Part shown: piece by piece, positions 1-64,000 of the stretch
Numbering within the stretch: position 1 is the first letter of the stretch
How the letters are laid out: the number at the start of each line of letters is the position of its first letter
Assembly (NCBI GenBank): GCA_021792755.1
Contig: JAJYUA010000020.1
Location: forward strand, 1-64,000
From: Pseudomonadota bacterium
Lineage (GTDB): Bacteria > Pseudomonadota > Gammaproteobacteria > Steroidobacterales > Steroidobacteraceae
DNA: 64,000 nt
Reading direction: 5' to 3'
Notes under the pieces: generated by a model
What the model was told of the DNA's origin: nothing
Databases searched by the model: none
The model's input: only the letters and a program-made list of their open reading frames with translations
Made by a program: the position numbers and the translations under genes

Positions 1-144
1 GGCGGACTCGGCGTGCCGGTGGTGCAGGCGCTGAACACCGTGCAGGTCGGCATGGGCTTCGAGGCGGGCCTGGTGATCGTGCTGCTCGCCATCATCCTCG
101 ACCGCATCAGCACCCGCCCCGCCGCCAAGGAGCCCAAGCAGTGA
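1..144 (+). CDS. Choline/glycine betaine ABC transporter permease, C-terminal end (partial)
   Basis: The window opens inside this gene; only the last 47 codons are present. They encode the hydrophobic tail GFEAGLVIVLLAIILDRIS, typical of the last transmembrane helix of ProW/OpuAB/ChoW inner-membrane permeases. The TGA stop overlaps the GTG start of the downstream ATPase gene (GTGA), so the two are translationally coupled parts of one importer. The periplasmic binding protein is expected upstream, outside the window. Family assignment rests on the conserved tail and on the neighbour; the exact substrate (choline or betaine) is inferred from the bet genes nearby. Confidence 0.85.
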   Translation, partial: GGLGVPVVQALNTVQVGMGFEAGLVIVLLAIILDRISTRPAAKEPKQ

Positions 145-1031
145 CCGCGCTCGAGTTTCGCAACGTCGATATCCTCTTCCCTCCCGTAGGATCGGGCCGC
201 CGCCGCGCCCAGGCGGCGCTCAACCGCGCCCTCGCCGCCCTCGATGCCGGCGGCTCGCGAGCCGAGATCGCCGAGCGCACCGGGGTCATCGTGGGAGTCT
301 GCAACGCCACTCTCGGCGTCGAGCGCGGGGAGATCTCGGTACTGATGGGGCTCTCGGGCTCGGGCAAATCCACGCTCCTGCGAGCCGCCAACGGCCTCAA
401 TCGCATCACCCGCGGCCACGTGCTCGTGCGCGACGGCGACGCGGTCATCGACCTCGCCCGCTGCAACAGCGCGAGCCTTCGCCGGCTCCGCCGGCTGCGC
501 ATCGCCATGGTGTTCCAACAGTTCGCCCTGCTGCCCTGGCGAACCGTGCGCGAGAACGTCGGCTTCGGGCTCGAGCTGCGCGGGGAGCCGGCCGAGCGGC
601 GGCGGCGCATCGTCGATGAGCAGCTCGAGCTCGTCGGGCTCAGCCAGTGGGCCGACCGGCACTGCAGCGAGCTCTCCGGCGGCATGCAGCAGCGTGTCGG
701 CCTGGCCCGCGCTTTCGCGACCGACGCGGAGATCCTGCTGATGGACGAGCCGTTCTCCGCGCTCGATCCACTCATCCGCCGCAAGCTCCAGGACGAGTTG
801 CTGGCGCTCCAGGAGCGGCTGCGCAAAACCATCCTGTTCGTCAGCCACGACCTCGACGAGGCGCTGAAGATCGGCGACCGGATCTCGATCCTCGAGGGCG
901 GGCGCATCGTACAGACCGGCACCCCCAGGCAGATCGTGGAGACGCCGGCCGATGACTATGTCGCCGAATTCGTCCGTCACGTCAATCCGCGCACGGTGCT
1001 CAAGGACGGCATGACGCCGGCGCTCTCGTGA
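141..1031 (+). CDS. choV: Choline/glycine betaine ABC transporter ATP-binding protein (ChoV/ProV/OpuAA family)
   Basis: This 296-residue ATPase powers uptake of choline or betaine through the permease encoded just upstream. Visible motifs are Walker A GLSGSGKST (about 70-78), the Q-loop in VFQQFALLPW (about 124-133), the signature LSGGMQQRV (about 178-186), Walker B ILLMDEP (198-204) and the switch histidine in FVSHD. The N-terminal extension before Walker A is typical of the ProV/OpuAA/ChoV group. The protein stops soon after the ATPase core, so the paired CBS domains that sense ionic strength in ProV and OpuAA are missing; that fits a catabolic choline importer better than an osmoregulated one. 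The GTG start overlaps the permease stop. A GlxA-type regulator follows. Confidence 0.88.
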   Translation: MTALEFRNVDILFPPVGSGRRRAQAALNRALAALDAGGSRAEIAERTGVIVGVCNATLGVERGEISVLMGLSGSGKSTLLRAANGLNRITRGHVLVRDGDAVIDLARCNSASLRRLRRLRIAMVFQQFALLPWRTVRENVGFGLELRGEPAERRRRIVDEQLELVGLSQWADRHCSELSGGMQQRVGLARAFATDAEILLMDEPFSALDPLIRRKLQDELLALQERLRKTILFVSHDLDEALKIGDRISILEGGRIVQTGTPRQIVETPADDYVAEFVRHVNPRTVLKDGMTPALS

Positions 1032-1116
1032 GGCGAGCCGAATGCCCTGCCGTTGCACCTCTGGACGACAAGACCGCCGCGGCGTAGTGTCAGTGTAGTT
1101 GCCGAAGGAACGTTCT

Positions 1117-2130
1117 GTGCAAGCCGCCCCCTCCCCGTTCAGCCACTTCGGCTTCCTCACGCTGCGGCGCTTTTCCATGATCGCCTTCACCAACGCGGTC
1201 GAGCCGCTGCGCATGGCCAATTACCTCGCGGGGCGCGAGCTGTACCGCTGGTCGGTGTACTCCCTCGACGGCGAGCCGGTCCCGGCCAGCAATGGCCTGG
1301 CGGTCTCCCCCACGCAGCGGCTCGATGAGTCAGCGCTGCCGGACATCCTGTTCGTGTGCTCCGGAGTCGAGGTTGCGCGCTCGGTCGATGATGAGCTGCT
1401 GCGGCTGCTGCGCCGCCTGGCGCAGCGGCGCATGCCCCTCGGGGGGCTGTGCACCGGCGCCTACGCGCTCGCCAAAGCGGGGCTGCTCGAGGGCTACCGG
1501 TGCGCCATCCACTGGGAGAACCTCTGGGCACTGCGCGAGACCTTTCCGCGCGTGGTGTTCACCCCGGAGCTGTTCGCCATCGACCGCGACCGCTACACGT
1601 GCACCGGCGGAGTCGCCCCTCTCGACCTCTTGCTCAACCTGATCACTCCGCGCATCGGCCGGACGCTGGCGGCGGGCATCTCGGAGGAATTCATCGTCTC
1701 GCGCGTCCGCGACAGCAAAGACAGGCAGCACATCCCGCTGGCAGCCCGCCTGGGCGGCGCCCATCCCTCGATTGCCCAGGCCGCGCAGCTGATGGAGGCC
1801 AACATCGAGGAGCCGCTGTCGCTCGAGGAGCTTGCCCAGCTCGCCGAGGTGTCACAACGCCAGTTGCAGCGCCTCTTCCGCCGCAACCTCGGCATCACCC
1901 CGGCGCAATACTACGCGACGGTGCGCCTGCGCCACGCTCGCGAGCTTCTGCAGCAGACCGCCATGCCGGTCATGGACATCACGGTGGCGTGCGGCTTCCG
2001 CTCGCCCTGCCATTTCAGCCGCTCCTACCGTGCGCTTTTCGGCCATCCCCCCAGCCGCGAGCGGCGCTCCCATCCGGTCGAGACGACGTCCACGGCAGGC
2101 GCGGCGAGCCGCGCCAAGATCGCTTTCTAA
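1117..2130 (+). CDS. GlxA-subfamily AraC transcriptional regulator (GbdR/CdhR-like)
   Basis: A 337-residue regulator with an N-terminal DJ-1/PfpI-like (class I glutamine amidotransferase-like) sensing domain and a C-terminal AraC double helix-turn-helix at about 225-325. The opening block (GFLTLRRFSMIAFTNAVEP) and the CTGAYALAKAGLL nucleophile-elbow-like stretch are typical of GbdR and CdhR, activators of betaine and carnitine catabolism in pseudomonads. I prefer the GTG at 1117 because AAGGAA lies 6 bases before it; a TTG at 1099 is possible. Its position right after the choline transporter supports a role in quaternary-amine control, but the inducer cannot be read from the sequence. Confidence 0.85.
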   Translation: MQAAPSPFSHFGFLTLRRFSMIAFTNAVEPLRMANYLAGRELYRWSVYSLDGEPVPASNGLAVSPTQRLDESALPDILFVCSGVEVARSVDDELLRLLRRLAQRRMPLGGLCTGAYALAKAGLLEGYRCAIHWENLWALRETFPRVVFTPELFAIDRDRYTCTGGVAPLDLLLNLITPRIGRTLAAGISEEFIVSRVRDSKDRQHIPLAARLGGAHPSIAQAAQLMEANIEEPLSLEELAQLAEVSQRQLQRLFRRNLGITPAQYYATVRLRHARELLQQTAMPVMDITVACGFRSPCHFSRSYRALFGHPPSRERRSHPVETTSTAGAASRAKIAF

Positions 2131-2278
2131 ATATTCAATCAATAGCCGCGTGCGGATTGGTGTACGGCTGAGCCACACCTATCCTATTGTTTTATAAATA
2201 TATTCAAGAAATACGCAACAAAGTATTGCATCCCAAGAACCCTTTGTGGATTATACGTACACGTGCGGCCCAAGCACT
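2131..2278. promoter_or_regulatory. AT-rich promoter region between two AraC-family genes
   Basis: This spacer stands out from the GC-rich surroundings, with stretches such as TTGTTTTATAAATATATTC. It precedes the second GlxA-type regulator and ends at a BetI-like palindrome. The composition suggests a promoter for the downstream regulator. I could not fix a clear -35/-10 pair. Confidence 0.45.
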
Positions 2279-2295
2279 TTGAGTGACCGTTCAAT
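2279..2295. promoter_or_regulatory. BetI-like operator, site 1
   Basis: TTGAGTGACCGTTCAAT is an imperfect palindrome that matches the site before the betIB fusion (TTGAACGATCGTTTAAT) at 13 of 17 positions with identical length. It sits on the ATG start of the second AraC-family regulator, so binding would block that gene. BetI of enterics and pseudomonads binds TTGA/TCAA-type palindromes; binding here is inferred. Confidence 0.4.
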
Positions 2296-3340
2296 GCTTC
2301 AGTCATGCGGACCTCGTAAGGCTTCACCGGGGGCAGTGCACCCGTCGCTGCGCGTCGGCATCATTCTGGCAGAGCATTTCACGCTGTCGGCCTTCGCGGT
2401 GTTCGTCGATCATCTGCGCCTCGCCGCCGACGAGGGCGACAGAAGCCGCCCCATGCGGGTGCAGTGGTCGATCATGTCGGCCCGTCACGAGCCGATCAGC
2501 GCCAGCTGCGGGGTCGCGCTGCAACCGACCTCCGCCCTCCTGTCGGCCGACGCACTCGATTACCTGGTCGTGGTCGGCGGCATCCTGCACGCCGGCCCCC
2601 AGGTTGATGAGATCACCTTGCGCTACCTGCGCGAGGCCGGCGCCACCCGCACCCCGCTGATCGGCATCTGCACCGGCAGCTTCGTGCTGTGCCGGGCGGG
2701 ACTGATGAAAGGCCGCCGGTCCTGTGTCAGCTGGTATCACTATCAGGATTTTCGCGAGGCCTTTCCCGATCACGAGGTTGTCGCCGACAGGCTGTTCCTC
2801 GCCGACGGGCCGCGCATCACCTGCGCCGGCGGGGCGGGCGCCGCGGCGCTCGCCTCGCACCTGATCGAGCGCCACCTCGGCCGGGCGACCGCCTACAAAG
2901 CGAGCCAGGTACTGCTGTTTGACGGGCCGCGCCAGGGCACCGATGCCCAGCCGCACCCGCCGATGTCCGAAAGCGTCAACGAGCCGCGCGTGCGCCGCGC
3001 GCTGCTGCTCATGGAGCAGAATCTAACACGTCCGATCGCCGTCGCCGCGATCGCCGAGGAGCTCGGAGTCTCGGTGCGGCAGCTCGAGCGGCTCTGCCGC
3101 GAGCACCTGGGGCTGGGCCCCGCCTCCCTTTATCGCCAGCTGCGCATGCGCTATGCCAACTGGCTGATCGAGAACACCGATCGCTCCGTGACCGAAATCG
3201 CCATCGAAGCCGGATTCGCCGACTGCGCGCACTTCTCCCGTCAGTTCAAGGACGTATACGGCTTCTCTCCGTCCCGCCACCGGGTGCAACCGCACCCGGG
3301 GGGCACCGCCGACGTGGCGCACGCACGGGTGTTCGAATAA
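2294..3340 (+). CDS. GlxA-subfamily AraC transcriptional regulator
   Basis: A second two-domain regulator: a DJ-1/PfpI-like domain from about residue 22 (VGIILAEHFTLSAFAVFVDH), with the conserved elbow GICTGSFVLCRAGL, then an AraC helix-turn-helix pair at about 235-335 ending in GFADCAHFSRQFKDVYGFSP. It differs clearly in sequence from the regulator just upstream, so the pair is not a recent duplication. The ATG at 2294 is used here; an in-frame GTG at 2246 would add 16 residues, and neither has a strong ribosome binding site. It lies between the choline transporter and a TonB receptor, so it probably controls one of these. The effector is unknown. Confidence 0.8.
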   Translation: MLQSCGPRKASPGAVHPSLRVGIILAEHFTLSAFAVFVDHLRLAADEGDRSRPMRVQWSIMSARHEPISASCGVALQPTSALLSADALDYLVVVGGILHAGPQVDEITLRYLREAGATRTPLIGICTGSFVLCRAGLMKGRRSCVSWYHYQDFREAFPDHEVVADRLFLADGPRITCAGGAGAAALASHLIERHLGRATAYKASQVLLFDGPRQGTDAQPHPPMSESVNEPRVRRALLLMEQNLTRPIAVAAIAEELGVSVRQLERLCREHLGLGPASLYRQLRMRYANWLIENTDRSVTEIAIEAGFADCAHFSRQFKDVYGFSPSRHRVQPHPGGTADVAHARVFE

Positions 3341-3600
3341 CGCCGCCACCCTCCCCCGGCTCTTCGCCTCAATTTACGCATCCGGCCGGCGCCGGCCAGG
3401 CGCGGCAGGCTCGTCCTTTTCCGCCCCGCGCAACCCAACATCCGTTTCCCGCATCTTTTCCACGCCGCGCGCGCAAGGGCGGTTACGTAACACCCGATTG
3501 ACGCATCCGTTCAATCCCGCGCCGGGCGGGTCGGCTGTAATGTCACCGCATTCGTGGCTATCGCGTCGACGTCACTATAATTACTCGGAGGGTCCAGGCG
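3341..3600. other. Intergenic leader of TonB receptor 1
   Basis: No gene is visible. The spacer holds a perfect 14-bp palindrome GGCCGGCGCCGGCC at 3384-3397, possibly part of the upstream transcript end, the BetI-like operator at 3497-3515, and a strong Shine-Dalgarno GGAGGG at 3587-3592, 8 bases before the ATG of the receptor. Confidence 0.5.
3497..3515. promoter_or_regulatory. BetI-like operator, site 2
   Basis: ATTGACGCATCCGTTCAAT has ATTGA/TCAAT arms and lies 85 bases before TonB receptor 1. Its right half CGTTCAATCCC matches that of the betIB site (CGTTTAATCCC) at 10 of 11 positions. The spacing between half-sites is one base longer than in the other two sites. It suggests that BetI or the BetIB fusion also controls this receptor; binding is inferred. 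Confidence 0.45.
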
Positions 3601-6363
3601 ATGAAGTCGAAAGTGTCTTATGCGGTGGCCGCCATCCTGAGCGGCGCATCTCTTGGCGCATTCGCCGCCACCCCCGCTCCCCAGGCCGCGACGCCGGCGG
3701 CAACGTCGAGCACCCCGTCGAATGCCCCCGCCGGCGCCAACGCCGGCCTCGGCGCCCTGAGGGAGATCATCGTCACCGCCCAGCGCCGCCGCCAGAACAT
3801 CCAGGACGTGCCGATCGCCATGCAGGCGCTGACCTCGCGCACGCTGACGGAACTGAACATCTCCACGTTCAGCGACTACCTCAAGTTCCTGCCGAACGTC
3901 ACCGTGGCGAACAACGGACCGGGCCAGAACGAGGTGTTCATGCGCGGCCTGTCGGCCGGCTCGCAGGCGAGCCAGGGCAGCGGCTCGACCGGCCTGTGGC
4001 CGAACGTCGCCATTTACCTCGACAACCAGTCCGTACAGCTGCCGAACCGCAACCTCGACGTCTATGCCGCCGACATCAACCGCATCGAGGTGCTCGAGGG
4101 TCCCCAGGGCACTCTGTTCGGCGCCGGCGCCGAGGCCGGCGTGATCCGCTACATCACCAACAAGCCGCGGCTCAACCGGACCGAAGGCAACGTCAAGGCA
4201 GGTTACAGCGTCACCGCACACGGTGACCCGAACACCAACCTCACCGCCGTTTTCAACCTGCCGCTGATCAAGGACAAGCTGGCCGTGCGCGCGGTGATCT
4301 ACGACGCCCACCGCGGCGGCTATATCAACAACGTGCCGGCGACATTCACGCGCCACGACAGCGATGTCGGCATCCACTACGCCAATTACTTCGTACCCTT
4401 GAGCAGCTCCTGCCCCGACGGCGGGCGCCCCAATGCCTATCGCAGCCCCGCCGGCGAGGGTGCCTGCGTCCCGCCCGGCAGCCCCTCGATCAACAACTAT
4501 GCGGTCGCCGGCAACGCCATCAACCCGGTCACCTTTCAGGGCGCGCGCGTCGAGGCGCTGTACAGGATCAACAAAGACTGGAACGTGCTCATCTCGCAGA
4601 TGTATCAGACCATGGACGCGCAGGGCGTCTTCTACGACCAGCCGACCTCCTCCGACGGCCGGCCGCTCGCGCCCCTCGATGTCACGCTATTCAACAATTC
4701 GTATGACAAGGACCGCTTCGAGAATACCGCCTGGACCGTGCACGGCAAGATCGGCCCGCTGCGGGCGGTCTACACCGGCGGCTACCTCGACCGCAACGTC
4801 GATCAGATGGGCGACTACACCAACTATGCGCGCGGCGTGTACGCAGACTACTACCAGTGCTACGGACCGGGCACCGGATACAACAATAATCTCACCTCGA
4901 CCTGCTTCTCCCCGAGCTCCACCTGGCAATCGGTGGAGCGCAATACCCACCTGCAGAACGAGTTTCGCCTCAGCACCCCGAGCTCCTGGCGACTGCGCGG
5001 CATCGTCGGGGTGTACGCCGATGATCTGAAGCTCTGGGACCAGACGGACTGGCGCTACCGCACGGTGCCCACCTGCACCAGCAACGCCGCTCCGGGCAGC
5101 CCCGGGAATTCCGGCTGCTTCGCCACCATCGGCACGGTGCCGGGCACGACGGTGCAGCACCCGGGGCTGCAGACGCCCAACAGCTCCTTCTACCAGGACA
5201 CCATGCGCGAGACGAAGCAGCTCGCCTTCTTCCTGTCGGCGAGCTACGACCTGATCCCGCACGTGTTGACGCTGACGGCGGGCACTCGCCACTTCCGCTT
5301 CACGAACTCCTCCGTCGGCAGCGTCACCAGCAGCTTCGGCTGCTTCCAGGCGGGCACGCCCCCGGGCGGGTGTGCCGATGTCGCCGGAGGCTACGCGTAC
5401 GACCTGAACGCGCAGAACCTGCACGACACCGAAACGGGCTGGCGCAGCCGCGCGAACCTGAGCTGGCACATCACCCGCAACGTGATGGTCTACTACACCT
5501 TCTCACAGGGCTACCGTCCGGGCGGGTTCAACCAGAACGGCGGCACGTTGCACGCCCCGGGCCCCGACGGGGTGGATCAGTATGCGGTGCCGAAGGCCTA
5601 TAGGCCGGACACGCTGACCAACGACGAGCTCGGCTGGAAGACGGTGCTGCTCGACCACCACCTGGAGTGGGATGGGGCGATCTACCAGGAAAACTGGAAC
5701 AACGTGCAGGTGGAGTTCTTCGATCCGGGCCTGGTCGGCAACATCTTTTACGACACGAACGGCCAGAACTTCGTGGTCAAGGGGATCGAGACCTCGTTCA
5801 TCGCGCGGCTCGCTCCCGGCCTCACGCTGCAGGGGGCGGCCTCCTGGAACCGCAGCAGCCAGGTCAACTCCCCGGCGCTGATCGACAACAACCCGGCAAG
5901 CGTCAACTACGGCAAGCCGATCACCGAGGTCTGCGCGAGCACCGGCACAGGCTGCGCGCAGGTCACCAACCCGTTCGGCCCGGTCGGCTCCCCGACCGCC
6001 GACTCCCCGCCGATGGAGTTCAACCTGCGGGTGCGCTACCAGTTCCGGCCCATCGACGGTTACTACCCGTCCATCGAGTTCGGCGCCATGCACACCGACC
6101 ACTCGTTCACCCAGGCCGGCGCCAACCCCACGATTGCCCAGGGGGGGGCCGTCAGCACCGCGCGGCTGCGCTTCGAGGTTCCCGCCTACACCACCTACGA
6201 GGCCTCGCTCGGCGTGTCCAAGAACGCCTGGTACGTGCATCTTTACGGAAACAATCTCACCGATTCCCTCGCCAGCACGTTCATCAGTACGGATCAGTTC
6301 ATCGTCGCTCAGACGCCGCTTCGGCCGCGGGTGATCGGCGTCGAGTGGGGCTACCACTTCTGA
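3601..6363 (+). CDS. TonB-dependent outer-membrane receptor 1
   Basis: A 920-residue beta-barrel importer. A signal peptide (MKSKVSYAVAAILSGASLGA, cleavage near AFA-AT) is followed by a TonB-box-like segment REIIVTAQRR, the plug domain with VLEGPQGTLFG at about residues 166-176, and the barrel, which ends in an aromatic residue (WGYHF) as expected for BAM recognition. The plug motif and the following AGAEAGVIRYITNKPRL block are shared almost word for word with receptors 2 and 3 in this window, so the three are paralogues. GGAGGG 8 bases upstream supports the ATG. It lies between regulators and the betIB-betA genes, with a BetI-like site in front, so import of a choline-type compound or conjugate is the best inference; the ligand is unproven. 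Confidence 0.93.
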   Translation: MKSKVSYAVAAILSGASLGAFAATPAPQAATPAATSSTPSNAPAGANAGLGALREIIVTAQRRRQNIQDVPIAMQALTSRTLTELNISTFSDYLKFLPNVTVANNGPGQNEVFMRGLSAGSQASQGSGSTGLWPNVAIYLDNQSVQLPNRNLDVYAADINRIEVLEGPQGTLFGAGAEAGVIRYITNKPRLNRTEGNVKAGYSVTAHGDPNTNLTAVFNLPLIKDKLAVRAVIYDAHRGGYINNVPATFTRHDSDVGIHYANYFVPLSSSCPDGGRPNAYRSPAGEGACVPPGSPSINNYAVAGNAINPVTFQGARVEALYRINKDWNVLISQMYQTMDAQGVFYDQPTSSDGRPLAPLDVTLFNNSYDKDRFENTAWTVHGKIGPLRAVYTGGYLDRNVDQMGDYTNYARGVYADYYQCYGPGTGYNNNLTSTCFSPSSTWQSVERNTHLQNEFRLSTPSSWRLRGIVGVYADDLKLWDQTDWRYRTVPTCTSNAAPGSPGNSGCFATIGTVPGTTVQHPGLQTPNSSFYQDTMRETKQLAFFLSASYDLIPHVLTLTAGTRHFRFTNSSVGSVTSSFGCFQAGTPPGGCADVAGGYAYDLNAQNLHDTETGWRSRANLSWHITRNVMVYYTFSQGYRPGGFNQNGGTLHAPGPDGVDQYAVPKAYRPDTLTNDELGWKTVLLDHHLEWDGAIYQENWNNVQVEFFDPGLVGNIFYDTNGQNFVVKGIETSFIARLAPGLTLQGAASWNRSSQVNSPALIDNNPASVNYGKPITEVCASTGTGCAQVTNPFGPVGSPTADSPPMEFNLRVRYQFRPIDGYYPSIEFGAMHTDHSFTQAGANPTIAQGGAVSTARLRFEVPAYTTYEASLGVSKNAWYVHLYGNNLTDSLASTFISTDQFIVAQTPLRPRVIGVEWGYHF

Positions 6364-6740
6364 GTCGGGCTGCAGGATGGTCCGGCGCGCTTCACGGACA
6401 GGCTCGGGCGGCCCCGGGCGGGCACGGAGCCCGGACCAGCCCAATCCGCTTGCACGGACGCGCACCCTCGGCGCCTGCGCCGAAGGGTGCGCGTGCGCCA
6501 GATCGGCGGGCTGGCGAAGAAGAGGGCGTTTCTCGCACCGCTCGGCGGCCGGGACGCCCCGCTCTGCTCTGGCGGCGCGAGCGCCGCGGCCTCTTCGCCG
6601 CCAAACTCGCGCGCGCCCGGGACCGGGCACCGACCCCCGAGCGTTGCTGCCGTGGGCACGGCGGCGCTCTGTGAGATTCGTCCGAGGCAGCGGGTCTCGC
6701 TCTTCGACTCCCGTCCGTCTTGACGGCAGGGCAGCAGTGG
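6364..6740. other. GC-rich non-coding spacer with a long hairpin
   Basis: I find no gene here: the open frames are arginine/proline-rich and show no recognisable domain. The only clear structure is the hairpin at 6458-6494, about 95 bases after the receptor stop. Confidence 0.5.
6458..6494. terminator. Long hairpin downstream of TonB receptor 1
   Basis: The arm at 6458-6474 (ACGCGCACCCTCGGCGC) pairs with 6477-6494 (GCGCCGAAGGGTGCGCGT) except for one bulged A, leaving a 2-base gap between the arms. The stem is GC-rich and very stable, but there is no T-run after it on either strand. It is terminator-like or RNA-stabilising rather than a classic intrinsic terminator. Confidence 0.4.
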
Positions 6741-6900
6741 CATCATCATTGCGTAACAATTTGAACGATCGTTTAATCCCTATTGCAGAGAGACCTTGCC
6801 GAATATCTAACTCGCTGCTTATAAAGAAGTATTTCGATATGGCCCCCCCATCACGGAGAGTCGATAGCGTTATCCGTCCGCCCGCTGCGGAGCATTGATA
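6741..6900 (+). promoter_or_regulatory. AT-rich promoter region of the betIB-betA operon
   Basis: Base composition shifts to AT-rich between the GC-rich spacer and the betIB start, with the BetI-like palindrome at 6761-6777 and a TTATAAAG stretch at about 6819-6826. GGAG at 6889-6892 lies 8 bases before the TTG at 6901 and only 2 before the TTG at 6895, which decides the start codon. A weak relative of the 17-bp right-end motif (GCCGAATATCTAAC) lies about 86 bases upstream of the start. Confidence 0.55.
6761..6777. promoter_or_regulatory. BetI-like operator, site 3 (betIB promoter)
   Basis: TTGAACGATCGTTTAAT contains a perfect 10-bp palindrome AACGATCGTT extended to TTGAACGATCGTTTAA with a single mismatch. 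It lies about 125 bases upstream of the gene for the BetI-BetB fusion, where a BetI autoregulatory operator is expected. This is the best palindrome of the three sites found. Confidence 0.6.
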
Positions 6901-8994
6901 TTGAACAAGCAATCAAGCACCCGGGACGCTCGAGACGCCACGCCCGAGCGGCAGGAGCCCGAAGAGCAGCGCCGCCGGCAGCTGATCGAGGTCACCATCG
7001 ACAGCCTGGCGGAGGTCGGCTATGTCGGCAGCACGCTCGCTCAGATCGCGCAGCGGGCCGGTGTCTCCGCTGGGCTGGTGGCGCACTATTTCGGGGACAA
7101 GGACGGACTGCTGGAGGCGACCTTTCGCACCCTGGCGCGGCGCCTGGCCGAACGGGTCCGTCAACGCCTCGGTCTGGCGGGGACACCGCGCGGTCGGGTG
7201 CAGGCGATCATCGACTCCAACCTCGGGCCCGAGGAGTTCGACCAGCGCACGGGCAGCGCGTGGCTCGCCTTCTGGGGCCAGGTGACGCACGAGCCGGGCC
7301 TGATGCGGGTGCAAAGGGCCTACCAGCGGCGCATGCTCTCCAACCTGCGCCACGCCCTCGGCCAGCTCTTGCCCCGGGAGCTCGCGCACAGCCTCGCCTC
7401 CATGATCGCGGCGATGATCGATGGGGTATGGCTGCGAGCGGCGCTGTCGCAATGGGAGGAAGCCGATAGCGAGGGGGCGCGCGCGCTGCTCACGGCGTTT
7501 GTCGAGACACGCTTGCGAGAGAACGGCCACGAGCAGATCGCCGCCGCGCCGTCCGCCGCACAGTCGCCGGCTGCGCCCTCCTGCGGCGCAAAGCGCTTCA
7601 CCACGCTCAACCCCGCCACCGGCGAAGTGTTGGCCGAGCTGCGCGTGGACGGAGCCGCAGAGGTGGCCGCCTGCGTGGCCCGGGCCGCGGCGGCCCAGCG
7701 CGACTGGGCCGGCCTCACCGGCGCCGAGCGCGGCCGCATTCTGCGCCGTGCCGCGGACCTTCTGCGCTCACGCAACGATGAGCTCGCCGAGCTCGAGACG
7801 CGCGATACCGGCAAGCCCATCCAGGAGACCCGCGCCGTCGATGTGCTCTCGGGGGCGGAGTGCTTCGAGTACTACGCCGGGCTCGCCGCCCAACTCGCCG
7901 GCGAGCACCTGCAGCTCGGGCAGGCGGCCTTCGGCTATACCCGGCGCGAGCCGCTCGGGGTGGTCGCCGGCATCGGCGCCTGGAACTATCCGTTGCAGAT
8001 CGCCTGCTGGAAGAGCGCCCCGGCACTCGCATGCGGCAACGCCATGATCTTCAAGCCCGCCGAGCTGACGCCGCTCACCGCGCTGAGATTGCGCGAGATC
8101 CTCGCCGAGGCAGGTCTGCCGGAGGGAGTGTTCCAGGTGGTCCAGGGCTTCGCCGACACGGGACGTCTGCTCAGCGCGCACCCGCAGATCCGCAAGATCT
8201 CGCTCACCGGCGAGGTGGGCACGGGCAAGGCAGTCATGGCAGATTGCGCCGCCACCTTGAAGCAAGTGACCCTGGAGCTCGGCGGCAAATCGCCGCTCAT
8301 CGTGTTCGAGGACGCGCATCTCGACAACGCCGTCTCGGGGGCTTTACTCGGCAATTTCTACTCCGCCGGCGAGGTCTGCTCGAACGGCACGCGCGTGTTC
8401 GTCCACCGCTCGCTGAAGCGCGCCTTCCTCGAGCGGCTGCTCGAGCGCACCGCCGCCATGCGCGTCGGCGATCCCCTCGACCCGGCCACCCAGGTGGGCT
8501 CGCTCATCTGCCCGGAGCACATGACAAAGGTTCTCGGCTACATCGGGCGCGGCAAAGCCGAAGGGGCGCGGCTCCTCTGCGGCGGGCATCGGCTCACCAC
8601 CGGCGATCTCGCCAACGGCTGCTTCGTCGCCCCCACGGTATTCGACGGCTGCCAGGACGACATGACCATCGTGCGCGAGGAGATCTTCGGCCCCGTCATG
8701 GCGGTGCTGGAGTTCGAGGACGAGGAGGAGGTCATCCGGCGCGCCAATGCCACGCCGTTCGGCCTGGCGGCGGGGATCTTCACCAACGACCTCGTTCGTG
8801 CCCACCGGGTCATCGCCCGGCTCGAAGCGGGTACCTGCTGGATCAATCACTACAACATCACGCCGATCGAGTTGCCGTTCGGCGGCGTGAAGCTCTCCGG
8901 ACTCGGGCGAGAGAACGGCCGGGCCGCCATCGAGCACTACACCCAGTTAAAGAGCGTCTATGTCGCCATGGGCGACATAGACTCCCCGTACTGA
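6901..8994 (+). CDS. betIB: BetI-BetB fusion: choline-responsive TetR repressor joined to betaine-aldehyde dehydrogenase
   Basis: One uninterrupted frame of 697 codons joins two proteins normally encoded separately. Residues 1-210 are a full-length BetI-type TetR repressor; its helix-turn-helix includes [20 protein letters not shown] at about 45-64. After a 20-odd-residue Ala/Pro/Ser linker, residues 232-697 are a betaine-aldehyde dehydrogenase starting at [16 protein letters not shown], with catalytic Glu in LELGGKSP (about 459) and catalytic Cys in [12 protein letters not shown] (about 493). The dehydrogenase half lacks the roughly 20 N-terminal residues usual in BetB. No internal ribosome site or start is seen at the junction, and neither other frame there encodes the missing BetB N-terminus, so a simple frameshift artefact is unlikely. 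GGAG 8 bases upstream selects the TTG at 6901. It oxidises betaine aldehyde to glycine betaine; betA follows. Confidence 0.9.
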
Positions 8995-9013
8995 GCCGCC
9001 ATTGAACAGACTA

Positions 9014-10675
9014 ATGAAAGAAGAGACTTTCGATTACGTGATCGTCGGAGCCGGCTCGGCGGGCTGCGTGCTCGCCGACCGCCTGAGTGAAAGCGGCGCC
9101 GAGCGGGTGCTGCTGCTTGAGTTCGGTGGCTCGGACCGCTCGGTGCTCATCCAGATGCCCTCGGCGCTGTCGATCCCGATGAACATGCCGAAGTACAACT
9201 GGTTCTTCTACACCGAGCCCGAGCCCCATCTCGGCGGACGGCGCCTGCACACCCCGCGCGGCAAGGTGCTCGGCGGCTCGTCCTCGATCAACGGTCTGGT
9301 GTACGTGCGGGGCAATCCGCTCGACTTCGAGCGCTGGCAGTCCGAAGGCGCCGACGGATGGGCGTATCGAAACGTGTTGCCGTATTTCAAGCGCTCCGAG
9401 CGGCGCGACGGCGGCGGCGACCGCTATCGCGGCGGCGAGGGCAAGCTTCACACCCGCTACGGCCTGCTGACCAATCCCCTGCATCGGGCCTGGCTGACAG
9501 CCGGGCGGCAGGCCGGCTATCCGGTCACCGACGACATGAACGGCTTCCAGCAGGAAGGCTTCGGACGCATGGATATGACCGTCGGCGAAGGCCGGCGCGC
9601 GAGCGCCGCCAACGTCTACCTGCGCCCGGCCATGCGCCGCGGCAATCTCGCGGTGCATACGCACGCTCTGGCGACGCGCATCCTGTTCGAGGGACGCCGC
9701 GCTGTGGCAGTGGCGTACCTGCGCGGCAACGAAGAGCGCATCGCCCGGGCGCGGCGCGAAGTCATCGTGAGCTGCGGCCCGATCCAGTCCCCGAAGCTCC
9801 TGAAGCTCTCCGGCGTGGGCCCGGCGCAGGAACTCGCCCGGCACGGCATCCCGCTGGTGCACGATCTGCCGGGTGTCGGCGAGAATCTTCAGGATCACCT
9901 GGAGTTCTACTTCCAAGTCGCCTGCACGCAGCCGATCACCTTGTACTCGCAGTTAAGTCCCTGGCGCAAGGCACTGATCGGCGCGCGCTGGATGCTGAGG
10001 AAGGACGGCCTCGGGACGAGCAATCATTTCGAGACCGGCGCCTTCATCCGCAGCCGCCCCGGCGTCCGCCACCCCGACATCCAGTACCACTTCCTGCCCA
10101 TGGCCGTGAATTACGACGGCTCCTCGCTCGCCAAGGAGCACGGGTTCCAGGCGCACGTCGGGCCGATGCGCTCGAAGAGCCGCGGCTGGGTGCGGCTCGC
10201 CTGCGCCGATCCGCGCGAGAAGCCCAAGGTGTTCTTCAACTACCTGTCGCAGCCCGAGGATTGGATCGAGATGCGCGCCTGCGTGCGCCTGACACGGGAG
10301 ATTTTCGCCCAACCGGCCTTCGATCCATACCGCGGCCGCGAAATCCAGCCCGGCGAGCAGGTGCGCTCGGATGATGAGATCGACGAGTTCGTCCGAAGGC
10401 ACGTGGAGAGCGCCTACCATCCGTCCTGCACCTGCCGCATGGGCAATCCCTCCGACCCGATGACGGTGGTCGACCCCGAGACGCGGGTGGCGGGCCTGCA
10501 GGGGCTGCGGGTGGTCGACTCCTCGATCATGCCCTCGATCACCACCGGCAACCTCAATGCGCCGACCATCATGCTGGCGGAGAAGGCGGCCGATCACATC
10601 CTCGGCCGCGCCGCGCTGCCACCGGAGGATGCTCCCTACTACGTTGCGCAGAACTGGCAGAGCGCGCAGCGCTGA
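9014..10675 (+). CDS. betA: Choline dehydrogenase (GMC oxidoreductase)
   Basis: A 553-residue FAD-dependent GMC oxidoreductase that oxidises choline to betaine aldehyde, the substrate of the dehydrogenase half of the gene directly upstream. The FAD-binding VIVGAGSAGCVLA lies near the N-terminus, GMC signature 1 is seen in PRGKVLGGSSSINGLVYVRG, and the active-site histidine is in YHPSCTCRMG (about 469) with the partner asparagine in GNLNAPT. The ATG at 9014 is chosen because it matches the usual BetA N-terminus; an in-frame TTG at 9002 is possible and neither has a clear ribosome site. The 19-base gap after betIB indicates one operon, presumably repressed through the palindrome at 6761. Confidence 0.9.
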   Translation: MKEETFDYVIVGAGSAGCVLADRLSESGAERVLLLEFGGSDRSVLIQMPSALSIPMNMPKYNWFFYTEPEPHLGGRRLHTPRGKVLGGSSSINGLVYVRGNPLDFERWQSEGADGWAYRNVLPYFKRSERRDGGGDRYRGGEGKLHTRYGLLTNPLHRAWLTAGRQAGYPVTDDMNGFQQEGFGRMDMTVGEGRRASAANVYLRPAMRRGNLAVHTHALATRILFEGRRAVAVAYLRGNEERIARARREVIVSCGPIQSPKLLKLSGVGPAQELARHGIPLVHDLPGVGENLQDHLEFYFQVACTQPITLYSQLSPWRKALIGARWMLRKDGLGTSNHFETGAFIRSRPGVRHPDIQYHFLPMAVNYDGSSLAKEHGFQAHVGPMRSKSRGWVRLACADPREKPKVFFNYLSQPEDWIEMRACVRLTREIFAQPAFDPYRGREIQPGEQVRSDDEIDEFVRRHVESAYHPSCTCRMGNPSDPMTVVDPETRVAGLQGLRVVDSSIMPSITTGNLNAPTIMLAEKAADHILGRAALPPEDAPYYVAQNWQSAQR

Positions 10676-10753
10676 GCGCGCGATTCACGACCGTCACCAG
10701 GATCCTCGTCCGGCCGAAATGGCCGCCATCGCCACAGATCGAAGGGGCATCGT

Positions 10754-12136
10754 ATGACACCTCGAATCCCGTGCATGACGATCCTCGGCAGGTGCGCCGC
10801 CTCGCGCCGCAATGCAACCGCTCTGGCGCCCGCCCTGCTGCTCGCGCTTGCCGCGCTTTCAGTTGGCCTCTGTCCGGCGCGCGCCGGGCAGCCGCCGAGC
10901 GTATTCGGTCCCGATGCCCCGCAGCTCGCACCTCTTGGCCCCTGGCCGGTCGGCGTGGAGAAGATCACGCTCGTACAGCCTGCGCAGCCTGATGTGCTGG
11001 CGTACGACCCGAAGACGCATCGCGCGCCGAAGCGCAATCGAGTGCTGCCGGTCGATATCTGGTATCCGGCGCGCGCACAGCCCGGCGCGCCGCGCGCCGT
11101 GTATAGCGCGGCATTTCCGGCGCAACCGCCCGCGCCACCCGTGCGCTTCACGGTGCCGGGGATTGCCGTGCGGGGCGCGCCTTTTGCCGGCGGCCCCTAT
11201 CCGCTCGTCATCGTCTCGCACGGGTACAGCAACGCACCGGCCGCAATGACCTGGCTCACGGAGAATCTCGCCTCCAAGGGCTACGTGGTCGCGGCCATCC
11301 AGCACGATGATCCGCCGATCACCGACAGGGCCGCTTTCGTCGAGCCGGTGCTGCGCCGGCCGCTCGACATTGCCTTCGTCGCGGCCACGCTGCAGCGAAC
11401 CCTCGCGGCGAAGCATTGGATCGATCCGGACCGCACCGCGCTCATCGGCTACTCCATGGGCGGCTATGGCGTCCTCACCGCCGCCGGCGCGGTGCTCGAT
11501 CCGGACAGTCCGATCGCCAAAGCGGTCCCGGGCGGACTGCTCGAGCCGTACTGCCGGGGCGGCGCCCTGCAGAGCTCGATCAAGGTGGCGCATCTGCGCG
11601 CGGTGGTCGCCCTCTCCCCGGCGGGCGGTCCACCGTGGGATGCCTGGGGAAGCGGCGGGCTTGCCGCCATCCGCGCCCCACTGTTGCTGATCAACGGCAA
11701 TCGGGACCACACCGTCGGCTACCGCCGCGCCGGACTGCGGGTGTTCAAGGAAGCGATCCACGCGCCCCGCTATCTGCTCACTTTCGAGGAAGCCGGTCAC
11801 GACATCGGGCTTGACCCGGCGCCGCCGCAGATGCGCAGCTCCCTCTGGAACATCTCCTGGTTCCAGGACCCGGTGTGGAACACGCGACGGGTCAACGCCA
11901 TCAACGTGCACTTCATCACCGCATTCCTCGATCTGTACGTCAAGGGCGAGAAACGCTTCGCAGCGTACCTCGATGTACGCACGATGCACGCGGGACGCGG
12001 CGTCTGGCCGCACGACCATGCTCCCTTCTCCGCGTACAGTCCGGGGACCGGCGACATAACAGTCTGGAAGGGCTTTCAGCGCTCCTTCGCCGTCGGCCTC
12101 ACCCTGCAACGGGCGCCCGCCGAGACGCGCCGCTGA
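10754..12136 (+). CDS. Exported alpha/beta hydrolase
   Basis: A 460-residue protein with an N-terminal signal sequence (hydrophobic core ALAPALLLALAALSVGL, cleavage near ARA-GQ) and an alpha/beta-hydrolase fold. The nucleophile serine is in GYSMGGYG (about residues 235-242), an acid residue may lie in NGNRDH, and the histidine is in EEAGHDIG. It resembles dienelactone-hydrolase and platelet-activating-factor acetylhydrolase-type proteins in layout. GGGG 7-8 bases before the ATG supports the start. Sitting between betA and a TonB receptor, it could cleave choline esters or a choline-containing conjugate in the periplasm, which would feed BetA. That role is inferred only from position. Confidence 0.75.
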   Translation: MTPRIPCMTILGRCAASRRNATALAPALLLALAALSVGLCPARAGQPPSVFGPDAPQLAPLGPWPVGVEKITLVQPAQPDVLAYDPKTHRAPKRNRVLPVDIWYPARAQPGAPRAVYSAAFPAQPPAPPVRFTVPGIAVRGAPFAGGPYPLVIVSHGYSNAPAAMTWLTENLASKGYVVAAIQHDDPPITDRAAFVEPVLRRPLDIAFVAATLQRTLAAKHWIDPDRTALIGYSMGGYGVLTAAGAVLDPDSPIAKAVPGGLLEPYCRGGALQSSIKVAHLRAVVALSPAGGPPWDAWGSGGLAAIRAPLLLINGNRDHTVGYRRAGLRVFKEAIHAPRYLLTFEEAGHDIGLDPAPPQMRSSLWNISWFQDPVWNTRRVNAINVHFITAFLDLYVKGEKRFAAYLDVRTMHAGRGVWPHDHAPFSAYSPGTGDITVWKGFQRSFAVGLTLQRAPAETRR

Positions 12137-12667
12137 CCCGGTACCGGTCCCGGTCCCGCGATGCGCGCGCGGCCCGACCTCGGCGCCTGCCGCGGCCCGC
12201 GCAACCGCAATCAACTGCGCGCCGCGCGAGCGCGCCGCCCTCGCCGCGCACCTCACAAAAATGCAATGTCAGAAGCCTGCCATGCCTCCCGGCTACTGCG
12301 CCCGATGCAACAGCTCTGCGATTTGCGCGACGATTCCGACACGCGGCCGCGCAAGACACCGGCGACATCCCAGACGGATTGCGGCCCGCGCGCGGCAGGC
12401 CGACGCCCGAGGCGGCGGCGGCCGAGCCGGCAACACGCCCGCCCGCGCGCCCGCGATCGCCGCGATTCGACAACGCCGCGTCGGTGGCATTCAAGCAAAT
12501 CACCAGCACTTGGGCTAACGTCTCAGCGTCGCAATTGCGGGCGGGCGACAGGAGTCTGCCCAGCACGCGTCTGATTGCGGGCGTTACAAACAACCGAAAC
12601 GCTTGCGGCGGGATTGCCCGGGCCGCGAATGCGGGCCTCCACCCCGCCGAACACTGGGGAGTTCAGC
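12137..12667. other. Non-coding spacer upstream of TonB receptor 2
   Basis: No gene is recognisable in these 531 bases; open frames on both strands are low-complexity. The visible structure is a 10-bp direct repeat ATTGCGGGCG at 12534-12543 and 12574-12583, start-to-start distance 40 bases, which could be a regulator site. GGGGAG at 12656-12661 is the ribosome binding site of the receptor. Confidence 0.45.
12534..12583. repeat. Direct repeat ATTGCGGGCG, two copies
   Basis: Two identical 10-mers lie 40 bases apart, about 85-130 bases before the ATG of TonB receptor 2. Spacing near four helical turns would place both copies on the same DNA face, as AraC-type proteins prefer. In such GC-rich sequence chance is not excluded. 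Confidence 0.3.
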
Positions 12668-15304
12668 ATGAGACGTCATACCAAGCTTTCGCGCACCGTG
12701 GCCGGAATTCTCGGCGCTTCGGCCATCCATGCGGCGTTGGCCGCGAGTCCCGCGACCGGCACGATTGCCGGCGCCTCGCAGCTGCACGAGATCATCGTCA
12801 CCGCCAATCGCCGCGTGCAGAACATGCAGGACGTGCCCATCACGATGCAGGCGCTGACCGGACACACGCTGCAGCAGCTGCACGTCGCGACCCTGTCCGG
12901 TTACCTCAAGTACGTGCCCAACGTGACCATGGCCGAATACGCCCCCGGCCAGGAGACCCTGTACATTCGCGGCCTCAGCCTCGGCGCGGGCGGCACACAG
13001 GCCTCGGCCGCCGTCGGCCAGTTCCCGAACGTCGCGCTGTACCTCGACGACCAGCCGACCGACATGCCGGGCGGACAGCTCGATATCTACGCCGTCGATC
13101 TGCAGCGCATCGAAGTGCTGGAAGGCCCGCAGGGCACGCTGTTCGGCGCGGGCGCCGAGGCCGGCGTCATCCGCTACATCACCAACAAGCCGCGGCTGAA
13201 CACCTTCCAGGTGATCGCCAACGCAGGTTATGGAGTCACGGCGCACGGCGATCCGAACAGCAACGTCAATGCCGTGCTCAACCTGCCGCTGATCGACGAC
13301 AAGCTGGCGGCGCGCGTGGTGGTCTTCACCGACCATCGCGGCGGCTATATCAACAACCTGCCGGCGACCTTTTCCCGCAGCGGCACAGACCTCGGCCTCG
13401 CCGACGAGAACGGCGGCGTCGTGCCGACGAACAGCCAGACGATCAACAACTATGCGCTCGTCGGAAACGCCATCAACCCGGTGACCTATCAGGGCGGACG
13501 GGTCGAGATGCTCTGGAAGGTCAACCACGACTGGAACGTGCTTCTCTCGCAGATGTATCAGAACATGGACGCGCAGGGCGTTTTCTACGACATGCCCTAC
13601 GGCTCGCAGGGCACGGTGCTGAGCTCCTCGGGCGTGCCGAGCGGCGGACAGCCCTTGCCGCCGTACTCGGTCAACCTGTTCGAGCCCTCCTACACCAAGG
13701 ACAGGTTCGAGAACACCGCCCTGACGGTGCACGGCAAGGCCGGACCGCTGCGTGTGGTCTATGCCGGCTCCTACCTCGACAGCAACATGCAGTCGCAGGG
13801 CGATTACACGAACTACGCCCGCGGGCGCTACGGCTATTACTACCAGTGCACCGGGGTCAGCTATTCCGCGACCCATGGGAACGCCAACGCCACCTGCTAC
13901 TCGCCCGGGATGTTCTGGCAGGGGAACACCAGGAACACGAATCTCAGCCAGGAGCTGCGCGTGAGCACGCCGAGCGACTGGCGGCTGCGCGGCATCGCCG
14001 GCCTGTACTACGAGGACGAAAAGGTCTACAGCGTCACCAACTGGGATTACCGCACGGTACCGCAGTGCTCACCGGGCGGCCCGGCGTCCAATTGCTTCCT
14101 GCCGGTCGGCCCGCCGCCGGGCGAGACCGCATACCAGCCGGGTCTGCGCAATTCCCTGACGGCGTTCTCCGACGACTACACAAGGACGCTCATCCAGAAG
14201 GCGGCGTACGTGTCGGTGAGCTACGACATCGTGCCGAAGGTGCTCACGATCACTGGAGGGATGCGCTACTACGACATGTACGACGCGGTTGTCGGCGGGG
14301 ACTTCGGCAGCTTCGGCTGCAAGCAGTTCGGCACGACCACCTATTTCGGCCGCTGCCTGCACTCCAACGGCGTGAACCTCAACGCTCAGGTGCCGAACAG
14401 CCAGGTGCTGACCGGGCATCTCGGCCGTGCGAACCTCAGCTGGCACATCACGCCCGACATCATGGTGTATTACACCTACTCGCAGGGCTACCGTCCGGGC
14501 GGGTTCAACCGCGGCGCGAAGGCGCTTCTGCCCGGACCCGACGGCGTCGACCAGTACATCACGCCCAAGGAATACACGTCGGATCTGCTGACGAACAACG
14601 AGGTGGGCTGGAAGAGCGAGTGGCTCAATCACCACGTGCTGCTCAACGGCGCGCTGTACCAGGAGCACTGGGACAACGTGCAGACGGGCCTGTTCTGCCC
14701 CTCCTGCGGTTTCGGCAACGTCGGTTTCCAGACCAATGGCCCGTTCTACCAGGTGCGGGGCGTGGAGCTGCAGGTCGCAGCCCATCTGCTCACCGGCCTG
14801 TCGCTGAACGGCTCTGCCGCCTGGAACAGCAGCGAGCTCACCAATTCTCCGGCGCTGGTCGACAACAACCCGGCCAGCGTCAATTTCGGCAAGCCGGTCA
14901 CGAGCCGATACGTGAACGGCGTCGCCTTGCCGGTCGCCAACGTTTACGGCATTCAGGGCAGCCCGCTGGCGTTCTCGCCGCCGTTCGAGGCCAATCTGCG
15001 CGTGCGCTACGACTGGGTCGTCGGCTCGTACTTCCCCTTCGTACAGGTCGGCTTTCAGCACCAGGCGCACACACACTCGGCCACGGGTTATCTCACGATC
15101 TACAACCAGCCCGGCTGGACCACCTATGACGCCTCGGTCGGGGTCTCCAAGGGCGACTGGACCGTCTCGCTCAACGGTACCAACCTCACCAACGTTGACA
15201 CGAGCCTGTTCACAAACGCCGCCCAGTTCATCGAGACCGAGACCCCGATACGGCCGCGGGTCATCGAGCTCGACTTCCACTACAGCTTCTCGCGGCACGA
15301 GTGA
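12668..15304 (+). CDS. TonB-dependent outer-membrane receptor 2
   Basis: An 878-residue receptor with signal peptide (HTKLSRTVAGILGASAIHAA, cleavage near ALA-AS), TonB-box-like HEIIVTANRR, plug motif VLEGPQGTLFGAGAEAGVIR and a C-terminal barrel. It is a paralogue of receptors 1 and 3; the signal peptide is nearly the same as that of receptor 3. Like receptor 3 it carries FCPSCGFGN in the barrel, a CPxC pair absent from receptor 1. The barrel end RPRVIELDFHYSF is followed by SRHE, so the final aromatic is not the last residue. GGGGAG upstream supports the ATG at 12668. It probably takes up a compound related to choline/betaine metabolism; the ligand is unknown. Confidence 0.92.
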   Translation: MRRHTKLSRTVAGILGASAIHAALAASPATGTIAGASQLHEIIVTANRRVQNMQDVPITMQALTGHTLQQLHVATLSGYLKYVPNVTMAEYAPGQETLYIRGLSLGAGGTQASAAVGQFPNVALYLDDQPTDMPGGQLDIYAVDLQRIEVLEGPQGTLFGAGAEAGVIRYITNKPRLNTFQVIANAGYGVTAHGDPNSNVNAVLNLPLIDDKLAARVVVFTDHRGGYINNLPATFSRSGTDLGLADENGGVVPTNSQTINNYALVGNAINPVTYQGGRVEMLWKVNHDWNVLLSQMYQNMDAQGVFYDMPYGSQGTVLSSSGVPSGGQPLPPYSVNLFEPSYTKDRFENTALTVHGKAGPLRVVYAGSYLDSNMQSQGDYTNYARGRYGYYYQCTGVSYSATHGNANATCYSPGMFWQGNTRNTNLSQELRVSTPSDWRLRGIAGLYYEDEKVYSVTNWDYRTVPQCSPGGPASNCFLPVGPPPGETAYQPGLRNSLTAFSDDYTRTLIQKAAYVSVSYDIVPKVLTITGGMRYYDMYDAVVGGDFGSFGCKQFGTTTYFGRCLHSNGVNLNAQVPNSQVLTGHLGRANLSWHITPDIMVYYTYSQGYRPGGFNRGAKALLPGPDGVDQYITPKEYTSDLLTNNEVGWKSEWLNHHVLLNGALYQEHWDNVQTGLFCPSCGFGNVGFQTNGPFYQVRGVELQVAAHLLTGLSLNGSAAWNSSELTNSPALVDNNPASVNFGKPVTSRYVNGVALPVANVYGIQGSPLAFSPPFEANLRVRYDWVVGSYFPFVQVGFQHQAHTHSATGYLTIYNQPGWTTYDASVGVSKGDWTVSLNGTNLTNVDTSLFTNAAQFIETETPIRPRVIELDFHYSFSRHE

Positions 15305-15310
15305 GGCGGC

Positions 15311-15344
15311 GCGCTGCGGGCGGCCCGCCGGGCGCCCGCAGCGC
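15311..15344. terminator. Strong hairpin between convergent genes
   Basis: GCGCTGCGGGCG (15311-15322) pairs perfectly with CGCCCGCAGCGC (15333-15344); the 10-base loop itself contains CCCG/CGGG. It begins 6 bases after the receptor 2 stop and lies before the convergent MFS gene. No U-tract follows, so it is terminator-like and possibly bidirectional. Confidence 0.5.
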
Positions 15345-15502
15345 TGTGCCGGCGAAACAGACGGCGGCGCCCGCTCCCCCGGGCGGCTCGGCCGGCGTCG
15401 AGCAAGGAGTGCGCGCGTCCGTGCACCCCCGGCGGTGCAGGTGCGCGGAGAAGCGGCCCATCGGCCGCGCCGGGCGCGCTCCGGCACGCCGGCAAGGAGC
15501 GC

Positions 15503-16822
15503 TCAGCCGCCGGCGGCCGACGGTTGCCGCGACAGCGTGCGCAGTGTCTCCAGGCCATGCCCCTCGGGCCCGCTCTCGCGCCGCCAGAGCAGCACCACCG
15601 ACACGAACGCCACCAGACTGAGCAGCCCGAAATACCACAGCATCGGGTCGTAGCCCTGCGGGTGAGCCGCCCCGGCGTGCCCCCAGTCGGCGAGCCACCC
15701 GGCGGTGAGATTGCTCAGCACGAGCAGCAGATTCTGCAGCACGTTGATCAGCCCGAGGGCGGTGCCGAGCCGCTTCGACTCGACCAGCATCGCCGTCGCA
15801 GGCCAGATGATCGCCGGCACGACCGAGAAGCTCACGCCCATCAGCGCCGTCGAGATCCACAGGCTCCAGTCGGTCGTGCCGAGGATCAGGAACACGAGCG
15901 GCATTGTCAGCGTCGCGATCATCATCATCAGCGAGCGGCGCCCGAAGCGGTCCGCCAGATACCCGAACAGGGGCGTGGCGAAGATCGCCGCAAAGAACAC
16001 CCAGCTGTTGGCGAGACCGGCCTGCTGCAGCGTCAGGCCCTTGGCGTTCTGGAAGTACTCGATCGCGAAGGTGCTTCGAAACGGGAAGAACACCGCGGCG
16101 AACAGCACGTTGAGCGCGAGGATATACCAGTAGGACAGATCGAAACCGACCAGGTCGGCGGCGTGGAAGCGCTCGGCGGCACGCACCGGCGGCAGCCGCC
16201 CGCCCGCCCGCGCCCGCCGGTCGACCCCCCCGTAGACGAGAGCGGCGAGGAAGCTCGCGCCCGTGAAGGCCGCCGCGAGCCACAGCGGCAACTGCCAGCC
16301 GTGCCGGTAGATGAGCCGGCCCCAGTCGGGGGAGGTATCGGCGGCATACGAGCCGATCCGCGCCACGCTGAAGAACAGGGCCATCGCGAGCGCCGTCGCG
16401 CCGCCGGAGAACCACTGCGCAACTCCGGCGAGCAGCGCGATGAACAGCGTCTCCTCGGCCACGCCGAAGATCAGCCGGCCGAGCACCATCATCGAGTAGG
16501 GCACGCCGAACGCCGTGAGCGTCGCGCCCAACAGGCACAGCGCCGCGGTCCATACCGCGACCCGCGCCGGCCCGAGCCGATCGATGAGCACGCCGCCGAG
16601 CAGCGCGAGAAAGACGTTCGGCAGGCTGAACACGGCGTTGAGCAGACCGATCTGCTCCTGGGAGAAACCGCGCTCGAGCCGCAGGAAATCGGCGACCGGG
16701 GCGATCGCGTCATACTCGTAGTAGCTGCCGGCGATGGCGAGGCTGAGCAGCGCGAGCACCCACCAGCGCCCCGCGCCGGGCCGCTCGCGCCGCCCGCCTG
16801 CCCTGCCGAGAGCGCCGCTCAC
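15503..16822 (-). CDS. MFS transporter
   Basis: A 439-residue protein with about twelve hydrophobic segments and major-facilitator signatures: GGVLIDRLGPAR after the second helix, and the matching GYLADRFGRRS in the second half. It probably exports or imports a small organic acid or amine. The GTG start at 16822 overlaps the TGA of the upstream oxidoreductase gene (GTGA); no better start lies nearby. It is the last gene of a minus-strand run with malate synthase and the FAD oxidoreductase. The substrate is not evident. Confidence 0.85.
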   Translation of the reverse strand: MSGALGRAGGRRERPGAGRWWVLALLSLAIAGSYYEYDAIAPVADFLRLERGFSQEQIGLLNAVFSLPNVFLALLGGVLIDRLGPARVAVWTAALCLLGATLTAFGVPYSMMVLGRLIFGVAEETLFIALLAGVAQWFSGGATALAMALFFSVARIGSYAADTSPDWGRLIYRHGWQLPLWLAAAFTGASFLAALVYGGVDRRARAGGRLPPVRAAERFHAADLVGFDLSYWYILALNVLFAAVFFPFRSTFAIEYFQNAKGLTLQQAGLANSWVFFAAIFATPLFGYLADRFGRRSLMMMIATLTMPLVFLILGTTDWSLWISTALMGVSFSVVPAIIWPATAMLVESKRLGTALGLINVLQNLLLVLSNLTAGWLADWGHAGAAHPQGYDPMLWYFGLLSLVAFVSVVLLWRRESGPEGHGLETLRTLSRQPSAAGG

Positions 16823-18186
16823 CGGATGCGCGCCCCTTGACGCTCGAGCTCCCGGCGCACGGCCCCGACATCGAGCCGCTCGAAAGGCTCTCCGGTGCGC
16901 ACCGAGATCGCCGCCGCGACTCCGGCACCCTGGCCGCTCACGGCGCAGCACATCATGTTGCGCACGGCGGCGTGCGAGATCCGATCGCCGCCGATGGCGC
17001 GTCCGGCGACGAGCAGGTGACCGACGCCTCGCGGCACGAGCGATCGGTACGGTACGTGAAAGTAGCGGCCCGTGGTCGGCAGGATCAGCAAGCCGTAACC
17101 GTCGATGAACTCCGGGAAGATGCCGATGGCATCCTCGAAGCGCGCCTCGCCGCGCACATCCTCGCCGGTCAGGTTATAGAGCGCGTCGATCTTGCGTGTG
17201 TCGCGCACGCCGAGGGTCATGCCGAAGTTGCGCAGCTTCGCCTGCTCGCACCCGGGCATGAAGCGCTTGAGCGCCTCGATGGCGTGGATCGCCTGCCGCC
17301 GTCCCTCGATCTCCGCCCGCGTCAGGTCATTGGCGTCGGTGCCGTCGACGTTCGGCAGATGGATGAGGTTGAGGTAGGTCAGATCGCCCTGGTCGGTCAC
17401 GCTACCCCACGTGCCGGCGATGGTGCTGAGGCTCGCCGGGATCACGCCGCTCTCGGCTGCTCGCTTGAACGGCTTGCGCAGAAACGGGGAGAACAGGTCG
17501 TCCTCCTTGCCGCCGGTCTCGATGTGCCACTCGCCGCTGCCGGCCCAGTCACGGTAGGTCTGCGGATCGGCCTTGACCTGCTCGAGGAAGCGCCTCTTGT
17601 TGACCCCTACCATGGAAAACATGACCGACGCGGCCATGAGCTGCTCGCGCGGCGCCTTGCGCACCGGCGCTCCGGCGCGCGCGGCGAGGTCCGCATCTCC
17701 GGTCGCATCGATCACCCGCTCGGCGAGCAGCGCCTCGCGCCCGGATTTGCTCTCGGTGATCACCCCGCGGATCAGGCCGTTCTCCAGGATCGGCGCCACG
17801 CACAGCCGGTGCAGGAAGGGCGTGATACCCGCCTCCTGTACCAGCACGTCGGCGAGGTACTTGAACATCTCCGCATCGAGGGCATGGCTGTCGGACTGCG
17901 GCTCCGGGGTGGCCGCGCCCATGGCCGTCGCCCTCTGCTCGAGCTCGATGCCGATGCCCTCGCAGTCAACGGTGTGCTCGTGGCGGTACCAGGCGAAGCC
18001 CTCGACGCCCACCTGCGTGATGTTGCCGCCGAAGCAGCCGTAGCGGTCAAGGAGCGCCGTGCGCGCCCCGGCGCGCGCGGCGGCGAGCGCCGCCGACAGG
18101 CCGCCCGGGCCGCTGCCGATCACCAGCACCTCGGTTTCGTGCACCACGTCGACCGACCGGACGGGCTCGGCAATCTGTTTGGGCAT
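16819..18186 (-). CDS. FAD-dependent oxidoreductase of the FAD_oxidored type
   Basis: A 455-residue flavoprotein. The N-terminal Rossmann motif VLVIGSGPGGLSAALAAARAG (about 20-40) is followed by YGCFGGNITQVGVEGF; a second nucleotide-contact region DATGDADLAAR lies near 165-175 and VAGRAIGGDRISH near the C-terminus. This layout is typical of a family of poorly characterised FAD oxidoreductases related to fumarate-reductase-like and CoB-CoM-reductase-like flavoproteins. The substrate is unknown. It lies 32 bases after malate synthase and overlaps the MFS gene, so it belongs to the same operon. Confidence 0.8.
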   Translation of the reverse strand: MPKQIAEPVRSVDVVHETEVLVIGSGPGGLSAALAAARAGARTALLDRYGCFGGNITQVGVEGFAWYRHEHTVDCEGIGIELEQRATAMGAATPEPQSDSHALDAEMFKYLADVLVQEAGITPFLHRLCVAPILENGLIRGVITESKSGREALLAERVIDATGDADLAARAGAPVRKAPREQLMAASVMFSMVGVNKRRFLEQVKADPQTYRDWAGSGEWHIETGGKEDDLFSPFLRKPFKRAAESGVIPASLSTIAGTWGSVTDQGDLTYLNLIHLPNVDGTDANDLTRAEIEGRRQAIHAIEALKRFMPGCEQAKLRNFGMTLGVRDTRKIDALYNLTGEDVRGEARFEDAIGIFPEFIDGYGLLILPTTGRYFHVPYRSLVPRGVGHLLVAGRAIGGDRISHAAVRNMMCCAVSGQGAGVAAAISVRTGEPFERLDVGAVRRELERQGARIR

Positions 18187-18218
18187 GGGCGGGTCCGATT
18201 GTCAGGTTACGCGCGCGC

Positions 18219-19832
18219 TTAGGCGCCCGCACCGCCGGTGAGCGCCTCGTACAGAGGCAGTGTCAGAAAATCCGTGAACGTCTCGGCGAGGCTGAGCCGC
18301 TCGAAGACACTTGCAGCCTGCGCATAGGTGCCGATCGGCGCCCCGGCGCGCGCGACCACGGCCTCGACGCGGCGCAGCTCCTCGGGGATGAGCGAGCGAA
18401 CCAGCCCCGCATCGACCTTGCGGCCGTCCTCGAGCACCCCCTTCGGGCTCCTCACCCACTGCCAGACCTGCGAGCGGGCGATCTCGGCGGTTGCCGCATC
18501 CTCCATCAGGTTGTGGATCGGTACACAGCCGACGCCCGCGAGCCAGCTGCCGATATAGTGAATGGCCACGTTGATGTCGTTGCGCAGTCCGGCCTCGGTG
18601 ATCGGGCGCTCCGGCCGGAAATCGAGCAGATCCGCCGCGGCGCAGCCGCCTTCGGGCACGCGCTCGCGCTGGTGCGGCCGGGCGCCGAGCACCTTGACGA
18701 ATTCCTCGAGCGCAAGCTGCACCAGCCCCGGATGGGCCACCCAGCCGCCGTCGAACCCGTCCCGCGCATCGCGCGCCTTGTCGTGACGTACGCCGGCGAG
18801 CGCGCGCTCGTTGGCGGGCGGATCGTTCTTGATCGGGATGAGCGCGCTCATGCCACCGATCGCAGGCGCTCCGCGGCGGTGGCAGGCCCTCACCAGCTCG
18901 AGCGCGTAGGCGCGCATGAACGGGGCCTCCATTGTCACCTGGCCCCGGTCGGCGAGGCAGAACTCCCGCCGCTTGCTGAATTTCTTGATGGCGCTGAAGA
19001 TGTAGTCCCAGCGTCCGGCGTTGAGCCCTGCGCAATGCTCGCGCAGCTCGTAGAGAATCTCGTGCATCTCGAAGGCCGCGAGCACCGTCTCGATGAGTAC
19101 CGTCGCCTTGATGGTGCCGGCGGGCAGATCGAGCGCCGCCTGGGCGGCGAGGAACACCTCGTTCCACAGCCGCGCCTCGAGGTGGCTCTCGAGCTTCGGC
19201 AGATAGAAATAAGGTCCGGCGCCCCGCGCGAGCTGCTCGCGGGCGTTGTGAAAGAACGCCAGCGCGAAATCAAAGAGCGCCCCCGAGACGCTCTGGCCGT
19301 CCACCGTCACGTGCCGCTCCTGCAGATGCCAGCCGCGCGGACGGATGAGGAGCGTCGCCACGGTGTCGTTCAGCCGATAGCGTTTTCCCCCGCCGTCAAA
19401 GGCGATGGTGCGCCTGACCGCGTCCTTCAGATTGATCTGACCCTGCACCTGGTTGCGCCAGCTCGGGGTGCTCGAGTCCTCGAAGTCGGCCATGTAGGAA
19501 TCGGCGCCGGAGTTCAGCGCGTTGATCATCATCTTGCGCTCGACGGGGCCGGTGATCTCCACACGCCGCCGCTCGAGCGCCGGCGGCAGGGGCGCGATGC
19601 GCCACTCGCCCTCGCGGACGGGCAGTGTCTCGGGCAGGAAGCCCGGCATCTCACCGGCATCGATGCGCTGCTGGCGCTGCGCGCGCGCCGCGAGCAGCGC
19701 TCGCCGGCGCGGCTCGAAGCGCCGGTGCAGCCCGGCGAGAAACGCGAGCGCCTCGGGGGTGAGGATCTCCTCGAAGCGCGGCTCGAGCGGCGCCTCGATG
19801 CGCACGCCCTGGGGCAGATCGAATGAGTTCAT
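18219..19832 (-). CDS. aceB: Malate synthase (A type)
   Basis: This 537-residue protein condenses glyoxylate with acetyl-CoA to malate. The length matches the A-type enzyme (about 530 residues). Recognisable blocks are KATVLIETVLAAFEMHEILY, LNAGRWDYIFSAIKKF and the C-terminal HNLMEDAATAEIARSQVWQW, all typical of malate synthase. The ATG at 19832 fits the family N-terminus, with AAGGAT about 12-17 bases upstream. No isocitrate lyase is in the window. Its place among amine and sugar-acid catabolic genes suggests it absorbs glyoxylate made by one of the neighbouring pathways, for example from glycine; this is inferred. Confidence 0.93.
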   Translation of the reverse strand: MNSFDLPQGVRIEAPLEPRFEEILTPEALAFLAGLHRRFEPRRRALLAARAQRQQRIDAGEMPGFLPETLPVREGEWRIAPLPPALERRRVEITGPVERKMMINALNSGADSYMADFEDSSTPSWRNQVQGQINLKDAVRRTIAFDGGGKRYRLNDTVATLLIRPRGWHLQERHVTVDGQSVSGALFDFALAFFHNAREQLARGAGPYFYLPKLESHLEARLWNEVFLAAQAALDLPAGTIKATVLIETVLAAFEMHEILYELREHCAGLNAGRWDYIFSAIKKFSKRREFCLADRGQVTMEAPFMRAYALELVRACHRRGAPAIGGMSALIPIKNDPPANERALAGVRHDKARDARDGFDGGWVAHPGLVQLALEEFVKVLGARPHQRERVPEGGCAAADLLDFRPERPITEAGLRNDINVAIHYIGSWLAGVGCVPIHNLMEDAATAEIARSQVWQWVRSPKGVLEDGRKVDAGLVRSLIPEELRRVEAVVARAGAPIGTYAQAASVFERLSLAETFTDFLTLPLYEALTGGAGA

Positions 19833-20009
19833 GAGGTTGCCGCCATCCTTTTCGAGTCGGGGTAGCGCCCGCGCCCGAAGGCAGCCGCGCACGCCACGCG
19901 ATCCTACCGGGGCAGGCGCCGCAGGGGTTGAATGCTCCCGACCGATGATGGCATTGGGCCGACAATGCGACCGGCCACGGCAGGCGCGGGCGTGTCCGCG
20001 GCGCCGCCG

Positions 20010-21200
20010 CTACGGCAGGATCGGCCGATCGGCCATCTCCAGATGCAGCTCGCGGCCGCTGTAGGGATGGGCGAGCGCCACCGCCTCGTTCAGCTCGACG
20101 CCGAGTCCGGGCTCGCTCGGCGGGATGACGTAGCCCTCCTCCCAGCGGATCGGCCGGTGCAGGATCTCGGCATGGAACCCCTGCCAGCGCTCGATGCCCT
20201 CGAGGATGAGGAAATTCGCACAGCACGCGGCCAGCTGGATGTTCGCCGCGCCCACCACCGGCCCGCAGTACAGGTGCGGAGCGATCTGCGCGTGGCGGGA
20301 CTCGGCGAGCGCGGCAATCTTCTTTCCCTCCAGAATGCCGCCGACCCGCCCGAGGTTCGGTTGCAGGATGGCGGCGGCGCCGGCCTCGAGCAGCCGTGCG
20401 AACTCGTACTTGGTGGCGAGCCGCTCGCCGGCTGCGATCGGCACCCGACTCGCGCGCGCGACCTTCGCCATCTCCCCGGGCACATCCGGGGGCACCGGCT
20501 CCTCGAACCACAGCGGCTCGTACGGCTCGATCCGCCGCGCCAAGCGCCGCGCGCCGGCGGCCGTCATCTGTCCGTGCGTGCCGAACAGCAGATCGGCTCG
20601 CGAGCCGACCGCTTCGCGCAGTTGCTTGAGGAAGCGCTCGCAGCGATCGAGCGCCTCGAGCGAGGGCTGGCGCCCGTCGAAAGCCGAGTAGGGCCCGAAC
20701 GGATCGAATTTGAGCGCCGTGAAGCCCTGGGCGACGTACTCGCAAGCCCGCTCGGCCGCGAGGTCCGCATCCCTGTAGACGTCGGTGCGATCACCGGGGC
20801 GCGGATAAAGATACGTGTAGGCTCGCAGCCGCTCGTGCACCCGGCCGCCGAGCAGCTTGTACACCGGCTGCCCGGCCGCCTTGCCGACGATATCCCAGCA
20901 GGCCATCTCCAGGGCGCTGAGCACCCCCATCAGCGTCAGGTCGGGCCGCTGGGAGTAGCCCGATGAGTACACGCGGCGCCAGATGCGCTCGATGTCGTGG
21001 GGATCCTCGCCCTCGAGGTAGCGTCGAAAGACATCCTCCAGCATGCGTGCGACGAGGTCCGGGTGGAAGGGAACGCCGTACGCCTCCCCCACTCCATGCA
21101 CGCCGTCGGCGCACACCAGCTTGCAGAACACGAAATAGCGCCCGCCGAAGTGCGGCGGCGGGTTGCCGACCACGAACGTCCGGATGTCCTTCAATCGCAT
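20010..21200 (-). CDS. Enolase-superfamily enzyme, mandelate racemase/acid-sugar dehydratase type
   Basis: A 396-residue protein with the N-terminal capping domain and C-terminal barrel of the mandelate racemase/muconate-lactonising group. Visible sites are K164-x-D166 in ALKFDPFG, the metal glutamates in WFEEPVPP (about 233) and AAGERL (259), and H309 in APHLYC. At the first metal-ligand position the sequence reads FGTHGQM instead of a DFH-type motif, so the usual aspartate is missing. The start is set at ATG 21200 (MRLKDIRTF). It directly follows the DMGDH remnant and precedes malate synthase. The reaction cannot be named; dehydration or epimerisation of a carboxylate is expected. Confidence 0.82.
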   Translation of the reverse strand: MRLKDIRTFVVGNPPPHFGGRYFVFCKLVCADGVHGVGEAYGVPFHPDLVARMLEDVFRRYLEGEDPHDIERIWRRVYSSGYSQRPDLTLMGVLSALEMACWDIVGKAAGQPVYKLLGGRVHERLRAYTYLYPRPGDRTDVYRDADLAAERACEYVAQGFTALKFDPFGPYSAFDGRQPSLEALDRCERFLKQLREAVGSRADLLFGTHGQMTAAGARRLARRIEPYEPLWFEEPVPPDVPGEMAKVARASRVPIAAGERLATKYEFARLLEAGAAAILQPNLGRVGGILEGKKIAALAESRHAQIAPHLYCGPVVGAANIQLAACCANFLILEGIERWQGFHAEILHRPIRWEEGYVIPPSEPGLGVELNEAVALAHPYSGRELHLEMADRPILP

Positions 21201-21592
21201 CGGCCTGCCCCGGCCCGAGCGCACCTGCCCGCGCCGCTCGGGCCATGGGGGGCGCCGCGCAGGGGCTGCGCCGCTCGCCGCCCGCCCAGGCTCCCGATCT
21301 CCAAGCCCTCGGCCTCATTCTGCACTCCCGTGTCGATGTCGCCGAGCGCGAGCGAGCGGCCGATGCGCGCCTGCCGCAAATCGGCGAAGCGGCCGAGCCC
21401 GGCCATCTTCAGCCGGTCGAGCCGCTCTCGGGTACCGGCGAGCACGGCCCCGCCCGTGAGGAGCGCGCAGGACTTGCCGCCGATACGCTCGATCAGCATC
21501 ACTCGCAGCCGGCCGACCTCGGTTGGATGATACGGCACGCTCGCGCCGGCACCTTCGCCTCCGGCAACCGCCACTGTCGCATGACTCTTCAT
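21201..21592 (-). pseudogene. Internally deleted remnant of a dimethylglycine dehydrogenase-like gene
   Basis: The frame opens with MKSHATVAVAGGEGAGAS and MLIERIGGKSC, matching the FAD-binding N-terminus of DMGDH-like proteins (normally over 800 residues). It jumps to TGGAVLAGTRERLDRLKMAG, which resembles a segment around residue 90 of that family, then to RIGRSLALGDIDT and GLEIGSLGGRRA, which resemble the extreme C-terminus. Most of the FAD domain and the GcvT domain are gone, and the last part seems frameshifted. The ATG overlaps the LysR stop (TGATG), so it was once the second gene of that operon. Family memory, not alignment, supports this call. An intact relative lies at 24396-26978. Confidence 0.65.
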
Positions 21593-22581
21593 CAGACCCG
21601 ACTCTCCACAGCCTGCCAGTCGTTCGACACCGCGAGCTGCACCGCGGGCTGCGCCGCCGCGCCGTCGCGACCGAAGCGCTCGATCAGCCAGGACCGGAAC
21701 AACGCGATCGCCGTGTCGGCCAGCCCTTCCGGGTGGGCGATGAGGTAGTAGGCATAGCCCTTGTCGAGCTCCTCGGCGAATGGGCTGACGAGCTTGCCGG
21801 CGTGGATCTCCTCGGCCCACAGATGGGGATCGACGAGCACGATGCCCTGGCCGCTCAAGGCGTACTGCACCGCGAGCACCGCGGTATCGAACACCAGCCC
21901 CCGCTCCACGTTGACCGCGCTGAGGCCGTTCTTGCGCAGGAACTCGGACCAGGCCCGGTGCCTCGGTTCCCCCTCGTATCGCACGTGCACGATCTCATTG
22001 GCCTCGATGAAGGCGGCCAGATCCTTCTCACGATGCTGCTCGGCGACCTGCCGGTGGCAGAGAATGCGCAGCCGCACCGGCCAGAGAAGGTCCGCCACCA
22101 GATCCGTCACCATAGGCTTGGAGTAGACGACCGCCACGTCCACATCTGCGAGCAGCGGGCCCACCGCGGCGGGACTGACCAGATCGATATCCACCTCGGC
22201 GCTCGCCTTGCGAAAGTCCCTGAGGATAGGCACGGCGAGCTGCACGGCGAAGCTCGGCGGCATCTGCACCCGCAGCGTGCGCTGGGCAGGCGCGCCCTCG
22301 TTGCGGATGTCATCGATCGCGTATTCAAGCCGGTCGAAGGACTTGGCGACGGCCGGCAGCAGATGCTGGCCGGCCTGGGTGAGGGTGAGCGCGTGAGGCC
22401 GCCGCTCGAACAACTGCACCCCGATCAGCTGCTCGAGGGAGATCACGTGCCGCGAAAGCGCGCTCTGGGAAATGAGCAGCGCATGCGCCGCGGCCGTGAA
22501 GCTGCCGTGCTTGGCCACACCTTCGAAGGCGCGAAGCGCATTGAGCGGCAGCCAGCGTCGATCGATCGTCTTTTTGCCCAT
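21592..22581 (-). CDS. LysR-family transcriptional regulator (GcvA-like)
   Basis: A 329-residue regulator. The N-terminal winged helix-turn-helix (about residues 12-72) reads LPLNALRAFEGVAKHGSFTA followed by SQSALSRHVISLEQLIGVQL, as in GcvA-type members, with an effector-binding domain after it. GGGAGG 6 bases before the ATG is a strong ribosome site. It heads the minus-strand run and faces an aldehyde-dehydrogenase remnant, the usual divergent layout for LysR control. GcvA relatives respond to glycine and control one-carbon genes, which fits the DMGDH-like remnant it overlaps; the effector here is not known. Confidence 0.87.
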   Translation of the reverse strand: MGKKTIDRRWLPLNALRAFEGVAKHGSFTAAAHALLISQSALSRHVISLEQLIGVQLFERRPHALTLTQAGQHLLPAVAKSFDRLEYAIDDIRNEGAPAQRTLRVQMPPSFAVQLAVPILRDFRKASAEVDIDLVSPAAVGPLLADVDVAVVYSKPMVTDLVADLLWPVRLRILCHRQVAEQHREKDLAAFIEANEIVHVRYEGEPRHRAWSEFLRKNGLSAVNVERGLVFDTAVLAVQYALSGQGIVLVDPHLWAEEIHAGKLVSPFAEELDKGYAYYLIAHPEGLADTAIALFRSWLIERFGRDGAAAQPAVQLAVSNDWQAVESRV

Positions 22582-22748
22582 CGAGGCCTCCCGCAGCGGC
22601 GCACGACCCCGCCCGCATCAAGGGGTGCGAGTGGCGGCATACTAGCGTTGCGAGCGGGGCCCGCGCAGCGAAATTCCATGCTTTTTTTCGATGCCCGCAG
22701 CCAATTTCTCGGCTTGGAAGGGGGCGTCGGATGTGCCACGCTCGGCCC
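22582..22748. promoter_or_regulatory. Divergent regulatory region with ACTAGCG element
   Basis: This spacer separates the LysR gene from the rightward aldehyde dehydrogenase remnant and second enolase-superfamily gene. GGCGGCATACTAGCGTTG at about 22634-22651 recalls the right-end motif GGCCGAACTCCTAGCAA in order and direction, with a one-base gap, about 100 bases before the remnant start. LysR-type sites are also expected here but I could not define one. Confidence 0.35.
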
Positions 22749-23247
22749 ATGACAGCCCTGGCGCTCGAGACACGCCCTCGCGCGAAATGGCAGCGGCTCG
22801 TCGCGGCAATGAGGCCCGAGAGCCGCGCCTTCATCGGCGGGCAGCTGCTCGCCTCAGGCAGCGGGCGGACACTCGAGGACGTCAGTCCCATCGTCGGTCG
22901 AGGCCACCGTTCTCGAGCAAGTGCCGGCCGGCGCTCGCATCGTCCGTGAGGAGCTGTTCGGACCGGTGCTCGCGGTGGCGGGCTATCAGGATGAGCCGCA
23001 GGCGATCCGCCTCGCCAACGACTCCCCCTACGGTCTCGCCGCGGGCGTATGGACGTCGGACATGAACGCCGCCCACCGCCTGACGGGCGCGCTGCACGCG
23101 GGCACCGTGTGGGTGAACACCTGCGAGCGCTCCCCGCTCGCCACCCCTTTCGGCGGATTCAAGCAATCGGGCTCGGGGCGCGACCGCTCCCCCCACGCGC
23201 TCGACACGTACTGCGACCTGAAGACCATCTGGACGGCCTACACATGA
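22749..23247 (+). pseudogene. Aldehyde dehydrogenase with a large internal deletion
   Basis: The first part (MTALALETRPRAKWQRLVAA, then RAFIGGQLLASGSGRTLEDV) is the N-terminus of a PuuC-like aldehyde dehydrogenase. Near 22900 the sequence jumps, with a frame change, to VEATVLEQVPAGARIVREEL and the normal C-terminus including PFGGFKQSGSGRDRSPHALD. About 300 residues, including the catalytic Glu and Cys, are missing, so the product cannot be an active dehydrogenase. The stop overlaps the ATG of the next gene (ATGA), so translation through the remnant may still couple to it. Confidence 0.8.
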
Positions 23248-24392
23248 GTGCATCGCCCGACCAGCCCGAGGCCGCCTTCTCGGGCCATCGGATCGCTTCG
23301 ATCCGAATCACCCATCACCGACTGGCGCTCGATCCGCCGTTTCACGCCGGCTGGGACACCCGACCGCGGCTGCACTTCGACGCCACGATCGTGAGGGTCG
23401 CGACCGACACCGGGCTCGAGGGCTGCGGCTCGGGCGACCTGATGGTGGGCTTCGCCGGCCACGAGGACCTGTTCATCGGCCGGGACGCGCTCGCACTCGA
23501 GCGGCACTACCGGGTGCTCTCGCACATCGACTTTCACTACGGGCGTTGCTGGCCGCTCGATCTGGCGCTGTGGGACCTCGCCGGCAAGATCACCGGGCAA
23601 CCGTGCTGGCGGCTGCTCGGGGGCCTTTCCAACAGGGTGCGGGCGTACGCCTCATCGGGCACGCTGCGCGATCCGCGCCAGCTCGCCGAGCAGGCCGACG
23701 GTTACCTCGAGGAGGGGTTCTGCGCGCTGAAGATCCGCTTTCAGCGCGGCCATTGGCGCGACGACATCCGGGCGCTCGAGGCCGTGCGAGAGCGCGTCGG
23801 GGAGCGGCTGACGCTGCTCGTCGACTGCAATCAGGGCTGGCGCATGCCCTGGGATACCCAGGCGCCCTGGACCCTCAAGGACGCGCTCGCCGTGGCGCGG
23901 GAGCTCGAGCGTCTGGGGGTGTACTGGATGGAGGAGCCGCTGCACCGGGCAGATCGCCCCGGCATGCGGACGCTGCGCGAAGCGACTGAAGTCAGAATTG
24001 CCGCCGGCGAGATGACGCGGGAGATCCACGAGCTGCGCGACCTGATCGGCTCGGGCTGCATCGATGTGCTGCAGCCCGACGCCGCACTGGTCGGGGGCAT
24101 CACCGGCCTGAGGCGGGTGCTCGCGCTGGCGCAGGAGCACAACGTCCTGTTCACTCCGCACACCTGGACCAACGGCATGGGCCTCACCGCCAACGCCCAC
24201 CTCACCGCAGGCCTCGGCGATTCGCCGTTCATCGAATTCCCCTACGACCCGCCCGAGTGGTCGCTCGAGCGGCGGGATTTCATGATGGCGGAGCCTTTGC
24301 GGACCGACCGCGACGGGTGGCTCAGCCTCCCGGACACCCCGGGGTTCGGCTACCGCCTCGATGAGGGAGCCCTCGAGGCCACGCGGCTGTAG
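23244..24392 (+). CDS. Enolase-superfamily enzyme, mandelate racemase subgroup
   Basis: A 382-residue acid-base enzyme of the mandelate racemase family. The second-strand motif is K163-I-R165, metal ligands are D194 in VDCNQGW, E230/E231 in WMEEPL and E256 in AAGEMT, and the general-base histidine is H306 in TPHTWTNG. It is only distantly similar to the enolase-superfamily protein at 20010-21200. Members act on acid sugars or on epimerisation of cyclic amino acids such as hydroxyproline betaine; the motifs do not decide. The ATG overlaps the stop of the aldehyde-dehydrogenase remnant, and the gene ends 3 bases from the convergent DMGDH-like gene. Confidence 0.83.
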   Translation: MSASPDQPEAAFSGHRIASIRITHHRLALDPPFHAGWDTRPRLHFDATIVRVATDTGLEGCGSGDLMVGFAGHEDLFIGRDALALERHYRVLSHIDFHYGRCWPLDLALWDLAGKITGQPCWRLLGGLSNRVRAYASSGTLRDPRQLAEQADGYLEEGFCALKIRFQRGHWRDDIRALEAVRERVGERLTLLVDCNQGWRMPWDTQAPWTLKDALAVARELERLGVYWMEEPLHRADRPGMRTLREATEVRIAAGEMTREIHELRDLIGSGCIDVLQPDAALVGGITGLRRVLALAQEHNVLFTPHTWTNGMGLTANAHLTAGLGDSPFIEFPYDPPEWSLERRDFMMAEPLRTDRDGWLSLPDTPGFGYRLDEGALEATRL

Positions 24393-24395
24393 ACC

Positions 24396-26978
24396 TCAGC
24401 TCTTCGGCCGCTCGTTCTGCGGATCGTAGAGGGCGAGCTGCCCGACCGCCTCCACGCGCAACGGATATCGCTCGCCGAAATACTCCATCGCGAGCGCACG
24501 CCCCTGCTTCGCATAGCGCTCCGGCAGGTAGCCGAGCGCGATGTTCTTGCCGACCGACGGCCCGTACGCGATGCTGGTCGTGAACGAGCGCCTGCCAAGC
24601 TCATCGATCAGCACCTCGCCCGTGTCCGGATCCAGGATGGGCCACTGGCCGACCGGATAGCGCGCGACGCCATGGCGATCCACGTTCTGCGCCAGGGTCA
24701 TCGTGCACAGGTACGCCACCTGACGCGGCCGCTCGCGCTGCGCCACGTACGCCGCCTTGCCGTGAAAATCATCGTCCTTGATCTTGGCGCGCGCGAGACC
24801 CGCCTCGTACAGGTTGTACTCCGTGAGCAGATCCGCGTTCTGAAGCCGCAGGCTCTTCTCCATGCGCCGCGTGTTGGCGTAGGTCTCGATGCCCACCGGG
24901 GTGACGCCCTGCTCGTAAAAAATATCCCAGAGGGCGAGGCCGTAGCTCGGCGAGAGGTACAGCTCCCAGCCCTGCTCGCCCACGTAGGAGATGCGGAAAG
25001 CCCACACCGGCAGGCCGCGCACGCGTATCGGGTGCGCCGTGGCGAACGGGAAGCGCTCCTGACTCAGCGCCTGCGGCTCATCCGCGACCGCCTGCAGCAC
25101 GCGCCGGGCGTTCGGGCCCCACAGGCCGAGCGTGACGATGTCATCCGTCCGGTCCTGGATGTCGGCGCGCCAATTGCGCGCCTCGCGGATGCGCTTCATC
25201 CACAGCAGATCGCGAGGTCCGGTGCCACCGCCGCACACCACGCGGTACCGGGATGCATCCAGGCGGATGATGGTGAGGTCCGCGCGCACTCCACCGGCTT
25301 CATCGAGAAAGTGCGTATAGATGCCTCTACCGGGCGCCGTCGCGCCGCCCACCTTGGCAACCGAGAGATATTCCAGCAATGCCTCGGCATCGGCGCCGCT
25401 GACGTCGTAGATGGCGAAGTGCGACAGATTGACCATCCCCACGTTGTCGCTCATCGCGAGCTGCTCGGCGTTGGACACCGGCCAGAAATGACGCGCGTCC
25501 CACTCGTTGCGCCGCTCCGGAACGCGTTCGCGGTACTTCGCGAGCAGATGCTCGTTGGCCTGGTAACCGTGGGCGCGCTCCCAGCCCGCCGCCTCCATGA
25601 AATACCCGCCGAGCTCCTTCTCGCGCGGCCAGAACGGGCCGCGGCGCAGGTCGCGGCCGGTCAGGTACGGCTCGCGCGGGTGCACCGGCGGGTTGTAGAC
25701 CTTCTTGGCCGTCTCGGTGCAGCGGCCCAACACGTACGCCGGCGTTTTCTGCACGGCGTAGAAGCGGGCGATGTCGATGCTGAACGGATCCCAGTCCGTC
25801 CGTCCCTTGACCAGCCAGTCCGCGAACACCTTGCCGATCCCCGGGGCATCCTTCACCCACACGGCCTCGGCGAACCACAGCCCGCCGACCTCCGGGGACT
25901 CACCGACCAGCGGCATGCCGTCGGCCGTGATCGACATCAGCCCGTTGAACGAGCGCTTCGCGTCCCAGCCCAGCTCCCCGAGCAGCGGCACGAGCTCGGT
26001 CGCGCGCTCGTAGCCCTGCATCACCTGCTCGATGTCCATGTCGCGCATCGACGGTGACAGGCGGGCCTCGCCCGGCTCCGCGATCTCGCCCGCGAGCACC
26101 ATGCGCGGCTCGTTCTGCTCGTAGTAGCCCCACTCGATCTGCCCACCCTCGGAAGTGGCCGGGTCGCCCGTGTCGCGCAGATACGAGGAGTTGCCCTGGT
26201 CGCGCAGCAGAGGGTAGCCGATTTCCTTGCCCGTGCCGGCAAACTCGCCATAGGGCCCGAAGAACAGCAGCGGGTGCTCGAACGGCGTGAGCGGCAGCGG
26301 CGAGCCGGTGCGCCCGGCGAGCAGCGGCCCCCAGATGCCGGTGCTCAATATGACGATCGGGGTCTTGATGTAGCCCTTGCGCGTCTCCACGCCGCACACC
26401 CGCCCGTCGTGCACGTCGATGGACAGCGCCGCAGTGTTGGCGAAGATCTGCACTCTTCCCGTTGCCACCGCGCGCTCGATGAGCACACCCGCGACGCGCT
26501 GGGAGCGGGGAACCACCAGCCCGGCGTCCGGATCCCACAGGGCGCCCTGAATCGCCGTCTGCTCGAGCAGCGGGAACAGCTCCTTGGCCCTGGCGGCGCA
26601 GATGAGCTGCGCCCGGGTACCGAACGCCTTGCCCGAGCCGACCTTGCGCTCGAGCTCCTGCATCCGCTCATCGTCGCCGACGCGGGCCACCTCCAGGCCG
26701 CCGATCCGGCAGTAATGCCCCAGACGATCGTAGAAGTCGCGGCTGTAAATCGTGGTGCAGCACGACATCTTGTCGTGGCTGGTCATGTAGCAGAAATCGG
26801 AGGCGTGGGCGGTCGACCCGATGTCGGTCGGGATTGCCGATTTGTCGAGACCGACGATGTTGTCCCAGCCCAGCCCGAGCAGGTGATGCACCACCGAGGC
26901 CCCGACGATGCCTCCCTGACCGATGATGACCGCGCCCGCCTCTTTCGGAAACCGTCGCTCGCTTGTGCCCTGGGTCAT
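24396..26978 (-). CDS. Dimethylglycine dehydrogenase-like FAD oxidoreductase with GcvT domain
   Basis: An 860-residue two-domain enzyme. Residues 15-390 form a DAO-type FAD domain (VIIGQGGIVGAS; DIGSTAHASDF with H58 at the place of the flavin-linking histidine of DMGDH). A bridging region is followed by an aminomethyltransferase (GcvT) domain at about 450-840, where a folate cofactor would take up the removed one-carbon unit. It probably oxidatively demethylates an N-methylated amino acid such as dimethylglycine or sarcosine. The ATG at 26978 lacks a good ribosome site. It stands alone between convergent and co-directional genes; the remnant at 21201-21592 is a broken relative. Confidence 0.85.
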   Translation of the reverse strand: MTQGTSERRFPKEAGAVIIGQGGIVGASVVHHLLGLGWDNIVGLDKSAIPTDIGSTAHASDFCYMTSHDKMSCCTTIYSRDFYDRLGHYCRIGGLEVARVGDDERMQELERKVGSGKAFGTRAQLICAARAKELFPLLEQTAIQGALWDPDAGLVVPRSQRVAGVLIERAVATGRVQIFANTAALSIDVHDGRVCGVETRKGYIKTPIVILSTGIWGPLLAGRTGSPLPLTPFEHPLLFFGPYGEFAGTGKEIGYPLLRDQGNSSYLRDTGDPATSEGGQIEWGYYEQNEPRMVLAGEIAEPGEARLSPSMRDMDIEQVMQGYERATELVPLLGELGWDAKRSFNGLMSITADGMPLVGESPEVGGLWFAEAVWVKDAPGIGKVFADWLVKGRTDWDPFSIDIARFYAVQKTPAYVLGRCTETAKKVYNPPVHPREPYLTGRDLRRGPFWPREKELGGYFMEAAGWERAHGYQANEHLLAKYRERVPERRNEWDARHFWPVSNAEQLAMSDNVGMVNLSHFAIYDVSGADAEALLEYLSVAKVGGATAPGRGIYTHFLDEAGGVRADLTIIRLDASRYRVVCGGGTGPRDLLWMKRIREARNWRADIQDRTDDIVTLGLWGPNARRVLQAVADEPQALSQERFPFATAHPIRVRGLPVWAFRISYVGEQGWELYLSPSYGLALWDIFYEQGVTPVGIETYANTRRMEKSLRLQNADLLTEYNLYEAGLARAKIKDDDFHGKAAYVAQRERPRQVAYLCTMTLAQNVDRHGVARYPVGQWPILDPDTGEVLIDELGRRSFTTSIAYGPSVGKNIALGYLPERYAKQGRALAMEYFGERYPLRVEAVGQLALYDPQNERPKS

Positions 26979-27239
26979 GTGGAGGAATGATCATGCCATG
27001 ACGGCGTTGCGCGCAGTATGGCCGCCGCCACCGGCCGCCGCTGGCCAATTTGCGCCACCGGCTTGTCCGGATCCGCCCGGCCGGGCCTCGTCGACAGGCC
27101 ACCGTCGCGATCGCCCGAAGCCGCGCGCGCCCATCCCTGGCTTGCCTCTCGCCGCGGCCGCCGCCGGCCGTCCCCCCGCGCTGCGCTGCGGCGCGCGGTG
27201 GATTGACCCGACGGGCGGGCTCGGGCGGGCAGAGCCGGC

Positions 27240-30008
27240 TCAGCGGGCGCGCTGCGACCAGTGGTAACTGAAGGTGAGCTCGATCACCCTCGGGCGCATC
27301 GGGGTCTCGGTGAGAATGAACTGGCGGCGGGAGGTGAACAGGCTCTTGTTCACGTTGGTGAGATTGACCCCATGCAGCGCCAGCGTCCACGCCCCCCTCG
27401 AGACGCCCACCGAGGCATCGTAGGCCGTCCAGGACGGCTGGATGTCCGTCTCGATCTCCCCGGTGGGCGAGTACGAATGCGCGCTGTGCTGGAAGCCCAC
27501 CTGCACGAACGGAAAATACGACCCCATGATCCAGTCGTAGCGCAGCCGCATGTTGCAGCGGAAGGGCGGAGAATTGGCGAGCGGACCGCCGACGGCGCCG
27601 AACACGTTCGGCACCGGTATCGCCTGACCGCCCGCATAGTACTCGGTGATCGGCTTGCCGAAATTGGCGCTGCCCGGGACGTTGTCCGTCAGCACCGGCG
27701 CATTGGTCTGCTGGCCGCTGTTCCAGGAGGCCGCCGCATGCACCGACAGGCCGCGCATCGGCAGCGCATCGATCGCCAGCTCGATGCCCCGCACCCGGTA
27801 ATTGGCGCCATTGGTGGTGAATGTCAGGTTGCCAAAGCCGCATTGCGGGCAGAACACCTGCACCTGCGTGTGGGTCCACATCTCCTGATAGACCGAGCCG
27901 TCCACCTGCAGCCGGTTATCCAGCCAGCGTGTTTTCCAGCCGATCTCGTTGTTTGTCAGGTTATCGGACAGGTAGTCCGCCGGGCGCACCCACTGCGGCT
28001 GGCCGTTCGCGCCGTCGAGGTAGTAGCCGGTGCCGCGATTGAAGCCGCCCGGCCGGAACCCCTGCGAGTAGGTGTAGTACGCCATGATCTGCGGCGTGAT
28101 CCGCCAGGTGAGGTTGGCACGCCCGCGCATGCCGGTCTGCAGCAGGTGATTGGTCGTCGTGAACACCAGATTCGGATCGTTGACCAGCGGTCCGAGCGCG
28201 TTGACATTGCCCTTGTCGGCCGGGTTGAAGTCCGTCACGTTGGACGTCAGGCACTGGCCGTAATAGCTCGATGCGGTGAACTTCTTGCAATAGAAGCTGC
28301 CCATCGAGCCGCCCACCTCCGAGTTCGACATGCGGAAGTAGCGCGCGCCGGCGGTGATGATCAGCCTGTGCGGCACGATGTCGAAGCTGCCGGAGAAGTA
28401 GATCGCCCGCTGGATGAAGGTGCGCTCGCTGTCGTCGAAGAACGCCGGCTGGGTCGGGAAGCCGTTGGGACCGGACTGATAGGGCATGGCGGGGAAGGTC
28501 ACCTTCGGCAGGAAGCAACCGGTGGTCGCGCCGGTCGGCGAGCAGTCCGGCAGGGTGTTGTAGTTCCACTGGGTGAGGCCGTAGAGCTTGTAGTCCTCGT
28601 AGTACAACCCGACCAGGCCCCGCAGCCGCCAGTCACTCGGCGTGCTGAGGCGTATCTCCTGGGAGAAGTGCGTATTGTGCGTCGTGTCGTGCCAGGCCGA
28701 CCGCGGTGAGTTGCAGGTCGCACCGGCGTTGCCGCTGGTCGCGCTGTAGGAGACGCCCGTGCACTGATAGTAATAGCCGTACCGGCCGCGGGCATAGTTG
28801 GTGTAATCGCCGACCTGCTGGGTATGGCGATCGAGATACGCGCCGGCATAGACGAGGCTCAGCGGCCCCACCTTGCCGTCGACCCGCACCTCGGTGTTCT
28901 CCCAGTGGTCCCTGTCGTAGGAGGGATTGAACAGGTTCACCGACAGCGGCGGCAGCGACACGCCCTGATAGGGGCCGGCAATGATGCCGGAGGGATGTTG
29001 CGCATCGATGCTGCCCGGGACGACGTATGCCTGCGCCGAGCCCACGTTCGGTCCGTAGCTGGCGTAGGGCATCTCGTAGAACACCCCTTGCGCGTTCATG
29101 TCCTGGTACATCTCGCTGAGCAGCACGCTCCAGCGGTCGTTGATCTTGTATTTCAGCTCCAGGCGGCCGCCGCCGTAATCGACCGGATTGATGGCGTTGC
29201 CGGCGATCTGGAAGTTGTTGATCGTCACGCTGTTGGTCGGCACCACGCCGCCGTTCTCGTACACGAGGCCGACGTCGTGCGGGCTGCGACTGAAGGTCGC
29301 CGGCAGGTTGTTGATATACCCGCCGCGATGGTCGGTGAACCACACCAGTCGCGCGGCGAATCTGCCGGGAATGATGGGCCAGTTGAACACCGCGCTCATG
29401 TGATGGTTCGGGTCGCCGTGCGCGGTGATGCCGTAGGCGCCGTTGACGTTCACCTCGTACCGGCGCAGGTTCGGCTTGTTGGTGATGTAGCGCACCACGC
29501 CGGCCTCGGCGCCGGCACCGAAGAGCGTCCCCTGCGGGCCTTCCAGCACCTCGATACGCTTGAGGTCGACCGCGTAGACATTCAGGTCGCGGCCCGGCTG
29601 CATGACCGAGGAGTCATCGAGATACACCGCCACGTTCGGGAAGGAGCCCACGGTGCCCTGGCCTTGGGCGCCGACGACGCCGTCGGACAGCCCGCGCATG
29701 AATATGATGCCGTTGCCGGGCCCCGCGCTGGCCGTGGTGACGTTCGGCAGGTACTTCACGAATTGCGAGAAGGTCTGCACGTTCAGCTGCTGCAGCGTCT
29801 TGCCGGTGAGGGCCTCCATGGTGATTGGCACGGATTGGATGTTCTGCGCACGGTGTTGCGCGGTAACGACAACCTCTTGCAACTGTGGCGCGCCGGCCGC
29901 GGAGGCCGCCGCTGCGGTGCCGTTGGCGTTGGCCGCGAGCGCCGCGTGGGCGGCCGATGCGCTCAGAATGGCGGCTACGGTGCGTGAGAGCTTGTGGTTC
30001 GGTGTCAT
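27240..30008 (-). CDS. TonB-dependent outer-membrane receptor 3
   Basis: A 922-residue receptor starting at ATG 30008 with AGAGG upstream. The signal peptide (HKLSRTVAAILSASAAHAA, cleavage near ALA-AN) closely matches that of receptor 2. A TonB-box-like QEVVVTAQHR, the plug motif VLEGPQGTLFGAGAEAGVVR and the barrel follow, with FCPQCGFGN matching the CPxC site of receptor 2. The barrel end RPRVIELTFSYHW carries a SQRAR tail. It is transcribed away from the GMC/MFS pair across a shared promoter region that contains an AraC-type direct repeat. It likely imports the substrate used by that pair; this is inferred. Confidence 0.92.
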   Translation of the reverse strand: MTPNHKLSRTVAAILSASAAHAALAANANGTAAAASAAGAPQLQEVVVTAQHRAQNIQSVPITMEALTGKTLQQLNVQTFSQFVKYLPNVTTASAGPGNGIIFMRGLSDGVVGAQGQGTVGSFPNVAVYLDDSSVMQPGRDLNVYAVDLKRIEVLEGPQGTLFGAGAEAGVVRYITNKPNLRRYEVNVNGAYGITAHGDPNHHMSAVFNWPIIPGRFAARLVWFTDHRGGYINNLPATFSRSPHDVGLVYENGGVVPTNSVTINNFQIAGNAINPVDYGGGRLELKYKINDRWSVLLSEMYQDMNAQGVFYEMPYASYGPNVGSAQAYVVPGSIDAQHPSGIIAGPYQGVSLPPLSVNLFNPSYDRDHWENTEVRVDGKVGPLSLVYAGAYLDRHTQQVGDYTNYARGRYGYYYQCTGVSYSATSGNAGATCNSPRSAWHDTTHNTHFSQEIRLSTPSDWRLRGLVGLYYEDYKLYGLTQWNYNTLPDCSPTGATTGCFLPKVTFPAMPYQSGPNGFPTQPAFFDDSERTFIQRAIYFSGSFDIVPHRLIITAGARYFRMSNSEVGGSMGSFYCKKFTASSYYGQCLTSNVTDFNPADKGNVNALGPLVNDPNLVFTTTNHLLQTGMRGRANLTWRITPQIMAYYTYSQGFRPGGFNRGTGYYLDGANGQPQWVRPADYLSDNLTNNEIGWKTRWLDNRLQVDGSVYQEMWTHTQVQVFCPQCGFGNLTFTTNGANYRVRGIELAIDALPMRGLSVHAAASWNSGQQTNAPVLTDNVPGSANFGKPITEYYAGGQAIPVPNVFGAVGGPLANSPPFRCNMRLRYDWIMGSYFPFVQVGFQHSAHSYSPTGEIETDIQPSWTAYDASVGVSRGAWTLALHGVNLTNVNKSLFTSRRQFILTETPMRPRVIELTFSYHWSQRAR

Positions 30009-30326
30009 GCGCCTACCTCTGCACGTTATGAACGTTTCTTGGGCATGAACCGGGTTCTTTACCGCGCCTTTCCCCCCGGGACATGCCGCGCGCCGGAGCG
30101 CTCCGGTCTGATGCCGATCATGGTCGCGCATGCCACCGATGGGTGACATGTGAGATTACGACGCCCATGTTGCGGCATTACGACATGGCGCTGCAGAGAG
30201 TTCCATAGATGCCGAGGCGATCCAAGCCGAGAATTTCTATGGCGGCATCGGGAAAAAGCATGGTCTGTCCGCCTGCGGGTTCGTATGCTGGCGGCAGGGG
30301 CCGCGCTGCGTGCGGCCGAAACACCG
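30009..30326. promoter_or_regulatory. Divergent promoter region of TonB receptor 3 and GMC oxidoreductase 2
   Basis: No gene is seen in these 318 bases. The region holds the receptor ribosome site, the small palindrome GAACCGGGTTC near 30047-30057, and the 8-bp direct repeat ATTACGAC at 30155-30162 and 30177-30184. The repeat is the best candidate operator for control of both divergent units. Confidence 0.5.
30155..30184. promoter_or_regulatory. Direct repeat ATTACGAC, 22-bp phased (putative AraC-type operator)
   Basis: ATTACGAC occurs at 30155-30162 and 30177-30184, exactly 22 bases apart, about two helical turns. Short direct repeats with this phasing are what AraC-family dimers bind, and three GlxA-type AraC regulators are in the window. 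It lies about 150 bases from both divergent start codons. Confidence 0.4.
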
Positions 30327-31946
30327 ATGGCGCAATACGACTACATCATCGTCGGTGCCGGATCCGCGGGCTGCGTGCTGGCACGACGTCTGAGCGAGAC
30401 GGGGCGGCGTGTGCTGCTTCTCGAAGCGGGCGGGTCGGACCGAAGTCTCTGGATCCGCGTCCCGATCGGGTATGCGCGTACGTTTACCGATCCGCGATAC
30501 AACTGGATGTACCAGGCCGAGCCCGATCCCGGACTCGACCAGCGCAGCGCGTATTGGCCGCGGGGCAAGGTGCTCGGCGGCTCGAGCTCCATCAACGCCA
30601 TGGTGTTCGTGCGCGGACAGCCGGGCGATTACGATGACTGGCGCTCGGCGGGCAATCCCGGCTGGGGATGGGCCGATGTGCTGCCTTACTTCAGGAAGCT
30701 CGAGGATCACCCGCTCGGTCCTTCGGAATGGCATGGCGCGGGCGGACCGGTGCGCATCCGCGATCCGGCCGACGCCGTGCATCCGCTGTGCTCAGCATTC
30801 ATCGCGGCGTGCGCCGACATCGGCATCCGCACGACCGGCGATTTCAACGGTGCGCACCCCGAGGGCGCCGGCCTCTGGCAGGTCACGATCCATGACGGGG
30901 CGCGCGTCTCGGCCGCCAGCGCCTATCTGCGCGCGGCGCCGCGCCGGCCCGGCCTGCGCCTCGCCCTCGGGACGCACGCGTGCCGGGTGCTCTTCGAGGG
31001 CACGCGGGCAACGGGCGTCGAATACATCCGTGCGGGCGTGCGGCAGCGCGCGAGCGCCCGCGAGGTGATCCTGTCGGCCGGCGCCATCGGCTCCCCGCAG
31101 TTGCTCGAGCTCTCAGGGATAGGGGATGCGGCGCTGCTCGGGCGCTTCGCCATCCCGGTCGTGGCGGCGCTGCCGGCCGTCGGACAAGGGCTGCAGGATC
31201 ATGTGTGCGTATCCTATTTCTACCGCTCCAGGGTTCCCACCCTCAACGACGAGCTCGGTCCCCTGAGCGGCAAGCTCAAGGCGGCGCTGCGCTATGCGCT
31301 GCGCCGCGACGGCCCGCTCGCGATGAGCGTCAACCAGGCGGGCGCCTTCGTGCGCAGCCGTCCCGGGATCGAGCGCCCGAACCTGCACATCTACTTCAAT
31401 CCCGCCAGCTACTGCACCACCACTCACGGCCAGAGCCGCCGGCTCATGAACCCCGATCCTTTCCCGGGCTTTCTGATGTCCTTCAACACCTGCCGGCCCA
31501 CGAGCCGCGGGAGCGTTCACATCCGCAGCGCCGATCCGCTCGCAAGCCCGGCGATTGCGCCGAACAGCCTTGCCACCGCCGAGGACATCGCGGATGTATA
31601 CGAGGGGGCGCGCCTGCTGCGGCGCATCGCCGGCGCGGCGCCGCTCGCGCGCCTCACCGAGTGCGAGCGCCTGCCCGGGGAGCAGGTCCGCACCGACGCC
31701 GAGGTGCTGGCGGATTTCCGCCAGCGCGCCGGCTCGGTGTTCCACCCGTGCGGCACGTGCGCGATGGGGCCGGATCCGGCACACTCGGTGGTCGACGCGC
31801 GGCTGCGGGTGCATGGCATTCAGGGGCTGCGAGTGGTCGACGCGTCGGTGTTTCCCTCGGTCACCTCCGGCAATATCAACGCTCCCACCCTGATGGTGGC
31901 CGAGAAAGCCGCCACCCTCATCCTAGAGGACGGCGGCGCACGGTGA
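30327..31946 (+). CDS. GMC oxidoreductase, choline dehydrogenase-like (second copy)
   Basis: A 539-residue flavoprotein with FAD motif YIIVGAGSAGCVLARRLSE at the N-terminus, GMC signature PRGKVLGGSSSINAMVFVRG, and active-site histidine in FHPCGTCAMG (about 473) with Asn in GNINAPT. It is clearly a relative of BetA but diverged from it, so it may oxidise another alcohol, such as a choline analogue. The ATG at 30327 gives the normal family N-terminus. The MFS gene follows after 15 bases, so the two form an operon opposite TonB receptor 3. Confidence 0.87.
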   Translation: MAQYDYIIVGAGSAGCVLARRLSETGRRVLLLEAGGSDRSLWIRVPIGYARTFTDPRYNWMYQAEPDPGLDQRSAYWPRGKVLGGSSSINAMVFVRGQPGDYDDWRSAGNPGWGWADVLPYFRKLEDHPLGPSEWHGAGGPVRIRDPADAVHPLCSAFIAACADIGIRTTGDFNGAHPEGAGLWQVTIHDGARVSAASAYLRAAPRRPGLRLALGTHACRVLFEGTRATGVEYIRAGVRQRASAREVILSAGAIGSPQLLELSGIGDAALLGRFAIPVVAALPAVGQGLQDHVCVSYFYRSRVPTLNDELGPLSGKLKAALRYALRRDGPLAMSVNQAGAFVRSRPGIERPNLHIYFNPASYCTTTHGQSRRLMNPDPFPGFLMSFNTCRPTSRGSVHIRSADPLASPAIAPNSLATAEDIADVYEGARLLRRIAGAAPLARLTECERLPGEQVRTDAEVLADFRQRAGSVFHPCGTCAMGPDPAHSVVDARLRVHGIQGLRVVDASVFPSVTSGNINAPTLMVAEKAATLILEDGGAR

Positions 31947-31961
31947 GAAGGCGGGCGGCGC

Positions 31962-33314
31962 GTGAGTGAGGTGCGTGGCGGTGCGAGTGCCGATATGGAG
32001 CCTGTCGCGGCGTCGCACGCGCATGCCACGCCAGCGGAGGAGGCCACCAGCCTGGCGCAGCGGTGGTATGTCGCCTCCATGATGTGCCTGGTCTACACGC
32101 TCAGCATCTCCGACCGCTACTCGATCTCGACCGTGCTCGAGCCCATCCGGCTGCAGCTGCATCTCTCGGACGCCAATGTCGCATTTCTCACGGGCGTCTC
32201 GCTCGCTCTCTTTTACGTGTTCTTCGGCTTTCCACTGTCGTGGCTGATCGACCGCTACAGCCGCCGCAACATCATCGGCGCATCGCTCATCGCCTGGTCG
32301 GCGTTGACGACGGCTACGGGCGTGGCCCGCGGCTACGGCCAGCTTCTCTCGGCGCGCATCGGCGTCGGCGTCGGAGAGGCCGGCGGCACGCCGGGCGCCA
32401 ACTCGCTCCTGTCGGATTATTTCCCCGCGGCACGCCGGCCCATGGCGCTGCAAGTGTTCGCGCTCGGCGCGCCGATCGGCGCCTGGATCGGCTCGCAGAT
32501 CGCAGGTGCGCTCGCCTACCGCTTCGGCTGGCGAGCCATGTTCCTGCTGCTCGGCCTCCCCGGCGTGATCGCCGGCGCGCTCATCTTCCTCACCATCCGC
32601 GAGCCGCGCCGCGGACGGCTCGATGCGCACGCCCATGCGCCCGCCCCGCCCGTCCGCGACACCCTGCGATTTCTCTGGAGTCAGCGCTCGGCGGTGCACC
32701 TGATGGTGGCGGGCGCGATCACGGCGCTCTGGGGATGGGGCCTCATGTGGTGGACACCCGCGTTCCTCATGCGCGCCTACTCGCTCAACGTCGCGCAGGC
32801 GGGCGCCATCCTCGGGCCCGTGCACCTCATCGGGGGAAGCGCCGCGATGATCGGCAGCACCTGGCTGCTCTCTCGCCCGGCATTTGCCGATCCGCGCCGC
32901 ATCGTGCGCTGGCTCGGCGGATACGTCGGCTTCGCGACCATCGTCACGGCCGTGATCTACTCCACCTCCTCGCTCACACTCACCCGCTGGCTCTTCTGGC
33001 TGTACATCCCCGCGCTCTACGTCTACATCGGCTCGAGCTTCGGCATCCTCAACAACCTCGCCCTGCCGAGGATGCGCGCCATGTACTGCGCCATCACGCT
33101 GTTCATCGCCAATGTCTGCAACCTCATCATCGCGCCCCAGGCGGTCGGCTTCCTGAGCGACTGGTTCGCGCCGCACGGGCAGCCGACGGCGATGTCGCTG
33201 CGCCTGGCGATGCTGTGCCTCGTGCCGACGGGCTTCTGGGCGAGCTGGCACTTCTTCCGCTGCGCGCGCGATCTGCTCGCGGACGAGGGACGCGCCAAGA
33301 GCATCGCCGCTTAG
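31962..33314 (+). CDS. MFS transporter, spinster-like
   Basis: A 450-residue membrane protein with about twelve helices. The segments LSISDRYSISTVLEPI, PLSWLIDRYSRRN and RIGVGVGEAGGTPGANSLLS are typical of the spinster-like/ACS-related MFS group common beside TonB receptors in sphingomonads and relatives. It starts at GTG 31962, 15 bases after the GMC gene, so both are probably one transcription unit for a shared substrate. Its TAG stop overlaps the convergent MttB-family stop (TTAG). Confidence 0.85.
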   Translation: MSEVRGGASADMEPVAASHAHATPAEEATSLAQRWYVASMMCLVYTLSISDRYSISTVLEPIRLQLHLSDANVAFLTGVSLALFYVFFGFPLSWLIDRYSRRNIIGASLIAWSALTTATGVARGYGQLLSARIGVGVGEAGGTPGANSLLSDYFPAARRPMALQVFALGAPIGAWIGSQIAGALAYRFGWRAMFLLLGLPGVIAGALIFLTIREPRRGRLDAHAHAPAPPVRDTLRFLWSQRSAVHLMVAGAITALWGWGLMWWTPAFLMRAYSLNVAQAGAILGPVHLIGGSAAMIGSTWLLSRPAFADPRRIVRWLGGYVGFATIVTAVIYSTSSLTLTRWLFWLYIPALYVYIGSSFGILNNLALPRMRAMYCAITLFIANVCNLIIAPQAVGFLSDWFAPHGQPTAMSLRLAMLCLVPTGFWASWHFFRCARDLLADEGRAKSIAA

Positions 33315-34840
33315 CTCACCGGCGGCGCGCCGCCCTCCTCCGTGCGCCGCGCGATGAACTCATCGAGCGCCTGCGCGCAGGCCGCCGCCGATGCCGGCGG
33401 CGTGAACTGCGCCAGCACCTGTTTCCACTTGTCCCGCGCCCGCTCCGGGGCGGTACGCTCGCCGTTTTCCTGCCAGGTGCCGAAGTTGGACACATCCGCG
33501 ATCAGCGGCTCATAGAACGCGGTGCGATAGCGCGCCATGGTGTGCGCCGCGGAGAAGAAATGGCCGCCGGGCGGCACCTCGGCGATCGCCCCGAAGCCGA
33601 GCGTATCCTCGTCCGCCGGCGGCGCCACGCACAGCTCCGCCAGCATCTGCAGCACCTCGATGTCGGTGATGCACTTCTCGTAGGAGTTGGTGAGCCCGCC
33701 CTCCATCCACCCGGCCGCGTGGATGCAGACGGTCGCCCCGGCGAGCACGCTTGCCCACAGCGAGAACTGCGTCTCCCAGGCCGACTGGGCATCGACCACG
33801 TTGGCCGCCGTGCCGGCCCCGGCCCGCCAGGGCAGCCCCACGAGCCGGGCGAGCTGGCCGGCCCCGAGTGTCGCCTGCAAGTGAGTCGGAGTGCCGAAGG
33901 CCGGAGCGCCGGATTTCATATCCACATTGGAAAGAAAGCTGCCATAGAGCGCGGGAGCGCCGGGGCGCGCGAGTTGCGCGAGCGTGATGCCGGCGAGCGC
34001 CTCGGCGTGCTGCAGCGTCAGGGCGCCGGCGACCGTGATGGGCGCCATCGCGCCGGCCAGGCAGAACGGGGTGATGATCGCGAGCTGGCCGTTGCGGGCG
34101 AAGTCGATGAGGCCCTGCGCCATCGAGTTATCGAGCGTGCGCGGGGAGTTGCTGTTGATCACGGTGTAGGCGTAGGCCCCGGCCCGGAACCGTTCCTCGG
34201 ACAGGCCGCGGGCCAGGCGGATCATGGCAAAGCAATCCTCCACCTGGCCGCGGCCGCGTGCGGACACCTGCGGCATCTTGTCGGACAGGGTCAACTGCAC
34301 ACGCATGGTGGCATAGTGGCGCACGTGCACCGGCACGTCCTGCGCCTCCACGTGGTTGCCCAACATGTGCAGCACCTCAAAGTGCTGACTGAGCTTGGTG
34401 AGATCGGTCAGATCGGCGAGCGATCCGGGCCGCCGCCCGCGATCGAGGTCGCTCGCGTTCGGGCAGCTCGAGCCGCCGATGAACAGCAGCGACCCGGGTG
34501 CGAACTCGACCGCACGCCCCGGATCGGCGCCGAAGCCCCGGAAGGCCCGCGGACAGCGCTCGAGAGCGTGCCCGATGATCTCGCGCCCCAGGCGCACCAT
34601 CTCGGTGTCCTCGTCGACCAGCGCTCCGGCCCTGCGGTAAAGAGCGCGCGCCTCCGCAAGCAGCACCTTGATGCCGAGCGTCTCGTTGATCCGCAGCGCG
34701 CTCTCGTGCATCGCAGCCACCGCCTCATCCGAATACACCCGCTGCGGCGTGAACGGATTGCGCAACTGCCGGTAATCGCTCCGGCGGGCGGGCGGGCGCT
34801 CTTGCGCGGACTGGCCGGGATGACGTCGGTTGTGCCTCAT
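33311..34840 (-). CDS. Trimethylamine methyltransferase (MttB) superfamily protein 1, non-pyrrolysine
   Basis: A 509-residue MttB-fold protein with family blocks such as TVINSNSPRTLDNSMAQGLI, ITPFCLAGAMAPITVAGAL, GSFLSNVDMKSGAPAFGTP and HAAGWMEGGLTNSYEKCITD. Known members of this superfamily move a methyl group from trimethylamine, glycine betaine, carnitine or proline betaine to a corrinoid protein. The frame has no internal amber codon, so it is the pyrrolysine-free type. No corrinoid protein or reactivase gene is in the window. It lies downstream of the sarcosine oxidase operon on the same strand after a 211-base gap, so demethylation of a betaine feeding into that pathway is likely. Confidence 0.87.
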   Translation of the reverse strand: MRHNRRHPGQSAQERPPARRSDYRQLRNPFTPQRVYSDEAVAAMHESALRINETLGIKVLLAEARALYRRAGALVDEDTEMVRLGREIIGHALERCPRAFRGFGADPGRAVEFAPGSLLFIGGSSCPNASDLDRGRRPGSLADLTDLTKLSQHFEVLHMLGNHVEAQDVPVHVRHYATMRVQLTLSDKMPQVSARGRGQVEDCFAMIRLARGLSEERFRAGAYAYTVINSNSPRTLDNSMAQGLIDFARNGQLAIITPFCLAGAMAPITVAGALTLQHAEALAGITLAQLARPGAPALYGSFLSNVDMKSGAPAFGTPTHLQATLGAGQLARLVGLPWRAGAGTAANVVDAQSAWETQFSLWASVLAGATVCIHAAGWMEGGLTNSYEKCITDIEVLQMLAELCVAPPADEDTLGFGAIAEVPPGGHFFSAAHTMARYRTAFYEPLIADVSNFGTWQENGERTAPERARDKWKQVLAQFTPPASAAACAQALDEFIARRTEEGGAPPVS

Positions 34841-35051
34841 GCGGTGCCGCCGGTCGTGAACGACTTACCGCGCCACTATACAATCCAGCCGTTCCGGACG
34901 TATCGGCCGGACTGATTCAGAAAACTCATGGGGCTATCGCGCCGCGGCATGCACGCGGCCGGCCGATGCTCGCCCGCGCGGGGGCGCCGCACTGCGCACC
35001 GCTGCCATCGCGGGCGGCCGCAGCACCTGCGGCAGCGGGCCGGACAGGTCC

Positions 35052-35657
35052 CTAGCGCGTCTCGAACACGAACCCGAACTCCGCGGCGCTGTCATGCACC
35101 GCCCGATACAGGCTCTGGGCGAAACTGCGGCCGACGGACAGCTCGAACGCCGCCTCGCCCCGGCCTGTGTCCTCCAGGCGCCACAGCGTCACCGCCATGT
35201 GCTCGGCCACAGTCTGGGCAACGTCGTCCACTTGGAAGCTGCGCTCGTGCAGATCAACGGGTACCAGCTTGGCCAGAGCCTCCCTCACCCTCGCGCCGGC
35301 GAGACGCAGCATGACGTAGGCATCGCTCAGGTCGACCACTGCGGCGTGGCCCCCGATCGAGTCGCGCAAACCGGCGGCGAAGGCGTTGCCGGCGCTCTCG
35401 CAAGTCATCAACCAGCACTCGGGACCGACGCCGGCCGCGGCGAGATCCCCTGAGCGCATGCGCCGGGGTCCCGCCGGCAGGGCGAGATGCAAGCGCTTGT
35501 GGACCAGCTGCTCGAGCGCGGCCAACTGCCGGTTGCGGGCCGTGATCCGCGCGATGCCGAGTCCCTCGCGCTCGCCCGCGACCACGCCCTCTCCGGTCCC
35601 CGCGCTCGCGGGCATGGCGGCGAACGGCGAGAGCGGACCGTACGCAGAATCAACCAT
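35052..35657 (-). CDS. soxG: Sarcosine oxidase gamma subunit
   Basis: The 201-residue gamma subunit of heterotetrameric sarcosine oxidase. The sequence is weakly conserved in this family, but the C-terminal pattern LSVGRSFAQSLYRAVHDSAAEFG and the position after soxA, with only 5 bases between them, identify it. The ATG at 35657 is chosen because it fits both length and spacing. It is the last gene of the bla-like, soxB, soxD, soxA, soxG unit. Confidence 0.88.
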   Translation of the reverse strand: MVDSAYGPLSPFAAMPASAGTGEGVVAGEREGLGIARITARNRQLAALEQLVHKRLHLALPAGPRRMRSGDLAAAGVGPECWLMTCESAGNAFAAGLRDSIGGHAAVVDLSDAYVMLRLAGARVREALAKLVPVDLHERSFQVDDVAQTVAEHMAVTLWRLEDTGRGEAAFELSVGRSFAQSLYRAVHDSAAEFGFVFETR

Positions 35658-35662
35658 GCGGC

Positions 35663-38632
35663 TCAACTTCTCACCCGCTCGCCGGCCGGATCGTAAAAGA
35701 CCGGGTGGGCGATCTCGACCTGCACGTCCTCGCCTCGCAGCGGATCGTACGCCCGCATGCGCTCCCCGAGACGCTCCCGGCCCCGGCTCAAGAACCCGAG
35801 TCCGATCCAATGCTTGAGAGTCGGGGAATACGCCGTCGAGCTGACGAAACCCTCATCGTGCGAGAGCGTCGCCGGCGCGCCGGCGGGCAGCAGGTGAGCG
35901 CCGGTGCTCAGGCGGGCACGGCGGTCGAGGGGAGCAAGGCCGATCAGAGCGGGCCGCTCGGCGGCGGCGAGACCGGGCCGGGCCGCGAGCACCCGGCCGA
36001 TGAAATCCTTGCGCGCCGACACCAGCCGCCCGAGTCCAAGATCGGCGGCGGTGCTCGTGCCATTGATCTCGGCCCCAGCGGCATGACCCTTCTCGATGCG
36101 CATCACCCCCAGGGCCTCGGTGCCGTAGGGCACGACGCCCAATGTCCCGCCCGCCGCCATGAGCGCGCGTACCGCGGCCTCACCGTACCGCGCGGGCACC
36201 GCCAGCTCGTAGCCAAGCTCCCCGCAGAAGGAGATGCGAAACAGCCTCGCGGGCCGGCCGTGCCAGAGAAACTGCGCGCAGGCAAGATACGCAAACGCCG
36301 CGCCCGCGACCTCCAGCGCATCGCCGAGCACACGCGCGAGCAGCTCCCGGGAGCGGGGTCCGGCGATCGCAATCTGCGCCCATTGCTCGGTGACGGAAGC
36401 GAGCTGCACGTCAAGCTGCGGCCAGAGCACCTGGCGGGCATGCGCCAGGTGGCGCATGACCCGGCCCGCATGGACCGTGCTCGTCGAGAGCAGAAAGTGG
36501 CATTCCTGCAGACGCGCGACTGTCCCGTCGTCCAACACGATGCCGTCCTCCCGCAGCATGACCCCGTAGCGAGCCCTGCCGACCGACAGCGTCGAGATCA
36601 TGTTGGCGTAGATCCGATCAAGGAACGCCCCGGCATCGGCTCCCTGGACGTCGATCTTGCCCAGCGTCGACACGTCGCAAATGCCCACGCCAGTGCGAAC
36701 ACCCGCGACCTCTCGAGCCACCGTGCTGCGCCAATCGGCCTCGCCGGTGAGCGGGAACCACCGCGCCCGCCTCCATTCCCCGGCATCGACGAAGACCGCG
36801 CCGCGCTCTTCGGCCCATCGATGGCTCGGGGTGAGCCGGCAGGGCTTGAACTGCGCCCCGCGGGCGCGCGCGGCGAGCGCTCCGATCGCGACCGCCGTAT
36901 AGGGCGGCCGCGCGGTGATCGTCCCCACCTCCGCCGGCTCCCGCTGCGTCAACGCTGCGAGCAGCGCCTGGCCGGTGAGTTGGGAGCTCTTGCCCTGGTC
37001 GGTGCCCATGCCGAGCGTGGTGTAGCGCTTCAGGTGCTCGGCGGAGCGGAAGCCTTCGCGCACCGCGAGCGCGATGTCCTCGACCGTCACATCGTGCTGG
37101 TAATCGACGAACGCCTTGCCCCGACAGCCCGGCACGCTCCACAGCCGGGCCGAGCCGACCGGCTCCTCCTCCGTGCGCCACTGCTCGAGCGGCGCATCGA
37201 ATCCCGCCGAGCCCGCCGCCTCGCGGCCGGCGGCGGCGCCCGTGCGCAATGCCCCTGCGAGCGACAGCTCCCCAGACGCCGCCCCGACGGCGATCATCCC
37301 CGGCGGCAAATCGGCGGGCACATGGGCGCCAATCGCCTCCGACCAGCGCGCTCGTCCGCCAAGGTGGGTCGACAACGCCGTGTTCGGACTCCAGCCGCCC
37401 GCCACCGCGAGCGTATCGGCGCGGACCCGGCTCACATGCCCCTCCTCGCCTCGCACCTCGATCCCCTCGAGGCCTGCCCCGCCACGGGTACCGAACACCA
37501 GGGCGCCGGGCATGATGCGGACCCCGAGCCGGCGCGCCTGCGCGCACAGCGCTGGCGGGGGATCCCGGCGCGCATCGACGATCACGGGCACATCGAGGCG
37601 CGCCTCGATGAGGTCGAAGGCCGTCTGCCAACCGTCATCGCAGGCCGTAAACACCGCGATGCGCCGCCCCGGCGCGACCCGGAAGCGATTGACGTAAGTT
37701 CGAACCGCCGAGGCGAGCATGACGCCGGGGCGGTCGTTGCCGCCGAAGACGATGGAGCGCTCGAGCGCGCCGGCGGCCAGCACCGCGCGCCGGGCGACGA
37801 TCTTCCACAGGCGTTGACGCGGTTGATGCGGCCGGGGGACCGGCACATGATCGGACACGCGCTCGAGCGCCGCAAAAGTGTTGCCGTCGTAGACGCCGAA
37901 CACCGTCGTACGGGTCAGCAGGCGCACCTCGGGCAACGAGCGCAACTCCGCTTCCGAGCGCCTGGCCCAGAGCGCGCCGCTCTCGCCGCCGATCCGGTGG
38001 CGATCCCCGTTCAGGCGGCCGCCGAGGAGGAAATCCTCATCGCAGAGGATGACGCGCGCCCCGGGGCGTGCGGCGGTGAGCGCCGCCGCAAGCCCCGCCG
38101 GCCCGCCGCCGATCACCAGCAGATCACAGAACGCGTGCGCCTTCTCGTAGGTGTCGGGATCGGCCTCGCCGCTCGCTCGGCCGAGCCCGGCGGCCCGCCG
38201 GATCGCCGGCTCGTAGAGCTTCTCCCAACAGGCCGCCGGCCACATGAAGGTCTTGTAGTAAAACCCCGCCACGAACAGCCTCGACAGCACGGAATTGACC
38301 GCTGCGGCATCGAAGGCGAGGCACGGCCAGCGGTTCTGGCTGCGCGCCGCAAGGCCCTCGAACAGCTCGATCATCGTGGCGCGGGTGTTGGGCTCGCGGC
38401 GCGCGCCGGTGCGCAGCTCGACCAGCGCGTTCGGCTCCTCGCTGCCCGCCCCGAGCACTCCCCGCGGCCGGTGGTATTTGAACGAGCGCCCGAGCAGCCG
38501 CACACCCGAGGCGAGCAGCGCCGAGGCGAGCGTGTCGCCCGGATGGCCCGTGTAGCCCCTGCGGTCGAAGGTGAACGACAGCGTCTGATCGCGCTGAATG
38601 GCGCCCTCGCCGGCGAGGCGGTGCGAGCTCAT
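35663..38632 (-). CDS. soxA: Sarcosine oxidase alpha subunit
   Basis: A 989-residue subunit of the tetrameric enzyme that oxidises sarcosine to glycine and passes the methyl carbon to tetrahydrofolate. It has the N-terminal ferredoxin-like segment (FDRRGYTGHPGDTLASALLA), an FAD/NAD(H) domain with LLVIGGGPAGLAAALTAARP at about 165, and a C-terminal GcvT-like folate domain from about 600 (GVGICDVSTLGKIDVQGADA). The length matches the family. The ATG overlaps the soxD stop (ATGA). The neighbours soxD, soxB and soxG complete the four subunits. Confidence 0.95.
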   Translation of the reverse strand: MSSHRLAGEGAIQRDQTLSFTFDRRGYTGHPGDTLASALLASGVRLLGRSFKYHRPRGVLGAGSEEPNALVELRTGARREPNTRATMIELFEGLAARSQNRWPCLAFDAAAVNSVLSRLFVAGFYYKTFMWPAACWEKLYEPAIRRAAGLGRASGEADPDTYEKAHAFCDLLVIGGGPAGLAAALTAARPGARVILCDEDFLLGGRLNGDRHRIGGESGALWARRSEAELRSLPEVRLLTRTTVFGVYDGNTFAALERVSDHVPVPRPHQPRQRLWKIVARRAVLAAGALERSIVFGGNDRPGVMLASAVRTYVNRFRVAPGRRIAVFTACDDGWQTAFDLIEARLDVPVIVDARRDPPPALCAQARRLGVRIMPGALVFGTRGGAGLEGIEVRGEEGHVSRVRADTLAVAGGWSPNTALSTHLGGRARWSEAIGAHVPADLPPGMIAVGAASGELSLAGALRTGAAAGREAAGSAGFDAPLEQWRTEEEPVGSARLWSVPGCRGKAFVDYQHDVTVEDIALAVREGFRSAEHLKRYTTLGMGTDQGKSSQLTGQALLAALTQREPAEVGTITARPPYTAVAIGALAARARGAQFKPCRLTPSHRWAEERGAVFVDAGEWRRARWFPLTGEADWRSTVAREVAGVRTGVGICDVSTLGKIDVQGADAGAFLDRIYANMISTLSVGRARYGVMLREDGIVLDDGTVARLQECHFLLSTSTVHAGRVMRHLAHARQVLWPQLDVQLASVTEQWAQIAIAGPRSRELLARVLGDALEVAGAAFAYLACAQFLWHGRPARLFRISFCGELGYELAVPARYGEAAVRALMAAGGTLGVVPYGTEALGVMRIEKGHAAGAEINGTSTAADLGLGRLVSARKDFIGRVLAARPGLAAAERPALIGLAPLDRRARLSTGAHLLPAGAPATLSHDEGFVSSTAYSPTLKHWIGLGFLSRGRERLGERMRAYDPLRGEDVQVEIAHPVFYDPAGERVRS

Positions 38633-38898
38633 GGGGCGGCGCTGGCCCCGGCGAGGCGCACTTCGAGAATCTCGTGCGTGCGGGTATCGCGGGTCACCTG
38701 CACCCAGGAGCGGCAGCCGAATTCGTGGTACCACAGCTCCCGATGCGCTCCGGCGGGGTTCTCGCGCAGATACACCGCCTCGACGAACCGCGCCTGCGCG
38801 TCGGCGGCGCCGGGCGCCGGCCGCGCGCAGCCGGCATCGCCCAGATAGGCGAACTCGCTGTGATCGCGCTCACCGCAGAAAGGGCATTCGATGCGCAC
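38629..38898 (-). CDS. soxD: Sarcosine oxidase delta subunit
   Basis: An 89-residue zinc-binding subunit. CPFCGERDHSEF at the N-terminus and HEFGCRSWVQVTRDTRTHEI further on carry the cysteines and histidines that bind zinc in known SoxD proteins. It lies 13 bases after soxB and overlaps soxA by four bases (ATGA), the standard soxBDA order. Confidence 0.94.
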   Translation of the reverse strand: MRIECPFCGERDHSEFAYLGDAGCARPAPGAADAQARFVEAVYLRENPAGAHRELWYHEFGCRSWVQVTRDTRTHEILEVRLAGASAAP

Positions 38899-38911
38899 GG
38901 CTCAAGGTCCC

Positions 38912-40162
38912 TCAGTGAAGGTTCGGCTGCGGGCCCTGCCCCTTCTCATCGAGCAGGTCTCCGGTGGCGAAGCGATCGAGGCGGAATGCGCGCGCGAGCT
39001 CATGACTTTCTTCGCGCGCGAGCAGGTGGGCGAGGCAGTAGCCCGCGGCCGGCGTCGCCTTGAACCCGCCGTAACACCAGCCTGCATTGAGGTACAGCCC
39101 CTCGAGCGGCGTGCGGTCGATGATCGGCGAGCCATCCATCGACATGTCCATGATGCCGCCCCACGAGCGCAGCAGCCGCAATCGGCCGATTGCCGGCATC
39201 AATGCCATGCCGCCCGAGCACACGTCCTCGACGGTCGGCAGATTTCCGCGTTGCGCGTATGAGTTGTAGCCGTCGAGGTCGCCGCCGAAGACCAGGCCGC
39301 CCTTGTCCGACTGGCTGACGTAGAAGTGTCCCGCGCCGAAGGTTACCACGCAGGGCAGGACCGGCTTGATCGCCTCGGAGACGAACGCCTGCAGCACGTG
39401 GCTCTCGATCGGCAGGCGAAGGCCCGCCATCGCCGCCACCCTCGAGGAGTGTCCGGCGACCGAGACGGCGACCTTGCCCGCCCTGATCTCGCCCCGCGTG
39501 GTGCGCACGCCCGTGATCCGCGTGCCCTCGCGCAGCAGCCCGGTCACCTCGCACTGCTGCACGATGTCCACGCCGAGCCCGCTCGCCGCGCGCGCATATC
39601 CCCAGACCACCGCGTCGTGCCGGGCCGTGCCGCCGCGGCGCTGCAGCAGCCCTCCCTGGATCGGAAAGCGCGCGCCGTCGAAGTCGAGAATCGGCAGCAT
39701 GCGTCTGACCCGCCTCGCATCGAGCAGCTCGGCATCGACCCCGTGCAGGCGCATCGCGTTGCCGCGGCGCACGAAGGCATCCCGCTGGGCGTCGGAGTGG
39801 AACAGGTTGAGCACCCCGCGCTGACTGACCATCGCGTTGTAGTTGAGGTCCTGCTCGAGCCCCTCCCAGAGCTTCATCGACAGCTCGTAGAAGGGGTTGT
39901 TTTCCGCCAGCAGGTAGTTGGAGCGGATGATGGTGGTGTTGCGGCCGGCGTTGCCGAGGCCGATGCAGCCCTTCTCGAGCACCGCCACGTCGGTGAGGCC
40001 GTGCACCTTGGCGAGGTAGTAGGCGGCCGCGAGCCCGTGGCCGCCGCCGCCGATGATGATCACCTCATAGGCGCTCTTCGGCGAGGCATCGCGCCAGGCC
40101 GGCTCCCATCCCCGGTGTCCCGAGCATGCCTGCCGCAGCAGGCTCGCGAGAGAGTAGCGCAT
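38912..40162 (-). CDS. soxB: Sarcosine oxidase beta subunit
   Basis: The 416-residue catalytic flavoprotein subunit, where sarcosine is oxidised. The FAD motif VIIIGGGGHGLAAAYYLAKV, LGNAGRNTTIIRSNYLLAEN and RRGGTARHDAVVWGYARAAS (holding the histidine next to the FMN-binding region) are strongly conserved in SoxB. The ATG at 40162 gives the standard length. The upstream bla-like gene ends 17 bases before it, so soxB is the second gene of the operon. Confidence 0.95.
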   Translation of the reverse strand: MRYSLASLLRQACSGHRGWEPAWRDASPKSAYEVIIIGGGGHGLAAAYYLAKVHGLTDVAVLEKGCIGLGNAGRNTTIIRSNYLLAENNPFYELSMKLWEGLEQDLNYNAMVSQRGVLNLFHSDAQRDAFVRRGNAMRLHGVDAELLDARRVRRMLPILDFDGARFPIQGGLLQRRGGTARHDAVVWGYARAASGLGVDIVQQCEVTGLLREGTRITGVRTTRGEIRAGKVAVSVAGHSSRVAAMAGLRLPIESHVLQAFVSEAIKPVLPCVVTFGAGHFYVSQSDKGGLVFGGDLDGYNSYAQRGNLPTVEDVCSGGMALMPAIGRLRLLRSWGGIMDMSMDGSPIIDRTPLEGLYLNAGWCYGGFKATPAAGYCLAHLLAREESHELARAFRLDRFATGDLLDEKGQGPQPNLH

Positions 40163-40173
40163 CGGGTCGGACC

Positions 40174-40190
40174 CGCCTCTTAAAGAGGCG
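40174..40190. repeat. Short hairpin over the stop codon of the beta-lactamase-like gene
   Basis: CGCCTCT and AGAGGCG form 7-bp arms around a TAA spacer. The hairpin covers the last codons and stop of the bla-like gene and lies 11 bases upstream of the soxB start. Without a T-run it is unlikely to end transcription; it could tune soxB translation or protect the mRNA end. Confidence 0.35.
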
Positions 40191-41889
40191 ACATGCGATC
40201 GACCATGCGGATCGTGCGCGTCGCCGCCCCGGAATTGGCGCTCTGCCCGGGCGGCAAGTGTCCGGCCTTGGCGATGCGGATCGTGATCAGCGAATTCGGA
40301 TACAACACGATTTCGTTCTCTCCCCAGCCGCGCATGGTCGGCAGGAAGTACTGCCGGCCGCTCACCGCGCCCACGTAGGGGGTGAAGTGAAAGCCCATCT
40401 TGTAGAGGTTGCCGCTCTTCGGGCCGCGCTCGGCGCCGGCCGGCCCGAGCGCGGCGTCGCCGCTTTGCACCAGCGCGTCGCGGCCGTTCAACAGGTCCTC
40501 GGTGAGGCCCCGGTGCAGGATCTGCCGCGAGCCGGCGGCGCCGCGGTTTTGATAGAGAAGCGCGATCTTGCCGAGATCGTCGAGCAGTGGGTAGTAGCCG
40601 GCGTGAAACCAGGGCACGCCGCGCCTGCCGTCCGGCTCCCGCGTCCTCACGATGGGCGCATGGGGAATGCCGATGGGCTTGAAGACCTCCGCTCTCAACA
40701 TGTCCCAGATGTCCGCCTGCGGCCCGCGCACGGACTTCAGGAACCGGTCCAGGGCGGCGCCGAGCAGATAGTAGTCCTGGTCGCGATAGCGCATCACCGT
40801 GCCCGGCTCCCAGGGGTAGGGCCGGTCGCACAGCTCCATCTGCCGCAGCTTGTCCTTGTGGGAGCGCGCATCCATCCACTCCTGGTAGCGGCCGTCAAGA
40901 TAGCCGTCCTCCGGGTCGTTCGGGTGGGTCTTCCAGCTGCCCGCCCCGCCGACGCCGCTCGTCATGTTGGCGGCGTCGATGAAGCGGACCCGGCGGTACT
41001 TCGCATCGAGGCCCTCGACATAATCGCCGACTTTCAGCGCCAGCACGTACGGCCCGTAAAGCTGCGCCAGGCGCAGCAGCGCGAGCGGCGCCGCAACGCC
41101 CTTTAGAATCGAGCGCACCCCGAAGCGCATCTCCAGCGGATAGGGATAGTTGCCGTACGGCGTGTGCGCCTCCTGGTAATACAACGTGCCGTCGCGGACC
41201 AGTCCGGTCTGCACCCGCCACTGCTCGCGCACCGGCGCGCCGAACTCGTTGAGCCGCCCGCGCTGAAACTCCCGCGCAAGATCGCTCAAGGGCTTGTGGG
41301 GCAGGCGCCGCTCGAGCTCGGAGAGCGCCTGCGCGCGCTGCGCCGCCGTATCGGCGGTGCGCGACTCCATCCAGCGCGTTTCGGCCGTTCCCCATGCCAC
41401 GAAGTGCTCCTTCAGAAGATAGGGCGCGGTCTGCTGCACGAACTGGAACTCGAGCTCGCTCACTTCGCGGTCCTTGTATCTGAACCTCGCGAGCCCCTGG
41501 TGCGCGTGGGTGTCGCAGCTGCTGACGAGCATCAGCGGAAACGCGGCGTTCGACCAGCCGCCCTGCGCGCGGCTGCGCCACACCCGCCCGAGCTGCGGGA
41601 TGACGCACCAGAAGCTTGAGGTCTGCCCCGCGTTGCTTTCCCGAACCATCTGCCCGCGCTGCAACGGCACGAGCACGCCGTCGGCGGTGACGAACTCCAG
41701 CGTCAGCCCCGGAAAGAGACCCGCATCGCCGCAGCCCTCGATCTGCAGACCCCGCGCCTGCGGCAGCAGGCGCATGTGCGCCGGCGAGATGCGCAGCGTC
41801 CCGGAGAAATCCGGCGCCTCATCCGCATCACGCTCGGGAAAAAAAGCTTCGTTGGCAATCGGCGAATCCGTCACACCGAGCTCGGGCAT
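40180..41889 (-). CDS. Beta-lactamase-fold protein with unknown N-terminal domain, first gene of the sox operon
   Basis: A 569-residue protein. About 230 N-terminal residues match nothing I recognise (blocks such as SNAGQTSSFWCVIPQLGRVW). The rest resembles the class C beta-lactamase/esterase fold: SILK supplies the SxxK nucleophile motif, RRVRFIDAANMTSGVG matches the HLLTHTSG region, and YRDQDYYLLGAALDRFL matches the YxN region, but with Asp instead of Asn. No signal peptide is seen, so it should be cytoplasmic. AAAGG before ATG 41889 supports the start. It leads the soxBDAG genes, so it may hydrolyse an amide or ester that releases sarcosine or a related amine; this is inferred. Confidence 0.7.
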   Translation of the reverse strand: MPELGVTDSPIANEAFFPERDADEAPDFSGTLRISPAHMRLLPQARGLQIEGCGDAGLFPGLTLEFVTADGVLVPLQRGQMVRESNAGQTSSFWCVIPQLGRVWRSRAQGGWSNAAFPLMLVSSCDTHAHQGLARFRYKDREVSELEFQFVQQTAPYLLKEHFVAWGTAETRWMESRTADTAAQRAQALSELERRLPHKPLSDLAREFQRGRLNEFGAPVREQWRVQTGLVRDGTLYYQEAHTPYGNYPYPLEMRFGVRSILKGVAAPLALLRLAQLYGPYVLALKVGDYVEGLDAKYRRVRFIDAANMTSGVGGAGSWKTHPNDPEDGYLDGRYQEWMDARSHKDKLRQMELCDRPYPWEPGTVMRYRDQDYYLLGAALDRFLKSVRGPQADIWDMLRAEVFKPIGIPHAPIVRTREPDGRRGVPWFHAGYYPLLDDLGKIALLYQNRGAAGSRQILHRGLTEDLLNGRDALVQSGDAALGPAGAERGPKSGNLYKMGFHFTPYVGAVSGRQYFLPTMRGWGENEIVLYPNSLITIRIAKAGHLPPGQSANSGAATRTIRMVDRMSPL

Positions 41890-41965
41890 GGCTGGCCTTT
41901 CGTCATATTGGTCATTGGCCGTGTGGTACATTTGCGCTCGCGACCTACGCCCACGAGCGGTTTCG

Positions 41966-43015
41966 ATGGCGATCAGACCCTCTGACAACCCGGTTCCCGT
42001 CGCGTTCTTCCTTGCCCCGGACTTCTCCATGATGGCATTTGCGGCGGCGATCGAGCCGCTGCGCGCGGCCAATCGCCTGAGCGGGCGGCAGCTGTTCGCC
42101 TGGCAGCTGGTCTCGGGCGACGGGGCGCCCGTCATTGCGAGCAACGGCATCCCCGTGGCGCCCCAGGCGCCGATCGCCGCACTCGGCAGAATCGACATGC
42201 TGATCGTGTGCGCGGGCATCGAAGGGCCGCAACGGGTCAAACACGATCCGGCAATCCTGCATCACCTGCGCCGCCTGGCCTGCCACGGAACGATGGTGGG
42301 AGCCATCAGCAGCGGCTCGTTCCTGCTCGCCGAGGCGGGGCTGCTCGCCGGCAAACGCTGCACGGTGCATTGGGAGTACGCCGAGGACCTGCGCGCGCGG
42401 CACCCGCAGCTGAACCTGACGCAGGAGCTCTACGTCATCGACGGGCAGGTGTTCACTTGCTCCGGCGGAACGGCGGCGCTCGACATGATGCTGCATTTCG
42501 TCACCGCGGTGGGCGGAACCGAGCTTGCCCTCGGCGTCGCCGAACAGTTCATCCATCCGCACATCCGCGCCCGCGAGGAACACCAGCGCCTCGACCTGCG
42601 CACCCGCTACGGCATCCGGAACCCGAAGCTCATCGCGGCCGTGCGCCTCATGGAGGGCTCGCTCGATGAGCCGCTCGACATGGAGGAGATCGCCCGCCGC
42701 GCGCACCTCTCGGCCCGGCAGATCGAGCGGCTGTTCCGCAAGTACCTCGCCAGCTCTCCCAAGGGGTTCTATCTGGGCCTGCGCCTGGCGAGGGCCCGAA
42801 CGCTGCTGCGCAGCACCACGAGCCCTCTGCGCATGATCGCGCTCGAATGCGGTTTCGCCTCCCCGTCGCATTTCAGCAATGCCTACAAGCGCGCATATGG
42901 AATTCCACCGACCCAGGAGCAGCGCCTATTCTCCGCCCGCGGCGGCGGGCAGCCAACCCTGCAGCGCGCGCCAACCCGGCTCCAGCCCCGCAAAACGGCC
43001 GAGTCTCAGGGTTGA
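41966..43015 (+). CDS. GlxA-subfamily AraC transcriptional regulator, divergent from sox operon
   Basis: A 349-residue regulator with a DJ-1/PfpI-like domain (VAFFLAPDFSMMAFAAAIEP; elbow AISSGSFLLAEAGLL) and a C-terminal AraC DNA-binding domain at about 215-315. It is close in layout to GbdR/CdhR and to the regulator at 1117-2130. It is transcribed away from the bla-like/sox operon across a 76-base gap, so it likely activates that operon. Its 3-prime end overlaps the convergent FAD-dehydrogenase gene by 90 bases, which adds a Gln/Arg-rich tail to the regulator. Confidence 0.86.
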   Translation: MAIRPSDNPVPVAFFLAPDFSMMAFAAAIEPLRAANRLSGRQLFAWQLVSGDGAPVIASNGIPVAPQAPIAALGRIDMLIVCAGIEGPQRVKHDPAILHHLRRLACHGTMVGAISSGSFLLAEAGLLAGKRCTVHWEYAEDLRARHPQLNLTQELYVIDGQVFTCSGGTAALDMMLHFVTAVGGTELALGVAEQFIHPHIRAREEHQRLDLRTRYGIRNPKLIAAVRLMEGSLDEPLDMEEIARRAHLSARQIERLFRKYLASSPKGFYLGLRLARARTLLRSTTSPLRMIALECGFASPSHFSNAYKRAYGIPPTQEQRLFSARGGGQPTLQRAPTRLQPRKTAESQG

Positions 43016-44083
43016 CAGATCCGCGAATCCGCACCTCCCGCTCACCACCAGATCGCGCACCGCCCGGCCCGCGGCCGGGGAGAGCCCGAAGCCGACGCTC
43101 GAGAGCGTGGCGATCGTCAGGTTCTCGAGGCTCGCCGGACGATCGAGGACCGGGCGGCCGTCCGGGGTGTTCTCGATGAATCCGGCCCAGCTGCGGATCA
43201 CGCGGGCGTGGGCCGCCTTTGGAAACAGCGCGTACAGGCGCCGGGCGATGCTCGCCTGCAGCACCGTGGAGTGGGCGCGTGCGCCCACGTCCTGCAGCTC
43301 GACCCACTCGTGCGGACCGCCGCCGTAGGCGAGATTGCCGCGCAGCGTCTGGCGGCCGTAGAGACCGTTGCCGTCGACGGCGCCCGTTGCCATGAGCGCC
43401 AGAGGCTCGGTCACGATCATCTCGGCCCGTGCGCTCATGAGCGGCAGCGCGACACCGAGCTGCGCGGCGAGCGCGCCCGTGGCAGGCCCCGCCGCGATGA
43501 CGAGCTGATCGCAGGCGAAAGCGCCACGGGGTGTCCTTACCCCGGCCACCCGGTTGCCGCGCGTATCGAAACCCAGGACCGGCGTGTGCTGCAGGAGCCG
43601 TCCGCCGTGATCCTGCAATGCCCAGGCGTAAGCCTGGACCGTGCGATGCGGATTGGCGTGGCCGCCGAAGTGATAGAAGTACCCGCCGTAGGCCTCGCCG
43701 GCGAACGGCACCAGCTCGCGGATCTGTGGTGGATCCAACACATCGGTGCGAAACCCCTGGCGCGCGCCGTTCTCGAGCGCGCGCCGATACAGCCGAAACT
43801 GCCGCTCATCGAGCGCGATGCGGATCCGATTGGGCCGGAACTCCGTCGGGTAGCCGAGCAGCTCATCCAGCATCGGCCACAGGCGCTGCTCCTCGAGGAA
43901 CAGCGGACTGTGGTGATGCGAGCAGCCGCCTCCGTTGCGGCCCGATGCGGCCCAGCCGATCGCCCCGGCCTCGATCACCAGCACATCGATGCCGTCGCGG
44001 GCGAGCCACCACCCCGCGCTCAACCCGGTCACGCCCCCTCCGATCACGATGACCGCGGCGCCCTCCCCGCCCTGAGGGCTCAT
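42926..44083 (-). CDS. FAD-dependent amine/amino-acid dehydrogenase, beta subunit (OoxB/HcnC-like)
   Basis: A 385-residue DAO-family flavoprotein with VIVIGGGVTGLSAGWWLARD at the N-terminus and IGWAASGRNGGGCSHHHSPL next, as in catalytic subunits of opine oxidases, hydrogen cyanide synthase HcnC and D-hydroxyproline dehydrogenase. Its ATG overlaps the stop of the partner subunit gene (ATGA), so the two make a complex. The C-terminal 90 bases overlap the convergent AraC-family gene. The substrate is an N-alkylated or D-amino acid by family; in this cluster an N-methyl amino acid is plausible. Confidence 0.83.
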   Translation of the reverse strand: MSPQGGEGAAVIVIGGGVTGLSAGWWLARDGIDVLVIEAGAIGWAASGRNGGGCSHHHSPLFLEEQRLWPMLDELLGYPTEFRPNRIRIALDERQFRLYRRALENGARQGFRTDVLDPPQIRELVPFAGEAYGGYFYHFGGHANPHRTVQAYAWALQDHGGRLLQHTPVLGFDTRGNRVAGVRTPRGAFACDQLVIAAGPATGALAAQLGVALPLMSARAEMIVTEPLALMATGAVDGNGLYGRQTLRGNLAYGGGPHEWVELQDVGARAHSTVLQASIARRLYALFPKAAHARVIRSWAGFIENTPDGRPVLDRPASLENLTIATLSSVGFGLSPAAGRAVRDLVVSGRCGFADLSTLRLGRFAGLEPGWRALQGWLPAAAGGE

Positions 44084-45732
44084 TCGGCCGCCTCCGGTCC
44101 CTCGGTGCAACGAGCGGCGACCGTGTACGAGGGAGGAACGCGCCAGAACGGCACCCATTGCGTAGGCATGCCGAACCAGCTGTCCCAGTGCTGCGCCATG
44201 GCAGCAGACTCCGCAAGCCCCGCCAATTGATCGAGCCTCAGCGGTCGCACGGGCGGACGGTACGTCGCGAGCGGCACATCCGCGAGCGGCCGGCCGGCAG
44301 CGAGGGCGAGCAGCGCGGCGATCTGCTCGCGGCAACGGCGCCCTTGGCAAGGTCCCATGCCTGCCCGCGTCAACCGCTTGACCGCATCGGGATGGGGAGG
44401 AACGTCCTCGAGCGCGGCGAGGCCACCGGACTCGCGGGCGCCCGGAGCTCGCGGCCGGCCGAGATAGCGCGGCGGGCGCAGCGAGAGAATATCGGCGCAG
44501 GTCACCTCCTCGCATTGACACACCTGCGGATCCCCCGGCGCCTGCAGGATCGCGGCTCGCACCCAGGCGAGGCGCTCGAGCGCGGCATCCGCAGCCGGAC
44601 CGTCCGGTGTCGACGGCGCCTCGGGCGCCCCCTCGGCCCGGACACCGAGCGCTTCGAGCGCCGCACGGGCCGCGATGGCGCCTTCGCGGCGGGCCACGGC
44701 CTCGCAGAGCGTCTTTGACGGCCAGATGCCGGCGCAATCGCCGGCCGCGTACACATAGGGGAGCGAGGTCCGCTGCGAGCCATCGAGCAGCGGCGCGTGC
44801 CCGCCGCGCTCCGGCTGGAACCTGACCGCACAGCCGCCGGCCTCGAGCAGCTCGATCGCCGCAACCGCTCCCACCCCCAACAGGACGGTGTCGCATTCGA
44901 TGCTCTGCAGCGGCTGTCCCGTGCGGCGCCCGAGCCCGTCCACGGGAGCGACCCGGACCGCGGTCACGCCGCGGGAATCGCCGCTCGCCTGCTCGATGAT
45001 GTGGCGGGTCAACACGCGCGCGCCCTTGCCGACCAATCGGGCCAGCAGCTTCTGCGGGCCGCCGGCGATCTCGGCCTGCTCGATGATGGCCGCAATCCGC
45101 ACGCCCTGCTCCGAGAGCGCATCGGCAATCTGAAGCGCCTCCGTGCCAGCCCCGAGCAGCACAGCCGTGCGCGCTTCGAGCGCGCCGTAGGACTTCGCGA
45201 GCCGGTAGGCGGCGCTCGCGCCCATGACCCCCGGCCGCTCCCAGCCCTCGAAGGCGAGACCCATGTCGCGGCGCCCGCAGGCGACGATGACCTGCTTGAA
45301 ACCGATCAGGTAGGCCCGGTCCGCATCGGCGAGCCCGGCCACGTGGACGCCGATCCAATTGGTCGTGAGACGTCGGGGAAACAGCCCCCACGCCGCCGTG
45401 CCGAGCCGCACGTCGATTCCGGCGTCCACTGCTTCGGCGAGCCGTGGACTGGCCTCGAGAACCGCCTCGAGCATCGCGTTCCGATTGGCTACCACCGCGC
45501 CCATCCGCCCGCCGAAATGCAGCGGCACCTCCTCGCCCATGGCGCTCAGGGGAATGGGGTTTTCATCCACCAGAGTGACTGGCACGCCGCGGCCCGCCGC
45601 CGCAAGCGCAGCCGACACTCCAGCCGGCCCGGCGCCGATCACGAGCAGATCTGTCGCCTCGCCGATCGGTGGGGCCTTGCCAGTGACCGAGGCGGGGTCT
45701 GGAGCGTGAGGCCTGCTGCCCGGCGGGACCAT
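44080..45732 (-). CDS. FAD/[2Fe-2S] dehydrogenase, alpha subunit (OoxA/HcnB-like)
   Basis: A 550-residue pyridine-nucleotide-disulfide-type flavoprotein: FAD motif LLVIGAGPAGVSAALAAAGR at the N-terminus, a second nucleotide motif AVLLGAGTEALQIADAL, and AAGDCAGIWPSKTL. A C-terminal BFD-like domain carries CQCEEVTCADI and GPCQGRRC, whose cysteines should bind a [2Fe-2S] cluster. This is the electron-accepting subunit of OoxAB/HcnBC-type dehydrogenases. The small ferredoxin-like gamma subunit found in many such systems is not adjacent. It is divergent from the second MttB gene, which suggests a shared substrate route. Confidence 0.85.
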   Translation of the reverse strand: MVPPGSRPHAPDPASVTGKAPPIGEATDLLVIGAGPAGVSAALAAAGRGVPVTLVDENPIPLSAMGEEVPLHFGGRMGAVVANRNAMLEAVLEASPRLAEAVDAGIDVRLGTAAWGLFPRRLTTNWIGVHVAGLADADRAYLIGFKQVIVACGRRDMGLAFEGWERPGVMGASAAYRLAKSYGALEARTAVLLGAGTEALQIADALSEQGVRIAAIIEQAEIAGGPQKLLARLVGKGARVLTRHIIEQASGDSRGVTAVRVAPVDGLGRRTGQPLQSIECDTVLLGVGAVAAIELLEAGGCAVRFQPERGGHAPLLDGSQRTSLPYVYAAGDCAGIWPSKTLCEAVARREGAIAARAALEALGVRAEGAPEAPSTPDGPAADAALERLAWVRAAILQAPGDPQVCQCEEVTCADILSLRPPRYLGRPRAPGARESGGLAALEDVPPHPDAVKRLTRAGMGPCQGRRCREQIAALLALAAGRPLADVPLATYRPPVRPLRLDQLAGLAESAAMAQHWDSWFGMPTQWVPFWRVPPSYTVAARCTEGPEAAE

Positions 45733-45991
45733 GTACCGTCGCGTATCCGACTAATGCGTTGGCGAAAGTATTGCCCGGCGCCCGCGCGTCAAGTTCGCAA
45801 ACCCGACATCTTGCGCACAGTACACGACGTGTTCGCGGCGGCGGGCACATCCCGGTGCCTGCGCTTCGTGCTGCAGAGTGGTCGGGCGCCGCCAAGCCCG
45901 TCGTGCGAACATACGCTTGCGTCGGATTTCCGTAAGCGCGAGCCGGCGCGGCACCGGATCCTTGGCCCCACAGATGTGCGAGCGTGCTCCC
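45733..45991. promoter_or_regulatory. Divergent promoter region of the OoxA-like and MttB2 genes
   Basis: A 259-base spacer between outward-facing operons. It should hold promoters for both, but apart from a somewhat AT-richer start (TATCCGACTAATGCGTTGGC near 45747-45766) I could not define repeats or -35/-10 boxes. No gene is visible. Confidence 0.35.
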
Positions 45992-47527
45992 ATGGAGACA
46001 CACCGACGACGCGAAGGCACCAGAGCCCGGCGCAGCGCGGGCGGGCGACTGCCTCAGCTCCCGTGGCAGGCGGTGAGCAATCCGTTCCCCCCGTGGGAGC
46101 TGCTCGCGCCCGAGCAGCTCGAGGCCATACACCTCACGTCCATGCGGATACTCGAGGAGCTCGGCATGGAGGTGCGCTCTGCGCACGCCCGCAGTCTCAT
46201 GCGCGCCGCGGGCGCGCAGGTCGACGAGGCGACGGAAACCGTCCGCCTCGACCGCGGCCTGGTGCAACAGGCGCTCTCGAGCGTGCCGGCCTCCTTCACG
46301 CTGACGCCGCGCAATCCGCAGCGCCGCCTGACCTTCGGCGGCCGGCATGTCAATTTCGGGCTGGTGGCGGGGCCGCCGAACGTGCACGACCGCGAGCGCG
46401 GCCGCCGCGCCGGCAACCTGCGCGACTACTGCGATTTCATCCGGCTCGCCCAGTACTTCAACGCCATCCATCTGATCGGCAACCAAGTCTGCGCGCCCGT
46501 CGAGCTGCCGGCAAACTCCCGGCACCTCGACACCTACCTCGCGAACCTCACGCTTTCGGACCGCCCCTACCACTGCACCGCCATCGGCGCCGGCCGGGCG
46601 CTCGATGGCATCCGGATGATGGCCACCGCCCGCGGCGTGACGCTCGAGCAGATGGCCGCCAGTCCCGGGGTCATCACCATCATCTCGGTCAACAGCCCGC
46701 GCCGGTTCGACGACGCCATGACCGAGGGACTTCTCGCCATGGCAACCCACGGCCAGCCGGTGGTCATCACGCCCTTCACGCTCATGGGGGCCATGGCGCC
46801 GGTCTCGCTCGCCGCGGCGCTCGCGCAGCAGAACGCGGAAGCGCTGTTCGGCGTGGCCCTTACCCAGGCCGTACGGCCCGGCAGCCCCGTCATGTACGGC
46901 GCGTTCACCTCGAACGTCGATCTGCGCTCGGGCGCGCCGGCCTTCGGCACGCCCGAGCACACCAAAGCCAACATCGCGAGCGGCCAGCTGGCCCGCCGCT
47001 ACCGCCTGCCCTACCGGACCTCCAACGCAAGCGCCTCCAACGCCGCCGATGCGCAAGGGGTCTACGAGACCGAGATGTCGCTGTGGGGGGCGATTCTCGG
47101 GGGAGCGAACCTCGTCTACCACGCGGCCGGCTGGCAGGAGGGCGGACTCACCGCCTCGTTCGAGAAACTGGTGCTCGATGTGGAGATGCTGCAGATGATG
47201 ATCGAGCTGCTGAAGCCGATCACGGTGGACGAGGCCGAGCTCGGCTTCGAGGCCGTGCGCGGCGTGCAGCCCGGCGGGCACTTCTTCGGCGAGCCGCACA
47301 CGCTCGAGCGCTACCAGCACGCCTTCTACCAGCCGCTGGTGTCGAACTGGCAGAACTACGAGAGCTGGCTCGCCGGCGGCGGCCACGATGCGCTCGAGCG
47401 CGCCACCGGCATCTGGAAGCGTGCGCTCGCGGAGTACGAGGAGCCGCGCATCGAGCCTTCGATCCGCGAAGCGCTCGAGGAGTACGTCGCACGCCGCCGC
47501 GCGCAAATCGGGGACGGCGAGCCGTGA
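45992..47527 (+). CDS. Trimethylamine methyltransferase (MttB) superfamily protein 2, non-pyrrolysine
   Basis: A 511-residue MttB-fold protein with blocks ISVNSPRRFDDAMTEGLLAM, ITPFTLMGAMAPVSLAAAL, YGAFTSNVDLRSGAPAFGTP and HAAGWQEGGLTASFEKLVLD. It is closer to MttB protein 1 than to MttB protein 3, by eye. There is no in-frame amber codon. It likely demethylates a betaine-type compound; the methyl acceptor is unclear because no corrinoid protein is nearby. The ATG at 45992 gives a length like its paralogue. The MHS-type transporter follows 10 bases after the stop, so import and demethylation are linked. Confidence 0.87.
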   Translation: METHRRREGTRARRSAGGRLPQLPWQAVSNPFPPWELLAPEQLEAIHLTSMRILEELGMEVRSAHARSLMRAAGAQVDEATETVRLDRGLVQQALSSVPASFTLTPRNPQRRLTFGGRHVNFGLVAGPPNVHDRERGRRAGNLRDYCDFIRLAQYFNAIHLIGNQVCAPVELPANSRHLDTYLANLTLSDRPYHCTAIGAGRALDGIRMMATARGVTLEQMAASPGVITIISVNSPRRFDDAMTEGLLAMATHGQPVVITPFTLMGAMAPVSLAAALAQQNAEALFGVALTQAVRPGSPVMYGAFTSNVDLRSGAPAFGTPEHTKANIASGQLARRYRLPYRTSNASASNAADAQGVYETEMSLWGAILGGANLVYHAAGWQEGGLTASFEKLVLDVEMLQMMIELLKPITVDEAELGFEAVRGVQPGGHFFGEPHTLERYQHAFYQPLVSNWQNYESWLAGGGHDALERATGIWKRALAEYEEPRIEPSIREALEEYVARRRAQIGDGEP

Positions 47528-47537
47528 GCGCGACGAC

Positions 47538-48914
47538 ATGGCCGGCGAAGCGGGCGAAATCGAGGCAGGATTGAGCTCGAACAGAGGCTTGGCGAAAAAA
47601 CCAGTGCAAGACCCCGCTGAACACACGGGGCTCGAGGTCGCCGAGCTCAACCGGATCGAATCCCTCTCCGCGAGATGCCTCGGCGCGGGCACGATCGGCA
47701 ACGTGCTCGAATGGTACGACTTCGGGCTCTACGGCTTTCTCGCCCCGCTGATCGGCGCGCATTTCTTCCCCTCCTCCAATCCCATCGCCTCGCTCCTCGG
47801 CGCCTACGGCGGATTCGCCATCGGCTTCGCCATGCGCCCGATCGGCGGCGTGCTGTTGGGCCACGTCGGGGATCGCCTGGGCCGGCGCGCCGTGTTGGCC
47901 CTCTCCATCGTCATGATGGGCACCGCGACGACGCTGATCGGACTGCTGCCGACCTACCGGCAGGTCGGCATCTGGGCGCCGATTCTGCTGGTGGCGGTGC
48001 GCCTCTTCCAGGGATTGTCGGTCGGCGGCGAATTCACCGGCTCCGTGTCGTATCTGATCGAGACCGCTCCCTCTGCCTGGCGCGGGCTCGCCGGCAGCTT
48101 CGCCAACATCGGCTCCGAGGGCGGCTACATCCTCTCCTCGGCGCTCGCGGCCACCACCGTCATCCTCCTGCGCCATCACTCCGAAGCCCCCTGGATCTGG
48201 CGTCTGCCGTTCCTCGGCGGCGGGGCGCTCGCCTGTCTCGCCTGGGTGTTCATCAGACGTCTGTCCCGCGCAGGCTACGAGCCGGATCGACGCAAGGACG
48301 TCCAGCACGAGCTGCCGCTGAAGCAGGCCTTCAGGGAATCCCCCCGGACACTGATCCTCATCATGGTGTTCACCTGGGGCTACGGGGTTCTTAACTACCT
48401 GACACTGGTGTTCCTGCCGACCTTCGCCAGCAAGTTCGGCGGCATCGATGCCGGCGATGCGCTGACGATCAACTCGGCGCTGCAGCTCGCGGCGCTGCTG
48501 CTGATACCCGTCTCCGGCTGGCTGACGGACCGCTTCATCCGGCGCCGCGTGCTGCTGCTCGCGGTGTTTGCCCTGGTGTGCCTCACCTCGGTGACGTTCT
48601 TCGAGATGGCCGGAGGGAACCTCGCACGATTCGGCGTGGCGCAGGGCAGCCTCATCGTGCTGCTGTTCCTGGTCGAGGGCACTGCGCCTGCGATGCTCGC
48701 CGAGCAGTTCTCCTCGCGCTACCGTGTGTCCGGCTACTCGGTGGCGTTCAACATCGGGATCGGCCTGGGCGGGGGCACCGCGCCGCTCATCGCCACGGCG
48801 CTGATCGCTCCGCTCGGCAAGCTCGCCGGCGCCGGTTATTTGGTGGTGTGCGCGCTGCTGTCGTTCGCGGCGCTGTACCTGATGACCGACCGCAGCCGCG
48901 AGCCGCTCTCCTAG
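47538..48914 (+). CDS. MHS-family MFS transporter (ProP-like)
   Basis: A 458-residue symporter-type membrane protein. GTIGNVLEWYDFGLYGFLAP, GFAMRPIGGVLLGHVGDRLG and RLFQGLSVGGEFTGSVSYLI are hallmarks of the metabolite:H+ symporter group that includes ProP (proline/betaine), ShiA and KgtP. It follows mttB2 by 10 bases, so the likely substrate is the betaine or N-methyl amino acid used by that enzyme. It ends 27 bases from the convergent CocE-type hydrolase. Confidence 0.88.
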   Translation: MAGEAGEIEAGLSSNRGLAKKPVQDPAEHTGLEVAELNRIESLSARCLGAGTIGNVLEWYDFGLYGFLAPLIGAHFFPSSNPIASLLGAYGGFAIGFAMRPIGGVLLGHVGDRLGRRAVLALSIVMMGTATTLIGLLPTYRQVGIWAPILLVAVRLFQGLSVGGEFTGSVSYLIETAPSAWRGLAGSFANIGSEGGYILSSALAATTVILLRHHSEAPWIWRLPFLGGGALACLAWVFIRRLSRAGYEPDRRKDVQHELPLKQAFRESPRTLILIMVFTWGYGVLNYLTLVFLPTFASKFGGIDAGDALTINSALQLAALLLIPVSGWLTDRFIRRRVLLLAVFALVCLTSVTFFEMAGGNLARFGVAQGSLIVLLFLVEGTAPAMLAEQFSSRYRVSGYSVAFNIGIGLGGGTAPLIATALIAPLGKLAGAGYLVVCALLSFAALYLMTDRSREPLS

Positions 48915-48941
48915 AAGCCTGCACGCGCCGATCCTCCGCGC

Positions 48942-50975
48942 TCACATCAAATCGCGCGCGATCACCGCGTCCCAGCGCCGCTCGGCCACGAGCTGCCCGT
49001 TGAGCCGGGCGGTCAAAGTGCCGGTCACATGGAAATTGTCCCGGTCGCCGTGCATCTGCGTACGGCTCTCGATCACGGTCCGCCACCCCTCGCGCCCCAT
49101 CTCGTAGGTTTGCGTCAGTACGTAGCGCGCCGACAACGGATCATCGTCCCTGATCGTCAATTCACGCTTCAGGCCATGCGCCACCTGAACGTCGACCTCA
49201 TCGAAGCGCAGGATACCTTCGCCAAACAGGCCGCCAACGCCTTCGGTGATGTACGTCGCATCGCCGGTGACGGGGTTCTGGATGCTCAATCGGCGCACCC
49301 TGCCGGGATCGATCAGGGTGACGGGCGCCTTCGGGCCGTGAACCGGCTGCTCGAATGAGACCGCCCGGTCCCGATCCGCCTGCCGGACGGGCAACTCCAG
49401 AGAGCTGCCCGCGGTGCGGATCGAGATCCTCGCCGCGCAGGGTGCCGGCCAGACGATCGGCCAGTAGGCGCTCGCGATCGACAGCCTGAGACGATGGCCT
49501 CGGGGGAATCGATGGCCGCACGTCTTGAGAGCCACGATCACCTGGTAGTAGCGTCCTGGCTCGAGCGCCGTAGGGTTTTCATGGTCCTCCCGATGAGTGA
49601 GGTTGAGCACCTGGTAGCTGACGCGGGTGACGCTGTCGTCCGGCGCGATGTCGGACAGACGAACCGAGAGCTGCGCGACGGGCGCATCGGCGGCGACTTG
49701 CAGGCTCAGCAGCGGCGAGCCGAGAACGCAGATCTGTTCATCGAGAACGGCGGTATCGAACACCAGCGCGCCCCCGTCATCGAGCCGTTGGTCCGTCGGC
49801 TGTTCCCCCGGGCAACCGGTCGCCATCCATTCGCCCGCCGCCTTGCCGTGACTCTGTGGCGAGCGGATCGCAAGCACCGCACCGGTTGCGTCCGCGCGCT
49901 CCCCGAGGCTTCGATCCGCGCGCAGATGCAGCCGGCGAGGCCGGATATTCGGGGAAGGCCAGGCAGGCTCGCCGACCCACCGACCCGGTACGAGCGCGCG
50001 AGTGCCCTCCGGGGCGACGGGGTCCTCGAGGTAGGCCCGCAGCATCGGCTCATCCATGATCCCGGTATCGCGCCTCTTGAGCCAATGATCCCACCAGCGC
50101 ACCGCTTCCTGCAGATAGCCGATCGCCGGTCCTGGGGCGCCCTCGTGCGGATAGACGTGCCCCCACGGGCCGATGATGCCGAGCCGCGGCACCGTCAGTC
50201 CCTCGAGCAGCCGCGGCACGGCATTGGTGTAGGCGTCCGACCAGCCCCCGATCGCCAGTACCGGACACTCGATCGCAGCATAATCCTCGCAGACCGAGCC
50301 GTGCTTCCAGTACGCATCGTAACGCTGATGAGCGAGCCACAGCGCCGGGAAGAACGGCAGCTGCTCGATCCGCTCGAGCCACTGCTGCCGCCAGCCCGGG
50401 CCGACGATGCGCGGATCGGGCGGACGGGCCTGATAGGCCATCATGATGCTGCCCCACCACAGATTGTCGTTGAGCAGACACCCGCCCATGTAATGAATGT
50501 CATCGCTATAGCGGTTGTCCGTCGAGAAGGTCGTAATGATCGCCTTCAGCGCCGGCGGGCGGCGGGCGGCGACCTGCAGCGCGTTGAACCCCCCCCACGA
50601 CTTGCCTTGCATGCCCACCGCGCCGCTGCACCAGGGCTGCCTGGCAATCCACGCGATCACCTCGAGGGCATCGTCCTGCTCCTGTGTCAGGTATTCGTCC
50701 TCCAGCCTGCCATCGGACTCGCCGCAGCCGCGCATGTCGACGCGCACGGCCGCGTAGCCGTGCTGCGCAAAGTACCCGTGCATGGGCTCATCGCGCGCGC
50801 GCGTTCCGTCGCGCTTGCGGTACGGAATGTACTCGAGCACCGCGGGAACGGGTTGCTGCAAGGCCGTGCTCGGCAGCCACAGCCGTGCCCCGAGGCGGCA
50901 GCCGTCGCTCAGCGGTATCCACACATGCTCCTCGACGTGCACGGACATCGCCGTCTGCTCGGAAGTTTCGGTCAC
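48942..50975 (-). CDS. CocE/NonD-family hydrolase
   Basis: A 677-residue serine hydrolase of the X-Pro dipeptidyl-peptidase/cocaine esterase class. The nucleophile is in GKSWGGFN (about residue 126), the acid in GGWSDAY (about 245) and the histidine in GPWGHVYP (about 272); a jelly-roll C-terminal domain follows. No signal peptide is seen. AAGGGG 6-7 bases before GTG 50975 supports the start. It is the third gene of the DgcA-like, MFS, hydrolase operon, so it may open an ester or amide of the amine that the first gene demethylates; the substrate is unknown. Confidence 0.85.
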   Translation of the reverse strand: MTETSEQTAMSVHVEEHVWIPLSDGCRLGARLWLPSTALQQPVPAVLEYIPYRKRDGTRARDEPMHGYFAQHGYAAVRVDMRGCGESDGRLEDEYLTQEQDDALEVIAWIARQPWCSGAVGMQGKSWGGFNALQVAARRPPALKAIITTFSTDNRYSDDIHYMGGCLLNDNLWWGSIMMAYQARPPDPRIVGPGWRQQWLERIEQLPFFPALWLAHQRYDAYWKHGSVCEDYAAIECPVLAIGGWSDAYTNAVPRLLEGLTVPRLGIIGPWGHVYPHEGAPGPAIGYLQEAVRWWDHWLKRRDTGIMDEPMLRAYLEDPVAPEGTRALVPGRWVGEPAWPSPNIRPRRLHLRADRSLGERADATGAVLAIRSPQSHGKAAGEWMATGCPGEQPTDQRLDDGGALVFDTAVLDEQICVLGSPLLSLQVAADAPVAQLSVRLSDIAPDDSVTRVSYQVLNLTHREDHENPTALEPGRYYQVIVALKTCGHRFPRGHRLRLSIASAYWPIVWPAPCAARISIRTAGSSLELPVRQADRDRAVSFEQPVHGPKAPVTLIDPGRVRRLSIQNPVTGDATYITEGVGGLFGEGILRFDEVDVQVAHGLKRELTIRDDDPLSARYVLTQTYEMGREGWRTVIESRTQMHGDRDNFHVTGTLTARLNGQLVAERRWDAVIARDLM

Positions 50976-51004
50976 GCTCTACCCCTTATGTATCTATCCT
51001 CCAT

Positions 51005-52201
51005 CTATGCCTCGGTACGCCCGATCGGCGCCTGCCGCGCATCGACACGCATCTCGCGCCCATGGATCAGCGCGGCGAGCGCGTACATGGCAAAACTGAT
51101 GCAGGCCGCGACGACGACGATCCACACCACGGAGTGATAGTCGCTCGGGGTCACGAACAGCGCCGCCAATGCGGAGCCCCCCGCCGAGCCGAAAAACGCG
51201 CATCCGCCGGTGAGCGCCACGGCGCGCCCGGTGACATCGACGCGGTTGACGAGCGTGAATTGATACGCCAGGGAGTAGCACCAGGAAAAGTAATAGAGGA
51301 TCCCCGCCGCGCCGAAGGCCAACGTACCCTGGACGGCGCCCAGAAAGAGCGCCGCAACCAGCGTGACACAGGTTGCGAACGCCAGCGGCCACAGCGTACC
51401 GAACCGGCCACCCTGTGCCGAGGCGAGCAATCCGCCCGGGATCCCCGCCGCCACGCTGAGCGCGACAGTGTCGGCGACGACATGGGCCGCCATCCCTTGC
51501 GCCTGCCCCATCAGCTCGATATAGGTCCAATACGCCCCGGCGCCCACGAAGAACATGGCGAAGCCCAGGAATGCGAGCAGCGGCGCCGGCCGCAGAAGGC
51601 CGCCGCGAGCCTGGCGCGGTATCGCACGGCCTTGCGCCGGCAGCAGGGGCATCAAAGCGATGGCCAGAGCCGCCGGGACCGCGAGCAGCAGCAGGACCCC
51701 GTTCAGTCCCGAAAGACGCAGCAGCAACGGTCCCGCCCAAAGAGCGGCGATCTGATAGGCGGCCTGCGCCGAGACCGCCAGGCCGAAGCCGCGCGCCGAC
51801 TCGTGCCGATCGGAGACTATCGTCATGCCGAGCGAGAAGGCGGCGCTCGCGAAAAAGGCCGCAGCCCCCAGCATCGACACCGACACCCAGTAGCCCCGCA
51901 CGCGCAGGGCGATCAGCAGACAAAGACACATGCCGGCTAGGGCCGCAGCGGCCGCGCGCGGCCAGGGCAAGGAGCGCACCCACAGCCCGGCCAACAGAGC
52001 GCTCAGGCCGGAGGCGACGGTGAGGACCGAGGACATCACGCCGACCTGCCGCGCCGAGAATCCCAGCTTGTCGGCGGCTCCCGCCGTGAGCAGCGGCAGG
52101 ATGTTGAACATGCTGGCGCCGATGACCACCAGGGCGAGGCCCGCCGCTGCGAGCGCCGCCCGCTCGGGCGGGGGCGAGAAGCTCTGTGCGCTCTGCTGCA
52201 A
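51005..52201 (-). CDS. MFS transporter
   Basis: A 398-residue membrane protein with about twelve hydrophobic helices (for example ALAAAGLALVVIGASMFNIL and GVMSSVLTVASGLSALLAGL). The TTG at 52201 is preferred because GGGGAG lies 6 bases upstream; a GTG at 52276 without such a site would add 25 residues. It lies between the DgcA-like demethylase and the CocE-type hydrolase, 29 bases before the latter, so it probably moves their shared substrate. Confidence 0.82.
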   Translation of the reverse strand: MQQSAQSFSPPPERAALAAAGLALVVIGASMFNILPLLTAGAADKLGFSARQVGVMSSVLTVASGLSALLAGLWVRSLPWPRAAAAALAGMCLCLLIALRVRGYWVSVSMLGAAAFFASAAFSLGMTIVSDRHESARGFGLAVSAQAAYQIAALWAGPLLLRLSGLNGVLLLLAVPAALAIALMPLLPAQGRAIPRQARGGLLRPAPLLAFLGFAMFFVGAGAYWTYIELMGQAQGMAAHVVADTVALSVAAGIPGGLLASAQGGRFGTLWPLAFATCVTLVAALFLGAVQGTLAFGAAGILYYFSWCYSLAYQFTLVNRVDVTGRAVALTGGCAFFGSAGGSALAALFVTPSDYHSVVWIVVVAACISFAMYALAALIHGREMRVDARQAPIGRTEA

Positions 52202-52285
52202 TGCGGACTCCCCTCGGGTCGGCTCTGTGCCGGTCGTATGCGAACTGAAGATGCGCGCGCGGCGCCGCACCGCCACCCACCGATA

Positions 52286-54325
52286 TCAAAGATCCTTCAG
52301 CAGCCTCAGGGCGTCAAAGATCGCCGCATGCGTGTTGCGCGAAGCGACCGCATCGCCGATGCGAAAGAGCTGAAAACTCCCCCGGGGGTTCGGCCGGGCG
52401 GTCTGGGCGAGCCCCGCGATGAGCCGGTCATGATCGACTTCCCCGAGGTTCGCAGACAAGGGCTTGAGCGCGAAATACAGCTCCTCGTTGGGAATCGTCC
52501 CATGATTGACCACGACCTGATCGATCCGTCGCTCCTCGCGTACGCCGCCGTAATCGCTGCCCACGACGCAAAGCAGCTGTGCCCCGTCCCGGCAGACCCG
52601 TTCCAGCCGCAACGCCACCGTAAAGGTCACATCGAGCTTCTGCAGGCTGCGCATGTACGGGACGAGATTCATGCTCATGACCTCCGGGGCGAAACAGCGG
52701 TCCGGCGTCATGATCTCGAGCTTCGCGCCGGCGGCCGCGATGATCTCCGCCGCCTGCAGTCCCGCATGATCGCCGGCGTCATCGAAAAGCAGCACGCTGG
52801 AGCGAGGCGCGACGCCGCCGGAAAGGATGTCCCAGCTTGACACCAACAGCTCGTTGCCCGATTCGAGCACCTCGACGTGCGGCAGGCCTCCGGTTGCGAC
52901 CACGACGACCTCGGGCGATTCGGCGAGCACATCCTCGGCCTGCGCCCATGTCCCGAAGCGAAACTCCACCCCGCGCCCCAGGCATTGCGCCATGCGCCAA
53001 TCGATGATGCCGAGCATCTCCCGGCGGCGGCGGCTGCGGGCCGTGAGCCTGACCTGGCCGCCGGGCTCGCCGCCCGCCTCCAGCACGAGCACCTCGTGAC
53101 CCCGCTCCGCGGCGACCCGTGCCGCCTCGAGCCCTCCGGGACCCGCCCCGACGATGACGATCCTGCGCTTGCGCGGCGCACGCGCGATCTCGTGCGGCAT
53201 CGACAGCTCCCGCCCGGTCGCCGCATTGTGGATGCAATAGGCCGATCCGCCCTGGTAGATCCGGTCGAGGCAGTAATTGGCCCCGACACAGGGACGGATG
53301 TCCGCTTCCCGCCCGCCGGTGAGCTTGCGCACGATATGCGGATCAGCCAAATGCGGGCGCGTCAGACCCACCATGTCCAGCTTGCCGGAGGCGATGGCGT
53401 GCCGCGCGGTGGCGGCATCCTGGATGCGGCCCGCGTGGAAGGTCGGCAGACCGACCGCCGCACGCACCTCGCCCGCGAAATCAAGGTGCGGAGCACTCGG
53501 CATGCCCTGGATCGGGATCACGTCCGTCAGCCCGGCGTCGGTGTCGATGTGCCCGCGGATGACGTTGAGGAAATCGACCATACCGCTTGCCTTGAGGCGC
53601 CGGGAGATCTCGAGTCCCTCCTCGCGCGTGAGCCCGCCGGCGAGCTGCTCGTCGGCGGTGCAGCGCATTCCGACGATGAACTCGGAGCCGACGCGCTTGC
53701 GAATCGCGGCAAGCACCTCGAAGGTGAAGCGCAGGCGGTTCTCGAGCGAGCCGCCGTACGGACCCTCGAGCTCATTGGTCAGGGGCGACCAGAACTGGTC
53801 CAGGAGATGGCCATAGGCTTCGAGCTCGATGCCGTCGAGCCCGGCAGCCCGCACACGCTCGGCGGCGTCGGCGAACTCCGAGACGATGCGCCGGATATCC
53901 CAGTCCTCGATCTTCTTCGGGAAGGCGCGGTGGGCGGCCTCCCTGCGGTGCGACGAGGAGAGCACGGGCAGCCAGAAATTGCGATCCCACCGGGTGCGGC
54001 GCCCGAGGTGGGTGATCTGGATCATCACGGCGGCACCGTGCTCGTGACAGGCATCCGCCAGGTCCTTCATCCAGGGAACGACCTCGTCCTTGTAGAGCAG
54101 GATGTTGTTGAACGCCGGCGGGCTGTCACGGGAGACCGCCGCGGAGCCCGCGGTCATGGTCAACGCGATGCCCCCTTTGGCACGCTCGGCGTGGTAGGCG
54201 CGGTAGCGCGCCTTCGGCATGCCCTCCTCCGGATAGGCCGGCTCGTGCGCCGTCGTCATGATCCGATTGCGCAGCGTGAGGTGCTTCAATTGGTAAGGCT
54301 GCAACAGCGGATCGCTCGAAGTCAC
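52286..54325 (-). CDS. NADH:flavin oxidoreductase of the TMADH/DgcA type (N-demethylase-like)
   Basis: A 679-residue three-part enzyme: an old-yellow-enzyme FMN barrel (residues 1-370; QPYQLKHLTLRNRIMTTAHE), an iron-sulfur segment, and an FAD/NAD domain from about 388 (IVIVGAGPGGLEAARVAAER). DgcA, stachydrine/N-methylproline demethylases and trimethylamine dehydrogenase share this layout, so oxidative removal of a methyl group is likely. The cluster region reads RPCVGANYCLDRIYQGGSAY followed by C: three cysteines remain, and alanine stands where the second of four is expected. GTG 54325 has AGGA upstream. A relative of the 17-bp right-end motif lies 79 bases before the start. Confidence 0.87.
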   Translation of the reverse strand: MTSSDPLLQPYQLKHLTLRNRIMTTAHEPAYPEEGMPKARYRAYHAERAKGGIALTMTAGSAAVSRDSPPAFNNILLYKDEVVPWMKDLADACHEHGAAVMIQITHLGRRTRWDRNFWLPVLSSSHRREAAHRAFPKKIEDWDIRRIVSEFADAAERVRAAGLDGIELEAYGHLLDQFWSPLTNELEGPYGGSLENRLRFTFEVLAAIRKRVGSEFIVGMRCTADEQLAGGLTREEGLEISRRLKASGMVDFLNVIRGHIDTDAGLTDVIPIQGMPSAPHLDFAGEVRAAVGLPTFHAGRIQDAATARHAIASGKLDMVGLTRPHLADPHIVRKLTGGREADIRPCVGANYCLDRIYQGGSAYCIHNAATGRELSMPHEIARAPRKRRIVIVGAGPGGLEAARVAAERGHEVLVLEAGGEPGGQVRLTARSRRRREMLGIIDWRMAQCLGRGVEFRFGTWAQAEDVLAESPEVVVVATGGLPHVEVLESGNELLVSSWDILSGGVAPRSSVLLFDDAGDHAGLQAAEIIAAAGAKLEIMTPDRCFAPEVMSMNLVPYMRSLQKLDVTFTVALRLERVCRDGAQLLCVVGSDYGGVREERRIDQVVVNHGTIPNEELYFALKPLSANLGEVDHDRLIAGLAQTARPNPRGSFQLFRIGDAVASRNTHAAIFDALRLLKDL

Positions 54326-54404
54326 GAGTCTTGTCCTGAATGCGCCGACTCCGGGCCGACCATACCCCCGGGCAGTCCGGTTGCGCCTTGGCTGTCGTGC
54401 GCGG

Positions 54405-54421
54405 TTGCTAGGAAATCAGCT
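54405..54421 (-). promoter_or_regulatory. Degenerate copy of the 17-bp right-end operator
   Basis: Read on the minus strand, AGCTGATTTCCTAGCAA matches GGCCGAACTCCTAGCAA at 13 of 17 positions, including the last nine bases (TCCTAGCAA). It points toward the DgcA-like gene, 79 bases before its start, the same direction as the perfect copies. Control by the same AraC protein is inferred. Confidence 0.4.
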
Positions 54422-54513
54422 ATTTTCAACCCCCGCCGATCGCTCGCTTCGGGGCGGGCTCGACCATGGGAGCGCAGCGCGGTATAAGGCGCAAGACTTC
54501 CGATAGGCTCTCC

Positions 54514-55992
54514 ATGACCCCCACGACACCCGACGTCGAGGCATTTCGCTTGATGCGCGCCGGGCGCCTTTCCGAGGCGTTGGTCCTCGCCGAGCGGGCC
54601 GTCGCCGGCAAAAGCGTGTGCACCTGCGCTCACGGCCTGTTGGCGACGATCCTGGTGGGGCTCGGTCGCACCTCGGAAGCCGACGCGCTCATCGAGAGCG
54701 CGGCCGGACTCGAGCCGGCCGGCGCCGATGCCTGCGACGCCCTCGCTTACGTCTCGATGAATCTCGGCCGCCATGCGCGCGCCAACGCTCTGTATCGGCG
54801 CGCGGTGCAGCTTGCGCCGGACACGCCCCGGCATTGGTACAACCTCGCCGCCAGCGAGCGCAGCTTCGGCAGGCTGGCGCAAGCGGAGGCGGCCTGCGAT
54901 CGGGCGATCGCCCTCGATGAGCACGAGTATCGCAGCTATCTGCTGCGCTCGGAGCTCAGGGTTCAGACGCCGCAGGCCAATCATGTCGCGCAGCTGCGCA
55001 AGAGCCTCTGCCGGCCGGGACTCGCGGACGGGGCGCGGGTGTCTCTCGGCTACGCCCTCGGCAAGGAGCTCGATGACCTTCAACAGTTCGATGAGGCCTT
55101 TCACTGGTTCTCGCAGGCCGCCAGCACCCGCCGCCGCCATCTGGCGTATGACGTCGGGGTCGATGAGCGCAAACTGAGACGCATCGCCGAGGTTTTCCCG
55201 CGAACCGCGCCGGCCGCGCGCGCGCACGGGCAGGACTCCGGACGGTTCATGTTCATCGTCGGCCTGCCGCGATCGGGCACGACGCTGCTCGAGCGCATTC
55301 TGACCAATCTCCCCGGCGTGCGCTCCAACGGCGAGACCGACAACTTCTCGCGCGCGCTTCTCGGCGCATCCGCCGCCCGGGACACCCCCGGGAGCGGCCC
55401 GGCTGCGGACGTGTTCGAGCAAGCGGCGGCGGCGGATCCGGCCGCCGTCGCCGCCCATTATGCGAGGCTCGCGGCAAGCGGCCGCGGCGAGGGTTTCGTC
55501 CTCGAGAAACTGCCGATGAATTATCTTTATCTCGGCGCCATCCATCGCGCCTTGCCGCGGGCGAAGCTGCTGCTCGTGAGCCGGACCGCGCTCGACAGCT
55601 GCTTCGCCATGTACCGCACCCTGTTCGGCGCGGCATACCCGTTCAGCTACGACTTCGAGGACCTCTCGCGCTACTACGCGGGGTATGCCCGGCTGGCGGC
55701 CCACTGGCGCGCGACACTGGGGGGATCCGTCCACGAGGTGAATTACGAGGCGCTGGTGAGCGATCCGCTCGCCACGGCCGCCGCCGCGGCGAGCTTCTGC
55801 GGCCTTGACTGGAGCGATGGCGCCGTCGCGGTCGAGAACAACTCTGCGGTGTCCCTCACCGCGAGCGCCTCGCAGGCGCGCCGCCCGATCTACGGTACTT
55901 CCTCGGGACGCTGGCGTCATTACCGCGCTCACCTCGCTCCGCTCATCGAGGGACTGCGCAGCCGGCAAGTCCCGCTGCCCGAGGGCGCCTGA
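54514..55992 (+). CDS. TPR-domain sulfotransferase
   Basis: A 492-residue protein with N-terminal tetratricopeptide repeats (about 10-200; segments such as EAFRLMRAGRLSEALVLAER and HWYNLAASERSFGRLAQAEA) and a C-terminal sulfotransferase domain. The PAPS 5-prime-phosphosulfate loop is FIVGLPRSGTTLLERIL at about 247-263, and LVSRTALDSCFAMY matches the 3-prime-phosphate-binding region. Such fusions are common next to TonB receptors and peptidases in related bacteria, but their acceptors are mostly unknown. The ATG at 54514 is preferred; one at 54466 is in frame. It is divergent from the DgcA-like operon. Confidence 0.83.
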   Translation: MTPTTPDVEAFRLMRAGRLSEALVLAERAVAGKSVCTCAHGLLATILVGLGRTSEADALIESAAGLEPAGADACDALAYVSMNLGRHARANALYRRAVQLAPDTPRHWYNLAASERSFGRLAQAEAACDRAIALDEHEYRSYLLRSELRVQTPQANHVAQLRKSLCRPGLADGARVSLGYALGKELDDLQQFDEAFHWFSQAASTRRRHLAYDVGVDERKLRRIAEVFPRTAPAARAHGQDSGRFMFIVGLPRSGTTLLERILTNLPGVRSNGETDNFSRALLGASAARDTPGSGPAADVFEQAAAADPAAVAAHYARLAASGRGEGFVLEKLPMNYLYLGAIHRALPRAKLLLVSRTALDSCFAMYRTLFGAAYPFSYDFEDLSRYYAGYARLAAHWRATLGGSVHEVNYEALVSDPLATAAAAASFCGLDWSDGAVAVENNSAVSLTASASQARRPIYGTSSGRWRHYRAHLAPLIEGLRSRQVPLPEGA

Positions 55993-56091
55993 GCACGCGC
56001 GGGACATGCCGCAGCCGCCCTGCGCTTGCGCCGCTCCTCGATGGCAAGCCGGACCGGAGACCGGCGGGGCGAGCCTGAGACGCCCCCGCTC

Positions 56092-58449
56092 TCACCAGTT
56101 CCCCGGCGCACCGGCCGGCGCATGCAGCGCAAACTGCAGAGGCGGCCGCGCTCCGAGCAAGTGGCGCACGAAATAGTCCCAACTGCGCCGCACGGCGTAA
56201 AGCCGCGCCACGCCCCGATACGTGTGGTCCTGATTGGGCAGCATGATCAGGCTGAAGTTCTTGTTCGCCTCGATCAGGGACTTCACGAGCAGCATCGTGA
56301 GGTACGGGGGCACGTTCTGGTCCATGGTGCCATCGATGAGCAAAAGGTGTCCCCGTAGATTTCCCGCATACCGCTGATCGTCCTGCCGAGCGTAATTCGA
56401 GCGGCCGTCGGGCCCGCGCTTGAGAAGGCCCATGTACTGCTCGCCCCAGTCGGCCTCGTAGCCCCTCTGGTCGTAGTTGCCGGACTGCGCAACACCCACC
56501 TTGAAAAACCCCGGATAGCGCAACATCGCCGCCACGGCCGCGTAGCCGCCGCCCGAATGCCCGAGGATGCCCACCCGCCTCAGATCGATCCACGGGTAGC
56601 GGCGCGCGAGCTGGCCGATGGCGGCCACCTGGTCGGGCAACGTGTTGTTGATCAGGTCGCCGTGATAGGCGTCCTCGAAGCGCTTCGATCGCAGCGACGT
56701 GCCCCTGCCGTTGATCTGCACGACGATGAAGCCGAGCTGCGCCAGGGCCTGCGAGTCCCTGTGCGCGGCCTCGAAGCCCCAGTTCATCACGCTGCCGATC
56801 TGAGGCCCGGGATAAATCCGGTCGATGAGCGGATATTTGCGCCCAGGATGAAAGTCCGCCGGCTTGAACATCAATCCGTAAAGATCCGTGACACCGTTGT
56901 GCGCCTTCACGGTGATCGGCACCGGCGGGCGCCAGCCGGCGGCGCGCAGACGGGAGATATCGGCTTTCTCGAGCGTGCCGATCAGCCGGCCGTTACCGGT
57001 CCGCAGCACCGTCACCGGCGGCGTTTCGGGCGTGGAATAGGTATCGACGAAGTAACGGCCGCAAGGCGACATCGAGACGACGTGGTTCGCGATCTGCGCG
57101 GTGAGCAGGCGCAGATGCCGCCCGTCCAAGCCGACCCTGTACAGATAGGCGAAGTAGGGATTGCCCGCCTCACGGCCCACGCCGAGCAGATAGAGCAGGC
57201 GGCGCTTGCGATCGACTTTCAGCAGATCGACGACGTTCCAGGGACCGGTGGTGATCCTGTTCTTGAGCTTCCCGGTGCGCGTGTCGTACAGGTACAGATT
57301 CCCCCAGCCAGCACGCTGCGAGAACCAGATCGCCTCGTGGCTGCCGAACAGGTACCGCCAGTTCACCGCATTCTGATACGGCCCCGTAGCCGACTCGTAG
57401 AAGCTCCTCGTCCGCTCTTTGATCACCGTGCGCACCGCGCCCGTCTCGGCATCGGCAACCCGCAGCCAGGCAATCTTGTGATCCCTCGAGACGGAGACGA
57501 AAGCGAAGCGCCGGCCGCCCGGGCTCCATTGCACATCGGTCATCGAGCCGCCCGGGCCGCAGTCAAGGGCGTAGCAATGAGCGACGCGCGCCTGGTCCGG
57601 CGGCATCTTCAGCCGCACGACCTTGCGGGCGGCGACGTCGATCACCACGCGTTGGATCGTCGGCACCACCTTGTCGCCCGGCATGGCGTACGGCCAGGCC
57701 TCGAGCGTCGGATGGCCCACCTCCGTGTTGACGAGGTACATGTCGGGGACACCGCGCTCATCGAGCTGATAGGTCGCGATCCGCCGCGAATCGGGGGACC
57801 AGCTGAGGACCGCCCGCCGGGAGTGCTCCCATCCCATGTTGTCGGTGGCGTATCCGAAGTCCTTCGCCCCGTTGAAGGTGAGCTGCGTCTCGACTCCGGT
57901 CGCAAGATTGCGGACCCACAGATTGTGATCCCGAATGAACGCGGCCGACTTTCCGTCGGGCGAGCGCTCATCCTCGGCACTCAGCCGCGGCACGGACCGG
58001 CACCGATCGAGCCGCATGTCGCAGGACCAGCGACGGGCGCCGATATCGAACGCCACGGTGCGCCCGTCGTGCGACAGCGCGAAGGTGTCAAACGGCAGGC
58101 TCCCACCGTGATATTGCACGCCGGCGGCGGCCGAGAGCGCCGCGGCCAGCCGTGTCTGGTCAAACGCCGCCCGCCGGGCGCCGGTTGCCGCATTTACCAG
58201 AATGAACTCGCTGCCGCGAGCCGTGCGCGTCCGATACCAGAAATGCCCGTCATTGAGCCAGGTCACGTGGCTCACGGAGTGCAGCACGAGCGGGTCGGCG
58301 TCGTAGGGCATGAGCCTCTCGGCGCGCGCGTAGTCCGCATCTGTCAGGGCCCTGGGCACGGCGGCCGCAGCGGATGCCGCGACGAGCAGCGCGGTCGCCG
58401 CGCACACCGCCCGCCGGCCGATCTTACGGAAACTCGACAGCGAGGACAT
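56092..58449 (-). CDS. Exported S9 dipeptidyl peptidase (DPP IV family)
   Basis: A 785-residue serine peptidase with signal peptide (AVCAATALLVAASAAAAV), an eight-bladed propeller region in the middle, and the C-terminal alpha/beta-hydrolase domain. The catalytic triad is in GHSGGGYA (Ser about 632), DGTMDQNVP (Asp about 709) and NQDHTY (His about 741). DPP IV enzymes remove X-Pro dipeptides in the periplasm. It lies 104 bases after TonB receptor 4 on the same strand, with a G11 tract just before its start, and likely processes peptides taken up by that receptor. Confidence 0.9.
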   Translation of the reverse strand: MSSLSSFRKIGRRAVCAATALLVAASAAAAVPRALTDADYARAERLMPYDADPLVLHSVSHVTWLNDGHFWYRTRTARGSEFILVNAATGARRAAFDQTRLAAALSAAAGVQYHGGSLPFDTFALSHDGRTVAFDIGARRWSCDMRLDRCRSVPRLSAEDERSPDGKSAAFIRDHNLWVRNLATGVETQLTFNGAKDFGYATDNMGWEHSRRAVLSWSPDSRRIATYQLDERGVPDMYLVNTEVGHPTLEAWPYAMPGDKVVPTIQRVVIDVAARKVVRLKMPPDQARVAHCYALDCGPGGSMTDVQWSPGGRRFAFVSVSRDHKIAWLRVADAETGAVRTVIKERTRSFYESATGPYQNAVNWRYLFGSHEAIWFSQRAGWGNLYLYDTRTGKLKNRITTGPWNVVDLLKVDRKRRLLYLLGVGREAGNPYFAYLYRVGLDGRHLRLLTAQIANHVVSMSPCGRYFVDTYSTPETPPVTVLRTGNGRLIGTLEKADISRLRAAGWRPPVPITVKAHNGVTDLYGLMFKPADFHPGRKYPLIDRIYPGPQIGSVMNWGFEAAHRDSQALAQLGFIVVQINGRGTSLRSKRFEDAYHGDLINNTLPDQVAAIGQLARRYPWIDLRRVGILGHSGGGYAAVAAMLRYPGFFKVGVAQSGNYDQRGYEADWGEQYMGLLKRGPDGRSNYARQDDQRYAGNLRGHLLLIDGTMDQNVPPYLTMLLVKSLIEANKNFSLIMLPNQDHTYRGVARLYAVRRSWDYFVRHLLGARPPLQFALHAPAGAPGNW

Positions 58450-58461
58450 GAACTTCCCCTT

Positions 58462-58472
58462 CCCCCCCCCCC
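58462..58472. repeat. Homopolymer C11 (G11 on the coding strand)
   Basis: A run of 11 C, read as G11 on the minus strand, lies 12 bases upstream of the dipeptidyl peptidase ATG, next to its AAGGGGAAG ribosome site. Tracts of this length slip during replication and can vary expression, or simply cause sequencing error. Confidence 0.6.
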
Positions 58473-58553
58473 AGGATCACTCAAGAGTTGCGCCGCCCGA
58501 ACCGCCCGCCCGCAGGCGGGCGGGGACCGCAGCGGATCCGGAGCGCTTCGCGC

Positions 58554-61106
58554 TCAGAAGAGATACGTCACACGGGCGCCGATCATCCGCGGCTGGTTCA
58601 CGATGGTATCGTTCGTGAGATTGTCGAACGCGTTCGGCAGCGGCGGCGGCACCAGCAGCTCCTCCTTGTCGAGCAGGTTCGTGACGTAGAGCGTGTAGCG
58701 CATCGGATCGTGACTGATCGACGCCGACATGTTCATCACGAAGTAGCTCGAAGACTTCTGCGCCGGCACATTGCCCGCCGGCAACCCCATCCTGATCGGG
58801 CTGTGGTAGCTGCCATTCACCGACAGCGCGAGCATGTAGCCCGGGGTGAGCACGCGCCGGTAGTCGAGCGCAGCGGTGATGCTGGTCCTCGGACTGCCGG
58901 GAAGCCGGTCGCCCGCCTCGCCCGTGACCAGGCCCGGCACGATTACCCCCGCGCCGTTGTTCGCCGGCAGTGAGAAATTGCTGGTGAGCTTGGCATCGGC
59001 GTACGACACGCCGAAGTCGTACGTCAGGCCCGGCAGCAACAGCGGCCCGCTCGACTGCAGCTCGACGCCCTTTGACTGCGCGGTATTGCCGTTGAAGACG
59101 GCGAGGTTGCCGGAGGGCAGGCTCTCGAAGATCTGCGGGTTGTCCCAATAGATGTCGAACACGTCGAATGCGTAGCTCAGTCCGTTGGCGAACCTGCCCT
59201 TCAAGCCCACTTCGTAGTTGTTGGTGCGGTCGGGCTTGTAGCCCGAGAGCAACGGACTTTCGGCGAACGGCCCGGTGAGCGGCACCGAGTTGGCTCCGCC
59301 GCGGCGAAAGCCCTGGGACCAGAGGGCGTACAGGTACTGATCGCCGGCGTATTCATAGGACACGTCGAGCTTTCCGATGTTGGCCGAAGCGGGGGCGCTG
59401 CGCGGCGTTGCCGGAATCAGCGTCGGGAACGTGTAATCCAGGTACAGCTGGGCGTCGGTGAACTGCTGCACGAAGTGGCGCAAGCCACCGGTGACGGCCA
59501 GGCGGCCGGTAACGTGCAAAGTGAGGTTGCCGTAGACGGATTCCTGCTGAAAGTGCTGCGTATCGACCTGCGTGAACGTGACGTCGTTTGGACCGCTCGT
59601 CACCAGGCAGTCCGGAAAGCTCGAGCCGTAGTAGACCGGGGACGTGCACCCCTGCGCGACCGAGCGCTCGGGCGAGCCGGGGTTTGCGATGACCCAGTTT
59701 CCCCCACGCCGCTGCGTCTCGTAGAACGCCCCGAAAACGTAGTCGAGCCGGTGCCAGAGCGGGGTCTTCGACACGAGCCGCACCTCCTGGGTGAAGGTAT
59801 GCTCGGAGTCGCCGAACTGATAATCGTAGACGAAGCGCGGATTGGCCGGGGTGCCGGCGTAGTACGGGATCCAGAAGCCGCCGGCGGTGCCGGCGATGTT
59901 ATAGGTGTCGTCCTCCAGAGTCTGGCCCGTGGTCGTCTGATAGGAGCTCGTCGAGGAGAGCGTGGCGAATCCCAGATCGTAGCTCATATCGAGGCTGGTG
60001 AGATTCGTGTAGCGCGAGTAGGGCTGGTTGACCTGGGAGAACTCCTGATAGGGCCCGCCGGGCGGCAGAGTGACGTTGGGATCGAGCGGGGAGATCCCGC
60101 CCGGGAAGCTCGGATTCACCTGCGGTCCGCCGTCACCGCGCAGCCCGCTGTGCAGGATCGCGAGCAGAGCCTTGAAGCTCTCGGTCGGCTGCCAAAGCAG
60201 CGCGGCGCGCCCGGTGAAGGTCTTCTCGTAATTCCAGTCCGTGCGATGGCCGTAGATCCCGGAGCTGCCCACGGGATTGGACGGATTGGCGAGCAGCGGC
60301 ACGCCGCTCACTCCCGGATTGGTGCGCTTGAGCAGCCCGTAGACGTTGATCCAGCCGGGCTGGTCATCATACTTGGCGGCCACCCGGAACGCCAAATGAT
60401 GGCCGATCGGCAGGTTGACGACTCCGGCGAGCGTATAGCCCTTGCCGCTCGAGTGCGCGATGCTGTCCCCGCCCACCTGTGCCCAGCCGGACACCCTGTT
60501 GAGCCGCGGCTCGTTCGGGATCAGCCGGATTGCGCCGGCGAGCGAGCCGGCGCCGTAGAGCGTGCCTTGCGGGCCGCGCAGCACCTCGATGCGCTTCAGG
60601 TCGATGAGCTGGATGTAGCCCTCGAGCGGGGAGTTATCGATATAGATGCCCACCGGGCTTTGCTCGAAGGAGCGAAATCCCCTCGGCTCGCCGTTGGCGT
60701 TGATGCCGCGGATGGTCGGCTGCACGGCGCCTGCGAAGCGCGCGCCGTAGTCGAACATGCTGACCCCCGGCACGTAATTGGCGAGGGAGGAGAGGTTGGT
60801 GACACCGGCGTTGGCGAGCTGCTGCGGGGTGACGACGGTGATGCTGTACGGAACGGACTGGATGGTCTCGCGCCGGCGACTCGCGGTGACGATGATCTCC
60901 CCGAGCGCCTGCATCTGCCCGCCGGCGGCGGCCGGGGAGCTCGAGCGACCGGCCTGATCGGCTGCCTCGGAGGCATGGGCCGCGGCGCCAAGATGGGCGG
61001 CGCCGTAGAGAGCGAGGCACACCGCCGCGCCGACCCTCGAGAGCGTTCGTCCGCGCGCCGCAGTTGCCGTCACGGCGCTGCCGCGCCTCGAATTCGAGCC
61101 TTTCAT
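58554..61106 (-). CDS. TonB-dependent outer-membrane receptor 4
   Basis: An 850-residue receptor starting at ATG 61106. It has an N-terminal export signal (VGAAVCLALYGAAHLGAAAH), TonB-box-like GEIIVTASRRRE, the plug motif VLRGPQGTLYGAGSLAGAIR, and a barrel ending GARVTYLF with a C-terminal phenylalanine. It is only distantly related to receptors 1-3. The S9 peptidase gene follows on the same strand, and an AraC-family gene lies upstream with a 17-bp operator between them, so regulator, receptor and peptidase likely form one regulated peptide or amine uptake unit. Confidence 0.92.
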   Translation of the reverse strand: MKGSNSRRGSAVTATAARGRTLSRVGAAVCLALYGAAHLGAAAHASEAADQAGRSSSPAAAGGQMQALGEIIVTASRRRETIQSVPYSITVVTPQQLANAGVTNLSSLANYVPGVSMFDYGARFAGAVQPTIRGINANGEPRGFRSFEQSPVGIYIDNSPLEGYIQLIDLKRIEVLRGPQGTLYGAGSLAGAIRLIPNEPRLNRVSGWAQVGGDSIAHSSGKGYTLAGVVNLPIGHHLAFRVAAKYDDQPGWINVYGLLKRTNPGVSGVPLLANPSNPVGSSGIYGHRTDWNYEKTFTGRAALLWQPTESFKALLAILHSGLRGDGGPQVNPSFPGGISPLDPNVTLPPGGPYQEFSQVNQPYSRYTNLTSLDMSYDLGFATLSSTSSYQTTTGQTLEDDTYNIAGTAGGFWIPYYAGTPANPRFVYDYQFGDSEHTFTQEVRLVSKTPLWHRLDYVFGAFYETQRRGGNWVIANPGSPERSVAQGCTSPVYYGSSFPDCLVTSGPNDVTFTQVDTQHFQQESVYGNLTLHVTGRLAVTGGLRHFVQQFTDAQLYLDYTFPTLIPATPRSAPASANIGKLDVSYEYAGDQYLYALWSQGFRRGGANSVPLTGPFAESPLLSGYKPDRTNNYEVGLKGRFANGLSYAFDVFDIYWDNPQIFESLPSGNLAVFNGNTAQSKGVELQSSGPLLLPGLTYDFGVSYADAKLTSNFSLPANNGAGVIVPGLVTGEAGDRLPGSPRTSITAALDYRRVLTPGYMLALSVNGSYHSPIRMGLPAGNVPAQKSSSYFVMNMSASISHDPMRYTLYVTNLLDKEELLVPPPLPNAFDNLTNDTIVNQPRMIGARVTYLF

Positions 61107-61250
61107 CACTATCGCCCCCGAGAGCTGGTTGTCTTGACTGACGGGCGCGACCGACCGCTCCGGTTCCTCACCAGGCGCCATGCGACCGCATGCCTCGTGG
61201 CCGGACGATACGCGCGCCGAGCTCGAGCCACCTTTGTTGGCGCGGAGGAT

Positions 61251-61267
61251 TTGCTAGGAGTTCGGCC
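61251..61267 (-). promoter_or_regulatory. 17-bp operator, copy upstream of TonB receptor 4
   Basis: On the minus strand this reads GGCCGAACTCCTAGCAA, identical over all 17 bases to the site at 62407-62423. It lies 144 bases upstream of the receptor 4 ATG and 3 bases past the AraC stop. In both places the motif points toward the downstream gene. CTAG tetramers are rare in this window, which makes chance less likely. Confidence 0.65.
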
Positions 61268-61270
61268 GCA

Positions 61271-62350
61271 TCAGCGCGATTTGCCGCGGCGCAGGTCGAT
61301 CGGGCGCATGCCGAAGTGACGGCGAAAGGCGGTGGTGAAGGAGGTGGGATGGGCGTAGCCGATCGCCTCGCCGGCCTGCTCGACCGAAACCCCCTGATCG
61401 CGGATCAGGGTGAGGGCGTGGCGCATCCGGCAACGCAGGCTGAAATCGAAGATCGTTTCACCGAAGACGGCCTTGAAGCCCTTGGTGAGGGTCGACTTCG
61501 ACATGCCGACAGAGCGGGCGAGCTTGTCGATCGTGGGCGCGGGCGCGAACTGGCGCATCAGGACGGCCCGCGCCGAATGCAGGCATTTGAGCTCGCGGTC
61601 GCTGTATTGCTCCGCCGGCGCCCCGGTGAGCGCACACAGGCTCGCCACCGCATGACAGACCAGCTCGAGCGCGAGCGCCTCGGTGTAGACGAGCGCCAGC
61701 GGACCGACCTGCTGATTGTTGATGAGCCGCGTGGCGACCTCGAGCGTCTGCGAGGAGAGCGGATGCTGGCAGTAGTTGATCCGCTCCGCGCAGCTCGAGA
61801 CGAACGCCCTGAGCGGCTCCGGCGCCTCCAGCGCCGAGGAGAGGAAGGTCTGCGCAAGAAACTCCGGCCGCATGCTGACGATGATGAATTGCTCGCGGGC
61901 GCGCGGCGCCGTCCACTCGCTGATGTCCACGCCCTTCGGCTGTGACCACACGAGCAGCGATGGACGGTTCCATCTCACCGGCTCGGTGCGGCTCACCGCG
62001 AGGGTGAGGTCGCCGGAGATCTTGAAGTCGAACTGCACGAGCCCGTCGCCGGGCACCAGCTCGATCCGCGGATCCTTGTAGGCGAAGTTGGCGACCACGA
62101 CGTAGATCTCGTCGCGGATGCGGGTGAATTCCCAATAGCCCTCGCCCTCCTCCGGGGCGAGGGCCACGCGCGCCCCGATCACCCCGCGCGTCGGGTGGCG
62201 CAGGATCCGCTCGACATGGGGGGGGCGCTCGAGACTTGCGAACGCATCGGCAAGCGTATGGCCCGGGCCGGCCAGTATCGCCCGGAACAGCCCCTGGGTG
62301 CCGGACCAGCCGTCGCGCCTTTCATCGGGCTTGTGGCTGTCCGAGGTCAC
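61271..62350 (-). CDS. AraC-family transcriptional regulator (PchR-like)
   Basis: A 359-residue regulator with an N-terminal effector domain and a C-terminal AraC domain at about 255-355 (IDKLARSVGMSKSTLTKGFK, RHALTLIRDQGVSVEQAGEA, SFTTAFRRHFGMRPIDLRRG), typical of the PchR/YbtA group. It starts at GTG 62350. It lies between two identical 17-bp motifs, one in front of TonB receptor 4 and one in front of mttB3, and is the natural candidate to bind both. PchR-type proteins often respond to a substrate imported by the receptor they control; the effector here is unknown. Confidence 0.87.
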   Translation of the reverse strand: MTSDSHKPDERRDGWSGTQGLFRAILAGPGHTLADAFASLERPPHVERILRHPTRGVIGARVALAPEEGEGYWEFTRIRDEIYVVVANFAYKDPRIELVPGDGLVQFDFKISGDLTLAVSRTEPVRWNRPSLLVWSQPKGVDISEWTAPRAREQFIIVSMRPEFLAQTFLSSALEAPEPLRAFVSSCAERINYCQHPLSSQTLEVATRLINNQQVGPLALVYTEALALELVCHAVASLCALTGAPAEQYSDRELKCLHSARAVLMRQFAPAPTIDKLARSVGMSKSTLTKGFKAVFGETIFDFSLRCRMRHALTLIRDQGVSVEQAGEAIGYAHPTSFTTAFRRHFGMRPIDLRRGKSR

Positions 62351-62406
62351 GATGAACGATGCTCCGCCCGAGCCCGCCGCAACGAATCCTCCTCGATCGC
62401 AATCCT

Positions 62407-62423
62407 GGCCGAACTCCTAGCAA
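62407..62423 (+). promoter_or_regulatory. 17-bp operator, copy upstream of mttB3
   Basis: GGCCGAACTCCTAGCAA lies 95 bases upstream of the mttB3 ATG and about 56 bases upstream of the divergent AraC start. It is a perfect inverted copy of 61251-61267; the flanking bases do not match, so the identity is confined to the motif as expected for a protein-binding site. Confidence 0.65.
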
Positions 62424-62518
62424 TGGTACACGGGAACGAAGACCCGGGCGCGGGCGCGGCGCTATCGTCACGGATGCCCGTGCGATCATTGCGCATGCGA
62501 CCGAGGGGGAGGAGTCCC

Positions 62519-64000
62519 ATGACCGACGAAGCGGCAGTGCCGCGCAGAGCCCGGCCGAGCGCCCGGGAATCACGCAGGGCGCAGCGCGCCGTCCGCCCGG
62601 CGGGCCCGGCGTACATCACCCGCGCCATTCCGCCCTACGAGCTGCTCTCGCCCGAGGGGCTCGAAGCCCTCGAGCGGCATGCCGACCGGCTGCTCGAGCA
62701 GATCGGTCTGGAGATCCGCGGCGACGCCGAAGCGATCCGGCTCTGGCGGCAGGCGGGGGCGAGCATCACGAACGAGTGGCGGGTGCACGTGCCGGCAGGA
62801 CTCGCCCGCGAGATCGTTCGCCGCACGACCCCGGGGGAATTCGTGCAGCATGCGCGCAATCCCGCGCGCAGCGTGCGGATCGGCGGCAACAACACGGTGC
62901 TCTCGCCCGCTTACGGATCGCCTTTCGTGTCCGATCTCGATCGCGGCAGGCGCTACGGAACGATCGAGGATTTCCACAATTTCGTGAAGCTCGCCTATCT
63001 TTGCCCCTGGCTGCACCACTCGGGCGGCACCGTGTGCGAGCCCGTCGATGTGCCTGTCGGCAAGCGGCACCTGGACATGGTGTACGCCCACATGCGCTAC
63101 TCGGACAAGCCGTTCATGGGTTCGGTGACCACCGCGGCAAGGGCGGCGGACTCGATCGACCTGTGCCGCATCCTGTTTGGGGCGGATTTTGTCGCGGACA
63201 ATTGCGTCATCCTGGGCAACGTCAACGTCAACTCGCCGCTCGTTCTCGACGGCGAAGCGAGCCGTGTCATCCGAACCTACGCCGCCGCCAACCAGGCCCC
63301 GGTTTGCGTGCCGTTCATCCTGGGCGGAGCGATGGGGCCGGTCACCACGGCGGCAGGTCTCGCGCAGTGCTTCGCCGAGGCCATGTTCTGCGTCGCGCTC
63401 GGCCAGCTCGAGCGCCCCGGCTCACCGGCCATTCTCGGCAACTTCCTTTCCTCGATGTCGTTGCGCAGCGGCGCTCCGACCTTCGGCACCCCCGAGCCGG
63501 CCCTGGCCTACTTCGCCATCGGCCAGCTCGCCCGCAGGCTCGGTGTGCCGTTGCGCTGCGGAGGCAATCTTTGCGCATCCAAGGTGCCCGACGCGCAGGC
63601 CGCGTACGAGAGCGCCAACTCGATGTGGCCCGCATTCCTCGCGGGCGCGAACTTCATACTGCATTCGGCGGGCTGGCTCGAAGGGGCCCTGGTCATGTCC
63701 TACGAGAAATTCGTCATGGACGCCGATCAGTGCGGCGCGCTGCACATCCTTGCCCGGGGAATGGCGCTCGATGAGAACGCGTTCGCGCTCGATGCGTTCC
63801 ATGAGGTCGGGCCGGGCAAGCACTTCCTCGGATCCCGGCACACCCTGGCCAATTTCGAGACGGCCTTCTACGATTTCGAGCTCTCCGACAACAATTCCTT
63901 CGAGCAATGGAGCGCCGAGGGGGCGCAGGATCATTTGATGCGCGCAAACAAGCGGTGGAAGGCGATGCTCGAGAGCTACCAAGCCCCGCCGCTCGATCCG
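62519..64000 (+). CDS. Trimethylamine methyltransferase (MttB) superfamily protein 3, non-pyrrolysine (runs off window)
   Basis: The frame runs 494 codons from ATG 62519 to the window edge with no stop, so the 3-prime end is missing. A strong ribosome site (GGAGGAG in 62505-62514) precedes it. Blocks VILGNVNVNSPLVLDGEASR, VPFILGGAMGPVTTAAGLAQ, FLSSMSLRSGAPTFGTPEPA and HSAGWLEGALVMSYEKFVMD identify the MttB superfamily; it is more diverged from MttB1 and MttB2 than those two are from each other. No amber codon interrupts it. Its promoter carries the 17-bp motif shared with TonB receptor 4, which links receptor, peptidase and methyltransferase. The methyl donor is not known. Confidence 0.9.
   Translation, partial: MTDEAAVPRRARPSARESRRAQRAVRPAGPAYITRAIPPYELLSPEGLEALERHADRLLEQIGLEIRGDAEAIRLWRQAGASITNEWRVHVPAGLAREIVRRTTPGEFVQHARNPARSVRIGGNNTVLSPAYGSPFVSDLDRGRRYGTIEDFHNFVKLAYLCPWLHHSGGTVCEPVDVPVGKRHLDMVYAHMRYSDKPFMGSVTTAARAADSIDLCRILFGADFVADNCVILGNVNVNSPLVLDGEASRVIRTYAAANQAPVCVPFILGGAMGPVTTAAGLAQCFAEAMFCVALGQLERPGSPAILGNFLSSMSLRSGAPTFGTPEPALAYFAIGQLARRLGVPLRCGGNLCASKVPDAQAAYESANSMWPAFLAGANFILHSAGWLEGALVMSYEKFVMDADQCGALHILARGMALDENAFALDAFHEVGPGKHFLGSRHTLANFETAFYDFELSDNNSFEQWSAEGAQDHLMRANKRWKAMLESYQAPPLDP

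Follow-up and report, generated by a model that had tools for sequence, protein, structure and literature searches.

The window (the whole stretch of DNA that was analysed, 64,000 nucleotides) carries at 40180..41889, on the minus strand, a gene for a predicted serine hydrolase of 569 residues. The protein is termed BLH here, and the name is also used for its relatives. The open reading frame begins with an ATG at 41889, runs for 569 codons and stops at 40180-40182; a longer frame is present upstream of this ATG, but if used it would enter the divergent regulator gene at 41966, and 41889 was taken as the start for this reason. The BLH gene is followed on the same strand, after a gap of 17 bp, by a heterotetrameric sarcosine oxidase operon. 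The four genes form a single minus-strand run: soxB (beta subunit, 38912..40162, start at 40162; TIGR01373, 687 bits, cut-off 529), soxD (delta subunit, 38629..38898; PF04267, E 1.8e-31), soxA (alpha subunit, 35663..38632; TIGR01372, 1303 bits, over the cut-off) and soxG (gamma subunit, 35052..35657; PF04268, E 1e-12). Compared with soxBDAG operons, the window has all four genes with the BLH gene added in front, and we know of no described sox operon that has a hydrolase gene ahead of soxB.

Further genes lie on the other side of BLH. Divergent from it is a GbdR-like regulator of the DJ-1/PfpI-AraC type (41966..43015, plus strand; PF01965 and PF12833), which scores 321 bits against the GbdR family NF052371, under the cut-off of 480. 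Two minus-strand genes follow, one for a soxB-like FAD-dependent oxidoreductase (DAO; 42926..44083, named from Pfam and NCBIfam) and one for an FAD/NAD oxidoreductase with an SO_alpha_A3 domain that resembles the N-terminal half of soxA (44080..45732). On the plus strand there are then an MttB-superfamily methyltransferase gene (45878..47527, with a start that may be near 46073; PF06253, E 1.1e-199), whose PDB relatives include the glycine betaine methyltransferase 9yce (E 3.7e-88), and a gene for a ProP-like MFS metabolite/H+ symporter (47550..48914; TIGR00883 326 bits and ProP 219 bits, both under cut-off). The carrier gene is adjoined by a minus-strand gene for a candidate ester/amide hydrolase of the S15/CocE type (48942-50975; PF02129 and PF08530), which is kept in three related loci (L040, L041 and L043). 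Beyond the sox genes lies a second MttB-superfamily gene (33311..34840, minus strand; the stretch 33329-34828 matches PF06253).

Over its whole length the window contains MttB copies at 33311, 45878 and 62519, DJ-1/AraC regulators at 1117, 2336 and 41966, a GMC oxidase (9014), a dimethylglycine-dehydrogenase-like DAO/GCV_T protein (24399) and enolase-superfamily genes (20013 and 23244), and the genome from which it comes has eight MttB genes. Positions 1-64000 thus look like a quaternary-amine island. A single plus-strand frame at 6901-8991 joins a BetI-like TetR regulator (residues 28-205) to an aldehyde dehydrogenase domain (residues 231-686). Near-full-length single-frame matches at 74-100% identity occur in 12 of 15 genomes, the window's included, and by this comparison the frame is a conserved regulator-enzyme fusion, which probably belongs to the choline pathway.

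A previous sequence-only reading of this DNA had placed a beta-lactamase-fold protein in exactly this open reading frame, and the Pfam search agrees: PF00144 (Beta-lactamase) matches at 30.9 bits against a cut-off of 27, covering only residues 228-461, while NCBIfam yields no family at E <= 1. The same reading had noted an SxxK motif and the residues Y-R-D where Y-x-N is expected. Both are present, as S260-I-L-K263 and Y368-R369-D370. S260 and K263 occur together in 50 of 52 aligned sequences, the exceptions being L085 (no Ser) and L097 (no Lys); Y368 is likewise retained in 50 of 52, and R369, D370 and D372 are invariant. The exact Y-x-N motif is absent from the family, with Asp at the third position in 52/52. 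Because R369 and D370 never vary and Y368 is nearly always kept, YRD must be the family's own version of the motif, neither decay nor a sequencing slip. In the PF00144 fold, it is the tyrosine of Y-x-N that carries the chemistry. A conserved M-x-G-x-G lies near 519-523, in the sequence region expected for the third motif (K-T-G or H/W-x-G).

The altered tyrosine motif, together with a large extra beta domain (see below), could be taken to mean that BLH is a non-catalytic protein that binds or senses quaternary amines. This seems very improbable in view of the retention of the nucleophile and the lysine in 50 of the 52 sequences. The two exceptional loci each contain several BLH pieces (L085:9941-11503 and beyond, and L097:10001-11704 and beyond), and these copies may be decaying or changed.

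An AlphaFold model of BLH, built from the 52-sequence alignment, has a mean pLDDT of 88.8 and a pTM of 0.93. It divides the protein into a beta-rich N-terminal domain (approximately residues 1-195) and a PF00144-type catalytic domain (approximately residues 200-569). In the model, the C-terminal two thirds has the class C beta-lactamase/family VIII esterase fold: members of the PF00144 fold in the PDB, including EstG, match it at Z 21-27 over about 300 residues. The catalytic domain gives Z 26.8 over 333 residues with PIB-1 (8rlj), Z 25.9 with NylB (2dcf; rmsd 3.1 over 308 residues, 12% identity) and Z 25.8 with the esterase Lsa45 (8dc1). BLH has in common with the family VIII carboxylesterases and class C enzymes (PF00144; EstG, EstB, Lsa45, PIB-1) the fold, the SxxK motif, a tyrosine of the catalytic type and perhaps a Gly-rich third motif region, but departs from them in YRD for YxN, in the candidate third motif MxGxG, in the N-terminal beta domain and in its location in quaternary-amine clusters.

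The presence of NylB, an amide hydrolase, among the best structural matches raises the main alternative, namely that BLH uses the same fold and nucleophile as an amidase or peptidase on an amide bond, in a peptide or lipid that is N-methylated or capped with betaine. Genes for S15 and DPPIV-type peptidases and for TonB receptors in the window would suit such a role. However, the structural matches to family VIII esterases are almost as good, and no peptidase gene is conserved next to BLH throughout the window protein's clade; we consider an amidase or peptidase rather unlikely. As for NylB itself, the fold is common to both proteins, but the gene setting of BLH differs and there is no evidence for nylon-oligomer activity.

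The N-terminal region has no assigned relative. The sequence-only reading had counted about 230 extra residues that match no family; the lack of a family holds, and the length is closer to 195-225 residues, since by structure the catalytic domain begins near residue 195-207. No Pfam family was found for the domain in the window protein, and any given family matches at most one of the 52 BLH members there, with E-values at the level of chance. Folded alone, the first 224 residues give a beta-rich domain with a pLDDT of 86.1. A Foldseek search of the PDB with the domain alone returned nothing at E <= 0.001; a second look gave best Z-scores of 8.6 (OmpW, NspA), followed by Cap15 (8.4) and streptavidins (at most 7.8), a level that the tool rates as unsafe. 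Here the domain is regarded as beta-barrel-like in its arrangement, with no proven relative; that other folds are absent from these matches does not count against them.

BLH is confined to a small part of the bacteria surveyed. It was matched in 17 of 99 related genomes (the window's own counted) and in 2 of 24 genera, and in a class sample of 369 genomes at E <= 1e-30 it was found in the window's own genome and in 1 of the 368 others. A scan of genome contigs found 62 loci that encode relatives, mostly in metagenome-assembled genomes titled Gammaproteobacteria or Proteobacteria, with one Steroidobacteraceae, one Nevskiaceae and some Alphaproteobacteria. Some records bear the titles Klebsiella pneumoniae (L054, L077) and Janthinobacterium lividum (L059); those of L054 and L059 look doubtful, because both group with uncultured Gammaproteobacteria in the tree. 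The alignment (A2) and tree omit 11 of the 62 loci, most of them partial or frame-broken (L065, L066, L067, L070, L073, L077, L079, L081, L095, L098 and L099), and the same 11 stay in the 49-locus context count given below. Two duplicates, L027 (of L058) and L034 (of L073), are outside the counts, and L038, L039, L102 and L103 were assigned to the sister group by low identity and not by the tree.

No relative of known function was found in the sequence and profile searches of the PDB or in the plasmid search. Against the PDB, phmmer with BLH gave only a chance hit (E 0.57), and the family profile gave weak local matches to a macrolactin acyltransferase and a NylB-like protein (E 0.004-0.012). 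The plasmid search recovered seven distant relatives with 24-32% identity, one annotated as a serine hydrolase and the others as hypothetical, as beta-lactamase family or not at all. No description of the BLH family was found in the literature searched, which is not proof that none exists. BLH is a real, conserved subfamily of predicted hydrolases; its fold is known, whereas the metabolic setting is new.

For the gene neighborhoods, genes in the loci were called by a codon-usage script, or by a length rule in 16 poorly covered loci, and the calls are uncurated; the genes were then clustered and the common clusters named by Pfam and NCBIfam searches with representatives. Of the 49 loci (partial ones counted) in the window protein's clade, 32 have at least one glycine-betaine or carnitine marker nearby: MttB in 18, a GbdR-like regulator in 18, soxD in 10, soxG in 9, carnitine dehydrogenase in 8 and a BCCT carrier in 6. 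The other 17 have no marker; several of these are short contigs, yet L048, L050, L082 and L093 have long flanks. In the sister group, a marker occurs in 1 of 17 loci (1 of 13 without the four assigned by low identity). Ten neighbors scanned there, one each from nine sister-group loci plus L050, have no common theme and include a PAS kinase, RsmB, OEP and a response regulator.

Four arrangements recur. In the first, BLH stands immediately before soxB (the window and L040-L045), and in the second it stands immediately before MttB; the downstream same-strand gene is Sox/DAO in 7 loci and MttB in 11, with 4-bp overlaps in L049, L064 and L084. In the third, a set of acyl-CoA dehydrogenase, CoA ligase and enoyl-CoA hydratase genes precedes BLH, and the opposite strand usually carries carnitine dehydrogenase, BKACE and BCCT. 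A crotonobetainyl-CoA-hydratase-like gene is directly before BLH in 8 loci (the hydratase of L070 has its top score, 343 bits, with crotonobetainyl-CoA hydratase, under the cut-off of 500), and a gene of the carnitine 3-dehydrogenase family is present in 8 loci, the sole member scanned (L074) reaching 753.6 bits against a cut-off of 592. In the fourth, an MFS carrier gene is followed by BLH. The locus L054 reads GbdR-BLH-MttB-DAO/GCV_T-soxB-soxD-soxA-soxG, with a 4-bp overlap of GbdR and BLH; there is a candidate gene for each step from glycine betaine to glycine, and BLH is the one enzyme to which no step falls. In L046 (15517-19708), sox and BLH are followed downstream by two TmpA-like dioxygenases and a TmpB-like phosphonate HD oxygenase, all under cut-off, which suggests that this cluster may use a trimethylammonium phosphonate.

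Control comparisons bear out the linkage. The 17 genomes with BLH have 20 BLH genes, of which 8 are no more than 10 kb from MttB; of their 86 other PF00144 genes, none is (Fisher 4e-7). MttB is present in 17 of 17 BLH genomes and 36 of 82 others (Fisher 6e-6), and within the genus in 16 of 16 and 23 of 42, respectively (p 5e-4). These values overstate significance, because related loci and genomes are treated as independent, and the contrast with the sister group together with the several distinct arrangements is the better argument. The gene linkage between BLH and quaternary-amine catabolism is strong.

The sequence-only reading had proposed that BLH may release sarcosine, or a precursor of it, from an amide or ester. 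Its broader point, a hydrolase tied to sox metabolism, is upheld as a predicted activity by the conserved catalytic residues, the fold and the neighborhood. Release of sarcosine itself, or the opening of creatinine-like rings directly ahead of sarcosine oxidase, is suggested by soxB only 17 bp away, by the 7 loci (the window included) with BLH directly before soxB, and by a Paracoccus relative (32% identity) beside hydantoinase genes. This explanation accounts for the sox arrangement only, however. MttB, which acts before sarcosine, is the next gene in 11 loci, a gene of a carnitine-type CoA pathway precedes BLH in 8, and in two members of the window's clade, L046 and L058, BLH is not ahead of soxB. 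Because many relatives are next to MttB-like or carnitine genes and soxB is not beside them, sarcosine release is unsupported and must be judged improbable. Release of a precursor fits, with betaine, choline or carnitine the more likely precursor. Placement relative to sox genes, which according to the sequence-only reading should not be random among relatives, is indeed non-random, yet it follows quaternary-amine catabolism generally and not soxB alone. The hydantoinase A/B genes that adjoin the distant relative are on the Paracoccus plasmid pAMI4. A creatinine or hydantoin link suggested by that neighborhood was set aside, as it was seen only once.

Export varies within the family. By a crude rule, 40 of 59 BLH proteins have a signal peptide and the window protein has none, as the sequence-only reading had also stated. 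Twelve of the 19 proteins that lack one by this rule (window, L040-L046, L058, L061, L080 and L083) make up one tree branch. Its support of 94/95 falls short of the star threshold, and the tree shows the fork as open; an inner nine-row sox branch has support of 99/95. The other seven are L055, which is cut at a contig edge, L056, L064, L069, L077 and L087, which have a hydrophobic leader by eye, and L070, an ambiguous case. A single loss of export seems to account for the leaderless branch, including the window protein. Besides the window, this branch comprises 11 loci, and all but one have an MFS carrier gene within the retrieved stretch; the exception (L042) is a 6-kb contig.

The signal peptides of most relatives, together with the structural closeness of macrolactin acyltransferase (6kjq) and penicillin-binding-protein-like folds, could also indicate that BLH hitch-hikes in these clusters and is an acyltransferase, or an enzyme that acts on the peptidoglycan or lipid of the envelope. 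Against this, the linkage to betaine and carnitine genes is repeated in different arrangements, with none of the 86 other PF00144 genes behaving alike, and the window copy kept the linkage though export was lost. A passenger of this kind is accordingly an unlikely explanation, slightly more so than the amidase or peptidase considered above.

Based on these data, BLH would most likely be a trimethylammonium-ester hydrolase, a serine hydrolase that has the class-C-beta-lactamase/family VIII esterase fold and is dedicated to the catabolism of quaternary-ammonium compounds; we put the probability of this reading at roughly 55%. The predicted catalytically competent enzyme would hydrolyze an ester, or less likely an amide, that bears a trimethylammonium group, with acylcholine, O-acylcarnitine and betaine conjugates as candidate substrates. 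S260 would attack the carbonyl, with K263 and Y368 as general bases, and an acyl-enzyme would form and then be hydrolyzed. The freed choline, carnitine or glycine betaine would pass to a degradation pathway in which glycine betaine is converted to dimethylglycine (by MttB-type or other demethylation), then to sarcosine, and finally by soxBDAG to glycine. The exported relatives, which are the majority, would act in the periplasm ahead of uptake, while the window branch, its signal peptide apparently lost, would be cytosolic and use a conjugate imported by a neighboring MFS carrier. We infer the substrate class, the cellular site and the direction of the pathway; that the bond is an ester, and not an amide or lactone, is a guess by analogy with the nearest folds.

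Hydrolysis of a quaternary-ammonium ester is the simplest role, because it would serve the sox, MttB and carnitine settings alike, because HocS provides a precedent, and because MttB/PF06253 proteins are linked to betaine demethylation. HocS is an alpha/beta-type hydrolase whose fold is unrelated to that of BLH. The two proteins can be likened, by description alone, in that each follows the logic of a hydrolase within a quaternary-amine operon: a Pseudomonas aeruginosa study places the short-chain acylcarnitine hydrolase HocS in the carnitine operon caiX-cdhCAB-hocS, and calls the medium- and long-chain acylcarnitine hydrolases of that organism unidentified (PMC5806209). A PF06253 protein of the marine bacterium Ruegeria pomeroyi demethylates glycine betaine, according to another report (PMC12478193). 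A more specific proposal, which we regard as tentative, is that BLH represents a new family with a beta-lactamase fold and its own beta-barrel-like N-terminal domain, which opens choline, carnitine or betaine esters (possibly medium- or long-chain acylcarnitines) and whose site of action, in one branch, shifted from the periplasm to the cytosol on joining the sox operon.

If trimethylammonium-ester hydrolysis is the true role, BLH would supply a missing first step in the breakdown of betaine and carnitine by Steroidobacteraceae-like Gammaproteobacteria, a large group that is mostly uncultured, and would show by what entry conjugated quaternary amines reach the sarcosine route. A beta-lactamase-fold family would then also have a physiological substrate class that can be tested, and BLH would provide a case of an exported hydrolase that turned cytosolic alongside a change of operon.
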